From: Flavitalea plasmicola
Lineage (GTDB): Bacteria > Bacteroidota > Bacteroidia > Chitinophagales > Chitinophagaceae
Direction of reading: 5' to 3'
DNA: 64,000 nucleotides
Assembly (NCBI RefSeq): GCF_030546645.1
Contig: NZ_JAUOTO010000007.1
Coordinates: forward strand, 62,001 to 126,000
This document shows positions 1 through 64,000 of this stretch, piece by piece (position 1 is the first letter of the stretch; each line of letters opens with the position of its first letter). The position numbers were made by a program, and so were the translations under genes. The notes under the pieces are model-generated. The model saw only the letters and a list, made by a program, of their open reading frames with translations, was not told where the DNA came from and ran no database searches.

Positions 1-632
1 TCCATCTTCGCTACATTAAAGCCGTTAGCCTTAAACATGTCCCCCATTTGTTCGGTCGCTTCATTCCGCATATGCATACTGACCTCCATCAGCAAGGGCA
101 GATGAGATCCACGATGGTAGATCAGGACCATCTCTGAATTCGCAAAGCCCTGCGGCGTCCTTCTTTCATTGGTCCTGATAATGATCTGTCCCGTATCTCC
201 TGCATCCGGCAGTCTGGACACCGTGCAACGTTCCCGTAGCATTCTTTGCACATCTGTATTCTTAAGGGGCAGGATATCGATCTTCTTTTTCGTAGCCATG
301 TCCACCTTGTTCATCTGGATCATTTTACGGGAATGACTGATCCGGACCATCAGGCTGTCCTGCAGGAATATTTCCTCCTGTTCGTTGCCGTAATAAAGGT
401 CGTCCTGCACCTTATAAAATTCATTATGCAGGACATTGCCGGTTTTCGTCGTGTCCATCATTGGCCCGGATCGGAGAGAAATGAGGCTGCTGTAATGCAG
501 ATAAGGCTGTACTGCAAACGCCATCACCTGGTTAAATTCCCTGATCATAGCCGTAGTATCCCCCTTTTTTTGAGCAAACACATTATTAGCAATCAAAATG
601 AACAACAGCTGTATATATACTAATTTTCTCAT
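1..632 (-). CDS. Secreted protein of unknown function, last gene of RHS-like operon (partial)
   Basis: I read this frame directly from the minus strand: it opens with ATG at 632 and runs without a stop to the window edge, giving about 210 residues. Residues 1-20 are a clear signal peptide (basic MRK, hydrophobic core, cleavage region VFAQ). The rest is soluble-looking, with blocks such as FYKVQDDLYYGNEQ and SMHMRNEA; I do not recognise the family, although the beta-rich style recalls LolA-like periplasmic proteins. Its ATG overlaps the stop of the upstream giant RHS-like gene (sequence ATGA at 629-632), so it is very probably translationally coupled and works with that protein. The C-terminus lies outside the window. 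Confidence 0.75.
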   Translation of the reverse strand, partial: MRKLVYIQLLFILIANNVFAQKKGDTTAMIREFNQVMAFAVQPYLHYSSLISLRSGPMMDTTKTGNVLHNEFYKVQDDLYYGNEQEEIFLQDSLMVRISHSRKMIQMNKVDMATKKKIDILPLKNTDVQRMLRERCTVSRLPDAGDTGQIIIRTNERRTPQGFANSEMVLIYHRGSHLPLLMEVSMHMRNEATEQMGDMFKANGFNVAKM

Positions 633-3600
633 TGTATGGTATTAATTGACTTTTGCTTTGCGGACCTTGTTTCTTTTATAGTCTTGATGCCCTGCAAGGT
701 TTCCTGCTTTACCCTCACCAGCTGTCCTTCTTCGTCATAGTCATAAAAAGTAGAATAGTTGTTCCCATCCAACTCAGCGGTTAGGCGAAGGGTCCGGGGA
801 TCATATATATAACTTTTCGTATCTGCATTGAAAGGTTGTATTCTTATATCATCCCAATAATTATCAGCCGTACCACTATTTACCAGCCGTAGCTGCATGG
901 TAGTGGCAGTTTGCGGCACTGTAAATTCCCCTTCCACTTTTTGCCATCCTTCAATAATTGCCCCAGTTGGCTCAAGCATCACCGCTGCTCCGGCACCACC
1001 AAAATTCAATTCTACTCTACTATCTGAATAGCTAGCCTTGGTACAGGGCGTGGTTGAGCAGCTTTCTCTTACCCATCCTGAGAAAAGCATTCTACTTCCG
1101 GGGGCCACGGAGAAAGATGGATTGAGCATAGAGTCAGTGGCAGCAACTGGTCTGGTTGTGATGCAACCATTTACCGTTGAGGTAGTTTTATAACTGACAT
1201 TAGCTGCATTGGTCGAAAAGGAAATACCGGTGTATCCCCAACTATTATTTCCACCATCCGGCCAGGATGGTGGTGGAACATACCATCCCCATGAGTAATT
1301 GATGTAGGAGTCACAGGTTGTAATTGGCCAAAGAATGTCAAACTCCCAATCATTAGGAGGGCTATCAAATAAAGACCACTGCAAGGCATTCTTGATAATT
1401 GACGTTACTTTGTATAGACCCTTGCAAACCAAAACGTTCGTGTAATCAACTCCAGTAGTATTAATTAGTGAAAAATGTTGCGTTTCTTGCGGACCGTCAA
1501 CTCTTTCCATATTAACCTGAATGGATAAAGCAGTGAAATTGCAGGTCTCGTTCTTACCATACCTCAGGTGGAAATCGTAATATCCGCTCTGCAGTACATC
1601 GATATAGTATGTATTAGAGATATTGAAAAAATGCCTCCTGGTTTTATTATTATCGAAAAAAGCATCCCTGATAACAACAAAAGGCACTTGAAACCCTCCA
1701 TTTGAAAAGTTGGTAATTCCTTCCCATAACGCTTGCGGCGTTTGATATGCTACATTATTATCTGCAGGAACGAATGGCTCTACCTGGGCGTTATTAATGA
1801 CACCACCCGTTTGATAAGGCCGGTGGGATGTGTCTTTAAAGATATTGAAATGAAAATCTTCCTTGGCGCTGCCAACAACATCGATGGTCCTGACCCCAAT
1901 AGTCCCCTGATTTACCTTTAATACATATTTACCCGTATGCGCATTGAAATTCATCGCATCTGTATTCTGAATAGTACCTACCCCGACGAAGTCGATATAC
2001 CGTTTAGCGCACAGGTTCGGGATCATCACGTTCACCGTATCGGAATATCTGTAATCTTCAAACCCTTCGCTGAATGCCTGACCATAACGAGCATTCTGGA
2101 CCATCGCTACCGGCAGTTCCTTTCCAAAACCATATTGGGCCGCCGTATACCGATTGAGCGCGTCCCTTGTTTCCAATTCTTGGCCTTTGGCATTTATTTT
2201 TGTTAGCTCGCTATTCCAAACCCACCTGGTATTGACATTGTCTGGCACCATGTTGCTATTGCCGTCAAAGCTCCAGAAACTACCAAATCCTGACAGATAG
2301 CCATTTTTACGGATCGTCGTATTGACGTCAGGATCGGTCTCCATACGAGACCCGTAATAGACATAGTTCCGATAGGGTTTAAAATTCCCCACCAGCCCCT
2401 TGAGATAGGGATTAATATGGTTTTGCAGCGAGCCGTTGCAATCCTGGCTCTCTACGTTGATACAATTGACAATGCTGTATGATGTCTTCAGTATCTCATC
2501 ATTATCTGTCTGCCATTTCTCCCTGAATTCAATTGCAGATGCAGCTATGGCCTTGCTCGCGCCGTCGATGACGAGTTTTCGGATCCCGGAAACCGTAGCG
2601 ATCGGGCTCACCATGGAAGTAATAGCAGTTACATTTTCTCCGAGCAGGTTGCGGTGGCCGCTCCGAATGATTCTTAATGTAACGCCCGATGCAGTGTAAG
2701 GCTGGCCGGCTGTATCCATCAGCAACAGGTTCCGGTTGGCAACAGGAACAGTAAGGGCTGTCACATTCTTATTAAAGTCAAAGACCCACAATTTATTCCT
2801 ATCGGGCGATGGATCCGGACAAGTCGGCTGACTACCTGTCTTCCCTTCCACATAAAGCTCATCTCCGCTTTCCAGCACGCCTTGGTTGGGAATACCACTT
2901 ATTACCTGCCCGCTGCTGATATTCACGTCTTTGAACTCCATTCCTATATTACTATACGCCGGCCCCATCCCGCTGTACGCCCAATAAGCTGGATAGCTAG
3001 TTGAATATACAGGGTCATTGAACTCGTTCAGCGTCTTATTCACGATGGGACTGCCCGTCTCAGCATCATAGGCAATGTTCCTGGTTGTCACCGTGCTGCC
3101 TTTATCGTTGACTATCACGCTGTCTTCGATAGCGTGATAGTTTATCAGCTTGGTGGTCGTTACAGCCCTGTATATATTCTCAATATAAGAGTCCAGGGGA
3201 TAAACGAACACACCGAATATCGGCCAGGGCACAAAAGAGAAGAAGTCCACTTGCGCCTGGGTATTGGTCCCCGTGCTCCTGATACTGAATTCACGCACGT
3301 CCGTCATCAACTCCATATCTACACCCATATTGCCGCTGATAACAGCCCCTCCCTGCTCATTATGGACAAAATCCACCAGGTCATTCAGCCCATTGGCTCC
3401 CGTGTTCTTATAGGTATGCACAGTATACGACAAAGGAGTATTCTCATCGCTTTCACTATAAGCCGCCTGCGATTTCATCTTACCATGCATATCATTCGTC
3501 TCCACCAGGAAACCCTGCGAGGTGGTACGACGGTCGATTGTCTCCTTATAAAAGAAAGTGAACGGAGGCGCCTGGTGATAATCCATATTATACATGGGCG

Positions 3601-6600
3601 TATAGGTGGAAAAGCTCGGGTAATCCTTTGCCGTATAGAATTCCGTCACCTGCTTACCGATCGAAGAGCGTACGACAGAATCCGCATGGGTGCCTTTCCG
3701 ATGGATGGACCGGACAGTCACCTTGCTATATCCCACCACAGGCGCAGGATATAGTCCTTCCAACATCGGCATTTCAATGGCGCCATATTGGGCAGATGCC
3801 AGCGGCAGCTTATTCTCGAACTGTAAGATCTCCCGGAATGGGTTCTCTTCACTGCCGATGCCCGGCTCATAAGAAGCCACCCCGCTGCTGATGGTAGTTA
3901 CGACCCCGTTGACCTTGGCCGTCGTGGTATAGTCATAATCCTGCCCATATTGAGAATCATACTGCTGGCTCATCGCGTTCCAGTTATCCTTGACCAGCAA
4001 TCGCTTCACCCGGTGCCCGCCTCCGTATTTAAAGAAGGTAGGAGCCGCCAGGCGTACAAATGAGCTTGCCAGGTTAATGAGGCAGCCCTTCTGGGCATCA
4101 CGCACCTGATTTTCGGCATTGGTAAAAGCCTTGGTCAGACTACCCAGCGCGCCGCCGATCATGGCAAAAAAGGCCTCAATTCCGGTATCATCGCTCAGAT
4201 CATAGCCGGAAAAGACCTGGGCAGGTAAATTATCGATCAGGAAATGTATCGAAGCATTAGCCAGCGGGCTCTTGTTATCCACCGGTCTTAGCTTCAGGTA
4301 AATGATCGTTCGATCCGTGCTATTTGTACAAATACCATAATCGTCAAAATTGGCATATACCGTCAGTGGCTCAACCCCCTTTGGCATATTTACATCTAGC
4401 TTGAAAGCCAGCTGCTGTCCCAGGCCATCGAGGTACTTGGAGTAGATTTCCTGTTTAAGCTTCGCCAGGTCGGTATTCTGTAATGGCGATGGCAGCTGCA
4501 CATAGGCATAGTACAAATCCTGGTTAGCCGTGCGGGAGTACAGCATATTACCTGCTGAGTAAGTGGTGCTGTTGCCTATACCGTAAAGCTGCATCATATT
4601 GCATGACCTTCGGTTCTGAACATACGCATAATCGTCGGCCTCATACTGCACCTCCATTTGTCCCCCTGAAGGCAAGAGGATCTTCTTGAGTCCCCATGCT
4701 CCTGCAAATACGTCATTTGCACCTTTGTTCTGCGAAGTGTAAGGATAGTCGATATTGCTTAGACCAGCCGGATTCACCGCCGCCCCGGTTGAATCAGTAA
4801 TAGGCTTATAAGTACCCCAACGATCCGAAGCGTTGTAAGTATACTGAGGGTTATCGGTTGTATGATCAAGCGTTCCATAATTGAAAACATACATGTTTTT
4901 AGAAGCCCGGGATTGTCCGTTGAACGTGAAGTACACGTCGGTCAGTGTCAGCTTGCCCCCTGAGGCATCGTCCGGCGTGCCGTTGCAAAGCGCGTAGGAA
5001 TAATCAAAATGAACTGTCTTTAATGGTACTGCTGCAGCCAGACCCTTGGTCTTTATTTCCGATTTGGTATAAAGCATGATACTATCCAGTTTTTGATTGG
5101 CATTCTCAGCTCCATTGATCATGCCGTTCTGGTCGCTTTGCACACCTTTTGCGTCCTGGCGGGGGCTGGTGCTGAAAATCGCGATCATCGCCTTGGATTC
5201 GATGGCACGCAGATACCAGGCTTCCCGCTCCCCATAAGAGATAGTCGCCTTGTTATCTCTCTTTTCAGTACGCAAACCCACGTTGAAATGAGCTTTATTA
5301 CCCGCGCTATTGTTGCGTGGCGTCCGCCACTTATGGGTGGAAGGGGACATGCTATAGTCGAACTTCACCGCATTTCCAAGGTCGTCCTCTGTGATGCCAT
5401 CCCCGGTACGGTCAACATAATCGGGGGATAAAAGTCCAGTCAGCATAAATGAGGATGCATAGGCCGGCGTATTTTGCACATTCACATATCCGTCAAGGCC
5501 ATTATTGTCATTAATAGCTGAAGAGTTAATAGTTGGTTCATCTGTATCGTAGTCGACGAGATTGGTCGTTGCATTGCCGATCTTCCTTACTGAAAAAGTA
5601 AAATCCTTTTGCTGGACATTGTATACGGGCAACCCGTATACATAACGCATGCCGCTCCCCTCCAGTACGGATATTTCCGAGATGTGATTGGTTTTACGGT
5701 AACTGCCCACACGTGGAATGCTGGTAAATTGAAGGTTGTTATTTCCGTCAAGCGTATTCTGATAGCTGCGAAGGGAAGTATCCAGGCCAACCTTGGCTGC
5801 GTCGCCCGCATTCAGCATGGTGATGACCTGGGTGCGCTTTTCACGAGGCTTTTTATCATCACCATTGGCTTGCGCAAGTGAGATAATGCCCATGGGAGCA
5901 TTTGTCTTCTTACTAAATTGCTCCAACTCGGATTGGAGCCGGGGAGACACCGAAGATCCGCCTAATCTGAAGCGTACCAGGTTGTCCCTGCCCATCTTGT
6001 TAATCATCATGTCGTTGGTAACGGTGGTTTCGCCCGGATTGCGGAAATAAACATTTTCGAATGAGCCGCTGAGACTGGGTGCCTTGAACTGCAATGTCTG
6101 GTTCAGGGTATTGTTTCCGTCGTCCCAGTTCCCAGACCGGGTAGGGGTGGAAACCTGGGTGAAGTTGCCTCCATAATGGCCCGGAGGAGCAAGATCTGCG
6201 CCTATAGAAAAATTGTCATCCTTCGAATTGGTCTCATTGTCTCGCATAAAACCCAGATCGCTCCGATAGGCGCGGATCGAACCGCCCGTGCCTTCACCCT
6301 GGATACTAAAAATATCATAGTCATACTGCGGAGCCGAGAGAACTGGTGTATGCGGCGTCACTTCTCCATCATTGACACGGTTGAAGTCCATTATGGCATC
6401 TCTGCGTCCATTGGCTTTTTCCAGGTACATAAATCCTACCAATGGTTTGGTAATAGTAGTGGCGCCATCGGCTACCCTCGATACTGAATAATAGCCTTGC
6501 GCCGTTGCGGCTCCTCTCAGGCCAAACATCCCCGATCCCAGCTCAACTTGCCCTGATGTATTGCTATACTGCATAGGCATACGCAGTGTAGGCATGTAGG

Positions 6601-7600
6601 ATGGTCGAGCAAAGCTAATCGTCGTACTGGTTATATCCCTCGAGAAGCTCTTGTCCAAGTGCCCATACCCCTTTGTTGTCAACACAGAATGAAAGACGCT
6701 CATTTGCGAATGAATGTTCAGGTCCTTAATACCAGTGCGGGAGTTATAGCTTGTGCTGAGCCCAATGCCCAGGTCCATCTTTTGGCTGACGGAATGCAAT
6801 CCTGCGTTCAGAGAAGGCGATAAGGTCAGACCACTCCTGCTGCTGAGCTTGGCATTCGCACCTAAATTAATACTGAGACCTTGTACACTGTCCAGGGGGG
6901 CAGTTTTCTCATGAACAATTGACTCCATAATGGGAATGCTGACGGAAATACCCGCACCCAGGGTCAACTCGGGTCCAAGGTAATTGTTGATTGAAAAACC
7001 AACGTTGAAATTAAGGTCGGGCTTCTTAATGCCGATCACTTCAGCGTCTATCCCGATCTCTCCTCCCCAGGTTTTATTAGGCTTTACATTTTGTTGCTGC
7101 TCCAGCATGTCCGTCCCGTCAAAATCATCCGGCACCCCTCTCATATTCCTGCTCACCGACCCGGGATTGATATTCCATCCCAGCCCCACCCAGCTGGCTT
7201 CCTGCTCCATGGTGATGCCTCCGTTATAGAATAGGTTCACGGGATATCCATCCACATCCAATAAAGGTATGCTGTAAGAAAAATCACCCGTGAACAGGTT
7301 CACCAGGTTGTCGGAGCCAACGGCCTTAAAAGAGCTGGCCTCGGGCGATGCCGGCCCGCCAATAAATGCAGCCTGGCGTGGATGTTGTTGCACGCCTCTG
7401 GAAAACACGCGGGGGTCGACCGCCGGTGCAGGAACCCTCCGCACAGGGGTCACCGAATTCCCGGATGCCGCTGGAAAATACGAAAGACGCCGGGTCGATC
7501 CAGCCAAAGAATAAAAAGGCGCCATCCCCGGCAGATAGAACACCAGGTACATCATTACTGCAATACGTCGCCGGAATCGAAAAGAAAGCGTTTGGATCAT
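629..7600 (-). CDS. Giant RHS/SpvB-like surface protein, 2323 aa
   Basis: A very large secreted protein. The N-terminus has an Arg-rich start and a hydrophobic segment (about residues 14-35) that can serve as a signal. Around residues 95-160 it has the opening block typical of Bacteroidota RHS-like giants (FTGDFSYSIPLLDVDGYP, then VGLGWNINPGSVSRN). The middle is beta-rich and without obvious internal repeats; near the C-terminus is a carbohydrate-binding/galactose-binding-like segment (ending NYWDDIRI), directly followed by a single RHS-type YD block (STFYDYDEEGQLVRVK). The protein stops about 25 residues later, so there is no classical RHS core with a variable toxin tip. It is the fifth gene of a six-gene run: 21 bp after the Fn3-like gene and overlapping the last gene by 4 bp. 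Function is unknown; a surface or secreted structural role is my inference. A polymorphic toxin is less likely because no toxin domain is visible. Confidence 0.85.
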   Translation of the reverse strand: MIQTLSFRFRRRIAVMMYLVFYLPGMAPFYSLAGSTRRLSYFPAASGNSVTPVRRVPAPAVDPRVFSRGVQQHPRQAAFIGGPASPEASSFKAVGSDNLVNLFTGDFSYSIPLLDVDGYPVNLFYNGGITMEQEASWVGLGWNINPGSVSRNMRGVPDDFDGTDMLEQQQNVKPNKTWGGEIGIDAEVIGIKKPDLNFNVGFSINNYLGPELTLGAGISVSIPIMESIVHEKTAPLDSVQGLSINLGANAKLSSRSGLTLSPSLNAGLHSVSQKMDLGIGLSTSYNSRTGIKDLNIHSQMSVFHSVLTTKGYGHLDKSFSRDITSTTISFARPSYMPTLRMPMQYSNTSGQVELGSGMFGLRGAATAQGYYSVSRVADGATTITKPLVGFMYLEKANGRRDAIMDFNRVNDGEVTPHTPVLSAPQYDYDIFSIQGEGTGGSIRAYRSDLGFMRDNETNSKDDNFSIGADLAPPGHYGGNFTQVSTPTRSGNWDDGNNTLNQTLQFKAPSLSGSFENVYFRNPGETTVTNDMMINKMGRDNLVRFRLGGSSVSPRLQSELEQFSKKTNAPMGIISLAQANGDDKKPREKRTQVITMLNAGDAAKVGLDTSLRSYQNTLDGNNNLQFTSIPRVGSYRKTNHISEISVLEGSGMRYVYGLPVYNVQQKDFTFSVRKIGNATTNLVDYDTDEPTINSSAINDNNGLDGYVNVQNTPAYASSFMLTGLLSPDYVDRTGDGITEDDLGNAVKFDYSMSPSTHKWRTPRNNSAGNKAHFNVGLRTEKRDNKATISYGEREAWYLRAIESKAMIAIFSTSPRQDAKGVQSDQNGMINGAENANQKLDSIMLYTKSEIKTKGLAAAVPLKTVHFDYSYALCNGTPDDASGGKLTLTDVYFTFNGQSRASKNMYVFNYGTLDHTTDNPQYTYNASDRWGTYKPITDSTGAAVNPAGLSNIDYPYTSQNKGANDVFAGAWGLKKILLPSGGQMEVQYEADDYAYVQNRRSCNMMQLYGIGNSTTYSAGNMLYSRTANQDLYYAYVQLPSPLQNTDLAKLKQEIYSKYLDGLGQQLAFKLDVNMPKGVEPLTVYANFDDYGICTNSTDRTIIYLKLRPVDNKSPLANASIHFLIDNLPAQVFSGYDLSDDTGIEAFFAMIGGALGSLTKAFTNAENQVRDAQKGCLINLASSFVRLAAPTFFKYGGGHRVKRLLVKDNWNAMSQQYDSQYGQDYDYTTTAKVNGVVTTISSGVASYEPGIGSEENPFREILQFENKLPLASAQYGAIEMPMLEGLYPAPVVGYSKVTVRSIHRKGTHADSVVRSSIGKQVTEFYTAKDYPSFSTYTPMYNMDYHQAPPFTFFYKETIDRRTTSQGFLVETNDMHGKMKSQAAYSESDENTPLSYTVHTYKNTGANGLNDLVDFVHNEQGGAVISGNMGVDMELMTDVREFSIRSTGTNTQAQVDFFSFVPWPIFGVFVYPLDSYIENIYRAVTTTKLINYHAIEDSVIVNDKGSTVTTRNIAYDAETGSPIVNKTLNEFNDPVYSTSYPAYWAYSGMGPAYSNIGMEFKDVNISSGQVISGIPNQGVLESGDELYVEGKTGSQPTCPDPSPDRNKLWVFDFNKNVTALTVPVANRNLLLMDTAGQPYTASGVTLRIIRSGHRNLLGENVTAITSMVSPIATVSGIRKLVIDGASKAIAASAIEFREKWQTDNDEILKTSYSIVNCINVESQDCNGSLQNHINPYLKGLVGNFKPYRNYVYYGSRMETDPDVNTTIRKNGYLSGFGSFWSFDGNSNMVPDNVNTRWVWNSELTKINAKGQELETRDALNRYTAAQYGFGKELPVAMVQNARYGQAFSEGFEDYRYSDTVNVMIPNLCAKRYIDFVGVGTIQNTDAMNFNAHTGKYVLKVNQGTIGVRTIDVVGSAKEDFHFNIFKDTSHRPYQTGGVINNAQVEPFVPADNNVAYQTPQALWEGITNFSNGGFQVPFVVIRDAFFDNNKTRRHFFNISNTYYIDVLQSGYYDFHLRYGKNETCNFTALSIQVNMERVDGPQETQHFSLINTTGVDYTNVLVCKGLYKVTSIIKNALQWSLFDSPPNDWEFDILWPITTCDSYINYSWGWYVPPPSWPDGGNNSWGYTGISFSTNAANVSYKTTSTVNGCITTRPVAATDSMLNPSFSVAPGSRMLFSGWVRESCSTTPCTKASYSDSRVELNFGGAGAAVMLEPTGAIIEGWQKVEGEFTVPQTATTMQLRLVNSGTADNYWDDIRIQPFNADTKSYIYDPRTLRLTAELDGNNYSTFYDYDEEGQLVRVKQETLQGIKTIKETRSAKQKSINTIQ

Positions 7601-7621
7601 ATCGATGGATTGAATCTGATG

Positions 7622-8713
7622 TTATTGGATCGTAAAGGACACCGCAGCCCGGGCTCCACCCGGTTCCTGCAGGGCAGCTATATAAGTATGTTTGCTTTGA
7701 AACTTGCGGTTCAGCGGTATTATCAGGAAATTATCTCCCTGACGAAGGGACATGGTCTTCCTGGTCATTTCCTTACCGTCTTGCGTTGTCAATAGCAGGT
7801 CTGCTGAACTTGCCGCAGCAGCTACATATTTAAGGCGCAGCGTGTCTCCCTCGACCATCTCCCTTCCCGTAGTCTTGCTGTCCATCAGCAGATAGACCAC
7901 GCTGCCTGCGGTGGCAAGAGCTGTCTTATCCCCCGTCCGGAATGTCCACACCTCCGACTTCACAGCATACTGCGCACGGTCCCTGGCAATGATCTGCCAG
8001 GCATATCTTTTCCCCATCTCCAGCTGTGGCCCCTGCAACGGATAAGAAAAGAAAGGCTGTTGCAGCCCCTGCGCCTGCTGCACCGGCAGGTTTTGCTGGA
8101 TGGCATCCGTGATGGACTGCCCTTCAAAGACCGGCGAGATCAACAAGTCATACCGCAGATCGCCAAACATGGACAGCGGCGCCGGAGGGACCCACGTGAA
8201 ATCAGGATTGGAACGCGCTACCACCGAATCATTCTCCGGCATGGTCAGCAATGGAGGGCTCAGTGGCTCAACTTCTATCTCATCACAATCATCAGCTGCC
8301 GCCGTCTGGTTTTCACCATAGGTCCAGATCAGCCGATAACATAGCTGATATTTACCGATAGGCAGCGTACCATTGGCGGACCTGTCCGCCACCACTCCCG
8401 GTCCATAATTGTATACGATCGGTTCGATGGAGGACATTTGGATCTTCTTCACCCCGGGCGTCACCCGGAATGGCGCTGATTGGCCAGACAAAACGGTCTG
8501 GCGGGTTTGAATATCCTTCATATCCAGGTGAAGCGTAGCTTCCACCGTTGCCGTGCTCGTATTGGACACCGATACGTTCCACAGCTGAGATCTTAAATAG
8601 ATACCCCCCGTAGGCAAGATGGCGACGTTGAACTGCGCTTTTGCCAATATAAAAGGCAGCCACAAAAATGTTACCAGCACAGGTTTTCTCAAATGATTTC
8701 CTGAAATATGCAT
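7622..8713 (-). CDS. Secreted Fn3-like (TANFOR-like) protein of the RHS operon
   Basis: 363 residues with an N-terminal signal peptide (hydrophobic LVTFLWLPFILAKAQ). The N-terminal half is a beta-sandwich-like region with the sequence style PTGGIYLRSQLWNVSV and a GKYQLCYRL strand. Around residues 150-250 follows an Fn3-like block of the kind PLLTMPENDSVV ... FTWVPP ... RYAWQIIARD, which in Bacteroidota often accompanies outer membrane apparatus and is sometimes annotated as TANFOR domain; I am not certain of the family name. It lies 9 bp downstream of the beta-barrel gene and 21 bp upstream of the giant RHS-like gene. Its position between an outer membrane barrel and a giant exported protein suggests an accessory, possibly surface-exposed, partner. 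No catalytic residues are apparent. Confidence 0.75.
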   Translation of the reverse strand: MHISGNHLRKPVLVTFLWLPFILAKAQFNVAILPTGGIYLRSQLWNVSVSNTSTATVEATLHLDMKDIQTRQTVLSGQSAPFRVTPGVKKIQMSSIEPIVYNYGPGVVADRSANGTLPIGKYQLCYRLIWTYGENQTAAADDCDEIEVEPLSPPLLTMPENDSVVARSNPDFTWVPPAPLSMFGDLRYDLLISPVFEGQSITDAIQQNLPVQQAQGLQQPFFSYPLQGPQLEMGKRYAWQIIARDRAQYAVKSEVWTFRTGDKTALATAGSVVYLLMDSKTTGREMVEGDTLRLKYVAAAASSADLLLTTQDGKEMTRKTMSLRQGDNFLIIPLNRKFQSKHTYIAALQEPGGARAAVSFTIQ

Positions 8714-8722
8714 AATGCGTTT

Positions 8723-11089
8723 TTAAAATACTTTCGTCCATATCGCCCTTCCCCAGTCATTCGCCACTAATCCATTGCCGTCATTTGGCAAATAATCTTT
8801 ACTATACATCAGCCGCAGGCTGCCGATGGCGCCAACCCGCAGGTTCACCTCGGCCGAGCCGCCCCAATAAACAGCGCGGCTATCGGGTAGATAATTATTT
8901 TTCACGCCCCCGCCCACCATCAGGAATTTGTTGACCGTCAGATCGACACGTTGCTGAAATATCCAATAGCGTAAACCCGGTTGCTGCGTGTATTGAAAAT
9001 CCGTTTGTGTATGTATATGGCCTAGATCGATACTATGACTATACGTCATCGTCCGGGCATTGTAAGCCACAAATCCGGAATCAGTCCCCTTATTGTAAAA
9101 TTGCGAGTAGTTGAGCGCGCTGTTCATCCGGAGCTTCCTAAAGGCATAATCGTAAAACGCTCCCGCCGTCAACGCATAATAGACGGTCTCGGACAAACTG
9201 CCATCGGAGCTTTTGATCAGCTGTGTGCTGGGCATATACCCCGCAGTGAATACAGGCCACTTCTTCTTTCTGTACACCAACTGAAGACTTTTGAAAAGCA
9301 TCGAGCTGCTGTAGCTGGACGCCAACAAAGGATCGTCAAAATTGCTCTTTTTGATCTGTGCGTTCAGCAGCAGCTGATTGTTGAAAAAACGCTGCCTCCA
9401 TTGTATGCCCCATCCTTCCTGTCGGGTGCCGGACCGGAAAATGCTATAAGACTGAAAACTGGCGCCGATCAATTTGTAGAATACGCCTATATCCGTATGG
9501 GTCACAGGCAATGCCATATTGAATCTTGCTGCCAGCGCCTCATTATTGTGATCGGAAAAAGTAAAAGCATGCTGCATGGACGCGCTCCGGTCTCCGGCCG
9601 ACACATACGGTGAGGAAGATTTTGCTGCTTCCAGCGATAGTGATTTGTTCTGGTCCAGCTTATATTTCATTTCCAGTGAATAGCCGAACAAATGAGTATT
9701 GTTTACCTGCGGACCAGCCGGACTGGTTGTTCCTGCAGGCCCGCCAAAACTATTCTTGGTGCCCTGGTACACCGTGAAAATAAAAACCCTTCGATCCTTG
9801 TCGCCCCAGCCCAATCTGCCTACTACCAGGTTCTGCTTCGGCATATTACCCGGCTGCACGACAAAGTCCCGGAAAAGGTAATCCACCGTTCCCGCAGCAA
9901 ATGCCGCGTAGAAAGACGGATTATATTCGATATTGACGCCATTGATACTGATATTATTTACGGTCAGGTCTGAATAGTTCAGGGAGTTGCGACCGATACC
10001 AAACCGGGTAAGCGCCATGAGTTGTTTGTCCATCTTTTTCATTCCCTCACCCCCTCCGGCACATTCCAGCTCTTCCAGTTCTTTGGCAGATCTGGCATTC
10101 CTGACCTTTGTGGTAAAATCCCTGATCAGCGAATCCTGACTGGCTCTAAAACTATTTACATGATGATAATCCTCCAGCACCACTTTATAAAGTGAATCGG
10201 CCAGCTTTCGCTTTTCCTGCATCCTTTTTTCTGTGGGTCCCGGTTGCTGCATCTGCGCCGTCAACGAATCGATCCTTCTGTCCAATTTTGCGGACAAGCT
10301 GTCTTTTGACAAAGAAGAAACATTTACAGGCGCTCCTGCGGAGCTGCCCTTCCCGGGACGTAAAGGCAATATTCCAGTCAGATCCTGAACAGCTTTAAGC
10401 CGGTCCTTTTGTTCCGTCAATTGCATTATCTGCTGATAAATACGCTCCTTTTCATGCACCGCCTCCTGTATACGGACAGGATTATCCACCCAGCTCTTCA
10501 GTGCATAATAATTGTTCCTTCGGTCGTTCATCAATCTTTCCAGCTTCTTCACGCTATCTGCCACGCCCGCCTTTCGGATCATCGCGGCAATGATCGAATC
10601 TTTTAGTTGCTGCTGATACACCTGGTGATTGAACTGGACATTTACGTCTGTGTAATTCTTAAAGAAGGTCGTATTGGATTGCCGAGAGTTGACGAATATC
10701 CGGAAAGGATAGCGTCCTTTAACAACGGCATCCGCATACACCTGCTCATTGTGCTGCTGCAGGTCCGAGGCCGCGAAAGGAGTGTCCAGCCGCGCCCGGT
10801 AATCGAAAGTATAGGCAATATTGCCGTGAAGGCTAAATAATGCCGCCGCCTGTTGCATCGGCTTGCCGCCAACTACCTCCCGCACGATCGCCACATCCTG
10901 CTTGTACGGATTGGGCAAAAAAACAGGCTCCAACGTATAAGATTTACAACCGGTCAACTTTCTGAAATTAAGAGTGATACTATCCGACATGTCAGTTTGC
11001 GCCCGGGCAGCGCTGCAGGCCACTGCCCACCACAGGCAGGAAAAGGCGATCCGCTTTATCCAAATGATATATTTTCCCGGCTTATACAT
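8723..11089 (-). CDS. Large outer membrane beta-barrel protein with coiled-coil segment, 788 aa
   Basis: A signal peptide covers about residues 1-31 (ends AARAQ). Residues 160-350 are rich in charged heptads (KDSIIAAMIRKAG, EKERIYQQIMQLTEQKDRL, EKRMQEKRKLADSLYK), which predicts a periplasmic coiled coil. From about residue 370 to the end the sequence alternates aromatic and polar residues in short strands (YSLEMKYKLDQNKSLSLEA, LRLMYSKDYL) and ends in Phe (WTKVF), the usual signature of an outer membrane barrel. I do not recognise a named family. It lies 16 bp after the tail-fibre-like gene and 9 bp before the Fn3-like gene. The likely role is an outer membrane pore or anchor of the system encoded by this operon; this is inferred from topology and context. 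Confidence 0.8.
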   Translation of the reverse strand: MYKPGKYIIWIKRIAFSCLWWAVACSAARAQTDMSDSITLNFRKLTGCKSYTLEPVFLPNPYKQDVAIVREVVGGKPMQQAAALFSLHGNIAYTFDYRARLDTPFAASDLQQHNEQVYADAVVKGRYPFRIFVNSRQSNTTFFKNYTDVNVQFNHQVYQQQLKDSIIAAMIRKAGVADSVKKLERLMNDRRNNYYALKSWVDNPVRIQEAVHEKERIYQQIMQLTEQKDRLKAVQDLTGILPLRPGKGSSAGAPVNVSSLSKDSLSAKLDRRIDSLTAQMQQPGPTEKRMQEKRKLADSLYKVVLEDYHHVNSFRASQDSLIRDFTTKVRNARSAKELEELECAGGGEGMKKMDKQLMALTRFGIGRNSLNYSDLTVNNISINGVNIEYNPSFYAAFAAGTVDYLFRDFVVQPGNMPKQNLVVGRLGWGDKDRRVFIFTVYQGTKNSFGGPAGTTSPAGPQVNNTHLFGYSLEMKYKLDQNKSLSLEAAKSSSPYVSAGDRSASMQHAFTFSDHNNEALAARFNMALPVTHTDIGVFYKLIGASFQSYSIFRSGTRQEGWGIQWRQRFFNNQLLLNAQIKKSNFDDPLLASSYSSSMLFKSLQLVYRKKKWPVFTAGYMPSTQLIKSSDGSLSETVYYALTAGAFYDYAFRKLRMNSALNYSQFYNKGTDSGFVAYNARTMTYSHSIDLGHIHTQTDFQYTQQPGLRYWIFQQRVDLTVNKFLMVGGGVKNNYLPDSRAVYWGGSAEVNLRVGAIGSLRLMYSKDYLPNDGNGLVANDWGRAIWTKVF

Positions 11090-11105
11090 TATTGAACAGA
11101 CCTCG

Positions 11106-11831
11106 CTAACGACCGGCCCCCGCCTGGATCTGCTTCTTCAGCTCATCCAGCTGGGCTTGCATCGACAGCAGCTTTTTATTCTCCTCTTTCAATGTTTCGA
11201 TCTCCTTATTCTGTCGGATAACGTAAAGGGTCAGCTCTTCTAATTTTTGCAGCATCGCCGCCTGGTTATCTCCCAGATCGACGCCATTCTTTTCCACCTC
11301 GGCGGCGGAAACGATCCCTGGCAAATGCTGATAGGTAGCGATGTATCTTTCCAGCTGGGGGAGCTCCGGAAGCGTGTAATTGCTGCTGAACACAAAATCC
11401 GGCCAGCCCGTTTGTGTGACCTTTACCTTCGTCGTGGTGATGGTACCGTTGACAGCCAGTTTTGTCTGAGGAGTGGCGATCCCTACACCGATATTGCCGT
11501 TGTTAAGTATACGGAACACTTCAGCATTGGCGCTGTTGTTCACCAGCAGAGAGCTGGTAGTATCCGTTCCGCTGCCTTTGATATGCAGCTTGGCCTTAGG
11601 CGTATTGATATTGATGCCTACTGATAGATTGGATTGCTGGATCGTCAGTGGGTCCGGACTTACGGTGTTGGCCCCGGAAGTAGACGAAAAACCGAAAGTA
11701 ATATAGCCGGTGGTGCCGCAGTTATTGTATATATGAGATGCCAGGCAATTGGCCGTGATCCCCCCGACGTTTTGTGCACGCAGGGCTAGGCAGGACAACG
11801 CCAGACAAAATGTAAAAAGATGCTTGTACAT
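11106..11831 (-). CDS. Tail-fibre-like secreted protein with C-terminal coiled coil
   Basis: 241 residues with a signal peptide (ends LALRAQ). The central part has the repeated motif style of Bacteroidota tail-fibre/collar-like proteins (VGININTPKAKLHIKGSG, NIGVGIATPQTKLAVNG). The C-terminal third reads FSSNYTLPELPQLERYI ... HLPGIVSAAEVEKNG and ends in a strong coiled coil (LEELTLYVIRQNKEIETLK). In phage fibres this last block resembles the chaperone-like S74 region, but no catalytic Ser-Lys pair is evident. It sits between the second fibre-like gene (gap 20 bp) and the beta-barrel gene (gap 16 bp). The likely role is a trimeric surface fibre or adhesin; host-encoded, since there are no phage structural genes nearby. 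Confidence 0.8.
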   Translation of the reverse strand: MYKHLFTFCLALSCLALRAQNVGGITANCLASHIYNNCGTTGYITFGFSSTSGANTVSPDPLTIQQSNLSVGININTPKAKLHIKGSGTDTTSSLLVNNSANAEVFRILNNGNIGVGIATPQTKLAVNGTITTTKVKVTQTGWPDFVFSSNYTLPELPQLERYIATYQHLPGIVSAAEVEKNGVDLGDNQAAMLQKLEELTLYVIRQNKEIETLKEENKKLLSMQAQLDELKKQIQAGAGR

Positions 11832-11851
11832 GTGAATTTTTTTTCTGTTGA

Positions 11852-12964
11852 CTAAAAAGTGGTAAGCGCTGCGCGCTTCCAGCCGGAAGCAGTTTTTACA
11901 TAGATGTAGTTACTGTCCCAGGAAAAATCTCCGGTGTTTCCGTTCGCGTCGCTGCTCGAACTGGGTGTATAGGTGGTTCGTAAACGCAGTTGCGAATAAC
12001 CGCTGGCGCCTGTAACATCCATTGCGGAAGTAGGGCTGGAAGAATTGGAAAGATATCCAGTTTGGCCCTTCATCCACCAACGGTTCGTCATTGCATGGAT
12101 CGTAGATCCGGATGCCTGTGCGGTCCCAGTGGAAAAAATAATATCACCCGTGACTCCGGTGCCAGTGCCCCTGCCTCCATTGATGGCGAAATTGGGTGCA
12201 TTGCCATTCGGATTGCCCGTCGTTCCTCCTAATCCTATTCCGCCATAGCCACCATTAATAGTGGCTACTCCATTTCCGTTGACCACAAAAACGGGGTTGT
12301 TGTAGTAGTCCACGACGGCCGTGACGTTACCGGGAGACGCACGTCCGAGGATAAACGAGCCAACGGGAATATTCCCCAGGGCCTGCTTGTTCGTGCCTAC
12401 ACATGCGCCCCCAAAAGACACCATAGATGCATCCACCCCAGCTGCCCAGCCATTCCCATAGTTTGCAATTAGTCGGATAGAATAGACATCTCCACTATTA
12501 ACATCTGCATATCCACTGAACCTTGCCGGTCCATTCACATCCAGTTTATAGGAGCCGCTCGTTGTAGTTCCGATGAGCAAATTCCCGAGGCTGTCCAACC
12601 TTGCTTTTCTGGTGTTATTGGTATACAAGTCCAGGTGGTTATTATCCTTGGTTCCCAGAACGCCCGTCGTCCCAAAGGTGTTTCCTCCCTGTATCCAGGC
12701 ATTCTGATTAAGTATTTTCAAGGTGTCAGCGCCTATGAGATAAAGGCTGTCGCTCAGCTTGGTTACCGACTTCTTGAAAACGGTCCTTCCATTCCCTGTA
12801 TTGAATAATAATCCCACCACATTTTTAGTATGATTTTCGATAATAAGCTCTGAGGAATTAGGTCCGGTAAGCTTAACACTGTCCGAGCTGATGGAATAGG
12901 TAGACTGGGCGTAAATACAATTACCCGCACCCATCAGTACCAGATACAAAAAGAAATATTTCAT
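11852..12964 (-). CDS. Glycine-rich tail-fibre-like secreted protein, first gene of RHS operon
   Basis: 370 residues; the N-terminus is a signal peptide (FFLYLVLMGAGNCIYAQ). The body is rich in Gly, Asn, Thr and Ser, with the fibre-type motif ARLDSLGNLLIGTTTSGSY near the middle and a C-terminus of the form GDFSWDSNYIYVKTASGWK, a frequent ending of Bacteroidota secreted fibre-like proteins. It has no catalytic motif. It is the most upstream member of the minus-strand run ending at the left edge of the window, so the operon promoter should lie in the 550 bp to its right, though I could not identify a clean TAnnTTTG element there. A structural surface role is inferred. Confidence 0.8.
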   Translation of the reverse strand: MKYFFLYLVLMGAGNCIYAQSTYSISSDSVKLTGPNSSELIIENHTKNVVGLLFNTGNGRTVFKKSVTKLSDSLYLIGADTLKILNQNAWIQGGNTFGTTGVLGTKDNNHLDLYTNNTRKARLDSLGNLLIGTTTSGSYKLDVNGPARFSGYADVNSGDVYSIRLIANYGNGWAAGVDASMVSFGGACVGTNKQALGNIPVGSFILGRASPGNVTAVVDYYNNPVFVVNGNGVATINGGYGGIGLGGTTGNPNGNAPNFAINGGRGTGTGVTGDIIFSTGTAQASGSTIHAMTNRWWMKGQTGYLSNSSSPTSAMDVTGASGYSQLRLRTTYTPSSSSDANGNTGDFSWDSNYIYVKTASGWKRAALTTF

Positions 12965-13517
12965 ATATCAATAACTATTTAGCAGTTTTTGAACGATGCG
13001 TTTGCACACGGCATGGCAATACCTGTACGCATAGACTAAAATATTCTATACGTCAGTTACAAGAAGAGATAGGGAAAAGATCAGCGACTAAATGATCTCA
13101 ATGCAGACGAAACCATGATCCGTCATAGCAAACGTTTAAATAATAACGGAGGGAACAAACAGAGGCAACGGAGATAGAGGCTCGTACTAAGACAAGTTTG
13201 TGGTTCATGTGAATATGTTAAGGTTTTAAAGAGTCGTACTTGTGTAAGAGGTAGGATTAAATCTAAAAGCAAACTAGATAAAAAAAACAACTACACCTAG
13301 AGGTACGGTAGCCGTCATTTATCATCGGCATATGTAAAACCCTTCCAACATATGTGTTGAAAAATCTAATCACCGTGTCGCTATTGTCAATATCTGTGTG
13401 TATTTCAGCAACCGGCGTGCTACTATACCATTAGTATTTACACTATGTATACTTATTAGACAATCGTAAAAATAGAGGAGTTTTACGCAACAAAATGTGG
13501 TTTTCCGAAGCAGACTT
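12965..13517. other. AT-rich gap without a recognisable gene
   Basis: 553 bases with no convincing reading frame on either strand. It should contain the promoter of the minus-strand RHS operon and the end of the ATPase-GNAT transcript. A weak hairpin (arms CGTAAAA at 13465-13471 and TTTTACG at 13481-13487, loop of 9) lies about 30 bp beyond the ATPase-GNAT stop and could act as its terminator. I see no tRNA, insertion sequence or recognisable small RNA. Confidence 0.5.
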
Positions 13518-15521
13518 TTAATCCGTCAAATAATTCGGATTCATCCAGGACATAGGAATATCCGCCTCAAAACCAATCCCGCCTTTCCGGATCCGATTCG
13601 TCAATCTCCCTTCTATTACAAACCCCAGGCGCTGATAGAATTCAATCGCCTTCTTATTCGACTCCCGGGCGATCAGCTCGATCCGCAGGATATCCTTCCG
13701 GTTCTCCATCACCTCCTTCAGCAATGCCCGGAATAACGCCTTCCCGATCCCCCGGCCCTGGTGTTGCGGATCCACGGCCACAGTAAGTTCGCTCAGGATA
13801 TGGCCAAAAACTTTCGGGGAAAGCTTATAACAGTGGATCTCTCCAATAATATCGTGGCTGTCAGGGTCTTCCATGACAAATTCAAGACCGTCCCGGAGGG
13901 ACCTCGTCACAAACTCCTCTACGTATTCCTCCGTGATCTCATCATACGTCCTGGCCAGTCCGTCATTGCTGCGGCTGACCTTTTTATAAAGGGAAAGTAT
14001 CCGGGCCTTATCCCCCGGCTGGCCTGATCGAAGTAGCGGATCGTTCACGGAAGCAGGTTTTATTTCCGGACTAAATATAGGATTATCTCCATATCCGCCA
14101 AACAAAACGTCCATGGTGAGATCGCTTTGCACAAGGGAAAGGGCATGATCATTTTTATGCAGCCCGAACGTAGTGATCATGGTCAGAAAAATCGCTTTGC
14201 GGGTACCGGTCTGCGCTCTGAATACGGAGAGCTTATTTCTCAGTTCCTGCGCATACTTTTTATCGATGGCAAAATCATCAATGGAGAACTTTATTTCAAA
14301 AATATTGATCACCTGGTCCCGCCTGTCGATGACCAGGTCTATCTGCACGCCAGTTTCATCAGCAGCCGTGCTCACCCAGGACCCTGTAATAGTCTGCACA
14401 CCTGAAATTCCAAGCGCCTCTTTTATTTGGTCGATATGCGCCAGGCACACCTGCTCGAAAGCATATCCGCTCCAGGCTCTTTGCCTGGGGCTATCTATCT
14501 CGTGTAGCCAGACATCCTTATCCAGTTTCCCCGCATCCCTGATCCATTTCAAATAAAAAAAAGAATAAAAATCAGCTAGCTGATATAAGCTGTATTTCCC
14601 CTTCTTGTCAAAAGAGGCGTATTTCCTGATAAAGCCGCTTTCCTCCAGTTCCTCTAATATTCTCGTGGTGCCTCCCCCGCTGGGTAATTTCGCCTGGCCG
14701 ATCAAAACGTCCCGGGTCATCCCCTTATTCTTCTTGCTTAGCACCTCGATCACAGCAATATGCTTCTCCGCCTTATTAAACAGCGATTGGTAGAGGTTGT
14801 TGAATTCATTTGCCAGGAGCCCTTTCGGATCAAAGCATAATTCATTAATGTTCTGCGCCGCGCTTTTCCGGATATCCACCAACCCCAGGTAAAAGGGAAC
14901 ACCTCCCAGGGCCATGTAAAGCTGGACAAGCTGGTATCTCTCAAATACAGCCGACTTGTTCTTAAAGAACTGTTCACACTCTCTTAAGGTGAATGGCTCC
15001 AGCTTTATACTGTGGGTGATCCTGTTATGCAAGCCCCCTCTGTTGTTGATCAGCTTATGGATCATCCAGGAGGCAGCAGATCCGCAAACGATTAATAAAA
15101 TATCATTCCTTGCGCTGGCCCATGAATTCCAAAAATGTTCTAACGCAGGTATAAAGTTGGATCTCGGCGTATCCAGCCACGGCAGCTCATCCAGGAAAAT
15201 TACCTTCTTCGCATTAGGACTCGCTTCCAGTATCACCGTCAGCTGTTGAAAGGCAGTAAACCAATTGGAGGCAGGTTCCCACCTTGTGTAAGAGGTATCA
15301 TATTTTTGAAGAGCAGCATGAAAATTTGTTAATTGATGCTGCGTATCCACGTGGGCAATGCCCGTCAGGTAGAAATCAAACTGATTATGGTAGACCTGCC
15401 TGACCAAAAAGGTCTTGCCTATCCTTCTACGCCCGTATAATGCCACAAAGGAGGAGGAAATATTGTTTTTTAAGGCAGAAAGCAGCGCGGATTCTCTTTC
15501 CCTACCTATTATTACTTCCAT
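13518..15521 (-). CDS. AAA+ ATPase with PD-(D/E)XK-like domain fused to GNAT acetyltransferase
   Basis: 667 residues in one uninterrupted frame. Residues 1-250 are an archaeal-type AAA+ ATPase: Walker A GRRRIGKT at 30-37 and Walker B FLDELPW at about 109-115. Residues 255-300 look like a winged helix (KGMTRDVLIGQAKL ... LEESGFIRKY). Residues 350-470 carry a restriction-endonuclease-like core as in DUF234/DUF4143 ATPases: Asp395 (VQIDLVI) and Glu409-Ile-Lys411. The usual C-terminal motif of those ATPases (VQSDLTMDVLF, 464-474) ends the first protein. After a linker, residues 503-667 are a complete GNAT domain with the acetyl-CoA loop QHQGRGIGKA (586-595) and a C-terminal NKKAIEFYQRLGFV. Such ATPases normally stop after about 470 residues, so this is a true or artefactual fusion. 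The biological role is unknown; members of the ATPase family are widespread and mostly uncharacterised. Four palindromes abut the start codon. Confidence 0.85.
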   Translation of the reverse strand: MEVIIGRERESALLSALKNNISSSFVALYGRRRIGKTFLVRQVYHNQFDFYLTGIAHVDTQHQLTNFHAALQKYDTSYTRWEPASNWFTAFQQLTVILEASPNAKKVIFLDELPWLDTPRSNFIPALEHFWNSWASARNDILLIVCGSAASWMIHKLINNRGGLHNRITHSIKLEPFTLRECEQFFKNKSAVFERYQLVQLYMALGGVPFYLGLVDIRKSAAQNINELCFDPKGLLANEFNNLYQSLFNKAEKHIAVIEVLSKKNKGMTRDVLIGQAKLPSGGGTTRILEELEESGFIRKYASFDKKGKYSLYQLADFYSFFYLKWIRDAGKLDKDVWLHEIDSPRQRAWSGYAFEQVCLAHIDQIKEALGISGVQTITGSWVSTAADETGVQIDLVIDRRDQVINIFEIKFSIDDFAIDKKYAQELRNKLSVFRAQTGTRKAIFLTMITTFGLHKNDHALSLVQSDLTMDVLFGGYGDNPIFSPEIKPASVNDPLLRSGQPGDKARILSLYKKVSRSNDGLARTYDEITEEYVEEFVTRSLRDGLEFVMEDPDSHDIIGEIHCYKLSPKVFGHILSELTVAVDPQHQGRGIGKALFRALLKEVMENRKDILRIELIARESNKKAIEFYQRLGFVIEGRLTNRIRKGGIGFEADIPMSWMNPNYLTD

Positions 15522-15530
15522 AAAACCCCA

Positions 15531-15624
15531 ATTTGGCCAAATCTACTATATTTATCTAACATTTGGCGAATTATGATCGTATAATTGGCCAAATCTGCAC
15601 AATTTAACCCACATTTGGCCAAAC
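15531..15624. repeat. Four TTTGGCCAAA palindromes upstream of the ATPase-GNAT gene
   Basis: Four copies of a 12-bp palindrome ATTTGGCCAAAT start at 15531 (perfect), 15561 (ATTTGGCGAAT-, degenerate), 15583 (AATTGGCCAAAT) and 15613 (ATTTGGCCAAAC). The starts are spaced 30, 22 and 30 bp apart, all in the same helical register class, and copies 1 and 3 share a longer flank (AAATCT). The first copy begins 10 bp from the ATG of the ATPase-GNAT gene, so the array covers its leader and promoter region. This arrangement suggests an operator for cooperative binding, perhaps autoregulation by the gene's own winged helix; that binding is inference. Confidence 0.75.
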
Positions 15625-15629
15625 TTCCT

Positions 15630-15857
15630 CTATCCTTGGTCTAATTCCAGAAAAGTATCTATGAAAGAGATCCCCGCCAATAAAGCAGGCATATCCTCCC
15701 CTTCACATTCAATGGTCCCATCAAATGAGACTTCTGCAGATGAAGCCCTGAATAAATAGCAAAACACACCGCCTCCGCCTGAAAGGGAGAACTTATAGTG
15801 GTACCGGCAGTCATACCAGCCATGGTCGATGATCCTTTTGGAGAAAGACAGTGTCAT
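15630..15857 (-). CDS. Small hypothetical protein, 75 aa
   Basis: The start codon at 15857 lies one base after the stop of the DUF3108 gene, which supports a real, co-transcribed small gene rather than a chance frame. The product has no signal peptide or membrane segment; it contains a Gly-rich turn (SLSGGGGVF), a strand-like run (EVSFDGTIECEGED) and ends in FIDTFLELDQG. Its stop is 6 bp from the palindrome array. I do not recognise the family and assign no function. Confidence 0.5.
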   Translation of the reverse strand: MTLSFSKRIIDHGWYDCRYHYKFSLSGGGGVFCYLFRASSAEVSFDGTIECEGEDMPALLAGISFIDTFLELDQG

Positions 15858-15858
15858 G

Positions 15859-16659
15859 TTACAGATCCACCAGCGAAGACAATGGATAACGCAGATTCTT
15901 ATAGTAGCTCATATCCACCTTGATGCTGCCCACCGTAATGGGACTTTCCACGCGCAACGCAATATGGTTGGGATCGTCACTCACCCAGACCGTCATTTTC
16001 TCCCCCCCTTCGAACATCGTACCCTTCACCAGCAACGGCTTGAATTTGATGGTCTTGAACTTGGCGTACTTCGTGCGAATGGTCTCCTTGCCGAGGTAGC
16101 GCACATACAAGTGATACACCTGCCTGTCCAGGAACATATCGAAAGGCACCTTGTCCCCGGGCTTGAAGTGAGAAAAGTCCAGGTTACGAACATAGAACAT
16201 CGCGCTCAGCACATCCTGTATACAGGATGGCACCTTGTATACTCCTTGCGAAGTCACAGCCGTACCGGTGTTCTTTACGAAAGTGACATTCTCGTAGGTC
16301 TTATACCCGCCTTCGTCGACATTCCGGATGAACTTATAGGGCTGCAGCGTAGCCGTGTCGATATACGACTCATACCGGTCCCGGACCTTGAAGAACTTAT
16401 CATAGAAAGGATAGCTCTTCCCATCGGCTATCACGTGATAAACATCCTTGCCGTTGAAATGATCCAGCGAAGTGTTGAAGGTGGCTTCGCCTGCGGCGAC
16501 ATATACGCTGGCCAGCGTGTAATAGACTTTATAGGTAAGCGATTCCCCCGCCTGAAAAGCCGTATTGCGTACCGTGCATGTGTCATCTCCTTCCCCGGCT
16601 GTCTGGGGAAAACAGATACCAGTCACCAGCAGGATGCAAATCGTAAAAAATACTTTCAT
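15859..16659 (-). CDS. DUF3108 family exported protein
   Basis: 266 residues with a signal peptide (ends ICFPQ). The sequence matches the DUF3108 pattern: GESLTYKVYYTLASVYVAAGEA near residue 35, then YDKFFKVRDRYESYID and LQPYKFIRNVDEGGY, then a beta-rich C-terminus with GKETIRTKYAKFKTIKF. DUF3108 proteins are periplasmic or outer-membrane-associated beta-proteins of unknown function, distantly LolA-like in style. The start codon overlaps the stop of the upstream UPF0104-like membrane gene by 4 bp (16656-16659), so the two are translationally coupled. Confidence 0.85.
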   Translation of the reverse strand: MKVFFTICILLVTGICFPQTAGEGDDTCTVRNTAFQAGESLTYKVYYTLASVYVAAGEATFNTSLDHFNGKDVYHVIADGKSYPFYDKFFKVRDRYESYIDTATLQPYKFIRNVDEGGYKTYENVTFVKNTGTAVTSQGVYKVPSCIQDVLSAMFYVRNLDFSHFKPGDKVPFDMFLDRQVYHLYVRYLGKETIRTKYAKFKTIKFKPLLVKGTMFEGGEKMTVWVSDDPNHIALRVESPITVGSIKVDMSYYKNLRYPLSSLVDL

Positions 16660-17648
16660 TTACTTTTAAATAATTTAATGCTTAAGATCAACAGGCTGCC
16701 TATCAAGGCCGGGACGATTAAGTTCACCAGCCATATGGCAAACGAACCGGCGAATATCCCAATTGTGTTGGCGCTGAATATTTCCAGCACCTGTATGCTT
16801 GTTTCCCACCGAAGGCCCAGTTCCGTCAAAAAGGTAAAAGTGGGTATAATCGCCATTACCAGGAACACGACACTCACTCCACCCCACAGCTGCCCTACAG
16901 TGAGCAATACCCCAAACACAGGAAATATCAGACCATACTGCGCAATGAATACAAGATACCTGCCAAAAGATAAGAACAATATCTTCAATAAGATCGTTGC
17001 ATCAAAATTTTCCAAAACTTTAATATATGCCTGGTATTTCGCCAGCCCGGGTATTTTACTCAATATCCCCAGCAACCGGGAAAGACGGAAATAAATAATT
17101 GTTAAACTTAACAACAGCAGGAGCACCAGGCCCAGCAACACATTCAGCCAGTAACCCGTGTTCTGATGCACGGCAGAAACAGGCCCGGATAATGACCCGC
17201 GCAAATAAAGAATACCTGCAAGTCCTGACAGCAGCGTCACCAGCAGCTGGGCCATGCTGCATACAATGGTGAGGGAAATGGATTCAATACGATGCCCGGA
17301 TCGCACATACAGGAGACGGCCCAGGTATTCGCCCATCCTATTGGGGGTAAAGGAAGCCATCGTGGTGCCGGTGAAAATAGCCCTCAATGCATTGGGATAC
17401 GCAATGCCGCCAATGGGACGAAGCGCCAGCTGCCATTTCCGGGCCTCGATGCCCCAGTTCACAGGCATCAATGCCACCACCAGCCATATCCGCCAGGACA
17501 ACGGTCCCGTGATAGCCTTGCAGACCTGGTTCAACGACTCCTTCCAGTTGGGCTGATGGGTCACCTGCAGCCAGATAAACCAGGAAAGAAGCAGGAAGAC
17601 CACGGGTCCGACCACTAAGTTGAGTATTATCTTTACATTTGTTTTCAA
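16656..17648 (-). CDS. Lysylphosphatidylglycerol synthase TM-region-like (UPF0104) membrane protein
   Basis: 330 residues with about eight hydrophobic segments. The family pattern is visible: an N-terminal TM, W-rich loop (NWGIEARKWQLALRP), then TFTPNRMGEYLGRLLYV-like block (FTPNRMGEYLGR), and a C-terminal LTELGLRWETSI. This is the MprF-like flippase part without a soluble synthase domain; such proteins are thought to move lipids or polyprenyl substrates in the inner membrane. It is coupled by a 4-bp overlap to the DUF3108 gene downstream, and its start is only 16 bp from the divergent ruvC gene, leaving very little space for two promoters. The substrate cannot be told from sequence. Confidence 0.85.
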   Translation of the reverse strand: MKTNVKIILNLVVGPVVFLLLSWFIWLQVTHQPNWKESLNQVCKAITGPLSWRIWLVVALMPVNWGIEARKWQLALRPIGGIAYPNALRAIFTGTTMASFTPNRMGEYLGRLLYVRSGHRIESISLTIVCSMAQLLVTLLSGLAGILYLRGSLSGPVSAVHQNTGYWLNVLLGLVLLLLLSLTIIYFRLSRLLGILSKIPGLAKYQAYIKVLENFDATILLKILFLSFGRYLVFIAQYGLIFPVFGVLLTVGQLWGGVSVVFLVMAIIPTFTFLTELGLRWETSIQVLEIFSANTIGIFAGSFAIWLVNLIVPALIGSLLILSIKLFKSK

Positions 17649-17664
17649 TGGCGCCGGTCAATAG

Positions 17665-18276
17665 GTGTCAAAAATAGGTCTCCTCTTGCAAAAGCCATCT
17701 AAAATAATTCTGGGCATCGATCCGGGCACGCTGGTAATGGGCTATGGTCTGGTACATTGTACAGGCGCCCGCCTAACCCTCATTGAAATGGGGGTCCTCA
17801 AGCTATCGGCTAAAAAGGACGCCTACCAACGCCTGCAGCTGATCCATAAGAAGGTCACCGAGCTGATCAGCCTGCACCAGCCCCATGATTTCGCCATCGA
17901 AGCCCCCTTTTTCGGTAAGAATGTCCAAAGTATGCTGAAGCTGGGCAGGGCGCAGGGCGTCGCCATCGCCACCGCCATGAACGCCGGCATTCCCGTCACG
18001 GAATACTCTCCAAAAAAGGTCAAGCAATCCATCACCGGGAATGGCAATGCTGAAAAGGAACAGGTCTGGAAAATGTTGCAAACACTCCTCAGCCTGGACC
18101 AGGAGATCAAGGCCTATGATGCATCGGATGCACTGGCCGTCGCCGTCTGCCATCACTTCCAGCATAAGCTCTCCAGCCGTATCGCCGATCCGGCACATCA
18201 GTCAAAACCAGGAAAAAAAATTGACGGATGGGAAGCATTCATCCGCGAAAATCCGGGCAAAGTAAGATCACGCTAG
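17665..18276 (+). CDS. ruvC: Crossover junction endodeoxyribonuclease RuvC
   Basis: RuvC cleaves Holliday junctions in the RuvAB complex. With the upstream GTG start the product has 203 residues; catalytic carboxylates are visible as Asp19 (ILGIDPGT), Glu79 (AIEAPFFGKN), Asp152 and Asp155 (YDASDALAVAVCHH), in the order of the family. The C-terminal 25 residues (KPGKKIDGWEAF) extend past the usual RuvC core. The start is not certain: GTG at 17665 gives ten extra residues before KPSKII, and an in-frame TTG at 17686 gives the more usual short N-terminus; no ATG is available. The gene diverges from the UPF0104-like gene with 16 bp between start codons and is followed after 25 bp by a PhyH-type dioxygenase. 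Confidence 0.92.
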   Translation: MSKIGLLLQKPSKIILGIDPGTLVMGYGLVHCTGARLTLIEMGVLKLSAKKDAYQRLQLIHKKVTELISLHQPHDFAIEAPFFGKNVQSMLKLGRAQGVAIATAMNAGIPVTEYSPKKVKQSITGNGNAEKEQVWKMLQTLLSLDQEIKAYDASDALAVAVCHHFQHKLSSRIADPAHQSKPGKKIDGWEAFIRENPGKVRSR

Positions 18277-18301
18277 TCATCCAATTCAATCATACCACCG
18301 C

Positions 18302-19240
18302 TTGGGAAATCCTTTCAAACGATATAAGTTCCTCCACTGGGCATACAACCTGATCCATTACCGAAGCCTGTCTCACAATAAGGCCGCCTACAGGAAATAT
18401 GACATCCATAAGCCCGTGATCGCCTCCATTTCCAGCAAGGATTTCCCTGATAAGACCTCCAGGGCATGGCTGGACACAGGGCATTCCCGGGAGCTGGTCT
18501 CCGCCAAACCCGCCTTCCGGCATTTCCCTCCTGCCATCCAACAGCAGCTGAAAGCCTGGAGCGACAAAGGCTATCTCGTCTGGAACAGCTTCCTGGATGA
18601 CGCCAGGATCGACTCAATACAAAAGGAAGTGGACAGCCTCGTACGCCGGGGAAAATTACGCCCTACCCATGACAACAAGCTGCTGTTTGCCAATCGCCAT
18701 TCAGCCCTCATCAGGGAGGTCACCCGGGAGAAAAGATTGATGGAGCTACTGGGCTTTATCCTTGATAAGGAAGTGGTGCCTTTCCAGACCATCAATTTTA
18801 CATACGGCAGCAATCAGCGCGCTCACTCCGACAGCATCCACATGACCACCTACCCCCTGGGCTATCTCATTGCTGTCTGGATCGCCCTCGAAGACACGCA
18901 CCCTGATAATGGCCCCCTTTTCTACTATCCCGGCAGTCACCGTCTGCCCTACCTGCTCAACAGCGATTTCAATGAAGGCGAGACGGCCTTACAGCTGGGG
19001 AAAAAAGATTATGTCGACTATGAGGACCGCATCGCGGAGCAGATCCGGGAACGATCCCTGCAGCCCGAAGTATTTCTGGCAAAAAAGGGCGACCTGCTCA
19101 TCTGGCATGCCAACCTCATCCATGGAGGGATGCCCGTACAAAACCCCGCGCTGACACGCAAGAGCATGGTCATTCACTATTATGCAAAGGATGTGGTGAA
19201 ATACCATGAGATCACGGAACGTCCATCGCTCCTCAAGTAA
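18302..19240 (+). CDS. Phytanoyl-CoA dioxygenase (PhyH) family protein
   Basis: 312 residues. The Fe(II)/2-oxoglutarate oxygenase pattern is visible: HSD facial-triad motif in NQRAHSDSIH (about residues 177-183), the PhyH stretch WIALEDTHPDNGPLFYYPGSH, and the distal His in LLIWHANLIHGG near residue 270. The start codon is TTG at 18302, the only initiator I can find; the gene follows ruvC by 25 bp and is probably co-transcribed with it. PhyH-family enzymes hydroxylate diverse small molecules, lipids and also aminoethylphosphonate (PhnY); nothing here fixes the substrate, and the phosphonate locus is 28 kb away. Confidence 0.85.
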   Translation: MGNPFKRYKFLHWAYNLIHYRSLSHNKAAYRKYDIHKPVIASISSKDFPDKTSRAWLDTGHSRELVSAKPAFRHFPPAIQQQLKAWSDKGYLVWNSFLDDARIDSIQKEVDSLVRRGKLRPTHDNKLLFANRHSALIREVTREKRLMELLGFILDKEVVPFQTINFTYGSNQRAHSDSIHMTTYPLGYLIAVWIALEDTHPDNGPLFYYPGSHRLPYLLNSDFNEGETALQLGKKDYVDYEDRIAEQIRERSLQPEVFLAKKGDLLIWHANLIHGGMPVQNPALTRKSMVIHYYAKDVVKYHEITERPSLLK

Positions 19241-19259
19241 CCCCATAAATGTAGATGGA

Positions 19260-19652
19260 TCAGCCCAGCTGTGCAACCAGCTTTTCCTGTGCCGCCTTTA
19301 ATTGCGCGGGGCTTAGCTTTAGCTTGTGGCGCGTAAAGTTCAGGTCGTCGGCCCCGTCGATAGGCACCAGGTGCAGGTGCGCGTGCGGCACTTCAAGCCC
19401 TATCACGGCCATGCCACAGCGCGCGCAGGGAAAAGCCCGCTCGATGGCCCTTGCGATAGGCTGCGCGAACAACAGGATCTTTGATATGTCCGCACTGGAC
19501 ATATCGAAGAATTTGTCAACTACCACTTTCGGCACGATCAACGTATGACCTTCCCGTAAAGGAAATATGTCGAGGAAAGCGAAGAAATCAGCGTCCTCGG
19601 CAATCTTGTAAGCCGGTATCTCCCCGGCGATGATCTTTGAAAAAATGGTCAC
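19260..19652 (-). CDS. HIT family protein (HINT-like nucleotide hydrolase)
   Basis: 130 residues, the usual length for HINT-type proteins. It has the N-terminal TIFSKIIAGEIPAYKI and the histidine triad His90-Ala-His92-Leu-His94 (PHAHLHLVPI), which acts on nucleoside phosphoramidates or related AMP adducts. The start is GTG at 19652, overlapping the TGA of greA (GTGA, 19649-19652), so translation is coupled to greA. It converges on the PhyH gene with 19 bp between stops. Confidence 0.92.
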   Translation of the reverse strand: MTIFSKIIAGEIPAYKIAEDADFFAFLDIFPLREGHTLIVPKVVVDKFFDMSSADISKILLFAQPIARAIERAFPCARCGMAVIGLEVPHAHLHLVPIDGADDLNFTRHKLKLSPAQLKAAQEKLVAQLG

Positions 19653-20122
19653 ACCGTTATGTTTTCTATTTTGAATTGGAGTCTCCCTGCGGGCACCTGC
19701 ACATCGGCTACTTCACCCACTGTTTTACCCAGGAGCCCTTTACCAATGGGGGACGTCACGGAGATCTTGCCCAGCTTAAGGTCGGCTTCCTTCTCCGACA
19801 CCAGGTGATAGGTCATTTGCTTTTTATTGGTCAGGTTCGTCACCGTGACCTTCGTCAATATGGACACCTTACTCGTGTCGATGCTGCCTTCCTCGATGAT
19901 CCGCGCATTGGCGAGATCACCTTCCAGCTTGTTTATCTTGGCTTCCAGCAACCCCTGCGCTTCCTTGGCTGCATCATATTCGGCATTTTCACGTAGATCA
20001 CCCTTCTCGCGCGCTTCGGCAATCGCTTTGGAAGCAGCAGGCCGCTCAACGGCTTTCAGCCTTTGAAGGTCCGCCTTCAATTGCTCTAATGCTTCCTTGG
20101 TAAAATAGGTAAAACCACTCAT
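19649..20122 (-). CDS. greA: Transcription elongation factor GreA
   Basis: 157 residues, full family length. The N-terminal coiled coil carries the acidic tip region (RENAEYDAAKEAQG near residue 50) and the C-terminal FKBP-like domain ends with SPIGKGLLGKTVGEV. GreA rescues backtracked RNA polymerase by stimulating transcript cleavage. The start is preceded by a near-perfect Shine-Dalgarno (AGGAGG, CCTCCT at 20128-20133, 5 nt from ATG), unusual in Bacteroidota, where such sites are depleted. HIT follows with a 4-bp overlap. Confidence 0.95.
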   Translation of the reverse strand: MSGFTYFTKEALEQLKADLQRLKAVERPAASKAIAEAREKGDLRENAEYDAAKEAQGLLEAKINKLEGDLANARIIEEGSIDTSKVSILTKVTVTNLTNKKQMTYHLVSEKEADLKLGKISVTSPIGKGLLGKTVGEVADVQVPAGRLQFKIENITV

Positions 20123-20127
20123 AGTTG

Positions 20128-20172
20128 CCTCCTTTGGTTTACATGTGTTCAGGCAGCGGACCTCCGTCCGCT
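20128..20172 (-). promoter_or_regulatory. greA leader: strong Shine-Dalgarno and a GC-rich hairpin
   Basis: The leader of greA contains AAAGGAGG ending 5 nt before the start codon, and upstream a hairpin with a 7-bp stem (AGCGGAC at 20155-20161, GTCCGCT at 20166-20172, 4-nt loop). No clear TAnnTTTG element was found in the 168-bp gap. The hairpin could be a leader structure or the remnant of a terminator; its role is not known. Confidence 0.45.
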
Positions 20173-20290
20173 ACGAATAAAGAAAAAAAATACAACGCCT
20201 TAGGAGAAATCCAAAAGCATTGCACTATTTGCCATAAAGGTAGGAAAAATTACATAAACCGAATATTGTCTAGATAATGTCTCCCGCCCC

Positions 20291-21214
20291 TCAGATTCCC
20301 AGTTTTTCCAATATGACCGTTGCCATCTTTAGAAAAGCCTCGTGGCTATACCCGGCAATATGAGGGGTAATAAGGACGTCAGGCCGGGCGAGCAGCCAGT
20401 CCAGCTGCTGGCGTTGCAGCCCGGTGTAGGTCTCCAGCTTCTCATTTTCAAGCACATCCAGTGCGGCCCCCGCGATCTTTCCTTTTTCCAGCGCCCGGAT
20501 CAACGCCGCCGTATCATGGACCTTACCCCTGGACGCATTGATGAACCAGGGCTTCCTTTCCAGGGATTCGAAAAAATTGTCCCCGGCCATATGTAGGGTC
20601 TCCGCCGTCAGGGGCACATGAAAGCTGATCACATCGGCATAGCGGGCCACCTGCTCCAGCGACGCCTCCCTGACATTGCCCCGGGCAAAATCGAATTTAT
20701 ATTTATCATACGCCAGTATGGTGACATCGAAAGAAGATAATACTTTGGCAAAAGCGCCTCCCGCATTACCAAAGCCTACAATACCCACGGTCTTCCCGGT
20801 GAGCTCCGTGCCACGGTTGGCATCCCGGATCCATTTCCCCTCCTTTATCTCATTATAACTGGTGTACAGCCGGTTCATCAGGCCCAGCAGCATGCCCAGG
20901 ACATGCTCGCCCACGGCATTGCGGTTACCTTCCGGACTGCTGACGCATTTAATTCCTTTGGTGGCGGCATAATCCGTGTCTATCAGCTCCATACCGCTGC
21001 CTAAACGCCCGATCCATTGAAGGGCAGGCGCCTTGTCCAGCATCGCCCGGTCGATCTTCAGCCTGGTAGTGACGATCAGTCCTTCGGCGTCCCTTATAGC
21101 GTCGGACAGCTCCTCATAGGTCATCTGGGGGGCATATTCAACAATAAAGCCTTTTTGGGTCAGTCTTTCACGGAGATAGTCATGTACTTTGGCAGTAATG
21201 ATCACTTTTTGCAT
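20291..21214 (-). CDS. D-isomer-specific 2-hydroxyacid dehydrogenase
   Basis: 307 residues, the size of the short (SerA core/GyaR-like) members. The Rossmann segment [20 protein letters not shown] lies at about 140-160; the catalytic Arg (NASRGKV), Glu (LENEKLE) and His (ITPHIAGYS) are all present in the expected order. The enzyme reduces a 2-oxoacid with NAD(P)H or the reverse; the substrate (3-phosphoglycerate, glyoxylate, other) cannot be told. It lacks the ACT domain of long SerA. It lies alone between greA and rsmA, 30 bp after the rsmA stop. Confidence 0.9.
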
Positions 21215-21244
21215 GGTGGTGGTTGTATAAAAAATAGAAGATGA

Positions 21245-22006
21245 TCAACGCATTTTGCAGGTCAGCCTGGCAAAATCGTCGATGGACAATTGCTCTGCAC
21301 GTTTATTGAATATCGGGTCCTCCAGCTCAGCAGGCTCAAACAAAGGCTTGACGGCATTACGGAGGGTCTTCCTCCGCTGATTGAAGGCAGTCTTCACCAG
21401 CAGGAAAAAGCTCCGCTCATCCCGGTAAGGAGGATGCTCCGCCCTGGGAACCAGCCGGATCACGGCACTCTTCACCTTGGGAGGCGGCTGAAAGCATTGT
21501 TCATGGACCTCGAAAAGGTATTCCACCGTGAAAAAGGCCTGGATAAGGACGCTCAACACCCCATACACTTTACTCCCGGGGCCGGCAGCCACCCGCTGGG
21601 CCACCTCCTTCTGGAACATGCCCGTCATGCTCAACAGCAGGTCTTTCCATTCCAGCATTTTGAAGAGGATCTGGGTGGAAATATTGTAGGGGAAGTTACC
21701 GATCACGGTAAAGGCCCCTTCGAAAGGCCGGTCCATATCCAGGATGCTCTGGTGGATGATCCTTCCGGCCAGGGCCGGCCAGGTCTTCAGCAAATAAGTC
21801 ACCTTTTCATCGTCCAATTCCACCGCCTTGAAGTCAATTCCTTCTATTTCAATGAGATATTTCGTCAGGGCGCCTGCTCCGGGGCCTACCTCCAACAGCC
21901 GGGCGCCTTCGGCAGGAAGTGTCTCGCGGAGGGATGCCACGATCTTGCGGGAAATGTTCTCATCTCGCAGAAAGTGCTGGCCCAGGGATTTTTTCAATAC
22001 ATACAT
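21245..22006 (-). CDS. rsmA: 16S rRNA (adenine(1518)-N(6)/adenine(1519)-N(6)) dimethyltransferase
   Basis: KsgA/RsmA dimethylates two adjacent adenines near the 3' end of 16S rRNA. From the ATG at 22006 it has 253 residues starting MYVLKKSLGQHFL, the conserved N-terminus of the family; SAM motif LLEVGPGAGALT and the active-site motif GNFPYNIS are present. The frame stays open a further 45 bp upstream (GLVACSCFYVACSL), but those residues are translated from the inverted heptad repeat and should not be taken as coding. The repeat begins 3 bp from the start codon, so it forms the leader of this gene. rsmA diverges from pdxA, a common pairing. Confidence 0.95.
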   Translation of the reverse strand: MYVLKKSLGQHFLRDENISRKIVASLRETLPAEGARLLEVGPGAGALTKYLIEIEGIDFKAVELDDEKVTYLLKTWPALAGRIIHQSILDMDRPFEGAFTVIGNFPYNISTQILFKMLEWKDLLLSMTGMFQKEVAQRVAAGPGSKVYGVLSVLIQAFFTVEYLFEVHEQCFQPPPKVKSAVIRLVPRAEHPPYRDERSFFLLVKTAFNQRRKTLRNAVKPLFEPAELEDPIFNKRAEQLSIDDFARLTCKMR

Positions 22007-22008
22007 CA

Positions 22009-22138
22009 GGCTGCAAGCTACATAAAAACAGCTACAAGCTACAAGCCCCAAGCCGCAAGCCAGGTACTTAATTAGTCGGTTTTGCTTGTAGCTAACAGCT
22101 TGTAGCTTGCAGCTGGAAATTGCTTGTAGCTTGCAGCT
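22009..22138. repeat. Inverted heptad-repeat element, copy 1 (rsmA-pdxA)
   Basis: Left arm 22009-22061 is built of 7-bp units CTACAAG / CTGCAAG; the right arm 22084-22138 is built of the complementary CTTGTAG / CTTGCAG. About 22 bp of AT-rich sequence separate them. The element fills most of the space between divergent genes: it starts 3 bp from the rsmA ATG and ends about 33 bp from the pdxA ATG. Similar elements are at 33974, 38154 and 42493. The arms can pair into a long imperfect hairpin. Confidence 0.85.
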
Positions 22139-22153
22139 AATTTCTTACCTTGC
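22124..22153 (+). promoter_or_regulatory. Candidate pdxA promoter overlapping the heptad repeat
   Basis: TTG at 22124-22126 lies inside the right arm of the heptad element; 19 bp further is TACCTTGC (22146-22153), seven of the eight positions being close to the Bacteroidota -7 element TAnnTTTG. The start codon of pdxA follows 17 bp later. The repeat would supply the -33 element here, as it seems to at 42612. Confidence 0.4.
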
Positions 22154-22170
22154 CCCTGAAAATTAAGTGA

Positions 22171-23256
22171 ATGAGCCAATTACAACGCCCCGTCATAGGT
22201 ATTTCCACCGGAGATATGAATGGCATCGGAACCGAGCTGATCATTAAGACCTTCTCAGACCCCCGCCTGCTGGACCTATGCACCCCCCTGATATTCGGTT
22301 CGAACAAACTCATCAATTTCTACCGGAAATCCATCCCGGATATCAACTTCAACTACCAAAATACCAAGGACTTTTCCCGGATCGCCCACAAACAGGTGAA
22401 TATCTACAACTGCTGGGAAGAGGAGATCGCCATCGTTCCGGGCACGCTCACCGACGTCGGCGGCAGCTATGCCATCAAATCCCTCACCATGGCCGTAGAG
22501 GCCTTACGGGATAAGAAGATCCAGGGACTGGTGACGGCCCCCATTCATAAGAAGAATACCCAATCCGCTAATTTCAACTTTACGGGACACACCCCCTATC
22601 TGAAACACATGTTCAATGCCAGCGATGTGCTGATGCTGATGGTTTCCGACAATTTCCGGGTAGGCCTTGTCACCGAGCACGTTCCTGTCAAAGAAATAGC
22701 CCGGTTCATCACCAGGGAAGCCATCATCTCGAAGCTGAACATCCTGCGGGATAGCCTGATAAAAGACTTTGGCATCGATAAGCCGAAGATCGCCGTATTG
22801 GGACTGAACCCCCATGCAGGCGACGAAGGCCTCATTGGGAAAGAGGATGAAGAGATCATCAAGCCGGCCATCAAGGACGCCAAGCACAATATGCTCGTAT
22901 TCGGCCCCTACAGCGCCGACGCGTTCTTTGCCCGTGGCTACCACTCCCGGTTTGACGCCGTCCTGGCCATGTACCATGACCAGGGATTGATCCCTTTCAA
23001 ATCCCTGTCCAGCGGCGAAGGCGTGAACTATACGGCCGGCCTGCCCATGGTAAGGACCTCTCCCGACCACGGGACGGCATTTGACATCGCCGGCAAGAAC
23101 AAGGCAGACAGCGCTTCCTTCCTGGCATCCATCTATACTTGTATCGACATCATCCGCAACCGGCAGGAATTTGAGGACAACAGGAAGAACCCCATGAGGA
23201 AGATGGGCTCCGTCGTGCTGGCCAACGCCGTGGACGAAAAGATCGAAGAGAATTGA
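22171..23256 (+). CDS. pdxA: 4-hydroxythreonine-4-phosphate dehydrogenase
   Basis: 361 residues; PdxA oxidises 4-phosphohydroxy-L-threonine in the DXP-dependent route to pyridoxal phosphate. The N-terminus PVIGISTGDMNGIGTELI and the metal-binding histidines in GHTPYLKHM, LGLNPHAGDEG and AMYHDQGLIPFK are clear, as is the C-terminal TSPDHGTAFDIAGK. A segment rich in Lys/Asp (GKEDEEIIKPAIKD) is typical of Bacteroidota versions. It diverges from rsmA across the heptad element and ends 16 bp before the convergent LolA-like gene. Confidence 0.95.
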   Translation: MSQLQRPVIGISTGDMNGIGTELIIKTFSDPRLLDLCTPLIFGSNKLINFYRKSIPDINFNYQNTKDFSRIAHKQVNIYNCWEEEIAIVPGTLTDVGGSYAIKSLTMAVEALRDKKIQGLVTAPIHKKNTQSANFNFTGHTPYLKHMFNASDVLMLMVSDNFRVGLVTEHVPVKEIARFITREAIISKLNILRDSLIKDFGIDKPKIAVLGLNPHAGDEGLIGKEDEEIIKPAIKDAKHNMLVFGPYSADAFFARGYHSRFDAVLAMYHDQGLIPFKSLSSGEGVNYTAGLPMVRTSPDHGTAFDIAGKNKADSASFLASIYTCIDIIRNRQEFEDNRKNPMRKMGSVVLANAVDEKIEEN

Positions 23257-23272
23257 TGCTACCCGGCCCGGC

Positions 23273-23956
23273 CTACTGAAACATGCTGTCCGGCACCCCT
23301 TTATTGATCGTATAGCTGCTGTAGTTGAGCTCCACTTTTCCTTTAGCGCTGGCAGGCGCCTGCTGCTTTTTCTGCGAGCCGTCGTCATAATCGAGCGTGA
23401 CTCCCTTGGGCAGCTTATAATTCTTCACATTAAAGGTAAAGACTACCTTATCCGGCAACGCATAACCCACATATTTCCCATAGCGCATCTCCACCTCGTA
23501 TGTACCGTTGTCCCGCGTGGTGGTGCGGGCCCGCAAAATGACAAGACGTTGTTCATCCACCCAAAACGTGGATAGCACCAGGTCCGCATTTTCATCCTGG
23601 GGCAGCAGCTTGATCACTTTTACTTTCTGTCCCTGCGCAGTATCGGTGCCCGCGTCAAGGACCGTATAGTTCCCCTTCAGGAGATTGTTGAGGCTGACGG
23701 TCACCGCCCCTTTCGGCACAAAGGAAATGCCTTTCTCATTTTTTATCTTCAGCTTGTCCGGCTTTTTGAAATACACCTGCACATTGGCTTCCGGCTCTTT
23801 TAAAAAGCTCACGTTGGTCTTCATCGTACCCGTCGCCTGGTAGTCATTCACCTGGTCCAGGCGGGCCCGGACCTTCTGCAGCAGCTCCGTCGCCGATTGC
23901 GCAGACACGACGTTGGCAAACAGCACTATTACCCACGCCAATACATATTTTTTCAT
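23273..23956 (-). CDS. LolA-like outer membrane lipoprotein-sorting protein
   Basis: 227 residues with a signal peptide (ends NVVSAQ). The pattern ATELLQKVRARLDQVNDYQATGTM, a repeated beta-strand region, and KKPDKLKIKNEKG are those of the LolA-like superfamily, which binds acyl chains in a periplasmic half-barrel. The C-terminus (YTINKGVPDSMFQ) is typical of Bacteroidota homologues. It follows the ABC exporter genes by 10 bp on the same strand, suggesting a shared transcript and possibly a joint role in envelope lipid or lipoprotein handling. Confidence 0.85.
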   Translation of the reverse strand: MKKYVLAWVIVLFANVVSAQSATELLQKVRARLDQVNDYQATGTMKTNVSFLKEPEANVQVYFKKPDKLKIKNEKGISFVPKGAVTVSLNNLLKGNYTVLDAGTDTAQGQKVKVIKLLPQDENADLVLSTFWVDEQRLVILRARTTTRDNGTYEVEMRYGKYVGYALPDKVVFTFNVKNYKLPKGVTLDYDDGSQKKQQAPASAKGKVELNYSSYTINKGVPDSMFQ

Positions 23957-23966
23957 AAAAATTACT

Positions 23967-24848
23967 TTAGCTCAAAATATCTTTTTTCCTGAATGCCCAT
24001 ATGGCCGCCGTCACAAACAAAACAATATACACCAGCAGGATCGTGAGGCTGCGGAAGATGGAAGACAGGTTCTCCACAGAGCCGTCGATGGTCCCGCCCT
24101 GTCCGTCCGACTGAAGATAAAAGAAGCCTTTCCAGGCCAGCATATGGGAAGTAAAAAGCCAGGGATTCACCGTATTATCATACAAGGGTATCCGCATTTG
24201 CGACAGGATGGTGAGGACAATGACGATGCTGATGGTAGCCACGATGGGACCGATGGAGTTCTCCGCAAACACCGACAGCAGGAAAGCCAGGGCGGCCACT
24301 GTGGTGAGGGCTACCGTTGCATATCCAAAGGCGGCAAAATAGCGCCACAGCACATCCGCTTCACGGATATGCTCTATCACATTGTCGCGTGCAAGGATCA
24401 TATCGTTGGTGCCGAAGACCCACATGCTGAGGAACAATGCCAGCATCGCCATCCACAGCAGCAGCAGTATCGTGTATATGACGGACGCCCCGAACTTCAC
24501 CAGCATCAGCTGTGTACGGCTCACCGGGCGGGTGACCAGCAGCCGCAGGGTGCCCATATTAGCCTCTCCCGCCACGGTATCACCCGCGACAAGGGCCACC
24601 AGCAGGGGCACCTGGATCAACAGGGTATTGAGAATGACGAAAGCCGCCAGGTAACCATTCATGATAAGCGTATAGGGCACATTAAAAGTGTCCGAGAGAC
24701 TGGTCAACACCAGCTCCACATACGATCGCCCGTCAAATTTCAATCCCACCTGGATGATAAGGATCATGGCGGCTATCGCCCCGAAAGGGATATAGGTACG
24801 GGGACGTTTGAATATTTTAAACAGCTCGATCTGTAAAAGCTTCCACAT
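23967..24848 (-). CDS. ABC-2 type transporter permease
   Basis: 293 residues with about six hydrophobic segments, starting with the characteristic MWKLLQIELFKIFKRPRTYI and a conserved loop EANMGTLRLLVTRPVSR that typifies ABC-2 permeases of the NatB/YhaP class. It is the membrane partner of the ATPase encoded directly upstream, whose 3' end it overlaps by 32 bp. The substrate is unknown. Confidence 0.9.
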   Translation of the reverse strand: MWKLLQIELFKIFKRPRTYIPFGAIAAMILIIQVGLKFDGRSYVELVLTSLSDTFNVPYTLIMNGYLAAFVILNTLLIQVPLLVALVAGDTVAGEANMGTLRLLVTRPVSRTQLMLVKFGASVIYTILLLLWMAMLALFLSMWVFGTNDMILARDNVIEHIREADVLWRYFAAFGYATVALTTVAALAFLLSVFAENSIGPIVATISIVIVLTILSQMRIPLYDNTVNPWLFTSHMLAWKGFFYLQSDGQGGTIDGSVENLSSIFRSLTILLVYIVLFVTAAIWAFRKKDILS

Positions 24849-25761
24849 GCTGGTTGGCGGTTGTCAGTGATAAAAAATAATCTTCCAGTGGATGCCGGGG
24901 TCGCACGGCATCCACTGGTATGCCCTGCTCTACCAGGTCCCGCACAAAGGAAGGAATAAGCGCCTTGTCCATCTTCAACAGGAATTTTGTGCCCCTGTGC
25001 GTCTGGAGGTCCGCCTGCCAAGGGCTCCGGAGGAGCATCTCCGCGGCCAGCGCGGGATCGCTCGTATCCAGCTCTACCAGGGTCTGTCCCGGATGGAACA
25101 GGTCCGCCACAGCCCCTTCCACGATCTTTTTCCCCTTATCGACGATCAGCATACGGCCCGCGATCAGCTCCATTTCACTGAGCAGGTGCGAGGAGACGAG
25201 CAGCGTCTTTTTCAAATGGCTGCTGAGATGCAGGATCAGGTTGCGTATATCCACGATACCCTGTGGGTCGAGGCCATTGGTTGGCTCGTCCAGGATGATC
25301 AGGTCCGGGTTATGGATCAATGCAACAGCAATGCCCAACCGCTGTTTCATCCCCTGCGAAAAGGTCTTCACCTTGCTTCGAGCCCTTTCCGCCAATCCTA
25401 CCTGCTCCAGCTGCTGCATCAGCAGCTGTGAAGTGGGACGGATGCCGCTCATTCGGGCAAATAACGAAAGGTTCTCGTACGCAGTGAGATATTTGTACAG
25501 GTCCGGCCTTTCGACGACCGCGCCAACCCGGCGCAGGATCTCCCGACGATGGGTCCGCAGATTCATCCCGAAGATCTCTATTTCTCCGGCCGTAGGAGTA
25601 ACAAGGGTCAGCAGCATGCGGATGGTAGTGGATTTCCCCGCCCCGTTCTGCCCCAGGAAGCCGTAAATATCCGCCTTCTCCACGGAAAAGGACAGGGAAT
25701 CGACAGCTTTCAGCTCCCCAAAATGCTTGCTAAGGCCCGTGACCCGGATGATAGAAGACAT
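24817..25761 (-). CDS. ABC transporter ATP-binding protein
   Basis: 314 residues from ATG 25761 (MSSIIRVTGLSKHFG). Walker A GQNGAGKST, Q-loop region, signature FSQGMKQRLGIA and Walker B LIILDEPTNGLDPQG are complete. The frame extends five codons upstream to a TTG, but the ATG is the better start. The C-terminal third (PVDAVRPRHPLEDYFL) is the usual tail of ABC-2 ATPases. It overlaps the permease gene and is followed by a LolA-like gene. Confidence 0.93.
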   Translation of the reverse strand: MSSIIRVTGLSKHFGELKAVDSLSFSVEKADIYGFLGQNGAGKSTTIRMLLTLVTPTAGEIEIFGMNLRTHRREILRRVGAVVERPDLYKYLTAYENLSLFARMSGIRPTSQLLMQQLEQVGLAERARSKVKTFSQGMKQRLGIAVALIHNPDLIILDEPTNGLDPQGIVDIRNLILHLSSHLKKTLLVSSHLLSEMELIAGRMLIVDKGKKIVEGAVADLFHPGQTLVELDTSDPALAAEMLLRSPWQADLQTHRGTKFLLKMDKALIPSFVRDLVEQGIPVDAVRPRHPLEDYFLSLTTANQHVEAFTDRAV

Positions 25762-25827
25762 ACGCTTGAATATCAACGTAATTTACGGCGGTTTGGCGGC
25801 CTGTACGTCAATTTTTTTCCGGGGGGC

Positions 25828-25858
25828 TTGCAAAACCCGAATGTCTTGTCTATATTTG
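25828..25858 (+). promoter_or_regulatory. Bacteroidota-type promoter for the T9SS substrate gene
   Basis: TTG at 25828-25830, a 20-bp spacer and TATATTTG at 25851-25858 match the Bacteroidota sigma consensus (TTTG, N17-23, TAnnTTTG) exactly at the -7 element. It lies in the divergent gap between the ABC ATPase and the T9SS substrate gene, giving the latter a leader of about 160 nt. Confidence 0.6.
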
Positions 25859-26025
25859 TTTCGTTATCCATCCTACGGACAATCCCCCTCTTAAATTTTA
25901 CTATCCCCGAAAAACACCAGAACCTTTAAGTTAAGTGTAAGCTCATTTGTATCGCTATATAGTTCCTTCCTTTGAATCGCCGTGTTTATCAGCTTTAGTT
26001 TATTCACCTTCTGAAAATTACAAAG

Positions 26026-27432
26026 ATGAAAAGGAACTTCTTCTCCTTGTTGGTCACTTCCGCGATGATCATCGGCATGCAACCGGCGCATGCAGCAACT
26101 TCCGACAATTTCAATTCCCGCAAAGGCATTAAGCTCACTGAAGTAAAGGGCTTCCTGCAAGGCAATTGCTGGTTTTTCTCCGACTTCGACGTCAACCGCA
26201 GCGGCTGGGTCCCCAATATGGAAGGGGATGGGGCCATGGTATCCGGCTCCGGCGCCAACGCCACCGAAATGACCGGTATCTTTACCCCCCTGCTGGACCT
26301 CGACGGCCCCGTCACCGTCTCTTTCGCTTACAAATTCAACCTCCCCGTAAAGGACAGGAGGTGGATAAAGATCTATACGACGGATGCCGCCAACAAGAGC
26401 CTCACCTTGCTGGACAGCATCGAGTTCACCGGCCTGGACAATACGCCCGTCTACACCTATAATAAGGTACTCGCCGCCACGAAGGGACAGTATAAATTGT
26501 ACATCAATTACCAGGGCATAGGCGGGAACGAAAGAATCGCGATTGACGAGCTTTCCATCGGCGCCGCTGCTCACTACAGCTCCGCTTGTAATGTCTCCCC
26601 CGTAGCGCTCCGCGACAGGTTCATCGGGTCCGCCAGCCACACTGCCAATGGGAATGTGCTGAGCAATGATTACGACCCCAATCACGAAACACTGACAGCC
26701 TATCTGCTGGAAGAATCTCCCGACGGCAACGTAGACCTTCAGAAGGATGGCGGTTTTGCTTTTACGCCGAAAGAAGGCTTTACCGGTTCCTCCACGCACT
26801 TCGTCTATAAGATCTGTGACAACGGCAGCCCTTCCCTTTGCAGCATCAACACCACAGCCACCATCCGCTTCCCCACCCGGAGCACCCTCACCAACTTCCA
26901 GGCGCTCTACCGGAAGAATGCGGTGGATATCAACTGGAACGCTTCGGCCGACAACGGCAGCGCCCGTTTTGAAGTAGAAAGAAGCATGGACGGCACTTAT
27001 TTTCAGAAAGTGGGAGAAGTGGCGGCCTCGGGTGTAGCGTATGCTTTCACCGATAAGATCAGCGACAGGACGGCAAGGGGGAACGACCTCTACTACCGCC
27101 TGCGCCAGGTGGACGCGGCCGATCGCGTCACCTACTCTAAAATGCTGATCGTACGGACCTATGGCACCAAAAGCGTCACCGCCGTCAGCGTTACGCCCGA
27201 CCCGGTCGTGAATGATATACAGGTGAATGTCCAGCTGAAAGAAAAGGCATTCGTCATGATGAAAGTGACGGACAACAATGGCAGCGAGATCATCCGCAAG
27301 ACTGCCATGGGCGAGAATGGCGCCAATACTTACGATATCGAGGATACCCATCAGCTTCAGCCCGGTATGTACCAGTTGGAAGTGATCATCAATAGCAACG
27401 AGCGGCTGACGATGCGGCTGGCAAAAAGCTAA
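26026..27432 (+). CDS. Secreted protein with Ig-like domain and T9SS C-terminal sorting domain
   Basis: 468 residues. A signal peptide (MKRNFFSLLV..., ending AHAA) leads into a jelly-roll-like domain (about 25-185), then a cadherin/Ig-like segment with GNVLSNDYDPNHETLTAYLL (about 210-285), a second beta domain with FEVERSMDGTYFQKVGEV (Fn3-like), and a C-terminal type A sorting domain (TPDPVVNDIQVNV ... GMYQLEVIIN). Export through the type IX system to the cell surface is therefore expected. No catalytic motif is visible; adhesin or binding functions are possible. A 486-residue frame on the opposite strand over the same DNA is a shadow. Confidence 0.88.
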   Translation: MKRNFFSLLVTSAMIIGMQPAHAATSDNFNSRKGIKLTEVKGFLQGNCWFFSDFDVNRSGWVPNMEGDGAMVSGSGANATEMTGIFTPLLDLDGPVTVSFAYKFNLPVKDRRWIKIYTTDAANKSLTLLDSIEFTGLDNTPVYTYNKVLAATKGQYKLYINYQGIGGNERIAIDELSIGAAAHYSSACNVSPVALRDRFIGSASHTANGNVLSNDYDPNHETLTAYLLEESPDGNVDLQKDGGFAFTPKEGFTGSSTHFVYKICDNGSPSLCSINTTATIRFPTRSTLTNFQALYRKNAVDINWNASADNGSARFEVERSMDGTYFQKVGEVAASGVAYAFTDKISDRTARGNDLYYRLRQVDAADRVTYSKMLIVRTYGTKSVTAVSVTPDPVVNDIQVNVQLKEKAFVMMKVTDNNGSEIIRKTAMGENGANTYDIEDTHQLQPGMYQLEVIINSNERLTMRLAKS

Positions 27433-27466
27433 AAAATAGGGGCCCTTCGCAGGGCCCCTATTTTTT
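27431..27466. terminator. Perfect bidirectional terminator
   Basis: A 16-bp perfect stem (27431-27446 with 27451-27466) and a 4-nt loop, flanked by A-runs on the left and T-runs on the right, so it can work in both directions. It overlaps the stop codons of both convergent genes, and its right arm encodes the last residues of the regulator. Confidence 0.92.
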
Positions 27467-27748
27467 GATATCTAAGTATGTCTGCAGATCCTTCACATAC
27501 TGTTCGAAAGCCAGCACGCCCTGGGGCGTGATCTTACAGATCGTCTGGGGATAATTGTCCTTGAATTGCTTGGCCACGTCGATATACCCTGCTTCCTTCA
27601 GCTTGTTGATCTGAACGCTTAAATTACCGGCCGTGGCACTGGTCTTCTCCCGCAGGTAGGTAAACTCCGCTTCCTTTACGCTGATCAGTATCGACACCAG
27701 CGCCAGCCTAAGCTGAGAATGTAATATAGGGTCGAGGTCCTTAAACAT
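27458..27748 (-). CDS. Small winged-helix transcriptional regulator
   Basis: 96 residues: a single winged-helix domain of the small MarR/ArsR-like type found in Bacteroidota (LHSQLRLALVSILISVKEAEFTYL ... is preceded by FKDLDP; recognition helix region ATAGNLSVQINKLKEAGYI; wing YPQTICKITPQGVLAF). It overlaps the upstream membrane-protein gene by 8 bp, a frequent pairing in this phylum, in which the regulator probably controls the same operon. Ligand unknown. Confidence 0.85.
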   Translation of the reverse strand: MFKDLDPILHSQLRLALVSILISVKEAEFTYLREKTSATAGNLSVQINKLKEAGYIDVAKQFKDNYPQTICKITPQGVLAFEQYVKDLQTYLDIKK

Positions 27749-28337
27749 TTTTACTCCTTTCTTGCAGGTATTTTTTTCTCAGGATCAGGCCGGGAATAAA
27801 CCAGGCCAGTTGCGCGCCTCCGGCCAGATACAGCAGCTGCCAGGGCGCAGGCGTCAGCGAACTCAATATCGAGAATACCCAACAGGCGATGCCCCCGATG
27901 ATCATATAACGGAACTTCCTGCCATAGCCGATGGCAAAGGTTGGAATGCCATAAAGAATAAGATAGAGCGATATCGGGTTGGGCAGTTTATACCGTATGT
28001 CAAAATAATTCAACAGGAACACGGCCGCGGCGAAGCTGAGCCAGATGCCGCCCCGGAGGTTGTCGTCATGCGTCTTGTATTTTCGCTGCCTTCTCTCCCG
28101 CCGCGCGATAACGATCTGTGGAATGACAGCCACGAAGCTCAGCAGCCAAACGGCATCCAGCCAATCCAGGTGCAGGAAAGAGTGGTTGATGAAGCTCACC
28201 AACGCACAAAAAGTGATGATCGCGCCCCACATCAGCGCGCTGACGCCTGTCTCGAAATAGTCGTCCTTGGCCCTGCTGATCATTTGGGTGATCAGCAGCA
28301 GGCTTTCATGGCTGGTGAGCTCTTTTTCCTTAGACAT
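27741..28337 (-). CDS. Membrane protein paired with wHTH regulator
   Basis: 198 residues with about five hydrophobic helices (LMWGAIITFCALVSFI, AVWLLSFVAVIPQIVIA, IWLSFAAAVFLLNYF, LYLILYGIPTFAIGYG, LLYLAGGAQLAWFIPGLIL) and a basic loop RRERRQRKYK. Family not named by me. It lies 8 bp downstream of the secreted TPR-like protein and overlaps the regulator gene, so it probably belongs to a four-gene unit that starts with the TonB-dependent receptor. Confidence 0.8.
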   Translation of the reverse strand: MSKEKELTSHESLLLITQMISRAKDDYFETGVSALMWGAIITFCALVSFINHSFLHLDWLDAVWLLSFVAVIPQIVIARRERRQRKYKTHDDNLRGGIWLSFAAAVFLLNYFDIRYKLPNPISLYLILYGIPTFAIGYGRKFRYMIIGGIACWVFSILSSLTPAPWQLLYLAGGAQLAWFIPGLILRKKYLQERSKNV

Positions 28338-28345
28338 AGAATGAT

Positions 28346-28978
28346 TTAATTACACTGAGCTAACATATCCTCCGCTTGTTTTTGTCCCCAGGTGGGAGCA
28401 AGGGGCTCGGGATGTGCGGCTTTATACAGGGAAACCGACTTCTCGAAAAGTGGTTTTGCCTTGTCTTTTCCACCGCCGAACTGGGGAGGCGTGCCGAAAA
28501 GGCTCATGCCTTGCAAATAATACAAGCGGGGGTTATTGGGGTCCGCCTGCAAACCTTTCTGCAAGGCTTCGCCGGCCGTTTTACCATAGGTCATCCAGCG
28601 GCTCTGCGGATCCACCAGCATCTGTTGGGTGGCGGACATATTTTCCACCGCGTATAATTCGGCGTTCTTTTCAATGGCCTCTGCCTTTGCCAGGTAAGCG
28701 TTGATCTTGGCGGAATTGGCGTCCTTGTCCTTGGTCGCAGGGTTCCAGCCTACCCAGGTCTGGGCCAAAGCCGCATAGTAATAAGGCAGCCACTTTGTTT
28801 TTTCCGCATCCCCGATCCGGTCGAAAGTGCCGGCCAGACTTTGCAGCTCGTCGATGCTCTTCGCGGAGTCCAGCAGGGAGATGTTCTTTTGCATCATCTG
28901 CGTGTATTTGTCAGACTGGGCGCTCACAGCCAGGGACACCAGCAGGGTCAGCGCGAGAAACGTTTTCTTCATGGTCAT
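28346..28978 (-). CDS. Exported TPR-like hypothetical protein
   Basis: 210 residues with a signal peptide (FLALTLLVSLAVSAQ). Helical, with TPR-style blocks: WLPYYYAALAQTWVGW near residue 63, AYLAKAEAIEKNAELYAVENM, and LQADPNNPRLYYLQGMSLF. The last block is a classical tetratricopeptide-like hairpin. The start could be the first ATG or the second two codons later (28972). It follows the TonB-dependent receptor by 23 bp. Probable periplasmic protein; function unknown. Confidence 0.8.
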   Translation of the reverse strand: MTMKKTFLALTLLVSLAVSAQSDKYTQMMQKNISLLDSAKSIDELQSLAGTFDRIGDAEKTKWLPYYYAALAQTWVGWNPATKDKDANSAKINAYLAKAEAIEKNAELYAVENMSATQQMLVDPQSRWMTYGKTAGEALQKGLQADPNNPRLYYLQGMSLFGTPPQFGGGKDKAKPLFEKSVSLYKAAHPEPLAPTWGQKQAEDMLAQCN

Positions 28979-29001
28979 AGTTGTAAATTTAAAATTTTAA
29001 A

Positions 29002-31266
29002 TTATAGATTATTGTTAATGGCATCCTGGCTACGATCCACACCCCAGCTCAGGAAGCAGCCGATGAAATAAAATCGGTTGGCTGGCGGGGTGATAGGCTG
29101 TTTGTACTGTCCGCTGTAAGAAAAATTATATCCATACACCGCATTATATCCTAATAGGTTGCTGACGCTGGCGAACAGCACGACAAAGGTCCTTGCCTTG
29201 GGATTGCCGATCGTTGGCACATATTCCGCGCTGAAGTTCAACGCCTGGTAAGACTTCGTCTTCCCCTGCTCCGCCAGGTCGAACTTGGGACCGCCCGCCA
29301 GCCGGAAATTGTAATAAGGCCTTCCCGTGGCGTAGCTGTAGGTAAGGTTGAAGCCTGACTTGATCTTCGTAAAGAATTTCTTGGTCACGAGGGACGCCGT
29401 ATGCTTCGCAGCAAAATTAGGCACCAGCTGCTCCGTGTAATTGAGATAATTGCGCTTCGTGTCCAGGAAAGAATAGCTGATCCAATAATCGAAATCCTTG
29501 ATCGTCCTCTTATCTCTCCAGAACAGCTCGATCCCCTTGGCATAGCCGCTGCCCGAATTATTATAAACGGAATAGTTATAGGAGACGGGCACCGTCTTGA
29601 TCAGGTCCTCGTATTTTTTGTAGTAGGCTTCCACCCGGAAGATCCTGTCCTTCGACATCTTCTGGTAGTTGACGATATAATGCGTCGCCTTGGTAAATCC
29701 GACCTGGGTAGTATAGAAGAGCTGGCTGTTCTCCGGCTTCTGGTAAAATATGCCGTAGGCCAGGGACACCTGCGCATCCGGCGCCGTCCTGTAGGCAAGG
29801 GAAACCCTGGGCGCCAGGTCACTGCGACGGATCACCGAAGAGTGTTCAAAGCGGACACCCAGCTTGGCGGCCAGCTCATTGGTGAGGAAGATATCTGACT
29901 CGGCAAAAACGGCATTATAGTTATCCTTGAATTTATAGGTAGAATCGATATGATACTGCTGTGTGCGGTAGCGTTGATAGTTATAGGCATACCAGTACTC
30001 GCTGCCAAAGCGGATGGAGCTGATGCCACCCAGCTTTTTGTCGAAGACTGCCTTGATCTGCGAAAGCTCCTGCTTCTGGTCCACGCCAAACGTTTTGAAA
30101 TTCATCCAGAATACACTGTCGGGAAAGGATTTCGGCTGGTTATACGCGTCCTGCACCTGCTGGCCCAGGTTGTCCAGGTTCGTGCTGAAGCTGGCGCCCA
30201 GGTCCATTTTCCAGCCGTTGTTCAGGTATTCCCGCCAGCTGAGGTTATTGTACCAGTTGTGGTTCGCAATACCGAATGCATCTTTTGCATTCAGCGTGTC
30301 CACGTCTTGTCTGCGCAAACCCAGATCACTATAGGCAAACGTCGTATAGTATTTGATCATGCCCCCATTCTTCGTCCTGATCCGGAAATTCGCATCGCCG
30401 TTGTGGAACTGCGGCATCTTATAATAGTCGGGCACCTGTTTCACCGCCTTAAAATACAGCCCCACGTTGACATAGTTATACGAAAAACCATAAGAGGACT
30501 TTTTGTTCTTCGCCAGCTGCTGTGTACCCAATCCCACAATGATAGGGGAGATGGAAGCGTCTATTTCGGATTTCTCCGGCAGATCGATGGATTCCAGCAG
30601 TACTACCGAAGACAGCGCCTGGCCGTAAAGCGCCGAATAGCCGCCGGTGCTGAACACGGTGCCTTTGAAGAGGAAAGGAGAGAAACGGCCGCGGGAAGCG
30701 ATATCCGGGACGCTGGAAAAATAAGGGTTATTGACCAGCGTTCCGTCAATATATTGTTTGGCTTCATAACCCGCCCCCCCACGAACAAACAAACCTTCCG
30801 ATTCTCCCACCTGCTGGGCGCCCGGCAAGGTCTTCAAAGCCGCCGTAATATCCGCATTGGAGCCCGCCGTGGTGGCCACGTCCAGGGAGCTGAGGACAGC
30901 CCCTCTTTTCGCGTCCCCGGCCGTAAACGACCCGGCAGTGATCGTCACCGCCTTCAATTCACTCAGCTGCTCTTTCATCACGATATGCAGGGTGATCGCC
31001 TCTCCCGAAGGATTGATGGATTGCTCCACAGGGAAATAGCCAATATTTGTAATGGTGAGGATGTGCGGCCCCGTTTCGGTGGTTTTAAAACGGAATGCCC
31101 CGGTACTGTCGACCGTAGCCCCATCATAGGAATCTTTAATCGTGATGCTGGCCCCGCGGACAGGATGGCCCTTGGTATCCTTCACCGTCCCCGAGATAGC
31201 CGTCTGGGCTCGCAGCCAGCCGGTCATTAAGGTAAAAGCAATGAATAAGGCAGTTTTTGGTGTCAT
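29002..31266 (-). CDS. TonB-dependent receptor with carboxypeptidase-regulatory-like domain
   Basis: 754 residues from ATG 31266 (MTPKTALFIAF); six more codons reach a TTG that is a poorer start. After the signal peptide (ends WLRAQ) comes the CarboxypepD-regulatory-like domain (ISGTVKDTKGHPVRGASITI), then the plug (ALKTLPGAQQVGESEGLFVRG, about 140-230) and a 22-strand barrel. At 750 residues it is shorter than SusC proteins and has no SusD partner next to it, which fits siderophore, cobalamin or metal uptake better than glycans; substrate is not determined. The promoter upstream is a good Bacteroidota type. Confidence 0.9.
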   Translation of the reverse strand: MTPKTALFIAFTLMTGWLRAQTAISGTVKDTKGHPVRGASITIKDSYDGATVDSTGAFRFKTTETGPHILTITNIGYFPVEQSINPSGEAITLHIVMKEQLSELKAVTITAGSFTAGDAKRGAVLSSLDVATTAGSNADITAALKTLPGAQQVGESEGLFVRGGAGYEAKQYIDGTLVNNPYFSSVPDIASRGRFSPFLFKGTVFSTGGYSALYGQALSSVVLLESIDLPEKSEIDASISPIIVGLGTQQLAKNKKSSYGFSYNYVNVGLYFKAVKQVPDYYKMPQFHNGDANFRIRTKNGGMIKYYTTFAYSDLGLRRQDVDTLNAKDAFGIANHNWYNNLSWREYLNNGWKMDLGASFSTNLDNLGQQVQDAYNQPKSFPDSVFWMNFKTFGVDQKQELSQIKAVFDKKLGGISSIRFGSEYWYAYNYQRYRTQQYHIDSTYKFKDNYNAVFAESDIFLTNELAAKLGVRFEHSSVIRRSDLAPRVSLAYRTAPDAQVSLAYGIFYQKPENSQLFYTTQVGFTKATHYIVNYQKMSKDRIFRVEAYYKKYEDLIKTVPVSYNYSVYNNSGSGYAKGIELFWRDKRTIKDFDYWISYSFLDTKRNYLNYTEQLVPNFAAKHTASLVTKKFFTKIKSGFNLTYSYATGRPYYNFRLAGGPKFDLAEQGKTKSYQALNFSAEYVPTIGNPKARTFVVLFASVSNLLGYNAVYGYNFSYSGQYKQPITPPANRFYFIGCFLSWGVDRSQDAINNNL

Positions 31267-31281
31267 CGCAAAGATTTGCAG

Positions 31282-31313
31282 CAAAACTAAACTAGTTTAT
31301 TTTATAAACCAAA
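31282..31313 (-). promoter_or_regulatory. Promoter of the TonB-dependent receptor gene
   Basis: On the minus strand TTTG (complement of 31310-31313), a 20-bp spacer and TAGTTTTG (complement of 31282-31289) match the Bacteroidota consensus TTTG-N20-TAnnTTTG. The -7 element lies 16 bp from the ATG at 31266. Confidence 0.65.
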
Positions 31314-31730
31314 CTCCCGAAGAGCACCTTCTGCCTTACAGGGCCCATTCGCCGGCGGAAAACCCGAAAAACACCGGTAAACCCCGTCAAAACGTCGGTA
31401 AACCGGGGCCGCCCAAAAAAAAAGCCAGGCTTAGAAAAGCCCGGCGGTTGTTGATCGTACCCTTTAAAACTAAACTTTTGAATATTCTGGACAGTCGTCG
31501 CCTGATGCCTGCCGGGAACACCGGAGGATGAGGGACGGCCATAGTTATATAATGACTAATTAGCCGAAAATGAGAACAAACAGTAAATAATAATAAGTGG
31601 CTTTCGTACGGATGATCAGAAGAAAAGAGATTGGAAATAATCGAATCGGATTGTTTTTCCGGAGCTTGGAGGGCGTCGTGTTGACGTTGTAAAGATTGCC
31701 AAAATATTCGGAATCTGCAAGGGTTTCTCA
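31314..31730. other. Gap without a recognisable gene
   Basis: About 420 bases between the receptor promoter and the atp terminator. A 119-residue minus-strand frame (31387-31746) is Arg/Leu/Phe-rich, has no recognisable motif and I do not regard it as coding. This is the position where atpG would be expected if the usual atpA-atpG order held; I find no remnant of it. Nothing else was recognised. Confidence 0.5.
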
Positions 31731-31762
31731 AAAAAAAACCACGCATTCGCGTGGTTTTTTTT
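31731..31762 (-). terminator. Terminator of the atp operon
   Basis: A perfect 14-bp stem (31731-31744 with 31749-31762) with a 4-nt loop, A-run on one side and T-run on the other. On the minus strand it follows the atpA stop by 14 bp and should end the atpBEFHA transcript. Confidence 0.9.
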
Positions 31763-31776
31763 CATGCTTAATACTT

Positions 31777-33354
31777 TTATTTATACTGAGGGATCAGCCC
31801 GTTGGCCAGCTCCACCATCTTCTTTACACCGTCGTCAGGCAGATTGCCTTTCTTAAACTCTGCCAGCACTTCAGGCAGCTTGTTCTCCATTTCCAGCAGG
31901 AAATGATCTTCGAATTCCTTCACCTTCCGCACAGCCACCTGCCGCAGCAAGCCCTGTGTACCCAGGTAAATGATCGCTACCTGCTTTTCTACGGAGAAAG
32001 GAGTGTATTGAGGCTGCTTCAGGATCTCCACGTTACGGGCGCCCTTGTCGATCACCAGCTTCGTAGCGGCATCCAGGTCGCCACCGAACTTGGAGAAGGC
32101 TTCCATCTCACGATACAGCGCCTGGTCCAGCTTCAGCGTACCAGCCACCTTCTTCATGGATTTGATCTGCGCATTACCACCCACACGGCTAACGGAGATA
32201 CCTACGTTGATCGCAGGACGGATACCGGAATTGAACAGGTTGCCTTCCAGGAAGATCTGACCATCCGTGATGGAGATCACGTTCGTGGGGATATACGCGG
32301 ATACGTCGCCGGCCTGTGTTTCGATGATGGGCAACGCTGTCAGCGAGCCACCGCCTTTTACCAGGTGCCTGATGGACTCGGGCAGGTCGTTCATGTTCTT
32401 CGCTACGCTGTCATCGCCGATGACCTTCGCGGCACGCTCCAGCAGGCGGCTGTGCAGGTAGAACACATCCCCGGGGTAAGCCTCACGGCCGGGAGGACGA
32501 CGCAGCAGCAGCGATACCTCACGGTAAGCAACAGCCTGTTTGGAAAGGTCATCAAAAATGATGAGGGCAGGACGTCCCGTGTCACGGAAGAACTCACCGA
32601 TCGCAGCGCCGGCAAAGGGAGCGTAGAACTGCAGGGGAGCAGGGTCGGAAGCCGAGGCGGCAACGATCACCGTGTAATCCAGGGCGCCGTTGTCAGCCAG
32701 TGTCTTCATCACACCTGCGACAGTGGATGCTTTCTGACCGATGGCGACATATATACAATAAACAGGCTTGCCTGCTTTGTAGAACTCTTTCTGGTTGATG
32801 ATCGTGTCGATGGCGATGGCAGTCTTACCTGTCTGACGGTCACCGATGATCAGCTCACGCTGTCCGCGGCCGATGGGGATCATCGCGTCGATGGCCTTGA
32901 TACCCGTCTGAAGCGGCTCCTTCACAGGCTCACGGAAGATAACACCCGGCGCCTTACGTTCCAGGGGCATCTCATACCGCTCACCCGTCAAAGGACCTTT
33001 GCCGTCGATAGGCTCTCCCAATGTATTGACCACACGGCCCAGCATACCATCACCTACCCTGATGGAGGCGATGTTCCCGGTGCGGCGTACTTTCGCGCCT
33101 TCCTTGATCTCTCCGCTCTCACCCATCAATACCACACCCACATTGTCCTCTTCCAGGTTGAGGGCAATGGCTCTTACGCCATTCTCAAATTCCACCAGCT
33201 CACCGGCGCTGACATTGCTCAGGCCATAGACACGGGCGATACCGTCCCCCACCTGCAGCACAGTGCCTACTTCTTCCAGCTCAGCGGAAACATTGAAGTT
33301 GCCCAATTGCTGGCGCAATATTGCTGAAATTTCATCTGGTTTGATCTCTGCCAT
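31777..33354 (-). CDS. atpA: F1Fo ATP synthase subunit alpha
   Basis: 525 residues. The alpha subunit carries the non-catalytic nucleotide sites of F1; P-loop GDRQTGKT and the region [13 protein letters not shown] are clear, as are the N-terminus [17 protein letters not shown] and the C-terminal helical domain ending [10 protein letters not shown]. It is the last gene of the cluster before a strong terminator; the gamma subunit gene that usually follows is not present here. Confidence 0.97.
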
Positions 33355-33402
33355 AATTTATACTGTTGTCTGTTTTTTATGTAATCTGTTTTGCTCGGCT
33401 AT

Positions 33403-33966
33403 CTATCTGATCTTATAGATAAAGTCGTTGTTCTGGAATTGCTTTTTAATGTTCTTAAGGTCGAAAGCGATGCTGCCATCTACCAGCTCATCCCCTACTT
33501 CCAGGACAAAACCACCGATGAGGGATTCGTCGACAGCCGTCAGGAGCTCGATATCCTTCAGGTGCTTGTCGGCCTTGATCTTATCGACGATGCTCTTCTT
33601 CAGCTCTTCGCTGACAGGGATCGCCGTCGTCAGCTTCACCGTATGAATGCCCTTGTACTCCTTGTACTGATCGATGAATGCCGTGATGATCTCGGGAAGA
33701 AAGAATTCGCGGCCCTTACGCAGCAGCAGCTTGGTAAAGGTGGAAGTGATGACAGAGGTCTTTCCGGCCGTAATGGCATCCAGCACTTTATCTTTCTTAT
33801 CGGCCTTTATGACAGGGCTCTTGATCATCACCACCAGTTCCTTGCTGCTCCGGAAGGCTTGCTGCAGGAACAACATGTCATGGTAAACCTCCTCCAGCTG
33901 ACCTTTTTCAAGGGCCAGGTCGATCAGTGATTTGGCATATCTGCCGGCTAAACGTGGGTTGGGCAT
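33403..33966 (-). CDS. atpH: F1Fo ATP synthase subunit delta (OSCP)
   Basis: 187 residues. OSCP-type features are present: N-terminal NPRLAGRYAKSLIDLALEKG and the C-terminal DESLIGGFVLEVGDELVDGS block that contacts the b subunits. It connects F1 to the peripheral stalk. The gene starts 7 bp after a heptad-repeat element that fills the whole gap to atpF and is followed 48 bp later by atpA. Confidence 0.95.
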   Translation of the reverse strand: MPNPRLAGRYAKSLIDLALEKGQLEEVYHDMLFLQQAFRSSKELVVMIKSPVIKADKKDKVLDAITAGKTSVITSTFTKLLLRKGREFFLPEIITAFIDQYKEYKGIHTVKLTTAIPVSEELKKSIVDKIKADKHLKDIELLTAVDESLIGGFVLEVGDELVDGSIAFDLKNIKKQFQNNDFIYKIR

Positions 33967-33973
33967 GTTTTGA

Positions 33974-34081
33974 GCGGCAAGCTGCGAGCTACAAGCTGCA
34001 AGCTGGCCTTATTTAAGTTTAAAAATCTTTTTTATGCATATCAAAATCTGACTTGTAGCTTGAAGCTTGCAGCTTGTAGCT
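33974..34081. repeat. Inverted heptad-repeat element, copy 2 (inside the atp operon)
   Basis: Left arm 33974-34007 (CTGCGAG, CTACAAG, CTGCAAG units), AT-rich centre of about 43 bp, right arm 34051-34081 (CTTGTAG, CTTGAAG, CTTGCAG, CTTGTAG). The element fills the complete gap between atpF and atpH: its last bases are part of the atpF stop codon and its first lie 7 bp from the atpH ATG. A hairpin in the middle of this operon could affect mRNA processing or subunit stoichiometry. Confidence 0.85.
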
Positions 34082-34574
34082 AGTTCAGTTTCACTTCGTT
34101 TGCTAAGTCCTTGATATACTTCTCCTGCTCGCTCTTATTGGACAGCTCGCGACGCAGTATTTTTTCCGACACTTCGATCACGAGGTTGCCGACCTGGTTC
34201 TTTACTTCCGTAATGGCAGCCATTTTCTGCTGCTCGATGGCAGCCCGTGCATCGGTGATGATCTTGCCGGCTTCCAGCTTGGCCTGGTCCTTCGCTTCGT
34301 TGATGATCTTGTCCTTGGTGTCGCGGGCCTCTTTCAGCAGTGCAGCCCTTTCTTCACGGGCTTTTGCCAGCAGGGCTTCATTCTCGCTCTTCAGCTGGGC
34401 CATTTCAGCCTTTACTTTCTCGGCGGTAGCCAGGGAATCGGAGATCCCTTTCTCCCGCTCGTTCAGCGATTTCAGGATGGGCTTCCAGGCAGTCTTTTTC
34501 AGGATGAAAAAAAGAATGAGGAAAGCCAGGAGGTTCCAGATAAAGAGGCCTAAGTCGGGCGTTAATAAATCCAT
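34080..34574 (-). CDS. atpF: F1Fo ATP synthase subunit b
   Basis: 164 residues. A single N-terminal TM (LFIWNLLAFLILFFILKKTAW) is followed by a long charged helix (EKVKAEMAQLKSENEALLAK ... EVSEKILRREL) that forms the peripheral stalk. The length and shape match the family. The stop codon is shared with the end of a heptad-repeat element. Confidence 0.95.
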   Translation of the reverse strand: MDLLTPDLGLFIWNLLAFLILFFILKKTAWKPILKSLNEREKGISDSLATAEKVKAEMAQLKSENEALLAKAREERAALLKEARDTKDKIINEAKDQAKLEAGKIITDARAAIEQQKMAAITEVKNQVGNLVIEVSEKILRRELSNKSEQEKYIKDLANEVKLN

Positions 34575-34681
34575 ATCAGATAGATACTTTTAACTTTTAT
34601 TGAGATCAGTGTTCTTTTTGATGTAACTGCATCCTCGGCCCTGTGCTCCGGATGCAGTACGTTTTTTACGTGCGAACCGGC

Positions 34682-34933
<252 letters not shown>

Positions 34934-34955
34934 TTATAATTAAAAAAGCGTTCTT

Positions 34956-36128
34956 TTAGACGATTACGGCATCATCATGATGGCCCGGCTCATGCGCATG
35001 TTCATCATGGCTGCCTTCAAAGGCCTGCCCGATAAAGACGGCGGTGAGGTTTGCAAAGATGAATGCCTGTATAAATGCGACTAATATTTCAATCAGGTAG
35101 ATAAAGATGGCCAATGCAATGAAGAAAGGGGAAGTGCCCCAGCCCAGCCCCGTGTTCATCGCGCCGAAGATGAAGATCAGGATGATAAAGCTCAGGATGA
35201 TGATATGGCCCGAGATCATATTGGCAAAAAGACGGATGATCAAGGCAAAAGGCTTGGTAAAGATACCCATGATCTCCACGGGGATCATGATAGGCTTCAC
35301 ACCGAAGGGGACGGGCGGATTGGCGATATGCCCCCAGTAATGCTTATTCGTGCTGAAAAGGATGACCACGAAGGAAATGATGCCCAGCACGGCCGTAAAG
35401 GCGATATTCCCCGTCACATTGGCTGTGCCCGGCAGCAGGCCGATGAGGTTGTTGATCAGGATGAAAAAGAATACGGTAAGCAGGAAAGGCATGTATTTCT
35501 CATAACGCTTGCCCAGGTTCGATTTACCCACCTCGTCCCTGACAAAGGTGATGACAGGCTCCACGGCATTCTGGAATCCGGTGGGGGCCGTCGTAACACC
35601 CTGGCCTTTAGCGTATTTTCCGGCGATGCGGCTCATGATCCAGATAAGCAGGATAACGGAAATGATCATTTGAACGGCATTGCGGCCCAGGGAAAGATCA
35701 TAGACCTTGACGCTGGCATCGGGCGCGCCGGAAGCGTCCACCGCCACGATCTTGCCGGGTTTGTATATCTTTTCGTCTAATTTGTTCTCTTCCACATATT
35801 TCTCTTCCAGCAAACGATAGCCGTTGTACGTTTCCTCCCCATGCTTGAAGGCGGATGACATGAATACAGACCAGCCTTTGGCGGGAGAATAAAGGATCAC
35901 CGGAAGAGGAATGCTGACGGGATGATTGCTATAGTTGAAAAAATGAAATTCGTGCGCGTCCGAAACGTGCTCCAGGATGATCTTGGAAGGGTTTATTTTA
36001 GGCTTTTCCTGCTTGCCGGTCTCGCTGCCGGGAGCGGGTTTCTCCTGGCCGTACGAAATCGCCGAAAAAAGCAGGCAACTTAGGCTGAAAACCGCGACCA
36101 TCGTGAATTTGCTGCATCTTGATAACAT
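34956..36128 (-). CDS. atpB: F1Fo ATP synthase subunit a with N-terminal extension
   Basis: 390 residues. The last 220 residues are the membrane subunit a: the essential Arg lies in FALIIRLFANMISGH, followed by YLIEILVAFIQAFIFANLTAVF. The first 160 or so residues hold a signal-peptide-like start and a soluble exported part (VSDAHEFHFFNYSNHPVSIPL), the extension usual in Bacteroidota AtpB. It opens the minus-strand order B-E-F-H-A; no AtpI/AtpZ gene lies upstream. Confidence 0.95.
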   Translation of the reverse strand: MLSRCSKFTMVAVFSLSCLLFSAISYGQEKPAPGSETGKQEKPKINPSKIILEHVSDAHEFHFFNYSNHPVSIPLPVILYSPAKGWSVFMSSAFKHGEETYNGYRLLEEKYVEENKLDEKIYKPGKIVAVDASGAPDASVKVYDLSLGRNAVQMIISVILLIWIMSRIAGKYAKGQGVTTAPTGFQNAVEPVITFVRDEVGKSNLGKRYEKYMPFLLTVFFFILINNLIGLLPGTANVTGNIAFTAVLGIISFVVILFSTNKHYWGHIANPPVPFGVKPIMIPVEIMGIFTKPFALIIRLFANMISGHIIILSFIILIFIFGAMNTGLGWGTSPFFIALAIFIYLIEILVAFIQAFIFANLTAVFIGQAFEGSHDEHAHEPGHHDDAVIV

Positions 36129-36148
36129 ACCTTCCCCGAATTTTGCCG

Positions 36149-36156
36149 CAAAGATA
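36149..36156 (-). promoter_or_regulatory. -7 element of the atp operon promoter
   Basis: On the minus strand TATCTTTG (complement of 36149-36156) matches TAnnTTTG exactly, 20 bp from the atpB ATG. A good -33 TTTG is missing; TTTC occurs at about the right distance. It lies in a 220-bp gap in which I saw no convincing gene. Confidence 0.45.
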
Positions 36157-36348
36157 AGGTTGGAGTGGGAGAATATGAAAATAGAATTAAAAAAAGGGGA
36201 CGGAATATCCCTGCACCTCCCCTGTCATTTCCACTTCCGGGGTGCTCCAGGACCGCATCTGGTCCAGGGAATGATACAGCTCCGGTGGATCCTGATAAAT
36301 TTCTTTCCCGGCAGCTTGGTTTCCAGCACATTACCGTAACCTTCCCCC

Positions 36349-38148
36349 TCATGCGATCTTTTCCTGTTTTTCAAACTGCATCTGGTGCAACCTGAAATAA
36401 TGCCCCTGCCGCTCCAGCAGCTGCTCGTGTGTCCCGATCTCTTTGATCTCACCTTTATCCAGTACAATGATCTGGTGGGCCTTCCGGATCGTGGAAAGAC
36501 GGTGTGCGATGACAATAGAGCTTCTGCCGGCGATCAGCTTGTCGATGGCCTCCTGTATCAGCAGCTCGGATTCCGTATCCACGGAAGAAGTGGCTTCGTC
36601 CAGGATGAGAATGGAAGGATCATACAGAAGGGCGCGGATAAAGGAGAGAAGCTGACGCTGCCCCAGTGAAAGCGTGCTACCTCTTTCCATCACATTGTAA
36701 TGATATCCGCCGGGCAGCCGCATGATAAACTCATGCATACCGATGAGCGTGGCGGCCTCTATTACTTTTTCCTCCGGTATATCTTCATTGCGCAGCGTAA
36801 TATTATCTTTTACGGAGCCGGAGAACAGGAAGACATCCTGCAGCACCACGCCGATGTTCTTCCTCAGATTATCCAGCTTATAGTCTTCTATCAATACGTC
36901 ATCGATCCGGATCTCCCCCTCCTTTATCTGGTACAGGCGATTGATCAGACTGATAATGGAGGTTTTTCCACTGCCGGTATGCCCCACGATGGCCACTGTT
37001 TGACCAGGCTGGATGGTGAAAGAGACATTCTTCAATACGTAGCGATCCTCGACATAGGCGAAGTTCACATTCTTAAACTCCACCTTCCCTTTGATCTTGT
37101 CCGGCGCATAATTCCCTTCCTTCCTGACGGTGTCGTCATTATCCAATACCCGGAACACTCTTTCACTGGCCACCATGCCCATTTGCAATACGTTGAACTT
37201 GTCTGCTATCACCCGCAGCGGGCGGAACAGGAGGTTCAGGTAAAGAAAGAAAGAGATGATCTTCCCGCTGAGCTCCTTTGCCTGGACTTCCGGCAAATGC
37301 AGCACCTGGCGCGCACCCCACCACACCAGCAGGCCGGTGGATACAGCCAGGATGATCTCCACCAAAGGAAAGAAAATGGAATAGGCAAAAATGGCATTGA
37401 TATTCGCATTCCGGTGCTCCCGGTTGATCTTGTTGAATTTTGCGGCCTCTCTCTGCTCGCCGGCAAATGCCTGAACGATCGCCATGCCCGTGATATGCTC
37501 CTGTACAAAAGCGTTGAGCGCCGCCACCGCATTCCGCACCCGGATAAAAGACTTGTTCACGGACTCTTTAAACAGCCAGGTGGCCAGGACCAGGAAAGGG
37601 AAGGGCGTCAGGCAGATGAGGGTCAGCCGCCAGTCCACCACAAACATGAATATCAGGATCGATACGATGGAAAGCAGGTCCGCAATGATGGGGATCAGCC
37701 CGTCCGAGAAAATGTCATTGATGGCTTCGATATCGTTGATCGTGCGGGTAGTCAGGGTGCCGATGGGGGTCTTGTCAAACTGTGAAAGGTTGAGGCCCAG
37801 CACCTTCTTATAGACATCCACCCGGAGATCCTTCACCACTGTCTGGCCCAGCCAGGCTGTAATGAAAGAAAAATAAAAGCGGGACACTGTCTCTATCAGC
37901 AATAGAGCGATCTGCAGCACCGTGATCAGGATCACCAGCTTCGCCATCTCCTGTTTGACGGAAAGAACAGGCCCGGCGCCATTCCGGATATAGTCATTGA
38001 TCGTCACCTGGATCAGGAAAGGACGAAGGGGGGACAGCACGGCCAGCAGGATAGAAAGCGCAATAGAAACGTACAGTCGTCTCTTATACGGTGCGGCATA
38101 GCGAAATACTCTTCGCAGCAGGCTGAAATCGAATATCTTTCTTTTCAT
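36349..38148 (-). CDS. MsbA-like ABC exporter (fused TMD-NBD)
   Basis: 599 residues. Six TM helices in residues 15-310 (with EVSRFYFSFITAWLGQ-type intracellular loops) precede an NBD with Walker A GHTGSGKTS, signature LSLGQRQLLSF and Walker B ILILDEATSSVDTES. The family includes lipid A flippase MsbA and multidrug exporters; it forms homodimers in the inner membrane. The start codon lies 5 bp from the heptad-repeat element at 38154. Its stop is 220 bp upstream of atpB. Confidence 0.93.
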   Translation of the reverse strand: MKRKIFDFSLLRRVFRYAAPYKRRLYVSIALSILLAVLSPLRPFLIQVTINDYIRNGAGPVLSVKQEMAKLVILITVLQIALLLIETVSRFYFSFITAWLGQTVVKDLRVDVYKKVLGLNLSQFDKTPIGTLTTRTINDIEAINDIFSDGLIPIIADLLSIVSILIFMFVVDWRLTLICLTPFPFLVLATWLFKESVNKSFIRVRNAVAALNAFVQEHITGMAIVQAFAGEQREAAKFNKINREHRNANINAIFAYSIFFPLVEIILAVSTGLLVWWGARQVLHLPEVQAKELSGKIISFFLYLNLLFRPLRVIADKFNVLQMGMVASERVFRVLDNDDTVRKEGNYAPDKIKGKVEFKNVNFAYVEDRYVLKNVSFTIQPGQTVAIVGHTGSGKTSIISLINRLYQIKEGEIRIDDVLIEDYKLDNLRKNIGVVLQDVFLFSGSVKDNITLRNEDIPEEKVIEAATLIGMHEFIMRLPGGYHYNVMERGSTLSLGQRQLLSFIRALLYDPSILILDEATSSVDTESELLIQEAIDKLIAGRSSIVIAHRLSTIRKAHQIIVLDKGEIKEIGTHEQLLERQGHYFRLHQMQFEKQEKIA

Positions 38149-38153
38149 AAAAA

Positions 38154-38247
38154 CAGCTACAAGCTACAAGCTGTCAGCTTCAAGCCTGATTTTAATAAGA
38201 CGCAAAATTACATATAAGTCTCCACTTGTAGCTTGCAGCTTGCAGCT
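38154..38247. repeat. Inverted heptad-repeat element, copy 3
   Basis: Left arm 38154-38185 (CTACAAG, CTACAAG, CTGTCAG, CTTCAAG), AT-rich centre of about 39 bp, right arm 38225-38247 (CTTGTAG, CTTGCAG, CTTGCAG). It occupies practically the whole 105-bp gap between two genes on the minus strand: 6 bp from the stop of the caspase-like gene and 5 bp from the ATG of the ABC exporter. Confidence 0.85.
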
Positions 38248-38253
38248 CAAAAG

Positions 38254-40497
38254 CTACTCACTGTCCATCGCTTTCCGGTAGGCCTTAATGAAGATGGCTC
38301 CCAGGTTCTTATACGGAGGAATATAGTCGTCGAACTTTTCCTTGGCCGCAGGATCATTCTGGAAATGCGTGCTCAATTCCCTCCACATGGGCAGCCACTC
38401 GATGTCCCTGCCGGCCAGCAGGGTGTTGTTGATAGCCTGCAGGATTGGCTCATTCACGGTCTTGGTGCCCACCTGCTTGGAAGAGATGATATGTGCATCC
38501 TCGTTGATCTTCAACACTTCGCTGAGGTTGTTGTAGCCGCCGCAGGAACCCAGCACCACGATACGGGCCGTAGCCGGCATCTGGTAAATGGTATATTTTA
38601 CGTGATAGCTATGCCCCCGGTGTATGACAATGGATGGCTTCATATGGCGGGATTCCAGGTAAGCAGCCAGTGCCTTCTGGGCCTTATCGTCCGGGTCGTC
38701 ATCCCCCAGCAGCGGTTTGTTGGCAAAGATCATCACAGGCTTGCCACGAACGGAGGTGATGGTGACCCATTGGGGATTCTCGGTGATCTTCCATTCAGGC
38801 TTCGCGCCCGGCCGGGGCCTGAACATGGCCATGAAGTTCGAAAAAGAGTTTTGACCGTCCTTGTCCTGGTCGCCATAAAAGAACACCTGCTGGATCACCC
38901 GGCCACTGTCGTCCGCCAAAGAGCTATAGTCCACGGAATAGATGGGCGGGATGCCCAGGCGGGCGGAAAGATCGGTCTTATTGGTGGTATCAGCCGACTC
39001 GAACAACGTCTCCAGCAGGCTGTAAATGACAATACCTTTCTTATCGCCTGCCGTAATATTCTTCTCATAGTTGGCCTTCACTTCCCCCAGGATAAAGCGG
39101 GCCAGCGGCCGGTTCTTTTCAAAAATGCTGCTGTAGGAGTCGGCAACATCCACCGCTTCTTCCTCGTTGGCCTTTTCCAGGTGAATGATAAAGGACTTCA
39201 TGATCGTGCCCGCATTCTGCTTGTCCATGGTGCCGAGAAAATGGTCCAGCTTGTTATAGGCGGCAGCCATCTTGATGAACTTGCGGAAATAATCGCCATG
39301 CACCTGCATGATCAGGCTGTCACCGTAAGGATGGGCCATGCGCTGGAAGATCCGCTCATAGACGCCCAGATAGCTGGAAGTATAGATCTCATCCTCGCTC
39401 AGCACGATCAGGTAATAAAGCTCGGCCGGGGTCAGCGGGTCCAGGATCTTAAATCGGATGGCCGGGTTTTCCACGGTATGCAGCGCATTGATCTCACGCA
39501 CGAAGATCTCCTTGCCCTTCTTCATAAGCATATCCGTCAACGCATTCATTTCCAGTGGCGTATCTCTTTCGGGCGGCAGGATCCTGCCCGCATAGTCCAG
39601 CCGGGTCCTCACCAGCAGCCGGTAATAATTCAGCTCATCGCCCTTTACCTTATCGATATCTTCCGTAGTGATGCGCCCCTTTACCAGGTTGTCCAGGAAG
39701 GGAAAATACAGCTGGCCGCTCCTGCTGTTGGCCATCATGGCCACTGTATGCACCAGGGTATCTTTACAGCTGCGGATATGGGCGCCCAGCTCGCCGCTGG
39801 CAGCCGCAAAATCATACAGCTGCCGAACGTCATGATGGCCCGCTATGACAATGAGGCTGTCCTCGAATGGCAGCCCGGGATGATTATGTAAGTAATTGAG
39901 GATCAACGAAGGGTGCATCTCGCAATACCGTCGCACCAGGTAAAGACGGGCAGGTTTGACGCCAGCGTTCTCGGTCGGATAAAGAAAACATTCCACCAGG
40001 ATCTTCCCTATCTCATAGCTTCCCCCGGTGACGACGGGCTCGATGCTTTCCCCTTTCCTGTCCAGCTCCATCGCCTGCCGGAAAGCGGCAACAAGCGCCG
40101 GGGCGGCGGAGACCTGGATCTCTTTGGTCGTGTATGCCTGGTGAAAGCCCCTTAAAAGGAATTCCAGCGCCCTGAGATATTTTTTCTTGTTATTGGTATT
40201 CAGCGTGGAATCAAATTCTATTTGCTGCTGCAGCTCGTCCACCTGCCGCACCAGGGCATCCGTCACCTGGAGGTTCACCGTCTCGTCCTTGGCCAGCCGG
40301 ATAAGACTGTCACGCTTGCCTCCGCCCGCAATGATCAGCTTTTGCTGCTCTTTGTCCACATTATCATGCCAGAGCATCCTGTCCTGCGCCACCTTATAAG
40401 GATAGGCATTGGTCTGTGCCAATCCGCTCAAAGTAGAAGAGATCATGAGTACAGATAGCGCCGCAGCAAGAGGAATGGATCGTATAAGTATAATCAT
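38254..40497 (-). CDS. Exported protein with C-terminal caspase-like (clan CD) motifs, 747 aa
   Basis: A signal peptide (ends SGLAQ) is followed by about 500 mostly helical residues with no domain I recognise (HEAT/TPR-like in style). The C-terminal part, from about 540, has an alpha/beta style with a hydrophobic strand ending in His (SIVIHRGHSYHV, His626 and His629) and, 23 residues on, a second strand ending in Gly-Ser-Cys (RIVVLGSCGGYNN, Cys652). Hydrophobic strand-His-x-Gly and hydrophobic strand-x-Ser-Cys are the hallmarks of clan CD cysteine peptidases (caspases, gingipains, CHAT). I infer a periplasmic or surface peptidase; this needs a structure-based check. A 552-residue frame on the other strand is a shadow. 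Confidence 0.75.
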   Translation of the reverse strand: MIILIRSIPLAAALSVLMISSTLSGLAQTNAYPYKVAQDRMLWHDNVDKEQQKLIIAGGGKRDSLIRLAKDETVNLQVTDALVRQVDELQQQIEFDSTLNTNNKKKYLRALEFLLRGFHQAYTTKEIQVSAAPALVAAFRQAMELDRKGESIEPVVTGGSYEIGKILVECFLYPTENAGVKPARLYLVRRYCEMHPSLILNYLHNHPGLPFEDSLIVIAGHHDVRQLYDFAAASGELGAHIRSCKDTLVHTVAMMANSRSGQLYFPFLDNLVKGRITTEDIDKVKGDELNYYRLLVRTRLDYAGRILPPERDTPLEMNALTDMLMKKGKEIFVREINALHTVENPAIRFKILDPLTPAELYYLIVLSEDEIYTSSYLGVYERIFQRMAHPYGDSLIMQVHGDYFRKFIKMAAAYNKLDHFLGTMDKQNAGTIMKSFIIHLEKANEEEAVDVADSYSSIFEKNRPLARFILGEVKANYEKNITAGDKKGIVIYSLLETLFESADTTNKTDLSARLGIPPIYSVDYSSLADDSGRVIQQVFFYGDQDKDGQNSFSNFMAMFRPRPGAKPEWKITENPQWVTITSVRGKPVMIFANKPLLGDDDPDDKAQKALAAYLESRHMKPSIVIHRGHSYHVKYTIYQMPATARIVVLGSCGGYNNLSEVLKINEDAHIISSKQVGTKTVNEPILQAINNTLLAGRDIEWLPMWRELSTHFQNDPAAKEKFDDYIPPYKNLGAIFIKAYRKAMDSE

Positions 40498-40719
40498 AAG
40501 ATTTGATCGGCTGGCTCCGAATGTAATGTATGCAAATTTACGACCAAAGGAAAATGTGCGCTAATTTAAGACAATACCCCGGGAGGACAGCCCCGGGAGG
40601 GTATCAGGGGTGGCTGGGTATTTCCCGATGTTATTTATGTATTAACAAATTGTAAACTGATAGGCGATGATCGGCCCATAGCTTTATTTCCAGTAGGTTT
40701 GCGTAAATTTTTAGGAAAG
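40498..40719. promoter_or_regulatory. Divergent gap with two -7 elements
   Basis: For the plus-strand response regulator a TAGGTTTG lies at 40694-40701, 18 bp from its ATG; for the minus-strand caspase-like gene TAAATTTG is at the complement of 40533-40540. Both match TAnnTTTG, but neither has a clear -33 TTTG at 17-23 bp. I found no gene in this gap. Confidence 0.4.
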
Positions 40720-41400
40720 ATGGAATCCAAAGGCAAGAAGATCCTCATAGCCGACGATGAACCCGATATTTTGGAGATCATACAATACAATCTGAGCAAG
40801 GAAGGATATGATGTCGTCACCGCCAAAGACGGGGATGAGGCAGTCGGCAAGGCTAAAGTGACCCGCCCGGATCTGATCATCCTGGACATCATGATGCCGA
40901 AGAAAAATGGGGTAGAAGTGTGTGAGATCCTTCGCTCCCAGCCAGCTTTTAAGGAAACCCTGATCCTGTTCCTTACGGCCCTCAGCGATGAAGGCTCCCA
41001 CGTCCGGGGACTGGAAACAGGCGCCGATGACTACGTCACCAAACCCATCAGCCCCAAGATCCTCGTCAGCCGGGTAAATGCGCTTTTCCGCCGGATTAAC
41101 AAGGAGCCGGAAGAAAAGGTCCTTAAAATAGAGAATCTGACCATCGACCCCGCCAAATTCGAGGTCACCGTTGATGGCAAGGACGTCACCCTGGCAAAAA
41201 AAGAATTCGAGCTGCTATACCTGCTGGCCTCCCGCCCGGGCAGGGTCTTCTTACGCAACGAGATCCTGAACCAGGTCTGGGGGAACGAAGTGATCGTGGG
41301 CGACCGCACCATCGACGTCCATATCCGTAAGATCCGGCAAAAATTAGGGCTGGATTGCATCACCACCGTCAAAGGGGTTGGCTACAAGTTCAATCTCTGA
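40720..41400 (+). CDS. OmpR/PhoB-family response regulator
   Basis: 226 residues from ATG 40720 (MESKGKKILI), which has an AGGAAAG ribosome site just upstream; the frame extends seven codons to TTG 40699 inside the -7 element and that start is rejected. Receiver domain with Asp10-11 pair in ADDEP, phosphorylated Asp56 (IILDIMMP), Thr (LFLTALS) and Lys (VTKPIS); C-terminal winged helix with the recognition region VGDRTIDVHIRKIRQKLG. It is followed 42 bp later by its probable sensor kinase. PhoB-like by overall sequence, but the stimulus is unknown. Confidence 0.93.
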   Translation: MESKGKKILIADDEPDILEIIQYNLSKEGYDVVTAKDGDEAVGKAKVTRPDLIILDIMMPKKNGVEVCEILRSQPAFKETLILFLTALSDEGSHVRGLETGADDYVTKPISPKILVSRVNALFRRINKEPEEKVLKIENLTIDPAKFEVTVDGKDVTLAKKEFELLYLLASRPGRVFLRNEILNQVWGNEVIVGDRTIDVHIRKIRQKLGLDCITTVKGVGYKFNL

Positions 41401-41442
41401 ACAGGAAGATCAATTCCCGCACATGATTCGTAATTTTACAGG

Positions 41443-42492
41443 ATGCCCTCTACGAAGAATTTATCGCCCAAACAGCTTTCTGCGCTGACGGCCGGACTGC
41501 TGGCGCTGCCCATCTCAGCGGGCATTTACGTGCTCACGAACAATAGCATCGTAGGCGCAGCCTCCCTTCTCATCATCTTTTCCGGCAGCTATGGCCTGAT
41601 CCAGTTCACATTGGAAAAGTTTATATACAGGAAGATAAAGCTGATCTATAAGTTGATCCACCAGACGAAGGCTACGAAAAAGGAAGAAGTCTACTTTAAA
41701 TACATCCTCCCTCAGAAAAGCATTGACGAAGTGCGGGAAGACGTGGAAAAATGGGGCGAAAAGCGAAACGAGGAGATCGAGCTGCTGAAAAAGAATGAGG
41801 CTTACCGGAAAGAGTTTCTGCAAAATCTCGCCCACGAATTCAAGACGCCCATCTTTGCTATACAGGGATATGTGGATACCTTGCTCAACGGGGCAATGGA
41901 AGACCCGGACATCCGGAAAAAATTCCTGGAAAATGCCGCCAGGAACGTAGACAGGCTGGTAAACCTCATGAACGACCTGGATGAGATCTCCACCTTGGAG
42001 CGGGGAGAGCAATTATTATACAAGCAGAATTTCATCATACAGGACCTTATCAGGGAGAGCTTCGAGTCCCTCTCCATTAAAACCACGGGAAAGAATATAA
42101 GGACCTCTATCAAGAAAGGATGCGAATCCCCCATCACCGTCTTTGCCGACAAGGAAAAGATCCGCATGGTGCTGACCAACCTGGTGGAAAATGCCACCAA
42201 ATACGGCAAACCCGGTGGCACCATCGTTGCCAGCGTCTATAAAATAGACGAAAAGAACGTCCTGATCGAGGTCAGTGACGACGGCATCGGGATCGAAGAG
42301 GAGCACCTGGGAAGGATATTCGAGCGCTTTTACCGCACGGATGCAGCCCGGAGCAGGGACAAGGGCGGCACCGGCCTGGGACTGGCCATCTGCAAACATA
42401 TTATAGAGGCCCACGGACAGTCCATCCATGTCCGGAGCACCCCCGACGTAGGCACTACCATCGGCTTTACCCTGGAATCACGCCGCGATTGA
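41443..42492 (+). CDS. PhoR-like sensor histidine kinase
   Basis: 349 residues. Two N-terminal TM helices (about 12-30 and 38-56) with almost no periplasmic loop, a linker, HisKA with the phospho-acceptor His131 (FLQNLAHEFKTPIFA), and HATPase_c with N box (LTNLVENATKYG), G1 (EVSDDGIGIEEEH) and G2 (GGTGLGLAICKHI). The short loop between TMs argues against a large external sensor domain. It pairs with the response regulator upstream. Confidence 0.93.
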   Translation: MPSTKNLSPKQLSALTAGLLALPISAGIYVLTNNSIVGAASLLIIFSGSYGLIQFTLEKFIYRKIKLIYKLIHQTKATKKEEVYFKYILPQKSIDEVREDVEKWGEKRNEEIELLKKNEAYRKEFLQNLAHEFKTPIFAIQGYVDTLLNGAMEDPDIRKKFLENAARNVDRLVNLMNDLDEISTLERGEQLLYKQNFIIQDLIRESFESLSIKTTGKNIRTSIKKGCESPITVFADKEKIRMVLTNLVENATKYGKPGGTIVASVYKIDEKNVLIEVSDDGIGIEEEHLGRIFERFYRTDAARSRDKGGTGLGLAICKHIIEAHGQSIHVRSTPDVGTTIGFTLESRRD

Positions 42493-42627
42493 CAGCTGCG
42501 AGCTACGAGCCATGAGCTGTGAGCGACAAGCTGCAAGCTACAAGTCGGACTTAACCAGCTATTTTAGAAACTATTAACGAATTTAACAGCAGTCTGCTTG
42601 CAGCTTGGGGCTTGCAGCTTGCAGCTT
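42493..42627. repeat. Inverted heptad-repeat element, copy 4
   Basis: Left arm 42493-42545 (degenerate units CTGCGAG, CTACGAG, then CTGCAAG, CTACAAG), AT-rich centre of about 50 bp, right arm 42596-42627 (CTTGCAG, CTTGGGG, CTTGCAG, CTTGCAG). It begins on the base after the kinase stop codon and runs into the promoter of the dioxygenase gene. Confidence 0.85.
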
Positions 42628-42640
42628 TTTACTACCTTTG
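42612..42640 (+). promoter_or_regulatory. Candidate dioxygenase promoter using the heptad repeat as -33
   Basis: TTG at 42612-42614 in the right arm of the heptad element, 18 bp, then TACCTTTG at 42633-42640, a perfect TAnnTTTG. The probable GTG start at 42659 follows 18 bp later with AAGAGG as ribosome site (42651-42656). Confidence 0.55.
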
Positions 42641-42658
42641 CCCCTTAAAAAAGAGGCA

Positions 42659-43504
42659 GTGACAACCACGACCCAAATATTCGATTATAGCAAATGGACC
42701 AGTCAACTCGACGAATTAGGCAAAAAGTACCAAACCGCCAGCCCCTATCCGCACATCGTGCTGGAAAACTTTGTCAATCCCGAAGTGTTGAAGGATTGTA
42801 TCGCCGAGTTCAACAAGCTCAACGAAACAGATGGCTGGATCAATTATAAGCACTATAATGAGAACAAGCGAGGTCTCAATAAGCTGGACCTCCTGCCCAC
42901 AACGATCAAAAGCACGATCAACGAGCTCAACTCCCCGGAATTCCTCCAATTCCTCAGCAAGCTGACAGGTATCAAAGACCTGCAGAAGGACGACGGCCTG
43001 GAAGGGGGCGGCATCCACCAGTCTACCAGGGGAGGATATCTCAACATACACGCCGACTTCACCGTTCACCCCCATCACCGCAACTGGCAGCGCCGTGTCA
43101 ACGTGCTGGTCTATCTCAACGAAAAATGGGAAGAGTCCTGGGGAGGCAAGCTGGAGCTATGGGACAAGGAAATGAAAGCCTGTGAAGAAAAGGTAACCCC
43201 CGTATTCAACCGCTGTGTCATCTTCAATACCGACGCAGACTCGTTCCATGGCCACCCCGAGCCGATGACATGCCCCGAAGGTGTCTTCAGGCGCTCTATC
43301 GCGCTGTATTACTATACGGTCGAGGCCAACCCTTTCCGGAGGGCTACCTACTACCAGGCAAGACCCGGCGAAGGCAGCAAAAAGATCCTCGTCAGGCTGG
43401 ACAACGCCCTCGTCTCGATGTATACAGCCATCAAAGGGAAGCTGGGCGCCAATGACAAGGTGGTCAGCAATATGCTGAAATTCTTTTCGGGAAAGAAGAA
43501 ATAG
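42659..43504 (+). CDS. 2-oxoglutarate/Fe(II)-dependent prolyl-hydroxylase-like dioxygenase
   Basis: 281 residues from GTG 42659. The frame is open to an ATG at 42605, but those residues (MGLAACSFLL) come from the heptad repeat and lie upstream of the -7 element, so I reject that start. The Fe-binding HAD motif (YLNIHADFTVHP), the distal His (DSFHGHPEPM) and the 2OG-binding Arg (FRRSIALYYYT) are present. Such enzymes hydroxylate proteins or small molecules; the substrate is unknown. It ends 1 bp before the stop of the convergent glycosyltransferase, with no room for a terminator. Confidence 0.88.
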   Translation: MTTTTQIFDYSKWTSQLDELGKKYQTASPYPHIVLENFVNPEVLKDCIAEFNKLNETDGWINYKHYNENKRGLNKLDLLPTTIKSTINELNSPEFLQFLSKLTGIKDLQKDDGLEGGGIHQSTRGGYLNIHADFTVHPHHRNWQRRVNVLVYLNEKWEESWGGKLELWDKEMKACEEKVTPVFNRCVIFNTDADSFHGHPEPMTCPEGVFRRSIALYYYTVEANPFRRATYYQARPGEGSKKILVRLDNALVSMYTAIKGKLGANDKVVSNMLKFFSGKKK

Positions 43505-43505
43505 G

Positions 43506-45167
43506 TCAACGACCCGGGACTTCCCGCTTCATGAACACAAACCCATTTTTGCGGTATAGCTCCTTCAGCTGCGGGAACTTATAGTTTTGTTCCCTGTCCA
43601 CTTTCGTGACAAAATAAACAGGCTTGTCGATGGGGCCCGACACCAGCCATTGCTCATCATATGAATTGGGATTCGCAGGCTTTTCCTTCATCGTATAGAA
43701 CAGCTCGCCATAGCTTTTAAAGCCCAGGCAATGTACATAACAATCTTCTCCCTGACGGGCAATGAAGAAATCGATGTTAGCACCCTGCGAATAGCGCTCT
43801 ACCTTAGGAACAATAATAGCGGAAGCCAAAAAAACGACGATCGCCATGCCGACGAAGAGGGTCCGGGCGGCGTTATCGAACTGGCCTTGCCGTAATTTTC
43901 GTATGCCGACGATCAGCGAAACGACCAGCAGGACGCCCACCAGCCCTTCCCATCCCGACCAATGCACTTCCGCCTCCATATTGCCCCTGGCAAAAGTATC
44001 GTCGACATAGGGGGCCAGCCTTTTCACGTTCAGCCCGATGATCGCCACCCCCAGCAATAGCAGGGAGATCAGTCCCCCGAGGATTGCCGTCAGCACACCC
44101 ACGTATTTCTTGTAGACGGCCTCGCCCCGCTGCCACTTATAGATGGAATAAGCCGCCAGGAAAGTGACGGGGAACCACGCCAGCGACGAGTAATGTATGA
44201 TCCGGGACTGGACAATAGTGAACAGGATGGTCACCACCCAGAACAAAAAGATCATCCATTTCTTAAAGTCCTTGTCGTACCGGCTGCCGTATTGGTTCTT
44301 GAAAAAAGCAGGGATGGCCAGGATCGAAGCAGGGAAGCAGCCCACCAGCAATACGATATAGTGATACCCGAAGAATCCGGCCTGGTCCGCATCGTGCGTG
44401 GTGAACAGGCGGTATTGGTATTTTAGGAACTCATTGATGAACCAGGGCCCCCGCTTGGCCGTCTCATACCCATACCAGGTGGACAACACCAGGAAGGAGA
44501 TCACCAGGAAGAGCAGGGCATGCCCCCAGCTGAAATAGAATTTCCAACGGTTATAAATGAAGTAGACCCCCAGCACCAGGAGGAAGACCATCAGGGCCAC
44601 CTGCCCCTTCGTGAGCACAGCGAGTCCCATGAATACCCCTGACCAGCACACATAGAAATACAGCGGCCTGGTCAATCCCTCCTTGTCAAAGCCATTCCGC
44701 TTCCAATGGTATAATATGAAATAATAAAGTGAGAGAAAGGTAAAGAGGTTGAACCATGGATCGATGATGCCCGACTTGAAATACATATTGGGAAAGAGCG
44801 ATCCCCCATAGGCCAGGGCCCAAAGGACGCCAAACCGGGAGTCATAGATCCGCCTGCCGATGCAAAAGACCACAATGAGCGTGACGATGCCGCAAAGGGC
44901 ATTGGGAAAGCGCGAGGCGAACTCATTCACCCCAAAGATCTTCATGGCCGTGCTTTGCATCCAGAAGAACATCGGGGGCTTTTCCCAGAAAGGTTTGAAA
45001 TCCACATATACGCGGGAATAGTCGTCCAGCTTGATCATCTCCCTCGAGCATTCTGCGAAATTGATCTCGTCCCAGTCGAACAAATGCACGCGGCCCAGAA
45101 AAGGTATAAAAAACAGGGCGCCGAGAATGGCGATGAGTACGATAGTGGTGGTTTTGTTCAAACGCAT
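43506..45167 (-). CDS. GT-C glycosyltransferase (ArnT/PMT-like)
   Basis: 553 residues with a dozen TM helices. The catalytic first loop FDWDEINFAECSREMI and the KPFWEKPPMFFWMQ segment place it in the ArnT/PMT (GT39/GT83) superfamily, which transfers sugars from polyprenyl-phosphate donors on the periplasmic side. It is followed upstream by a GT2 that could make such a donor. The acceptor (lipid A, protein or other) is not evident. Confidence 0.9.
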   Translation of the reverse strand: MRLNKTTTIVLIAILGALFFIPFLGRVHLFDWDEINFAECSREMIKLDDYSRVYVDFKPFWEKPPMFFWMQSTAMKIFGVNEFASRFPNALCGIVTLIVVFCIGRRIYDSRFGVLWALAYGGSLFPNMYFKSGIIDPWFNLFTFLSLYYFILYHWKRNGFDKEGLTRPLYFYVCWSGVFMGLAVLTKGQVALMVFLLVLGVYFIYNRWKFYFSWGHALLFLVISFLVLSTWYGYETAKRGPWFINEFLKYQYRLFTTHDADQAGFFGYHYIVLLVGCFPASILAIPAFFKNQYGSRYDKDFKKWMIFLFWVVTILFTIVQSRIIHYSSLAWFPVTFLAAYSIYKWQRGEAVYKKYVGVLTAILGGLISLLLLGVAIIGLNVKRLAPYVDDTFARGNMEAEVHWSGWEGLVGVLLVVSLIVGIRKLRQGQFDNAARTLFVGMAIVVFLASAIIVPKVERYSQGANIDFFIARQGEDCYVHCLGFKSYGELFYTMKEKPANPNSYDEQWLVSGPIDKPVYFVTKVDREQNYKFPQLKELYRKNGFVFMKREVPGR

Positions 45168-45194
45168 TACCAGGCTTTTGGCCGCAAAGATATC

Positions 45195-45944
45195 CTATTT
45201 AAGAGGTTTATACATCTCTCTTTTCATGACGCCCCATTTACAGAGACGGTGGACGACAGACACCTGGAGGACACCCAGTCCATATACCACGCTGCGCCGG
45301 AAATTGATGCTGGAAGCCTCTTCAAAATAGCGGGTAGGGCAGGTGATCTCCGCGATCTCGTAGCCCAGGTAAATGATCTGGGAAAGCATCTGGTTGTCGA
45401 AGACAAAATCCTCCGAGTTGATGTCGTAGTTTATCCGCTGGAGGATCTCCCTGGAAAAAGCCCTGTAGCCCGTGTGGTATTCGGCCAGCTTTTGCTTGAG
45501 CATCACGTTCTCGAAGAACGTCAGCATCCTGTTGAAGATATATTTATACAGGGGCATGCCGCCATGCAAGGCGCCCTTGCCAAGGGTCCTGGACCCCAGC
45601 ACCACCTGGTAAACATTATTGGCAATGAGCCAGGCCATGGAAGGTATGAGCTTCGGCGTATACTGGTAGTCGGGATGGAGCATGATCACGATGTCCGCCC
45701 CCAGCTCCAGCGCCTTGTTATAGCAACTTTTCTGGTTGCCGCCATAACCCCTGTTCTTGTCATGCTTGATGATATGGGAAATACCCAGCTCGCGGGCCAC
45801 AGCCACCGTCCGGTCGCTGCTGTTGTCGTCGACCAGCACCACTTCGTCCACGATGTCAAAAGGGATTTCTCCATACGTCTTACGGAGGGTAAGCTCGGCA
45901 TTGTAAGCCGGCAGCACGATCACCAATTTTTTACCTTCAAGCAT
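45195..45944 (-). CDS. Family 2 glycosyltransferase (dolichyl-phosphate-mannose synthase-like)
   Basis: 249 residues with LVIVLPAYNAELTL, the nucleotide-binding VDDNSSDRT and an HPDYQY loop in place of the usual DxD, as in many polyprenyl-phosphate glycosyltransferases; no C-terminal TM pair. It is 27 bp upstream of the GT-C gene on the same strand, so it probably supplies the lipid-linked sugar for it. A CAAAAATA (minus-strand TATTTTTG, 45972-45979) is a candidate -7 element. Confidence 0.9.
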   Translation of the reverse strand: MLEGKKLVIVLPAYNAELTLRKTYGEIPFDIVDEVVLVDDNSSDRTVAVARELGISHIIKHDKNRGYGGNQKSCYNKALELGADIVIMLHPDYQYTPKLIPSMAWLIANNVYQVVLGSRTLGKGALHGGMPLYKYIFNRMLTFFENVMLKQKLAEYHTGYRAFSREILQRINYDINSEDFVFDNQMLSQIIYLGYEIAEITCPTRYFEEASSINFRRSVVYGLGVLQVSVVHRLCKWGVMKREMYKPLK

Positions 45945-45971
45945 AAGACGTTAAAATAGTTGAATTTTCTC

Positions 45972-45979
45972 CAAAAATA
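45972..45979 (-). promoter_or_regulatory. -7 element upstream of the GT2 gene
   Basis: TATTTTTG on the minus strand matches TAnnTTTG, 28 bp from the GT2 start codon. The -33 element is not clear (nearest TTG about 25 bp further). Confidence 0.35.
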
Positions 45980-46038
45980 GAGCGCAAACGTACGTATATC
46001 ATATCAATACAGAAAATTTTAGCTGTAATTCTGCAATC

Positions 46039-46662
46039 CTACTGCGGGGACGGGAATTTTTTGATAAAAAACCAATGGACGAGAAGGGCCGTCGTCACGC
46101 CGAGGAAGGACCCCATCAATACATCCGTCAGGAAATGCTGCCCCAGGTAGATCCTCGAATACCCTACCGCGACAGCCGTCAGCACGTAAAATACATTCGT
46201 CCTTTTATTCTTCTCGAAGATGGCCAGCATGGTCGCCAGCGAGAATACCGTAGTGGAATGCCCCGAGGGAAAGCTGCTATACCCGCGGCGGGTGATACCA
46301 TCGATGAAATAAACGTATTCCCTGTGATCGAAGACCTCCCAGGGACGGGGCATGGAAAAGACATTCTTCAGGATCTGCGCCAGCAATGCCGACAGCAGAA
46401 AGGCGGAGAGGAGCTGCCAGGCCTGGGACCAGCGGCGCAGCACCATCAGGAGAATAACCACCGCGCCCGCGAAAATGCCATCCCCCAGATAGGTAAAACC
46501 AATAAAAAAATAGTCTAATGGGCTTCGATGAAAAGGGTTCAGGAATAAGAAAGTGGCCATTTTCCCTTTCATCAGAAGGAATATCAGCCCTACCAGGAAA
46601 AAAAAACCATAACAGAGAAGAAAATTGCGATTGACTGCAATGATTGATCTCAGTCTATTCAT
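46039..46662 (-). CDS. PAP2 family phosphatase
   Basis: 207 residues with six TM helices and the three-part PAP2 signature: K-x6-RP (KNVFSMPRPW), PSGH (SFPSGHSTTVFS) and SR-x5-H (YSRIYLGQHFLTD). The enzyme removes phosphate from lipid phosphates such as undecaprenyl pyrophosphate or phosphatidate, at the outer face of the inner membrane. It lies 12 bp downstream of the FAD-oxidase gene, so it may belong to the end of the phosphonate transcript. Confidence 0.92.
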   Translation of the reverse strand: MNRLRSIIAVNRNFLLCYGFFFLVGLIFLLMKGKMATFLFLNPFHRSPLDYFFIGFTYLGDGIFAGAVVILLMVLRRWSQAWQLLSAFLLSALLAQILKNVFSMPRPWEVFDHREYVYFIDGITRRGYSSFPSGHSTTVFSLATMLAIFEKNKRTNVFYVLTAVAVGYSRIYLGQHFLTDVLMGSFLGVTTALLVHWFFIKKFPSPQ

Positions 46663-46674
46663 CCGGCAAAACTA

Positions 46675-47808
46675 CTACAAACCTTCCACTAATTCCTCGG
46701 CAAGACCAAAAGAGAGGGTCATGCCCGCTCCTCCCAGCCCGTTGATCACATATACATAAGGCTCCGGAGAAAAGAACAGATCGGACGCTCCGTCCGTCAG
46801 CTTCGCATATATGCCATTCCAGGTCTGGGTGACACGCCAGTCCTTCACCTGGACGAACGTACGCAGATAGTCCAGGATCATCCGGTTGATAAGCTCCTTA
46901 TCAAAGGGATCGTGCGTGAGGCCGTATTCGTGCGAATCGCCTACCGTCAGCTCGCCATTGCCATTCTGAGCGACCATCACGTGAATGCCCCGATCCAGGT
47001 AATCCGGCAGCTCTTCCGTATAACGTTGCTTCAACCCTGTCAGGGATGCGGCGGCCTTAAAGCTATTATAATGGATGAGAGAAAGTCCTCCGCAAAGCGC
47101 AGGCCCTATACGCCATTCCGCAGGCTGCGGTGCGAGGCGCAGCATCTGCAGCTTGCATTTGGTGACTGGCTGCCGTGAAAAATGCTCGGGATACAGCGTT
47201 TCAAAGTCCGCGCCATTGCATATGAAGATCAGGTCCGCCTCATGTTCTTCGTCATTGCCGATGTATACCGCCTGATCCGAAATATACGAAACACATTTCC
47301 CCCAATGGAACGCTACTTTCAGCTGCCCGGATAGCCAGTCCGGCAAGGCCGATACAGCCTCCCGGGGATCCACGATCAATTCATCCCTGCTATAAAGGCC
47401 GCCCAGCAGCCCTTCGGGAACCACCGCGGTCGATGCGCCGGCCACGCCCGCCCTGTCCAGCAATTGCACCGGTCTTCCCTCTTTACGGAAGATCTCCGCC
47501 AGCTCCTGCAAGACCAGCCATTCATCAGCGTGGTAAGCAACATGAAGGCTTCCTGCCGGCTCAGCCCAAAAATCCGCCTTTGGAGCAAGCTCTTTCCATA
47601 TCTCCCGGCTGCGGACCGCCCTGTCATACATCTTCCCCGCCGGCTGACCAATAGGCCAGATCATGCCAAAATTGCGGATGGATGCGCCCACCGCCTTATC
47701 GCTCCTTTCGAAGACCTTTACGGAAAATCCCCTCAACGCAAGGGCCCTGGCGGTTGCCAGCCCTACGATGCCCGCTCCGATGACAATGGCTGATCGAGAT
47801 GATTGCAT
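46675..47808 (-). CDS. FAD-dependent oxidase of the phosphonate-associated TIGR03364 type
   Basis: 377 residues of the DAO fold. The FAD-binding IVIGAGIVGLATARAL is at 8-23 and the hallmark GASIRNFGMIWPIGQP follows at about 41-56. The family TIGR03364 is known for its frequent association with phosphonatase-like HAD proteins (TIGR03351) and is thought to deaminate an aminophosphonate, perhaps hydroxy-aminoethylphosphonate. Here that HAD gene lies two genes upstream, which supports the assignment. Role and substrate are inferred from family and context. Confidence 0.85.
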   Translation of the reverse strand: MQSSRSAIVIGAGIVGLATARALALRGFSVKVFERSDKAVGASIRNFGMIWPIGQPAGKMYDRAVRSREIWKELAPKADFWAEPAGSLHVAYHADEWLVLQELAEIFRKEGRPVQLLDRAGVAGASTAVVPEGLLGGLYSRDELIVDPREAVSALPDWLSGQLKVAFHWGKCVSYISDQAVYIGNDEEHEADLIFICNGADFETLYPEHFSRQPVTKCKLQMLRLAPQPAEWRIGPALCGGLSLIHYNSFKAAASLTGLKQRYTEELPDYLDRGIHVMVAQNGNGELTVGDSHEYGLTHDPFDKELINRMILDYLRTFVQVKDWRVTQTWNGIYAKLTDGASDLFFSPEPYVYVINGLGGAGMTLSFGLAEELVEGL

Positions 47809-47826
47809 AAATTACCTATTTCTTTT

Positions 47827-47870
47827 TACACCGGTGATGCTTATTCCGAAACTTAACCATCCCCGGTGTA
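47827..47870. repeat. Inverted repeat between the MFS and oxidase genes
   Basis: Arms TACACCGG (47827-47834) and CCGGTGTA (47863-47870) separated by 28 bp, in an 83-bp gap. Could be a regulatory site or a stem that modulates read-through to the oxidase gene; not recognised as any known element. Confidence 0.35.
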
Positions 47871-47891
47871 CATCTTATAATTGACCTTCGG

Positions 47892-49232
47892 TCAGCGGAT
47901 CTGTGATCCGCTCCGGTAGATCCTGTCATATAGCACAGCCCCCCATAGCACCAGCACTATGCCAACGGTAGCCGCTACGTAGAAGATCGCCGTGAAAAAG
48001 TCCACCCATGTATAACGTATCTGCACAAATTCTTTTAACAGGAGGACGACCACCGTACCCAGGTAGCCGAACGCATCGGCGAAATAAATGAGAAAGCCCA
48101 CATTTCCTGGTACTTTATAAGCGGCCAGCATTCTTTCAAAATAAAAACAGTTGTAAGGTATATACCCCAGATAAAGCCCCGCGGAAGCGACCAGTATCCA
48201 GTTCACCGGGGAAAGGATATGCAAATGGTAGCCCGCTGTTGCCACCGCCGCCAGCACGAAGCCGCCGATGATAATGACATTATTCAGCTGGAAAGCCTTG
48301 TAATTATTTTTTATTAAATAAAATCCACCGATGACGGCCAGTACGATCAGGGACACGATGGTGCTGGTCTGCGCAAATACGGCCGCATGCTGCAATGACC
48401 CCGTCTCCGTCCACAGCTCGTTGATGAAATCTTCGCAGAAATCCCTCAGGATCGTCAACATTACATAAGCGATGATAACAGGAATAAGCGCAACGCCGAA
48501 TTGCCGGAGGAACGCTTTCCGCTGCTGTTTTTCCATAGGCAGCCGGATGGTACGTTGCGCAACATCGGCTGCCGTGGGGGGCGGCGTCTGGTTCAGCAAC
48601 CAGGTCCCCAGCAACAGCGGCCCCAGGAAAATAGCGGCCGCCGCGAAGGGCATCCACTGCTCATTGACGCCAGCATAAAGCATCAACGCCTTCCCTACGG
48701 TCTTGGCCAGCCCGCTGGCAAAAATAAAGCTGGTGGCCAGGATGGCGCCCATCAGCTCCGTCACTTTTCGACCTTCCAGGAAGCCGAACACCAGGCCCCA
48801 GATCAGTCCAAGGGGCAGCCCGTTGATGAATAGAAAAATGAAATTATAGGGCATCGGCACCCACCCGAAAAGCAGCAGCGCCGCCCAGGAGATCATCATC
48901 AGCCGGATAATATAACCCGCACGGCGGGCAGGTTGCATCATGGCGATAAAACGGATGCCATAGAACTTGCTGCACATATAGCCCAGCACCTGCGAGATCA
49001 CCAGCACCACCTTGTAAGAAACGCCGAACAGCCGGACGCCGTCATACGATGCGGCGGTGAATGGCTTGCGGAAACCATACATGCTGGAATAGACCACGAA
49101 AGAGGAAAAAGACACATATAATATGAATACCCAGGCAGGACTGGCCGACAGCCGGCTCCGGAGCGTCGGACGATCACCGGCGGCGATAGCCACGGGCTCG
49201 GTTGATATGACGGCCATCTCAGGCATGCTCAA
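47892..49232 (-). CDS. DUF5690-type MFS transporter
   Basis: 446 residues with about 12 TM helices (for example FILYVSFSSFVVYSSMYGFRK near the start). MFS members of the glycerol-3-phosphate/organophosphate antiporter style carry the same YGFRKPF motif, and this protein is probably an inner membrane carrier of organophosphonates or organophosphates. The start overlaps the end of the HAD gene by 14 bp, so it is part of the same operon. Substrate is inferred. Confidence 0.85.
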   Translation of the reverse strand: MSMPEMAVISTEPVAIAAGDRPTLRSRLSASPAWVFILYVSFSSFVVYSSMYGFRKPFTAASYDGVRLFGVSYKVVLVISQVLGYMCSKFYGIRFIAMMQPARRAGYIIRLMMISWAALLLFGWVPMPYNFIFLFINGLPLGLIWGLVFGFLEGRKVTELMGAILATSFIFASGLAKTVGKALMLYAGVNEQWMPFAAAAIFLGPLLLGTWLLNQTPPPTAADVAQRTIRLPMEKQQRKAFLRQFGVALIPVIIAYVMLTILRDFCEDFINELWTETGSLQHAAVFAQTSTIVSLIVLAVIGGFYLIKNNYKAFQLNNVIIIGGFVLAAVATAGYHLHILSPVNWILVASAGLYLGYIPYNCFYFERMLAAYKVPGNVGFLIYFADAFGYLGTVVVLLLKEFVQIRYTWVDFFTAIFYVAATVGIVLVLWGAVLYDRIYRSGSQIR

Positions 49233-49911
49233 TAATGGGTATTAGCTCTTCCAGGCTGTCGATGATATGGTCGGGATGATATTGCTCCAGCTGGACGCGG
49301 GTATACGCGCCGGTGGTGACGCTGACCACTATTCCGCAGCCAGCATTGCGGCCTTCTTCCACGTCCACTTCCGTATCCCCGATCTTCAATACCCGGGCGG
49401 GAGAAGTTATACTAAGCCGCTGCATCAATTGATGGATCATGTACGGAAAAGGTCGCCCTTCAGGTACCTCGTCGCTGCAGATCACCTGGTCGATAACACC
49501 GTGCCCATTGTCCCAGTGCAGCCGCTGCAGGATAGCATCCGTGATCGTACGGGTGAACCCGGTGTTCAACGCTATTTTCATCCCCTTCCGCTTCAGGTTC
49601 GAAAACACTTCCTCCGCATGAGGCAAAGGTCGCAGCTCCTTTTCCGTGCGGTAAAATGAGAGCATGCCGGCAATAAACCTGTCGTGGATCCTGTCTATCA
49701 GCGCCCGGTCCTCTTTACGGTGCGGCGCATATTTTTCCAGCAGTCGCCGGATCGCATCGATCTTGCGGAAGCCCATTACTTTCTTTACCTCTTCCTTCGG
49801 CACGGTAAGGCCGAACGCCTGAAAAGCCTCCATGAACGAATGGGCTACATCGCCCTTGTCATGTACGGTCGTCCCCGCTATGTCAAAAACCACCAGTTGA
49901 ATATTGCTCAT
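49219..49911 (-). CDS. Phosphonatase-like HAD hydrolase (TIGR03351 type)
   Basis: 230 residues. It shows the phosphonatase deviations from typical HAD proteins: nucleophile motif DIAGTT (Asp10) instead of DxDGT, Lys50 in the cap (VMGFRKID) at the place of the Schiff-base Lys of PhnX, and Arg instead of the motif-III Lys (PEGRPFPYM). GDTEVDVEEG is motif IV. PhnX cleaves phosphonoacetaldehyde; the like-family, which lacks PhnW neighbours and occurs with FAD oxidases, may act on hydroxyphosphonoacetaldehyde or phosphonoacetaldehyde. No PhnW transaminase is present here. Confidence 0.87.
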   Translation of the reverse strand: MSNIQLVVFDIAGTTVHDKGDVAHSFMEAFQAFGLTVPKEEVKKVMGFRKIDAIRRLLEKYAPHRKEDRALIDRIHDRFIAGMLSFYRTEKELRPLPHAEEVFSNLKRKGMKIALNTGFTRTITDAILQRLHWDNGHGVIDQVICSDEVPEGRPFPYMIHQLMQRLSITSPARVLKIGDTEVDVEEGRNAGCGIVVSVTTGAYTRVQLEQYHPDHIIDSLEELIPIIEHA

Positions 49912-49917
49912 AAAAGA

Positions 49918-50490
49918 TCATATAGTAGTTAGGTGTCGGAACATCATGTCTTTATAGTGTTCGAGATCGGGCAAAGCCTTGCCTTCGATCTTCGCCTGCT
50001 CGTCCCATTTACGCATTTTGACGATCATTCCGAACAACGGGTATTGCTCGAACGCCGTCGCTTCCTCCTCCGTCATAGGGCCGCCCTGGTATTCCAGCGT
50101 CTTCCTGCTCGCATCCGACAGCTGTGTATAATAGCCAGGTTCCCGCACCGTCAGGTACCTTTTGGCCTCCACATGGGATTCCACCAGGCGAATGACCTTT
50201 TTCGAAAAACCTTTCCCCCGCAGGAACTCCGCCCCGATGGCCTCATGGTCTTTTATACCGAACCCATCCATTCCATTCTCCCCCGTCGCCGCTTCGCTGA
50301 TATGACCAATATCATGCAGAAAGGCCGCCAATATGACCTCTTCGTCATATCCCTCCTCTTCCGCCAGCTGGGCCGCCTGCACCATATGCTCCAGCTGGGA
50401 GACCTTTTCACCGGCATATTCTTCGCCGCCGTAACTTTCATACATGCCGAAGATCTCATCGGTGATCTGCCGTGCTTTTTCACTTTCCAT
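49918..50490 (-). CDS. PhnZ-like HD-domain oxygenase
   Basis: 190 residues. The mixed-valent di-iron site of PhnZ can be placed: Tyr25 and Glu28 (YAGEKVSQ), His35 (LEHMVQAA), His59-Asp60 (FLHDIGH), His63, His82 (DHEAIGAE), His106 (ESHVEAKR) and Asp163 (RKWDEQAK). The spacing is one residue off PhnZ in most positions. PhnZ oxidises (R)-1-hydroxy-2-aminoethylphosphonate to glycine and phosphate, so this is a second C-P cleaving enzyme next to the HAD hydrolase. No PhnY-like gene is adjacent. Confidence 0.85.
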   Translation of the reverse strand: MESEKARQITDEIFGMYESYGGEEYAGEKVSQLEHMVQAAQLAEEEGYDEEVILAAFLHDIGHISEAATGENGMDGFGIKDHEAIGAEFLRGKGFSKKVIRLVESHVEAKRYLTVREPGYYTQLSDASRKTLEYQGGPMTEEEATAFEQYPLFGMIVKMRKWDEQAKIEGKALPDLEHYKDMMFRHLTTI

Positions 50491-50504
50491 AACAAATCTT
50501 TTAA

Positions 50505-51596
50505 TTATTTAAACACCGTTGGAACAGGCTCCGCCGAACCATGGTCCGGCCGGAATTGAAAACCCAGCAGCGCAGCCATGGTGGGCGCCCATTGCTTCTG
50601 GTACAGCTGCGTGTGGGTGCTGACCTCCCCTGCCGGCATCGTATCGGGCCCCATCACAGCCATCCAGATCTCACCGGACTCTTTTATTTTCTCACCATGG
50701 TCCCGCCAGGTGTCTTTCATCTTATCTCCCCTGCCATGGTCGCAGGTGACGATCAACGTGGTCTTATCTTTGTATTGAGGCATGGACTGCAGCGTGTTCC
50801 ATAAGTCCGCGATCATGGCATCCTCCGCATGGGCCTGGCTGAGATACTGGTCATACAGGCCCGCATGCGCAAAGTCGTCCGTCTCGTCGAAAGCAATGTA
50901 GAGCACCTTGGGCTGGTAGGTCTTCAGGTATTCTTTCCCGGCAAAATAAGTGATCACGTCAGGTCGCACTTCCAGCGGCTGCGGAGCAAGGAACTGCATT
51001 TCATTCACCACCTGCAAGCCCTTGTCAGGAAAATGGAGGCTATCCACTCCCGAATTTACATAAAGTCCGCTACGCCCCGTGTTAAGAATATAGGGAAATA
51101 CATCCCAGGTAGTGAAGGCGGCAACTTTACCGGCGAATCCCTTCTGCCGGCTGATAAACTCCAGCACATTGGTATTTCCATTCAGCACTTTGTCGTTGGA
51201 ATTGACAGCCGTGTCAGGATATCCTGTAAAGATCTCGTTATAGCCGGGATAGGAGAACTGGTAAGGATTAGCGACATTCACCAGGTTGCCGATGGTCCTG
51301 TTGCCATAGAGCTGCCCCTTCTCCTTTACCGTGGTCCAGAGAAAGGGGAAAAGCTTCTTCCTCCTTTCGCGAATATCCGGGCTGTAAAACATTTTATTCA
51401 GACCGTCCTTGTTCCTCGTAAATTTTTGATTGCCTGCCAGTGCGGTATCGATCCCTCCGAACACTTCCTGCCAGCGCATGCCGTCCAGGGTGAAGATAAC
51501 AAGGTTCTCGGTACGGTGGGATACGACTTGTGCGGCGCCGGGAAAGGCGCCGCACAGGATCAGCATAGAGATTACAAATAACAATTTTACCCGCAT
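50505..51596 (-). CDS. Exported alkaline-phosphatase-superfamily hydrolase
   Basis: 363 residues from ATG 51596 (MRVKLLFVIS), with a signal peptide (ends PGAAQ); a GTG 24 bp upstream would overlap the susD-like gene and is less likely. Metal ligands of the superfamily: FTLDGMRWQEVFGG near the N-terminus, AFDETDDFAHAG, and CDHGRGDK. The nucleophile region is SYPGYNEIFTGY. It should be a phosphomonoesterase, phosphodiesterase or phosphonate-type hydrolase in the periplasm, encoded 8 bp after the SusD-like gene. Confidence 0.88.
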   Translation of the reverse strand: MRVKLLFVISMLILCGAFPGAAQVVSHRTENLVIFTLDGMRWQEVFGGIDTALAGNQKFTRNKDGLNKMFYSPDIRERRKKLFPFLWTTVKEKGQLYGNRTIGNLVNVANPYQFSYPGYNEIFTGYPDTAVNSNDKVLNGNTNVLEFISRQKGFAGKVAAFTTWDVFPYILNTGRSGLYVNSGVDSLHFPDKGLQVVNEMQFLAPQPLEVRPDVITYFAGKEYLKTYQPKVLYIAFDETDDFAHAGLYDQYLSQAHAEDAMIADLWNTLQSMPQYKDKTTLIVTCDHGRGDKMKDTWRDHGEKIKESGEIWMAVMGPDTMPAGEVSTHTQLYQKQWAPTMAALLGFQFRPDHGSAEPVPTVFK

Positions 51597-51604
51597 AGTT
51601 AAAT

Positions 51605-53194
51605 TTATTTGATCAGCCACATGGCCAGGTTGATATCATCCTGTCCGTTGTACTGACGCTGGACAGCAGCCTTATAATTATCTCCATTGGAGGTGATCTC
51701 ATTGGTTGGATACTGGAAGCGCAGGGGTATCTTACCCCCGTTGCCCGTGCCCGAACCTACGCTGAAAGCGGGAATGCCCGTCCTGCGCCATTGATAATAA
51801 GCCTGCAAGCCCGAATTGCGCGCATAGGCCAGGTATTTTTGAGTAAGGATCTGGGATAGCCCGTCGTTGGTATTTCCCTTGTATTGGACTGCAGCCTGGC
51901 TGAGATAATCGCTGAAGGCGAAGTGGACTGTGTACGTTACGCTGCCAGTCCCGCCTGCATTGCGAAATACCACCTGGTTGTCGCCGTCCTTGATGCCATA
52001 AAATCCAAACATGGCCTTGATGCCGTTGGCATACCATGCCGATGCATCACCAGTCGCCCATCCACGGTTGATACCCTCTGCAATGCTAAAACACACTTCT
52101 GCATAGCTGAGGATCAGCGTCGGCTCCGCCGTATACGTAGCATAAAAATGGTTGTAATTATACAGGGAGATCTGTCCCGCACCGGACAAGGTGGAGAGCA
52201 CGCTCAGGTCGGCTCCCAGCTGGGCGCCGACAAAAGACCCATAGTCGGTGTCGGCAAGTCCAAGTCCGCGGGCGGGCTCGGCCAGTACCATAGCGCGGAT
52301 GTCATTTAATTGCCCCAGCGTGGTCAACAGGGTGGCCCCCAGGTTGAGACGACCGGCATTGTTCCCATAATTGCCGGGATTGTCCGGATAATAATTATAG
52401 GTGCTGTTATAGACATACTGCAGGTTGTCGTCGTTGCTGTTGAAAACGGGATATTTTGCAGGAGTGCCCACAATGTCTGCAAACTGCTGTTTGATGTTAA
52501 GATCGGCGGCGTCGTCAGCTCGTTTGCTTAGCTCGATCAACACGCGCAGCCTGTAGCTGTTAACCACCTTCTGCCACTCGATGAGCGCGTTGCGTCCGGT
52601 GGCATCCGCATATTTGGATGTTTCCTGGTAATACCAATCCCCCGAGAACTCCACAAACCCGTTGGCGATGAAGTCCGCAAGCATGGTATTGGCGCTATCC
52701 AGCCATAAGAGCGACTGTTTGAAAATATCCTTTTGGCTGTCGTATTTCGGAGTGGGACTGGCGGTGCCTTTCAATGCCTCGCTCATGGGCAGATCCCCGA
52801 CTTTTTCCGTCATGTTGACAAAGAACCAGGCGCGAAGGAAAAACCCCAGGGCATGGTAAGGGTTCTTATCCGTTCCCACCGCTTTTTTTGCTTCGGCTTC
52901 CATGGAGATCACATTGTTCAGTGCGCTATAGTTGAGGGTGGCGCTGCCTGTCCAGTATTTGTTATCGCCATAGTAAGTATAATTCGAGGCTATGAACTGG
53001 TCCGCCTTGTCTTCGTAATCACCGGGAAAAACGACCAGGCTGTTCAGGATGGAACGAAGGACCAGACCGGGAGGTACCGTTTGCGGCAGGTTCTTGTTCT
53101 GAGAATATTCCGCGAATTTTTTAGAGCACCCCATGGTCAGCAGTAAGACCGGGAGGGCCAGGACAAACGTGGATCGTATGATGTTGCGTTGCAT
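51605..53194 (-). CDS. SusD/RagB-like surface lipoprotein
   Basis: 529 residues. The N-terminus has a lipobox (LLTMGC, Cys at about 23), the rest is the helical SusD/RagB-like substrate-binding fold. It lies 11 bp downstream of the SusC-like gene, as usual for such pairs, and forms the outer lid of the transporter. Position before phosphatase and phosphonate genes suggests binding of an organophosphorus compound rather than a glycan; this is inference. Confidence 0.92.
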   Translation of the reverse strand: MQRNIIRSTFVLALPVLLLTMGCSKKFAEYSQNKNLPQTVPPGLVLRSILNSLVVFPGDYEDKADQFIASNYTYYGDNKYWTGSATLNYSALNNVISMEAEAKKAVGTDKNPYHALGFFLRAWFFVNMTEKVGDLPMSEALKGTASPTPKYDSQKDIFKQSLLWLDSANTMLADFIANGFVEFSGDWYYQETSKYADATGRNALIEWQKVVNSYRLRVLIELSKRADDAADLNIKQQFADIVGTPAKYPVFNSNDDNLQYVYNSTYNYYPDNPGNYGNNAGRLNLGATLLTTLGQLNDIRAMVLAEPARGLGLADTDYGSFVGAQLGADLSVLSTLSGAGQISLYNYNHFYATYTAEPTLILSYAEVCFSIAEGINRGWATGDASAWYANGIKAMFGFYGIKDGDNQVVFRNAGGTGSVTYTVHFAFSDYLSQAAVQYKGNTNDGLSQILTQKYLAYARNSGLQAYYQWRRTGIPAFSVGSGTGNGGKIPLRFQYPTNEITSNGDNYKAAVQRQYNGQDDINLAMWLIK

Positions 53195-53205
53195 AGTGAC
53201 TGATT

Positions 53206-56200
53206 TTAAAAGACTACATTTAAGTTGATGCCATAGCTACGGGTAGTGGGCGACTGGAGACCATGTTCCCGGGAAATCACATTAAACTGATCACGGCCGG
53301 GAAATTGGTCCACATCCAGGTCTTTGAACGCACTAGGGAAAAAGTATAGCAGGTTCCTGCCCACCAGGGAAACATCTACGCGGTTAATAAAGGACCTATG
53401 CAACCATTTTGCGGGCAGTGAGTAGGTAATGACCACTTCACGGAGTTTCGCATAGGTCTTGTTCACCATCGTATGTTGGGGATCGTTATAGAAGCTGCTG
53501 ACATAATCCTGTACCCAGACCGTGGCAGAATCATTCTGTCTGAACGTAAGACTTTTGCTGTTACTGATGACCCCTGTTGCCGGGTCGTACTGGATCTGGC
53601 CCGATCCCCCCGAGCCCGCCACCTGCACACCGTCGCCGCCGAGGATAGGGCGGCCGTTAGCATCTCTTGCCTCCTTATTATGTGTGGGATTCTTGGGATC
53701 CGGACCGAAATAACCTGCATCAGCCATGTGCTGGGATTCATAAAGCCTTGCCTGTCCGATCTTGCCAGTTGCGGTATTCAGTCCGCGGCCGCCTTCCGTG
53801 AGTTTGCGCAGCACATAGTCCTGCAGCCGTCCGCCTACCATGCCGTCGAACTGGAAACTAAAGCTGAAGGATCCATAGGAGAACTTATTGTTGATACCCC
53901 AGGCCCAGTCAGGATCGGCATGTCCCAAATATTGGGCTTTGGGCAGATAAATGGGGAACCCGGACTCATCATGGATCACTTTCCCATCGGGGGTCATTGC
54001 TTCATAATTACCGAACAGCTTGTCTACACGATCTCCAACATGATAGGGATAACCAGTCCCGTTGTTCATCTCTTTAGCGCCACCGGCAAAGGCAGAAAAG
54101 ACTTCCTTGTACGTTGACCAGTTGACCAGAACATCCCAACGGAAGCTGTTGCTCAGTTGTATGGGCGTGCCTGTAACAGAAAGTTCTGCGCCCGTCCTTT
54201 TCGTAGTAAGCCCATTGGTGACGATATAGCTGATGCCGCTGGTTTCCGATACATATTGATTGGAGATCTTGGGGCCATCCTTGTATTGGAACCAGGTACC
54301 GCTGAAGCCCAGGCGATTGTGGAGAAAACGCGCATCCAGGCCGAACTCATAGTTGGTACGGGTGCTGGGTTTGATGCCCGGGCTGATGGTATAGTTAGGC
54401 GCATCGGCGCCGGAAACGTTGTTATACACCGGATAGGTCGTATAAGGCGGTGCAGAAAGTGAGTAAGTGGGCCCGTCATATGGCGTATAATATCCTGTTC
54501 CGTAGCCTACAGGGCTGGCTATACCCAGGCTCTGAAAAGCGGTGCCCGCATAAGCTGTAGTACCTCCATCCTTCACAGTGGCAAAGCTGCCGCGCAGTTT
54601 GAGGAAGGTAATGGCGGATGGCAGCGTGATATAGTCCGACAACGGCGTGCTCAGAGACACGGAAGGATAAAAATAAGCGTTCTTCCCCACCGGCAGGGCG
54701 CTGGTCTTGTCTAACCGTCCCGTAGTGGACACCGTGAAATAATTCTTATAGGTGAGGTCCACCGAATAGTAGGCGCTTAAGAGCAAAAGATTGGAATTAT
54801 ACGAATAAGAACGCACCGACTTGAGGCTGTTGGCGAAAGTATAAACATTAGGCACCACCAGCTGGTCCGTGCTGGTATAGCTGGACTCGTATTTCATGTT
54901 GCGGGCTGAGCCACCGCCAAAGGCGCTGATGGAGATGCCGCTGTTGTTGATATTCTCCTTGTTCAGGCGCAGGAGCAGCTCGGTATTGTTCTCCCACAGG
55001 TCGCGCCGGTCCTCCCGGTAATTACCGTGGTTGTGCTCGTCTCCATACGGGTGCGCGGAAAATGGCAGCTTTTCATTACGCAGCACATTATAAGTGGTCA
55101 TATTGCTCCGTAGCATGATATCCAGGCCCTTGTTGATCTTATAGGTAAACGCGGCCCAGCCGTAAAGGTCGTTCTTATAATGACCCCGCAGCCATTCATA
55201 GCTGCTGAACCAGGGATTGTGGTAGCGCTTGTATTCCGCGAAATTGGATTGAATGCCTGCCTTGCCCGGTTTCCAATAATTGCGGATATTGGGGTCCTGG
55301 ACATTCCAGTCAGCGCCCGTCCAGATATCGATATTGTAGATGATGCTGTTGGGACCGTAGGCGACATCGGGAATATTCGGGGTGAACTGACGGTTGTAAT
55401 TGATATTGGCCTCGACCTTGAACCTATCGGAAACATTGTAGCTGCCCAGGACGTTCAGGTTCAGCGTATTCAGACTGGTGTTTGGGGTAATGCCACGCTG
55501 GTAGCCATTGGACACGGACATCCGTACCGTGGACTTGTCGGTCACCGAAGAGAAGTTGATATTATTCGTAGTTAACAGACCGGCCTGAACGAAATTTTGA
55601 AGATTGTCCTTGCCGCGCGCTACCCAGGGAGTGGGTTTGATATTACCCGTAAATGTTTTTACATTAGGACCGAAGCTGGTGGTATAAGTGGCATTGGGGT
55701 CATAGGCACCATCGTATTGCGGCAACAGTCTGCCATCCAGGCGGGGCCCCCATACATCATAGTCTTTGTCGTTCCTGCCGGAACCGGTGCCATTAGCCAG
55801 GTAGTCGCCGAAGGCATATTGTTGATTGTCACCTCCGCCGTACTCATTCTGTACACGGGGAATGGCGATAAAACCTTTGTTCATCTGCGTGCTGGAATTG
55901 ATCTCCACCGTCCAGCCTTTGCCATTCTTTTTTCCGCGTTTGGTTGAAATGAGAATAGCCCCGTTAATGCCCCGGCTGCCATATAGCGCTGCGGCAGTGG
56001 GCCCTTTCAATACTGAATAGGTTTCGATGTCATCAGGGCTGATATTCCAGGTATCCGAATTGATGGGAATGCCGTCTACAACATAGAAATTCAGCGGCGA
56101 TCCCCGCAGCAGGACAGTGGGGGAGGCCAGCATTTCCTGGCTGATGCCCACGTTGAGACCCGCCACTTTGCCCGTTAAGCCATTAATGGGGTTGGGCTCC

Positions 56201-56610
56201 CTGGCTTTCAGAAGATCGTCGCCCTTCACTTCCTGGACCGAGTAGCCGATGCGCTTGGCCTCTTTACGGATGCCGAGGGCGGTGACTACCACCTCGTTCA
56301 GGTTCTTTGTATCTGCCTTAACGGTAATAGTAAGCGTACTTTCATCACCCAGCACTATCTCTTTCGACGTGATCCCCACTCCTGAGATGAGGAGCACATC
56401 CGCGTTACGCGCCTTGATGGTAAACCGGCCGTCTACATCTGTGGAGGTCCCGGACTTAGATCCCCTGATCAATACCGATGCCCCGGCCACTGGGCTTTGG
56501 TCCGTCTCCGATAACACCCGCCCGCTAACGGGTCGCTGCGCATGAACGAGCAGGGGCAGACAAAATAGCAATAACCAGACCCCTTGCAAAAGGGTAGATC
56601 TTTTTCTCAT
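53206..56610 (-). CDS. SusC/RagA-like TonB-dependent transporter
   Basis: 1134 residues. Signal peptide, CarboxypepD-regulatory-like domain (SGRVLSETDQSPVAGASVLI), TonB box (NEVVVTALG), plug with NFYVVDGIPINS and LKGPTAAALYGSRGINGAIL, then barrel, ending in NLNVVF. It is the outer membrane pore of the SusCD pair and the first gene of the phosphonate operon. The 203-bp gap upstream has only a weak -7 candidate (TAATTTCG, complement of 56656-56663). Confidence 0.94.
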   Translation of the reverse strand: MRKRSTLLQGVWLLLFCLPLLVHAQRPVSGRVLSETDQSPVAGASVLIRGSKSGTSTDVDGRFTIKARNADVLLISGVGITSKEIVLGDESTLTITVKADTKNLNEVVVTALGIRKEAKRIGYSVQEVKGDDLLKAREPNPINGLTGKVAGLNVGISQEMLASPTVLLRGSPLNFYVVDGIPINSDTWNISPDDIETYSVLKGPTAAALYGSRGINGAILISTKRGKKNGKGWTVEINSSTQMNKGFIAIPRVQNEYGGGDNQQYAFGDYLANGTGSGRNDKDYDVWGPRLDGRLLPQYDGAYDPNATYTTSFGPNVKTFTGNIKPTPWVARGKDNLQNFVQAGLLTTNNINFSSVTDKSTVRMSVSNGYQRGITPNTSLNTLNLNVLGSYNVSDRFKVEANINYNRQFTPNIPDVAYGPNSIIYNIDIWTGADWNVQDPNIRNYWKPGKAGIQSNFAEYKRYHNPWFSSYEWLRGHYKNDLYGWAAFTYKINKGLDIMLRSNMTTYNVLRNEKLPFSAHPYGDEHNHGNYREDRRDLWENNTELLLRLNKENINNSGISISAFGGGSARNMKYESSYTSTDQLVVPNVYTFANSLKSVRSYSYNSNLLLLSAYYSVDLTYKNYFTVSTTGRLDKTSALPVGKNAYFYPSVSLSTPLSDYITLPSAITFLKLRGSFATVKDGGTTAYAGTAFQSLGIASPVGYGTGYYTPYDGPTYSLSAPPYTTYPVYNNVSGADAPNYTISPGIKPSTRTNYEFGLDARFLHNRLGFSGTWFQYKDGPKISNQYVSETSGISYIVTNGLTTKRTGAELSVTGTPIQLSNSFRWDVLVNWSTYKEVFSAFAGGAKEMNNGTGYPYHVGDRVDKLFGNYEAMTPDGKVIHDESGFPIYLPKAQYLGHADPDWAWGINNKFSYGSFSFSFQFDGMVGGRLQDYVLRKLTEGGRGLNTATGKIGQARLYESQHMADAGYFGPDPKNPTHNKEARDANGRPILGGDGVQVAGSGGSGQIQYDPATGVISNSKSLTFRQNDSATVWVQDYVSSFYNDPQHTMVNKTYAKLREVVITYSLPAKWLHRSFINRVDVSLVGRNLLYFFPSAFKDLDVDQFPGRDQFNVISREHGLQSPTTRSYGINLNVVF

Positions 56611-56813
56611 ATTACAGTAGTTTTTAGTTGCACTAAATGATGGATCATTGTGCGGCGAAATTATCCGGGCAGTATGAAGGGAAGGTTAGGCCGTCTTTAA
56701 GAAAATGTTAATAGTTTACAAATACTAAACCAATGTTAAGTATTTATAAAATCCTTCCAACGGTATGGCGGGCAAATAATAATTGATTATTTTCTTGATA
56801 AGACTGCGCAGGA

Positions 56814-57383
56814 TCAGAAGAGATAGAAGACAAGGACCAGCGCTTCCGTAGTACCGACGTTCTTCAGCCGGTGGGGGGCACGGCCGTCAAAAAAAAGCGT
56901 ATCGCCTTCTTCCAGGGTGAAGGTCTCTTTTTCCACCTGGTACTCTACTTTTCCCTTTAATATATACTTACATTCAAAGGCGTCCGTGCTGATCATCTGC
57001 TTACGGCCGGCATTCCGTTTCAATTCCAGCAGGACCACATCCGCAGCCTGGCTGGCAACGCTGCGGGTAAGTATGCGTTTGTACGAGAAACCTTTCACGG
57101 GCTCCTTCTCAAAAAGCTTTTCCTGGCCCTTGCGGATAATGAGGACATTCCCTTTATTGGCGGCATCGTGCATGTCTTCGAAAAAGGTCTTCAGGTCCTC
57201 GTCAAGGGAATGGATGATATTGAACAGTACGGGAAGGGAAGGGACGGTACGGTTATTCTCGATCTGGGAGATCAGTCCCTTGCTGACCCCGGCCTTGTTG
57301 GCCAGCTGTTCCAGCGTGACATTCTTCTGTGTTCTTTTGGTCTTGATCTTATCGCCCAGCAGTAATATCAGTTCTTCATTCAT
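56814..57383 (-). CDS. XRE-family regulator with cupin domain
   Basis: 189 residues. N-terminal XRE HTH (about 8-60: KNVTLEQLANKAGVSKGLISQI) and C-terminal cupin (about 105-189: FECKYILKGKVEYQVEK, EEGDTLFFDGRAPHRLKNVG). Such proteins sense small molecules through the cupin and control nearby genes; here the SusCD-phosphonate operon downstream and the phosphatase upstream are candidates. A 10-bp direct repeat lies just upstream of its own start. Confidence 0.9.
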   Translation of the reverse strand: MNEELILLLGDKIKTKRTQKNVTLEQLANKAGVSKGLISQIENNRTVPSLPVLFNIIHSLDEDLKTFFEDMHDAANKGNVLIIRKGQEKLFEKEPVKGFSYKRILTRSVASQAADVVLLELKRNAGRKQMISTDAFECKYILKGKVEYQVEKETFTLEEGDTLFFDGRAPHRLKNVGTTEALVLVFYLF

Positions 57384-57408
57384 ACAGCATGCCCTTTATT
57401 GCAGGCAG

Positions 57409-57428
57409 CCAAGATACTCCAAGATACT
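57409..57428 (-). repeat. Tandem 10-bp repeat upstream of the XRE-cupin gene
   Basis: Two perfect adjacent copies of CCAAGATACT (minus strand AGTATCTTGG), 25 bp from the start codon. Each contains TATCTTGG, one mismatch from the -7 element TAnnTTTG. It could be an operator for autoregulation overlapping the promoter. Confidence 0.6.
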
Positions 57429-57449
57429 CAAAATGATATTAAATGAATA

Positions 57450-59306
57450 TTAAAGTCCGAATGCCTGTAATATCCTCGTGAAGACGGCGGTATTCTCATA
57501 CACACCCCTGAAAAGTCCCGACCGGGGGCCATAAGCGAATACAGGCACGGGAATGGCCGTATGGTCATTGGTCGAGAATTGCCCTCCCACATATCCTCTC
57601 CGGTAATCCCCGTCCATCAGGGTAAGTCCGCCTGTCTCATGATCAGCCGTCACGATCACCAGCGTCCCTCCATCCCTGTCCGCAAAACGCAAAGCCTCTC
57701 CCACCGTCTTATCGAAATCCATCACTTCCATCGCCACATACGGCAGGTCGTTTGCATGGCCGCCATAATCCACCTGGGCCCCTTCCGTCATGATAAAAAA
57801 TCCCGGCTTATTGCGGGACAGCAGATCGAGGGTTTTGTTAAATGCCTTTTGCAGCCAGTCACCCCTGCCATCCAGCATGGACTTGCCCGCCCTTGCCTCC
57901 ACGACGATCCACTTTTTATCCGTTCCGGCGCGAACACTATCTATCGCAGGAACAATGGTGTATTCCGGTTGCAACACCCGTAACAGGCTGTCTGTCACAG
58001 CCGCTTTTTTGCCTTCATTCAGGATAGCCACATTGTTCAGGCTTTCATCGCCCGAACCCATCAGCACGCTGATGGGCGCGTTCTTCAGATCCCGGAGGAC
58101 TGCGGTGGCATTCCCCCGCTCTGACTGATGGGCATAGAAGTCGGCCGGCGTAGCATCGGCGATATCCCCGCAGGTCACCAGGCCTGTCCGGATCTTCCGC
58201 TTTTCCAGGATCACGGGCAGCAGGGGCAGGGCCTTGCCGGTATGATCCACGCCGACAAAACGGTTGTTCGTCTTTTCGCCGGAAGAGAACGCAGTGGAGC
58301 CCGGAGCCGAATCCGTCACATAGCTGTCATAGCTGCTGGTCTTCGACAGCCCGATGTTCCGCATGGTAAATATATTCAGTGCGGCCTTGTTGGCGGTGTA
58401 ACCCGCATACAGTTGCGCCAGGCCCGTACCATCACCGATGAGAAGAATGACATTCTTCACAGGCTTGTCCACTCCATCCGTCTTATACGTCGGTTGATAA
58501 GGCTGGTAAGCCCCCCCTCCCGTATAGGATGTCTTCGGCAGCCGGCGTAAGAAATCGGACAGCGCGGCAATATGATCCGTATTTATATAATCCACCTGCA
58601 GATGCATGAACTGGTACCAGGCATTGATAAAATCCGGCGCATCCCAAAATCGGACCGTCTTTTTCTCTTGATGGGCTTTCTTCACCGCCTCCTGCAGCCT
58701 GGCCCATTCCTTTGCAGGGATGATGCCCTTCCCGTTCCATTCGGAATAACTTTTAAAATCATCGCTGAGCATAACCACCTTATCCAAAGCTTCCTTACCG
58801 TATTGCTCCGACAATACGCCGTCGAACCAGATCCATGAAGGATAGGACGGCCACAGGAAGGAGGCAGGCCGGTTGCCCGTTATGACAAATTTGATGGCGG
58901 GATTGCCGGTCAGCTCCGGGTATTTCCTCAGCACTTCGATCAGCCGCGCAAGCGTACGGATGGAATCCGTCTTGATATCGATCAGCACCTGCAGCCCGGC
59001 CGTTGCATTCTGAAAAGGTCTGCCGCCATGCTGACGGACACAGGCCAGCAGCGGATCGAGATAATAGGTCTCCAGCGTCCTTTGCAACGCCAGCTCTTTT
59101 TCCGAATGGGCCACCACCAGCGAATCCTGGCGCAAGAATATATCCGCCTCGATAGAGCCGAACCCTTCGTTGTAGGCCAGCCGGAATGGTACTTTCTGCT
59201 CGTAATCGTTATGGGAATGGGCATTGCTGCAAGTATACGCAACGGGCTGCGCCTGCAGGCTGAAAGTCATCAGCGCCAGCAGGACGATGAGGGATCCTGA
59301 GTTCAT
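57450..59306 (-). CDS. Exported fusion of GDPD/PI-PLC-like domain and alkaline phosphatase
   Basis: 618 residues from ATG 59306 (MNSGSLIVLL), which begins a good signal peptide; the frame continues 19 codons upstream with no coding look. Residues 20-270 resemble the PI-PLC/GDPD TIM-barrel (CSNAHSHNDYEQK with the catalytic-type His pair, SIEADIFLRQ, LQVLIDIKTD). Residues 285-618 are a PhoA-type alkaline phosphatase: ILLIGDGTG, nucleophile Ser in VTDSAPGSTAFS, TEGAQVDYGGHAND, TADHETGG and TNDHTAIPV. One exported enzyme could thus cleave a phosphodiester and then remove the phosphate. It ends 66 bp before the XRE-cupin start, possibly cotranscribed with it. Confidence 0.88.
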   Translation of the reverse strand: MNSGSLIVLLALMTFSLQAQPVAYTCSNAHSHNDYEQKVPFRLAYNEGFGSIEADIFLRQDSLVVAHSEKELALQRTLETYYLDPLLACVRQHGGRPFQNATAGLQVLIDIKTDSIRTLARLIEVLRKYPELTGNPAIKFVITGNRPASFLWPSYPSWIWFDGVLSEQYGKEALDKVVMLSDDFKSYSEWNGKGIIPAKEWARLQEAVKKAHQEKKTVRFWDAPDFINAWYQFMHLQVDYINTDHIAALSDFLRRLPKTSYTGGGAYQPYQPTYKTDGVDKPVKNVILLIGDGTGLAQLYAGYTANKAALNIFTMRNIGLSKTSSYDSYVTDSAPGSTAFSSGEKTNNRFVGVDHTGKALPLLPVILEKRKIRTGLVTCGDIADATPADFYAHQSERGNATAVLRDLKNAPISVLMGSGDESLNNVAILNEGKKAAVTDSLLRVLQPEYTIVPAIDSVRAGTDKKWIVVEARAGKSMLDGRGDWLQKAFNKTLDLLSRNKPGFFIMTEGAQVDYGGHANDLPYVAMEVMDFDKTVGEALRFADRDGGTLVIVTADHETGGLTLMDGDYRRGYVGGQFSTNDHTAIPVPVFAYGPRSGLFRGVYENTAVFTRILQAFGL

Positions 59307-59434
59307 TTCGCAAGTATATACAAAAATTCCCTTCCCGCCTCTGTTAATATTCCGTTCACACAAAACTTACAATTACTTAACAACCAGGTAAAAATGAGGT
59401 AATACTTAGTATGGACCTTTGGAAAACCACAATA

Positions 59435-60274
59435 ATGGAAAAGCGACCCGTGGATGTAGTTGTTTTGTCGGACGTTCATCTTGGAACCTACGGCTGCCGG
59501 GCTAAAGAGTTGGTGAATTACCTCAAAAGCATCACGCCTAATATCCTCATCCTGAATGGCGATATCATAGATTGCTGGCAATTCTCCAAAAGGTATTTCC
59601 CTCCCGCACATATCATGGTCCTGAAGGAGATCCTTCAATTCATCACCAATGGTACGAGAGTATTCTACATCACTGGCAACCACGACGAGATGATGCGCAA
59701 GTACACCGATACCCGCATCGGCAACTTTACACTCACAGACAAGCTGGTGCTCGAGATCGACAATAAAATGACCTGGATCTTCCATGGCGACGTGTTTGAC
59801 AATACGACCAAGGGAGGCGCAAAGTTCCTCGCCAAGCTGGGCAGCAGTGGATACCAGGGGCTGATCCGCTTCAACCGTTTTATCAACTTCATCTTAAAGC
59901 TATTCGGTCGCGAGCGGGTCTCCATCTCCAAAAGAGTGATGGCAGGCGTGAACAAGGCCGTCAGCAAGATCAATGATTTCGAGCTCATTGCCGCTGAGCT
60001 CGCCATCGAAAAAAAATACGACTATGTCATCTGCGGCCACATTCACCAGCCTCAGAAAAAAGTAGTGGAAACAAAGGACGGCAAGGTCACCTACCTCAAC
60101 TCCGGAGATTGGGTGGAGCACCTGACGGCCCTGGAATACCAGCACGGCGAATGGTCCATCTTCGAATACGACGAAAAGAAATTCCCGGTAGCCGCTACCG
60201 TCGAGATGAAGCCATCCCTGAGCGTCATTACGGACGAGATCAATTTTTATATCAATTCATTAGCAGCAATATGA
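59435..60274 (+). CDS. UDP-2,3-diacylglucosamine pyrophosphatase-like phosphoesterase
   Basis: 279 residues from ATG 59435 (MEKRPVDVVV); an in-frame ATG at 59411 would add eight residues. Calcineurin-like metallophosphoesterase with DVHLG, NGDIIDCW, GNHDEMM and GHIHQP motifs, similar to LpxH-like enzymes of Bacteroidota that work in lipid A synthesis. The stop codon overlaps the start of the glycosyltransferase downstream by 4 bp. A broader substrate range than LpxH cannot be excluded. Confidence 0.87.
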   Translation: MEKRPVDVVVLSDVHLGTYGCRAKELVNYLKSITPNILILNGDIIDCWQFSKRYFPPAHIMVLKEILQFITNGTRVFYITGNHDEMMRKYTDTRIGNFTLTDKLVLEIDNKMTWIFHGDVFDNTTKGGAKFLAKLGSSGYQGLIRFNRFINFILKLFGRERVSISKRVMAGVNKAVSKINDFELIAAELAIEKKYDYVICGHIHQPQKKVVETKDGKVTYLNSGDWVEHLTALEYQHGEWSIFEYDEKKFPVAATVEMKPSLSVITDEINFYINSLAAI

Positions 60275-61308
60275 AGATTTTTTACGCAGTACAGGCCACT
60301 GGCAACGGCCATATCAGCAGGGCCATGGAGATCCTCCCTTACCTGGAACGTTATGGGAAAGTAGATCTCTTTCTCAGCGGGGCTAACAATACCCTGGAGC
60401 TGGATGCTTCCGTAAAATATCGCAGTAAGGGCCTGAGCCTTTTCTACACCAGCGTCGGCGGACTCAATTATGTGGACACGGTCCGGCAATTCTCCCCCCG
60501 GCGGCTGCTGAAGGAAGTAAAGGAGCTGCCCGTGGAAAAATATGATCTTATCCTCAACGACTTCGAGAGCATCACCTCCCTGGCCTGCGCCTATAAAAAA
60601 GTGCCTTCCGTCAATTTCGGCCACCAGGCCAGCTTTATCTCTCCCAAAGTACCCCGGCCCGCCAGGAAAGAATGGATGGGAGAATGGATCCTGCGCAACT
60701 ACGCCCGGGCCACGCAATACATTGGCCTGCATTTTAAACAATACGACGACTTCATCCTCCCGCCAGTGATCAAACGGGAGATCCTCCAGGCCGATGCGAT
60801 GGACAAAGGGCATGTCACGGTGTATCTCTCCTCTTTCAGTGATGCCGTTGTGAGCCGCTATCTCAGCCCCCTGAAGGATTACAGCTTCCAGGTCTTTTCC
60901 AAAGAAGTAAAGCAGCCCGTACAGCAAGGTAATATCCTCTTCATCCCAGTCAATAAGAACGCCTTTAATAAAAGTCTTATCTCCTGCAAAGCCATCATCA
61001 CAGGCGCAGGTTTCGAAACACCCGCGGAAGCCATGTATCTCGGGAAAAAGCTCCTGGTTATCCCTATCCGGGGACAATACGAGCAGTTCTGCAATGCGGC
61101 AGCCCTTGAAAAAATGGGCGTGCCTGTCCTGAAAGGGCTGGATGGGAATTTTGCGGCCGTCTTCGGGGCAATGATGCAGCATAAGAGATCACCAGCCCTC
61201 CGGCTGGATCATAGCACCGAGTCCATCGTCAGCTATCTCATGCATCACTGCACAGACCGGAAAAAACACCAGCTGGACCTGCTCTATCCGGAGTTCATCT
61301 TCAATTAA
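60271..61308 (+). CDS. GT28-like glycosyltransferase (MJ1255-type)
   Basis: 345 residues from ATG 60271 (MKIFYAVQATGNGHISRAME), which overlaps the LpxH-like stop (ATGA). The open frame reaches back to 60109, but that part lies inside the upstream gene and is rejected. The GNGHISR start and the C-terminal ITGAGFETPAEAMYLGKKLLV are those of the MurG/GT28-like family known as MJ1255-type. Donor and acceptor are unknown; coupling to an LpxH-like enzyme suggests a glycolipid. Confidence 0.88.
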   Translation: MKIFYAVQATGNGHISRAMEILPYLERYGKVDLFLSGANNTLELDASVKYRSKGLSLFYTSVGGLNYVDTVRQFSPRRLLKEVKELPVEKYDLILNDFESITSLACAYKKVPSVNFGHQASFISPKVPRPARKEWMGEWILRNYARATQYIGLHFKQYDDFILPPVIKREILQADAMDKGHVTVYLSSFSDAVVSRYLSPLKDYSFQVFSKEVKQPVQQGNILFIPVNKNAFNKSLISCKAIITGAGFETPAEAMYLGKKLLVIPIRGQYEQFCNAAALEKMGVPVLKGLDGNFAAVFGAMMQHKRSPALRLDHSTESIVSYLMHHCTDRKKHQLDLLYPEFIFN

Positions 61309-61431
61309 TGTAAGGATAACCATTCAGTAAACTACGCATAATGTATCCCCGCTACCTTTATACCCGCATTAATTGGTTAGTCACCCGTTAATCGATGGTT
61401 TATATATGTAGAGTTGAATTTTCTCATGCAG

Positions 61432-61463
61432 AGCCACTTCATTTCCATGACGGTGGCTTTTTT
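61432..61463 (+). terminator. Terminator after the glycosyltransferase gene
   Basis: Stem AGCCAC (61432-61437) with GTGGCT (61453-61458), loop of 15, followed by a T-run to 61463, on the plus strand about 120 bp after the stop. Weaker than the one that follows. Confidence 0.6.
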
Positions 61464-61478
61464 CATTTATGTAAGCAT

Positions 61479-61511
61479 AAAAAAAGACGAGCGGGTCGCT
61501 CGTCTTTTTTT
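61479..61511. terminator. Bidirectional terminator before the Oar-like receptor
   Basis: A 15-bp perfect stem (61479-61493 with 61497-61511), 3-nt loop, A-run and T-run on opposite sides. It lies 17 bp from the stop of the minus-strand TonB-dependent receptor and can serve both strands. Confidence 0.92.
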
Positions 61512-61528
61512 ATAGAGTCTCTATTTAT

Positions 61529-64000
61529 TTAGAACGTATACTTCAGTCCTAACTGTCCCTGCCAACGTGAGTTGATCGGGTCATTATAATAGTAGTGACC
61601 GCCTGAAGTGGGTGCCTGGAATTGGAAGGTAGGTGTGTAGTTCACCGTCACTCCATCAGCCTTGTAGGGGTTACCGGGAGCATTGCCTGCGGCATCCTTT
61701 GCAAATTTCAGGAAGTTGACCGTATAGTTGTTCAGGTTGCTCACGAAAGTGATATGACCCCAATTGTTGTTGATCAGGTTCAGGACGTTGAAGATGTCCA
61801 GGCTGATCGCCAGCGTATGCTGCCTGTTGCTGCTGCTGAGATGGAACTCGTGCATCAGCTTCAGATCCAGCTCATGGTTCCAGGGCGTACGCATACCGTT
61901 ACGTTCTGCGTATTTACCTCTCCTGTTCTTCAGGTAGCTGTCGGCATCCACGAAAGTGTTGAAGGCAGCACGATTAGCCGCATCCAGGATCATCGTCTGT
62001 GATTCAGCTACTGTAGGGATATAAGGCAGTGCCGAGTTGGGGTTCAGGATATTACCCGGTACGCCGGCATAGATCAGCGTGTAAGGGCTGCCGGACTGAC
62101 CGGAGTAGAAGAAATTCAGGGAAGTGGTGTGCATCGGGTTCCAGTTCAACGCTCCACCCAGGGTCGCTACGATATGCTGGCGCAGATCGAAGTTGGAATA
62201 ACCCAGCTGGGGATTATTGGAAGAAATGGCCGGATTGTAATCCCAGTTGCTCTGCATGGAGTTGCGGATACCATTGGCGACGTCTTTCGACATGCCATAC
62301 GTATAGGCAGCGGACCAGTTATAGCTGAAGGTAGCTGTGCTGCCTACCCGGATAGGATCAGATGTCCTCGCGATCTGGGCAGTAAGATTATACCGGTAGC
62401 CCTTATTGGTGTTGGTCAGCAGGAAAACGTTGGCGAAGTCCCCGTTGACATTGCCGCCTGTGTACACCGGCGTCTGGGTTGGCCCGGTGGAATAGAACTG
62501 CGTCACATCCTTCTTATTGATCTGCTGAAACAGGACGTCATGGATGGTCTTGGTGTACATACCGTCCAGGGTCAGCTTGTAACCATGCCCCAGCTTGAAG
62601 TCCACCGCTACGCTGCTGCGCCATACAGAAGGAAGCTTGAACTTATTGTCCACGATATCGAGTTCACGTGTCTTAATGGAGTTCGGGCTCACCGCACCGA
62701 TGGTAGATACCAGGTTATCAGGTCCAACCAGGGGTACCGTAGTACCTGCTGCAGGCTTGTAATCGATATTGTTGAAGTTAGGACCGCTGAGGGTGTATGC
62801 ATAACCTAACCAGGCGAAGGGGATACGGCCGGTGAAGATGCCCGTACCGCCTCTCAGCACAACGGATTTATCACCCTTGATATCCCAGTTGAAGCCCAGA
62901 CGGGGGGACAAAGCGACATTGCCAAACCATTTGTTGTCGAATTTGCCATAAGGCGTATGCGAATACGTCGGGTTGGTGGGGTTGACATAGTCAACTGTAG
63001 TGTTCAGCTCCGGGTCGGTAGCAGGCTGCTTCCCTACATAGGAATAGTCGATCCGGATGCCGGGCGTAACCTTCAGACGGCGGGTGATGGAGATCTCATC
63101 GCCCACATAGGCGCTGAGCAGGCCTACATTGAAATGGCTGCCGGGCGTATTGGCACGTAATGCATCATAATCGTTCTTACCTGCACCGGGAGCATAGGCG
63201 CCCCGGATCCGGCTGGGGCGGTTGATGAGAAAACTATCGACGCCTCCATACTGCCAGCGACCGTTCCAGCTGTTGACAAATCCATAGTCGAAGCTATAGA
63301 ATTCGTTATGCGTCCCAAAGGTAAATTTATGAATGCCCTTGTTCCAGGTGACATTGTCCGTAAATTCAAATGTCTTTTGACGCTGGTCATAGATAGCAGC
63401 CTCGCGCCAGGTACCTAACCAGATATTGGAGGCGCCGTTGGTGATGTCCACATAGGGGGTCACATTATTAAAAGCGCCGGGAAAGGTACGGTAGTCGTGT
63501 ACGTTGATATAACCCAGGATCAGCTGGTTGTTCACCGTATTGCTGAACTTGGTCTTCAATTCAGCTACGATGTTGATATTCTTGCTGTATTGGGTAAAGT
63601 CCGTCGAGCTGAACTGGTATACTGCGGGCGTACGCTCCAGGTTATTACCCCAGCCCTTGGTATAAATGCCACGCAGCGTAAGCGTGGTTTTGGGGCTGAT
63701 ATTGTAATCCAGGCGGCCGAAGTATTTATCGCTGTTGGTGAAGATCTTGCCCGGAGCATAGGAGCCCGGGTCGAATCCGGCGGCTTTGAAGGCGTTGGTG
63801 ATCTGCACAGCCTGTGCTGCCGTCATCGCGGCGCCGGCTTCACCTACATTGTAGAAAGTAGGTTCCTGGCGGCGGGTGAGCTCCACATTGGCGATGAAGA
63901 ACAGCTTATTCTTAATGATGGGTCCGCTAAGCGTCGCACCATATTGATAGTCATAAAAATCGGAACCGATTGACTTCTTCGCGGCATCCGGGCTTTTCCC
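61529..64000 (-). CDS. Oar-like TonB-dependent receptor (partial)
   Basis: The frame continues without stop to the right window edge: I read 38 further codons before the GTG at 63886, including GATLSGPIIKNKLFF, the plug-barrel junction typical of Oar-like receptors, so the gene starts outside the window. The visible 823 residues are mostly barrel strands (RLDYNISPKTTLTLRGIYT, LGFNWDIKGDKSVVLRGGT), ending in QGQLGLKYTF. Oar proteins are large outer membrane proteins with a carboxypeptidase-regulatory domain; some take part in social behaviour or export. No neighbour hints at a substrate. Confidence 0.92.
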   Translation of the reverse strand, partial: GKSPDAAKKSIGSDFYDYQYGATLSGPIIKNKLFFIANVELTRRQEPTFYNVGEAGAAMTAAQAVQITNAFKAAGFDPGSYAPGKIFTNSDKYFGRLDYNISPKTTLTLRGIYTKGWGNNLERTPAVYQFSSTDFTQYSKNINIVAELKTKFSNTVNNQLILGYINVHDYRTFPGAFNNVTPYVDITNGASNIWLGTWREAAIYDQRQKTFEFTDNVTWNKGIHKFTFGTHNEFYSFDYGFVNSWNGRWQYGGVDSFLINRPSRIRGAYAPGAGKNDYDALRANTPGSHFNVGLLSAYVGDEISITRRLKVTPGIRIDYSYVGKQPATDPELNTTVDYVNPTNPTYSHTPYGKFDNKWFGNVALSPRLGFNWDIKGDKSVVLRGGTGIFTGRIPFAWLGYAYTLSGPNFNNIDYKPAAGTTVPLVGPDNLVSTIGAVSPNSIKTRELDIVDNKFKLPSVWRSSVAVDFKLGHGYKLTLDGMYTKTIHDVLFQQINKKDVTQFYSTGPTQTPVYTGGNVNGDFANVFLLTNTNKGYRYNLTAQIARTSDPIRVGSTATFSYNWSAAYTYGMSKDVANGIRNSMQSNWDYNPAISSNNPQLGYSNFDLRQHIVATLGGALNWNPMHTTSLNFFYSGQSGSPYTLIYAGVPGNILNPNSALPYIPTVAESQTMILDAANRAAFNTFVDADSYLKNRRGKYAERNGMRTPWNHELDLKLMHEFHLSSSNRQHTLAISLDIFNVLNLINNNWGHITFVSNLNNYTVNFLKFAKDAAGNAPGNPYKADGVTVNYTPTFQFQAPTSGGHYYYNDPINSRWQGQLGLKYTF

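Follow-up and report, generated by a model that had tools for sequence, protein, structure and literature searches.

The window analysed here, a 64,000-nucleotide stretch of the Flavitalea plasmicola genome, carries seven co-directional genes on the - strand between positions 46675 and 56610, coding for a SusC, a SusD, an exported alkaline phosphatase (AlkP)-type hydrolase, an HD oxygenase, a HAD hydrolase, a DUF5690 MFS protein and an FAD oxidase (Table 1). The first-pass annotation had listed these genes as lying on one strand with short gaps or overlaps, and all seven were found. ATG starts being likely, the intergenic distances from SusC to FAD are 11, 8, 14, 6, -8 and 83 bp; thus the spacing is as described at the first five junctions but not between MFS and FAD. 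The AlkP-type gene likely starts at the ATG at 51596, the alternative GTG at 51620 overlapping SusD. Note that the gene set is wider than these seven, as an XRE-cupin regulator and a GDPD-like/alkaline phosphatase fusion lie upstream on the same strand. The fusion matches the solved alkaline phosphatase structure 2w5v (E 4e-66) and is present in just 2 of 65 relative loci. The PAP2 phosphatase gene at the other end, found in 7 of the 65, is probably outside the locus core.

Table 1. Genes and candidate regulatory sites of the locus (positions in the window).
Feature	Position	Strand	Evidence or remark
SusC-like TonB-dependent outer-membrane transporter, 1134 aa	53206..56610	-	TIGR04056 418 bits, cut-off 368
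SusD-like surface lipoprotein, 529 aa	51605..53194	-	PF12771 192 bits, PF12741 123 bits
Exported AlkP-superfamily hydrolase	50505..51596	-	PF01663 29.3 bits, cut-off 23
PhnZ-like HD-domain di-iron oxygenase, 190 aa	49918..50490	-	TIGR03276 222.6 bits, cut-off 214.6
Phosphonatase-like HAD hydrolase, 230 aa	49219..49911	-	TIGR03351 206.5 bits, below cut-off 218.9
DUF5690 MFS, predicted inner-membrane aminophosphonate carrier	47892..49226	-	PF18943 497 bits
PbfD-type FAD oxidase, 377 aa	46675..47808	-	TIGR03364 432 bits, cut-off 285
XRE-cupin transcriptional regulator, 189 aa	56814..57383	-	HTH_3 + Cupin_2
Candidate operator GTTTAGTATTTGTAAAC	56714..56730	-	103 bp upstream of SusC start
Second, diverged operator copy GTTAAGTATTTATAAAA	56735..56751	+	Opposite orientation, 4 bp from first site
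Exported GDPD_2-type domain/alkaline phosphatase fusion	57450..59363	-	PF13653 + PF00245; possible upstream locus member
PAP2 phosphatase	46039..46662	-	PF01569; 12 bp downstream of FAD gene

Presence in relative loci was counted by tblastn, because longer antisense ORFs masked HD in the initial gene calls. Conservation of the whole locus, proposed in the first-pass annotation as a check, was seen in 20 of the 49 full-length relative loci, which keep the exact seven-gene order on one strand. FAD, MFS, HAD and HD lie within about 20 kb in 27 of the 49, 25 of them also with SusC and SusD and 23 also with the AlkP-type gene; a SusC homologue is present in 37. Among 195 family genomes (thresholds of 285, 130 and 120 bits for FAD, HD and HAD, respectively), 63 have both FAD and HAD, 3 FAD only, 4 HAD only and 125 neither, the corresponding numbers for FAD and HD being 49, 17, 4 and 125. 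The co-occurrence of the HAD and FAD families, previously taken as known, therefore holds in 63 of the 66 FAD-bearing genomes, the exceptions being G008, G123 and G142. This figure, together with the seven-gene order kept in 20 loci, argues that the gene set is not due to chance. In genome G194, the locus (L078) has neither HD nor HAD, and the genome's HAD adjoins PhnW (488 bits).

The HAD protein matches the PhnX structure 1rql (E 9e-25) and scores below both phosphonatase cut-offs (TIGR03351, 206.5 against 218.9 bits; TIGR01422 (PhnX), 146.5 against 220 bits). Note that TIGR03351 gave only 11 over-cut-off matches in the 195 genomes, just 3 of them within a fetched FAD locus. As claimed before, Lys50 and an Arg are in place: at positions taken from the 1rql alignment, K50 and R153 are each kept in 65 of 65 aligned relatives and D10 in 64 of 65; we take them to be the Schiff-base lysine, the substrate arginine and the Asp nucleophile, respectively. 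With these residues, the enzyme would split phosphonoacetaldehyde into acetaldehyde and phosphate via the Schiff-base lysine. As for the FAD protein, PbfD, a characterised TIGR03364 member, converts N-methyl-AEP and, to varying degree, aminoethylphosphonate (AEP) to phosphonoacetaldehyde, and a route that dispenses with PhnW, through PbfD2 plus a phosphonatase, has been published (PMC10590968). Since the window FAD protein belongs to a family with characterised phosphonoacetaldehyde-forming members, FAD plus HAD would represent this published route. The window oxidase would act on N-methyl-AEP and AEP to give phosphonoacetaldehyde, as shown for other, characterised proteins of the family. However, the window enzyme may use AEP poorly: it could be placed neither as PbfD1-like nor as PbfD2-like, PbfD enzymes favour M1AEP over AEP (Table 2 in PMC10590968), and for PbfD1 the drop from M1AEP to AEP is 18-fold (PMC10590968). 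The locus thus resembles the PbfD2-PhnX pathway of Mariniblastus fucicola (PMC10590968) in combining a PbfD-type FAD oxidase with a phosphonatase-type HAD in the absence of PhnW, but adds SusCD, the exported AlkP-type enzyme, DUF5690, HD and XRE-cupin, and its HAD falls below the phosphonatase cut-offs.

The lack of PhnW and C-P lyase genes, reported earlier for the locus, extends to the whole 8.7-Mb assembly, in which we found no PhnW (best 42 bits, cut-off 401), no match to PhnJ, no PhnA (best 32 bits, cut-off 408) and no phosphonate-binding protein (best 21 bits, cut-off 112). The strain was also considered as a phosphonate maker, and this was rejected, no PEP mutase being over the cut-off (best 65.8 bits against 320). 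A keyword search of titles and abstracts of the open-licence literature found no description of this gene set in Chitinophagaceae.

The second putative C-P-cleaving enzyme had been described as a PhnZ-like HD oxygenase with all iron ligands. In support of this, it scores over the TIGR03276 cut-off and matches the PhnZ structure 4mlm (E 3.5e-47), and the metal ligands (H...HD...H...H...D) and the YxxE motif, whose roles in PhnZ-type HD oxygenases have been described (PMC8177086), are invariant in 49 of 49 aligned proteins. It is not placed in TmpB (NF049941), scoring 165.8 bits against a cut-off of 300. These ligands and motif are shared with the PhnY*/PhnZ oxidative pathway; unlike that pathway, the window locus has no linked PhnY* gene, the neighbours of HD being the AlkP-type and HAD genes. 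An HD gene lacking a linked PhnY* is consistent with a hydroxy-AEP side branch, and comparable clusters have been interpreted along these lines: in phnWX and phnWAY clusters, a stand-alone phnZ beside the hydrolytic AEP route has been read as a separate (R)-HAEP route (PMC8154272). Here the hydrolytic arm is FAD plus HAD, and not PhnW plus PhnX or PhnW plus PhnY plus PhnA. Given its conserved residues, the HD di-iron oxygenase would turn natural (R)-1-hydroxy-AEP into glycine and phosphate without PhnY*.

Outer-membrane importers of the SusCD kind usually serve sugars. In this locus, SusC and SusD would bind aminophosphonates, or their short esters or conjugates, and import them across the outer membrane; the exported AlkP-fold enzyme would then release the headgroup, and the DUF5690 carrier would bring it into the cytoplasm. 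The AlphaFold (AF2) model of the AlkP-type protein (pLDDT 90) gave Foldseek matches of the AlkP fold with E-values of about 1e-9 and TM-scores of about 0.5, which suggests an AlkP superfamily enzyme without placement in one subgroup. The protein alone had no match to solved structures, and its profile had marginal matches only, to NPP, sulfatase and phosphoglycerate mutase. Residues S123, D46, D248, H252, D294 and H295 are invariant (24/24 aligned). In other members of the locus family, phospholipase-C-like, GDPD or metallo-beta-lactamase-like proteins stand in for the enzyme or accompany it. The DUF5690 MFS protein was compared with the organophosphate:phosphate antiporter (OPA) family of GlpT and G6PT. 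Its sequence profile found no match in the PDB; the four best PDB matches of its AF2 model were all the glucose-6-phosphate carrier G6PT/SLC37A4, with GlpT at rank 12 and other MFS proteins close behind.

The nature of the cargo is suggested by two relative loci (L120 and L121), from genomes with HD and without TIGR03364 over the cut-off. Their SusC and SusD are 69-71% and 66-68% identical to those of the window, and HD and MFS are also present, beside PhnW (496 and 485 bits; cut-off 401), phosphonoacetaldehyde dehydrogenase TIGR03250 (666 and 665 bits; cut-off 636) and PhnA (492 and 496 bits; cut-off 408). Such closely related SusCD proteins next to this pathway anchor the predicted cargo to AEP-type phosphonates, homology to AEP-linked loci being short of proof. 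TonB-driven uptake had been called unusual for phosphonates. The SusCD pair is indeed in the locus, but PMC8115612 already mentions Flavobacterium clusters with SusCD and phosphonate-degrading enzymes, so the combination is not new as a kind. According to the same source, the Flavobacterium PUS/PusCD systems join a SusCD-like pair with phosphatases or phosphodiesterases, and PF13653 is common to their PhoA1 and the window GDPD_2/alkaline phosphatase fusion. By gene content the window locus matches such a cluster, its SusCD-like pair being linked both to phosphoesterases and to a carrier of the inner membrane. PusCD are defined there by induction on phosphate depletion; the window locus differs from these systems in having its own XRE-cupin regulator.

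A homologue of this regulator is present in 28 of the 49 full-length relative loci. The IUPAC pattern of the candidate operator, built from the window's own site, matches nowhere else in the genome when 1 mismatch is tolerated (reversed control, 0). With a tolerance of 3 mismatches, 14 of 20 regulator-bearing loci have it upstream of SusC, against 0 of 18 that lack the regulator, statistics that ignore the kinship of the loci. The second copy differs from the pattern at 2 positions, and the two matches in the window at up to 3 mismatches were equalled in 2 of 100 shuffles. From this co-occurrence, the XRE-cupin protein would be a sensor of the substrate or of a product, controlling the operon through the palindrome upstream of susC. 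What this analysis adds is the putative regulator upstream and a conserved palindrome, occurring once in the genome at up to 1 mismatch, as its candidate operator.

HD is missing from 16 of the 49 full-length loci, and where FAD is kept, 6 of the 49 have HD without HAD and 12 HAD without HD. Since each is absent from some relative loci, the two enzymes most likely have different substrates, HAEP for HD and AEP/M1AEP for HAD. The same counts would also suit a single shared substrate, with FAD deaminating hydroxy-AEP, as guessed in the original description of TIGR03364 (quoted in PMC10590968), and with HAD and HD as alternative breakers of the resulting hydroxy-aldehyde phosphonate. Genome G008, which has HD, a divergent FAD gene (33% identity) and no HAD match anywhere, is in line with this. 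We nevertheless find it improbable: the PbfD enzymes that have been characterised yield PAA from M1AEP and AEP (PMC10590968), HD is also found with PhnW, dehydrogenase and PhnA in the absence of TIGR03364, and where a full-length locus has HD and no HAD, five of six genomes keep an over-cut-off PhnX-like HAD elsewhere, G008 being the sixth. For this last reason we also rejected, except for G008, that HD-only loci are broken pathways.

It is unlikely, too, that the locus is a general scavenger of organophosphates, in which the phosphonate enzymes are passengers and SusCD, with the exported phosphoesterases, imports ordinary phosphodiesters. Scavenging of phosphodiesters typically involves enzymes of the AlkP-type, PLC-like, GDPD and GDPD-AP kinds, and PMC8115612 reads the Flavobacterium PUSI clusters in this way; however, FAD, HAD and HD are tightly linked to and co-occur with SusCD, and in L120 and L121 it is another AEP pathway that is swapped in at the same place. 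Finally, an unlinked PhyH oxygenase could hydroxylate AEP, so that HD completes a PhnY*/PhnZ route and FAD plus HAD handle N-methyl-AEP only, in keeping with the M1AEP preference of PbfD (PMC10590968). The genome holds nine unlinked PhyH-family proteins, and a distant PhnY* may therefore exist among them. None passes any curated cut-off, the best scoring 53.6 bits against 500 with the PhnY-type methylphosphonate hydroxylase model, and against NCBIfam no match to an AEP-specific PhnY* model was seen. When the ORFs of L039-L103, L110-L125 and the window were scanned with a profile of the nine, of limited sensitivity, no credible PhyH gene emerged: the seven matches were all at or below 15.7 bits, at least six being cupin regulators. 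Together with the AlkP-type and HAD neighbours of HD, this makes such a route very doubtful.

We therefore consider it likely that the locus is a substrate-controlled aminophosphonate utilisation operon, with PbfD-HAD and HD branches behind SusCD import. The complete import-to-phosphate aminophosphonate pathway proposed in the first-pass annotation stands as to the two C-P-cleaving enzymes and the SusCD pair; FAD plus HAD is an already published route, HD and HAD are likely to work on separate substrates, and the imported form may be a free aminophosphonate, a phosphonolipid or a phosphonoglycan. A fuller scenario, which we offer as possible rather than probable, is that SusCD is a dedicated outer-membrane importer taking up lipids or glycans with phosphonate groups, for instance from soil amoebae, whose polysaccharides yield hydroxy-AEP, followed by periplasmic trimming and the two C-P-cleaving branches, with DUF5690 as the aminophosphonate carrier and XRE-cupin as an aminophosphonate sensor at the 17-bp palindrome; the phosphate-starvation system would play no part in this. 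Soil amoeba polysaccharides also hold AEP.

With closely related SusCD proteins accompanied here by FAD plus HAD and in L120 and L121 by PhnW, dehydrogenase and PhnA, a natural comparison is at hand. If our reading is true, the DUF5690 protein and the XRE-cupin regulator gain testable functions, surveys built on phnW, phnJ or ABC transporters would miss the route, and roughly one in three of the family genomes sampled (FAD over the cut-off in 66 of 195) may draw P, N and C from aminophosphonates.

The window holds a real, conserved and modular operon, probably for aminophosphonate utilisation. The host genome measures 8.73 Mb in 19 contigs, with the window at C17:62001-126000. All seven genes listed in the first-pass annotation were recovered on the minus strand, in the order SusC, SusD, AlkP-type exported hydrolase, PhnZ-like oxygenase (HD), phosphonatase-like HAD, DUF5690 carrier (MFS) and PbfD-type oxidase (FAD); with the likely ATG starts, the gaps along the operon are 11, 8, 14, 6, -8 and 83 bp. 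The best family of the HAD was TIGR03351 (206.5 bits, under the cut-off of 218.9), and its score against the true PhnX model, 146.5 bits, did not reach the cut-off of 220. Among the best 80 of 283 relatives of the FAD protein, the closest named ones were from Chitinophagaceae, including Puia dinghuensis (80% identity), and the top identity (86%) was to a Chitinophagaceae MAG; the family is accordingly taken to be Chitinophagaceae. Note that the PAP2 gene 3' of FAD was also present in 7/65 relative loci, several of which had a 503-519 aa gene after it; the sole one tested, from locus L080, was PMT_2.

Features of the operon and its surroundings (positions within the window)
Feature	Position	Strand	Family match or context
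SusC		-	TIGR04056, 418 bits, over the curated cut-off (368)
SusD		-	PF12771, 192 bits
HD		-	TIGR03276, 222.6 bits, over the curated cut-off (214.6)
MFS		-	PF18943, 497 bits
FAD		-	TIGR03364, 432 bits, over the curated cut-off (285)
Candidate operator GTTTAGTATTTGTAAAC	56714-56730		5' of susC
XRE-cupin regulator	56814-57383	-	5' of SusC, strand as operon
Exported GDPD_2/alkaline-phosphatase fusion	57450-59363	-	upstream, strand as operon
PAP2, GT2-like, PMT/ArnT-like genes	43506-46662	-	3' of FAD, 12 bp FAD-PAP2 gap; last two labels assigned by eye
PhyH-family (Fe/2-oxoglutarate) protein	18302-19240		about 31 kb from HD gene

The HD protein aligned with PhnZ (4mlm, E 3.5e-47) and TmpB (6npa, E 1.3e-34). 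Its iron ligands, claimed earlier to be complete (H35, H59, D60, H82, H106 and D163), were invariant in an alignment of 49 HD sequences (the window's among them, ORFs covering <60% of the window protein left out), as were Y25 and E28 of the YxxE motif; PMC8177086 describes this motif and what it does. The HAD aligned with PhnX (1rql, E 9e-25), and the Lys and Arg already noticed, K50 and R153, were invariant in 65 aligned HADs, taken from the loci and from elsewhere in the genomes, with D10 being Asp in 64/65 and A12 Ala in 61/65. We take these four positions to match functional residues of PhnX.

TIGR03364 scored above cut-off in 66/195 sampled family genomes, and stretches of up to 20 kb were fetched around 65 other FAD genes (window's own excluded). 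Using tblastn with the window proteins at ≥50 bits, which counts distant SusC homologues, these loci contained MFS (63), HAD (52), HD (45), SusD (44), AlkP-type (43) and SusC (41). FAD, MFS, HAD and HD occurred together in 27/49 full-length loci (≥18 kb), 25 of which also had SusC and SusD, and 23 the AlkP-type gene. Conservation of the whole locus had been put forward as a check, and the seven genes kept the same order on one strand in 20/49 full-length loci. At the genome level (n=195), 63 genomes had FAD as well as HAD, 3 had FAD without HAD, 4 had HAD without FAD and 125 lacked both; for FAD and HD the respective numbers were 49, 17, 4 and 125 (presence thresholds of 130 bits for HD and 120 for HAD, our own choice, near gaps in the score lists). 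The four HD genomes without FAD were two pathway swaps (G064 and G070, with no TIGR03364 above cut-off), G048, in which a contig end carries a fragment of FAD, and G183, 63% complete.

In the phylum, TIGR03364 matched at E 1e-60 in 23/296 genomes (22 above cut-off), five being family members, host genome included. Among the 18 non-family loci inspected, of which L152 scores under cut-off, L136 and L138 have MFS-FAD oriented divergently from SusCD, AlkP-type and HD, and L138 has no HAD. In L145 and L148, from more distant Bacteroidota, homologues of PhnA and phosphonoacetaldehyde dehydrogenase immediately precede the FAD gene, and a PhnW homologue lies further upstream, two ORFs before PhnA. 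A divergent TIGR03364 gene (27-29% identity) lies in L100, L102 and L103 3' of ORFs of 979, 428-433 and 1219-1221 aa, with HAD, DUF5690 and XRE-cupin on the opposite strand to it; in L100 these ORFs encode a TonB receptor, a PF01663 enzyme and a LamG/fn3 protein, the latter two ending in T9SS sorting tails.

Of the two C-P cleaving enzymes, the 49 full-length loci carry both in 27 cases, HD only in 6, HAD only in 12 and neither in 4. Five HD-only loci (L041, L047, L054, L055 and L064) are arranged as in the window, and their genomes encode a TIGR03351 protein above cut-off elsewhere (219-254 bits); the sixth, L094 (G008), combines HD and SusCD with a divergent FAD gene, and a search of its whole genome gave no phosphonatase-like HAD match. 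HAD-only loci L046, L048 and L068 otherwise retain the window's order; HD lies elsewhere in the genome of L048 (G055) and nowhere in those of L046 and L068. As for the loci with neither, the genome of L078 (G194) has a HAD adjoining PhnW (488 bits), those of L051 (G114) and L101 (G145) have HADs elsewhere (180 and 236 bits), and that of L090 (G123) has none. Thus, HAD is almost always present with a FAD gene somewhere in the genome and HD is optional, which fits the two enzymes serving two substrates. HADs were also seen outside the FAD locus in L110, L111, L116 and L117, accompanied by an XRE-cupin gene and a GlpT/PgtP-like MFS (TIGR00881, 179 bits, under cut-off, in L110; N-terminal sequence common to the other three), suggesting another type of phosphonate locus.

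The SusC and SusD of L120 and L121, the swap loci of G064 and G070, are 69-71% and 66-68% identical to the window's, compared with only 40% and 38% for same-genus locus L063. In both, HD and the DUF5690 carrier are followed by PhnA, a TIGR03250 dehydrogenase and PhnW, all above equivalog cut-offs; a FAD enzyme of a different kind is also present. SusCD pairs that are close relatives are thus coupled to two distinct AEP-to-phosphate routes. This swap is the strongest evidence that the SusCD cargo is an AEP-type phosphonate.

The AlkP-type AlphaFold model (pLDDT 90) has the fold of the AlkP superfamily. Its structural neighbours there are sulfatases, YejM, LtaS and NPP, at TM-scores of around 0.5 that give no subgroup placement (alignment, n=24). 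Within the fetched stretches, relatives of an 800-930 aa beta-propeller plus PF04185 phosphoesterase protein were found in 11 loci, of a metallo-beta-lactamase-like protein in 7 and of GDPD in 4, domains being checked on representatives only. It would fit that the exported enzymes free the headgroup from an ester. Proteins of 800-930 aa recur between SusD and HD in L044, L059, L075 and L083, both of those tested having the beta-propeller and PF04185 domains; L059 and L083 have an additional TonB receptor 3' of them. For the DUF5690 AlphaFold model (pLDDT 89), all four top PDB matches were to G6PT/SLC37A4, the glucose-6-phosphate carrier; E. coli GlpT ranked 12th, and other MFS proteins came close behind. 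R55, K56, K89, R230, R238 and R263 were invariant (26/26 aligned); the TM1 RK pair and a TM7 Arg may resemble those of GlpT.

A homologue of the XRE-cupin regulator is present in 28/49 full-length loci, and its cupin sensor type suggests that the operon is controlled by substrate. The candidate operator GTTTAGTATTTGTAAAC was the sole match within 8.7 Mb at ≤1 mismatch (reversed control, 0 matches), and a second, diverged copy lies 4 bp from it in opposite orientation. We searched 320 bp around the susC start in 38 other loci whose susC ORF spans ≥1000 aa, taking in L120 and L121 and omitting the other L110-L125 loci. At ≤3 mismatches the site was found in 14/20 loci with the regulator vs 0/18 without (Fisher p 4e-6, indicative only because the loci are related and the pattern was taken from the window itself), at four in 17/20 vs 2/18 and at five in 19/20 vs 6/18. 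Loci with the regulator and beyond three mismatches were L040, L042, L043, L052, L054 and L073.

For the reported absence of PhnW, PhnCDE and C-P lyase genes the whole genome was scanned, and PhnW, the phosphonate-binding protein and PhnJ, as well as PhnA and PEP mutase, gave nothing above cut-off. None of its nine PhyH-family proteins reaches a curated NCBIfam cut-off; the one in the window weakly matches ectoine hydroxylase, and a scan of relative loci gave no convincing PhyH gene. According to PMC10590968, PbfD enzymes form phosphonoacetaldehyde by oxidising M1AEP and, less efficiently, AEP, PbfD1 carries the TIGR03364 annotation, PbfD2 and PhnX form a pathway without PhnW, and the FCB group has PbfD homologues. 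PMC8154272 places phnZ homologues with 15/1,186 phnWX and 24/75 phnWAY clusters, none of these with pbfA, and interprets them as a separate (R)-HAEP route. No SusCD phosphonate locus of the window's make-up appears in the passages covered of PMC8316502, PMC8812569 and PMC10574752. The catabolic enzymes, and SusCD-linked phosphorus acquisition as a class, are already known or foreseen in print; new here are the way the genes are combined, the pathway swap in place, DUF5690 as a suggested carrier and the pairing of the regulator with a candidate operator.
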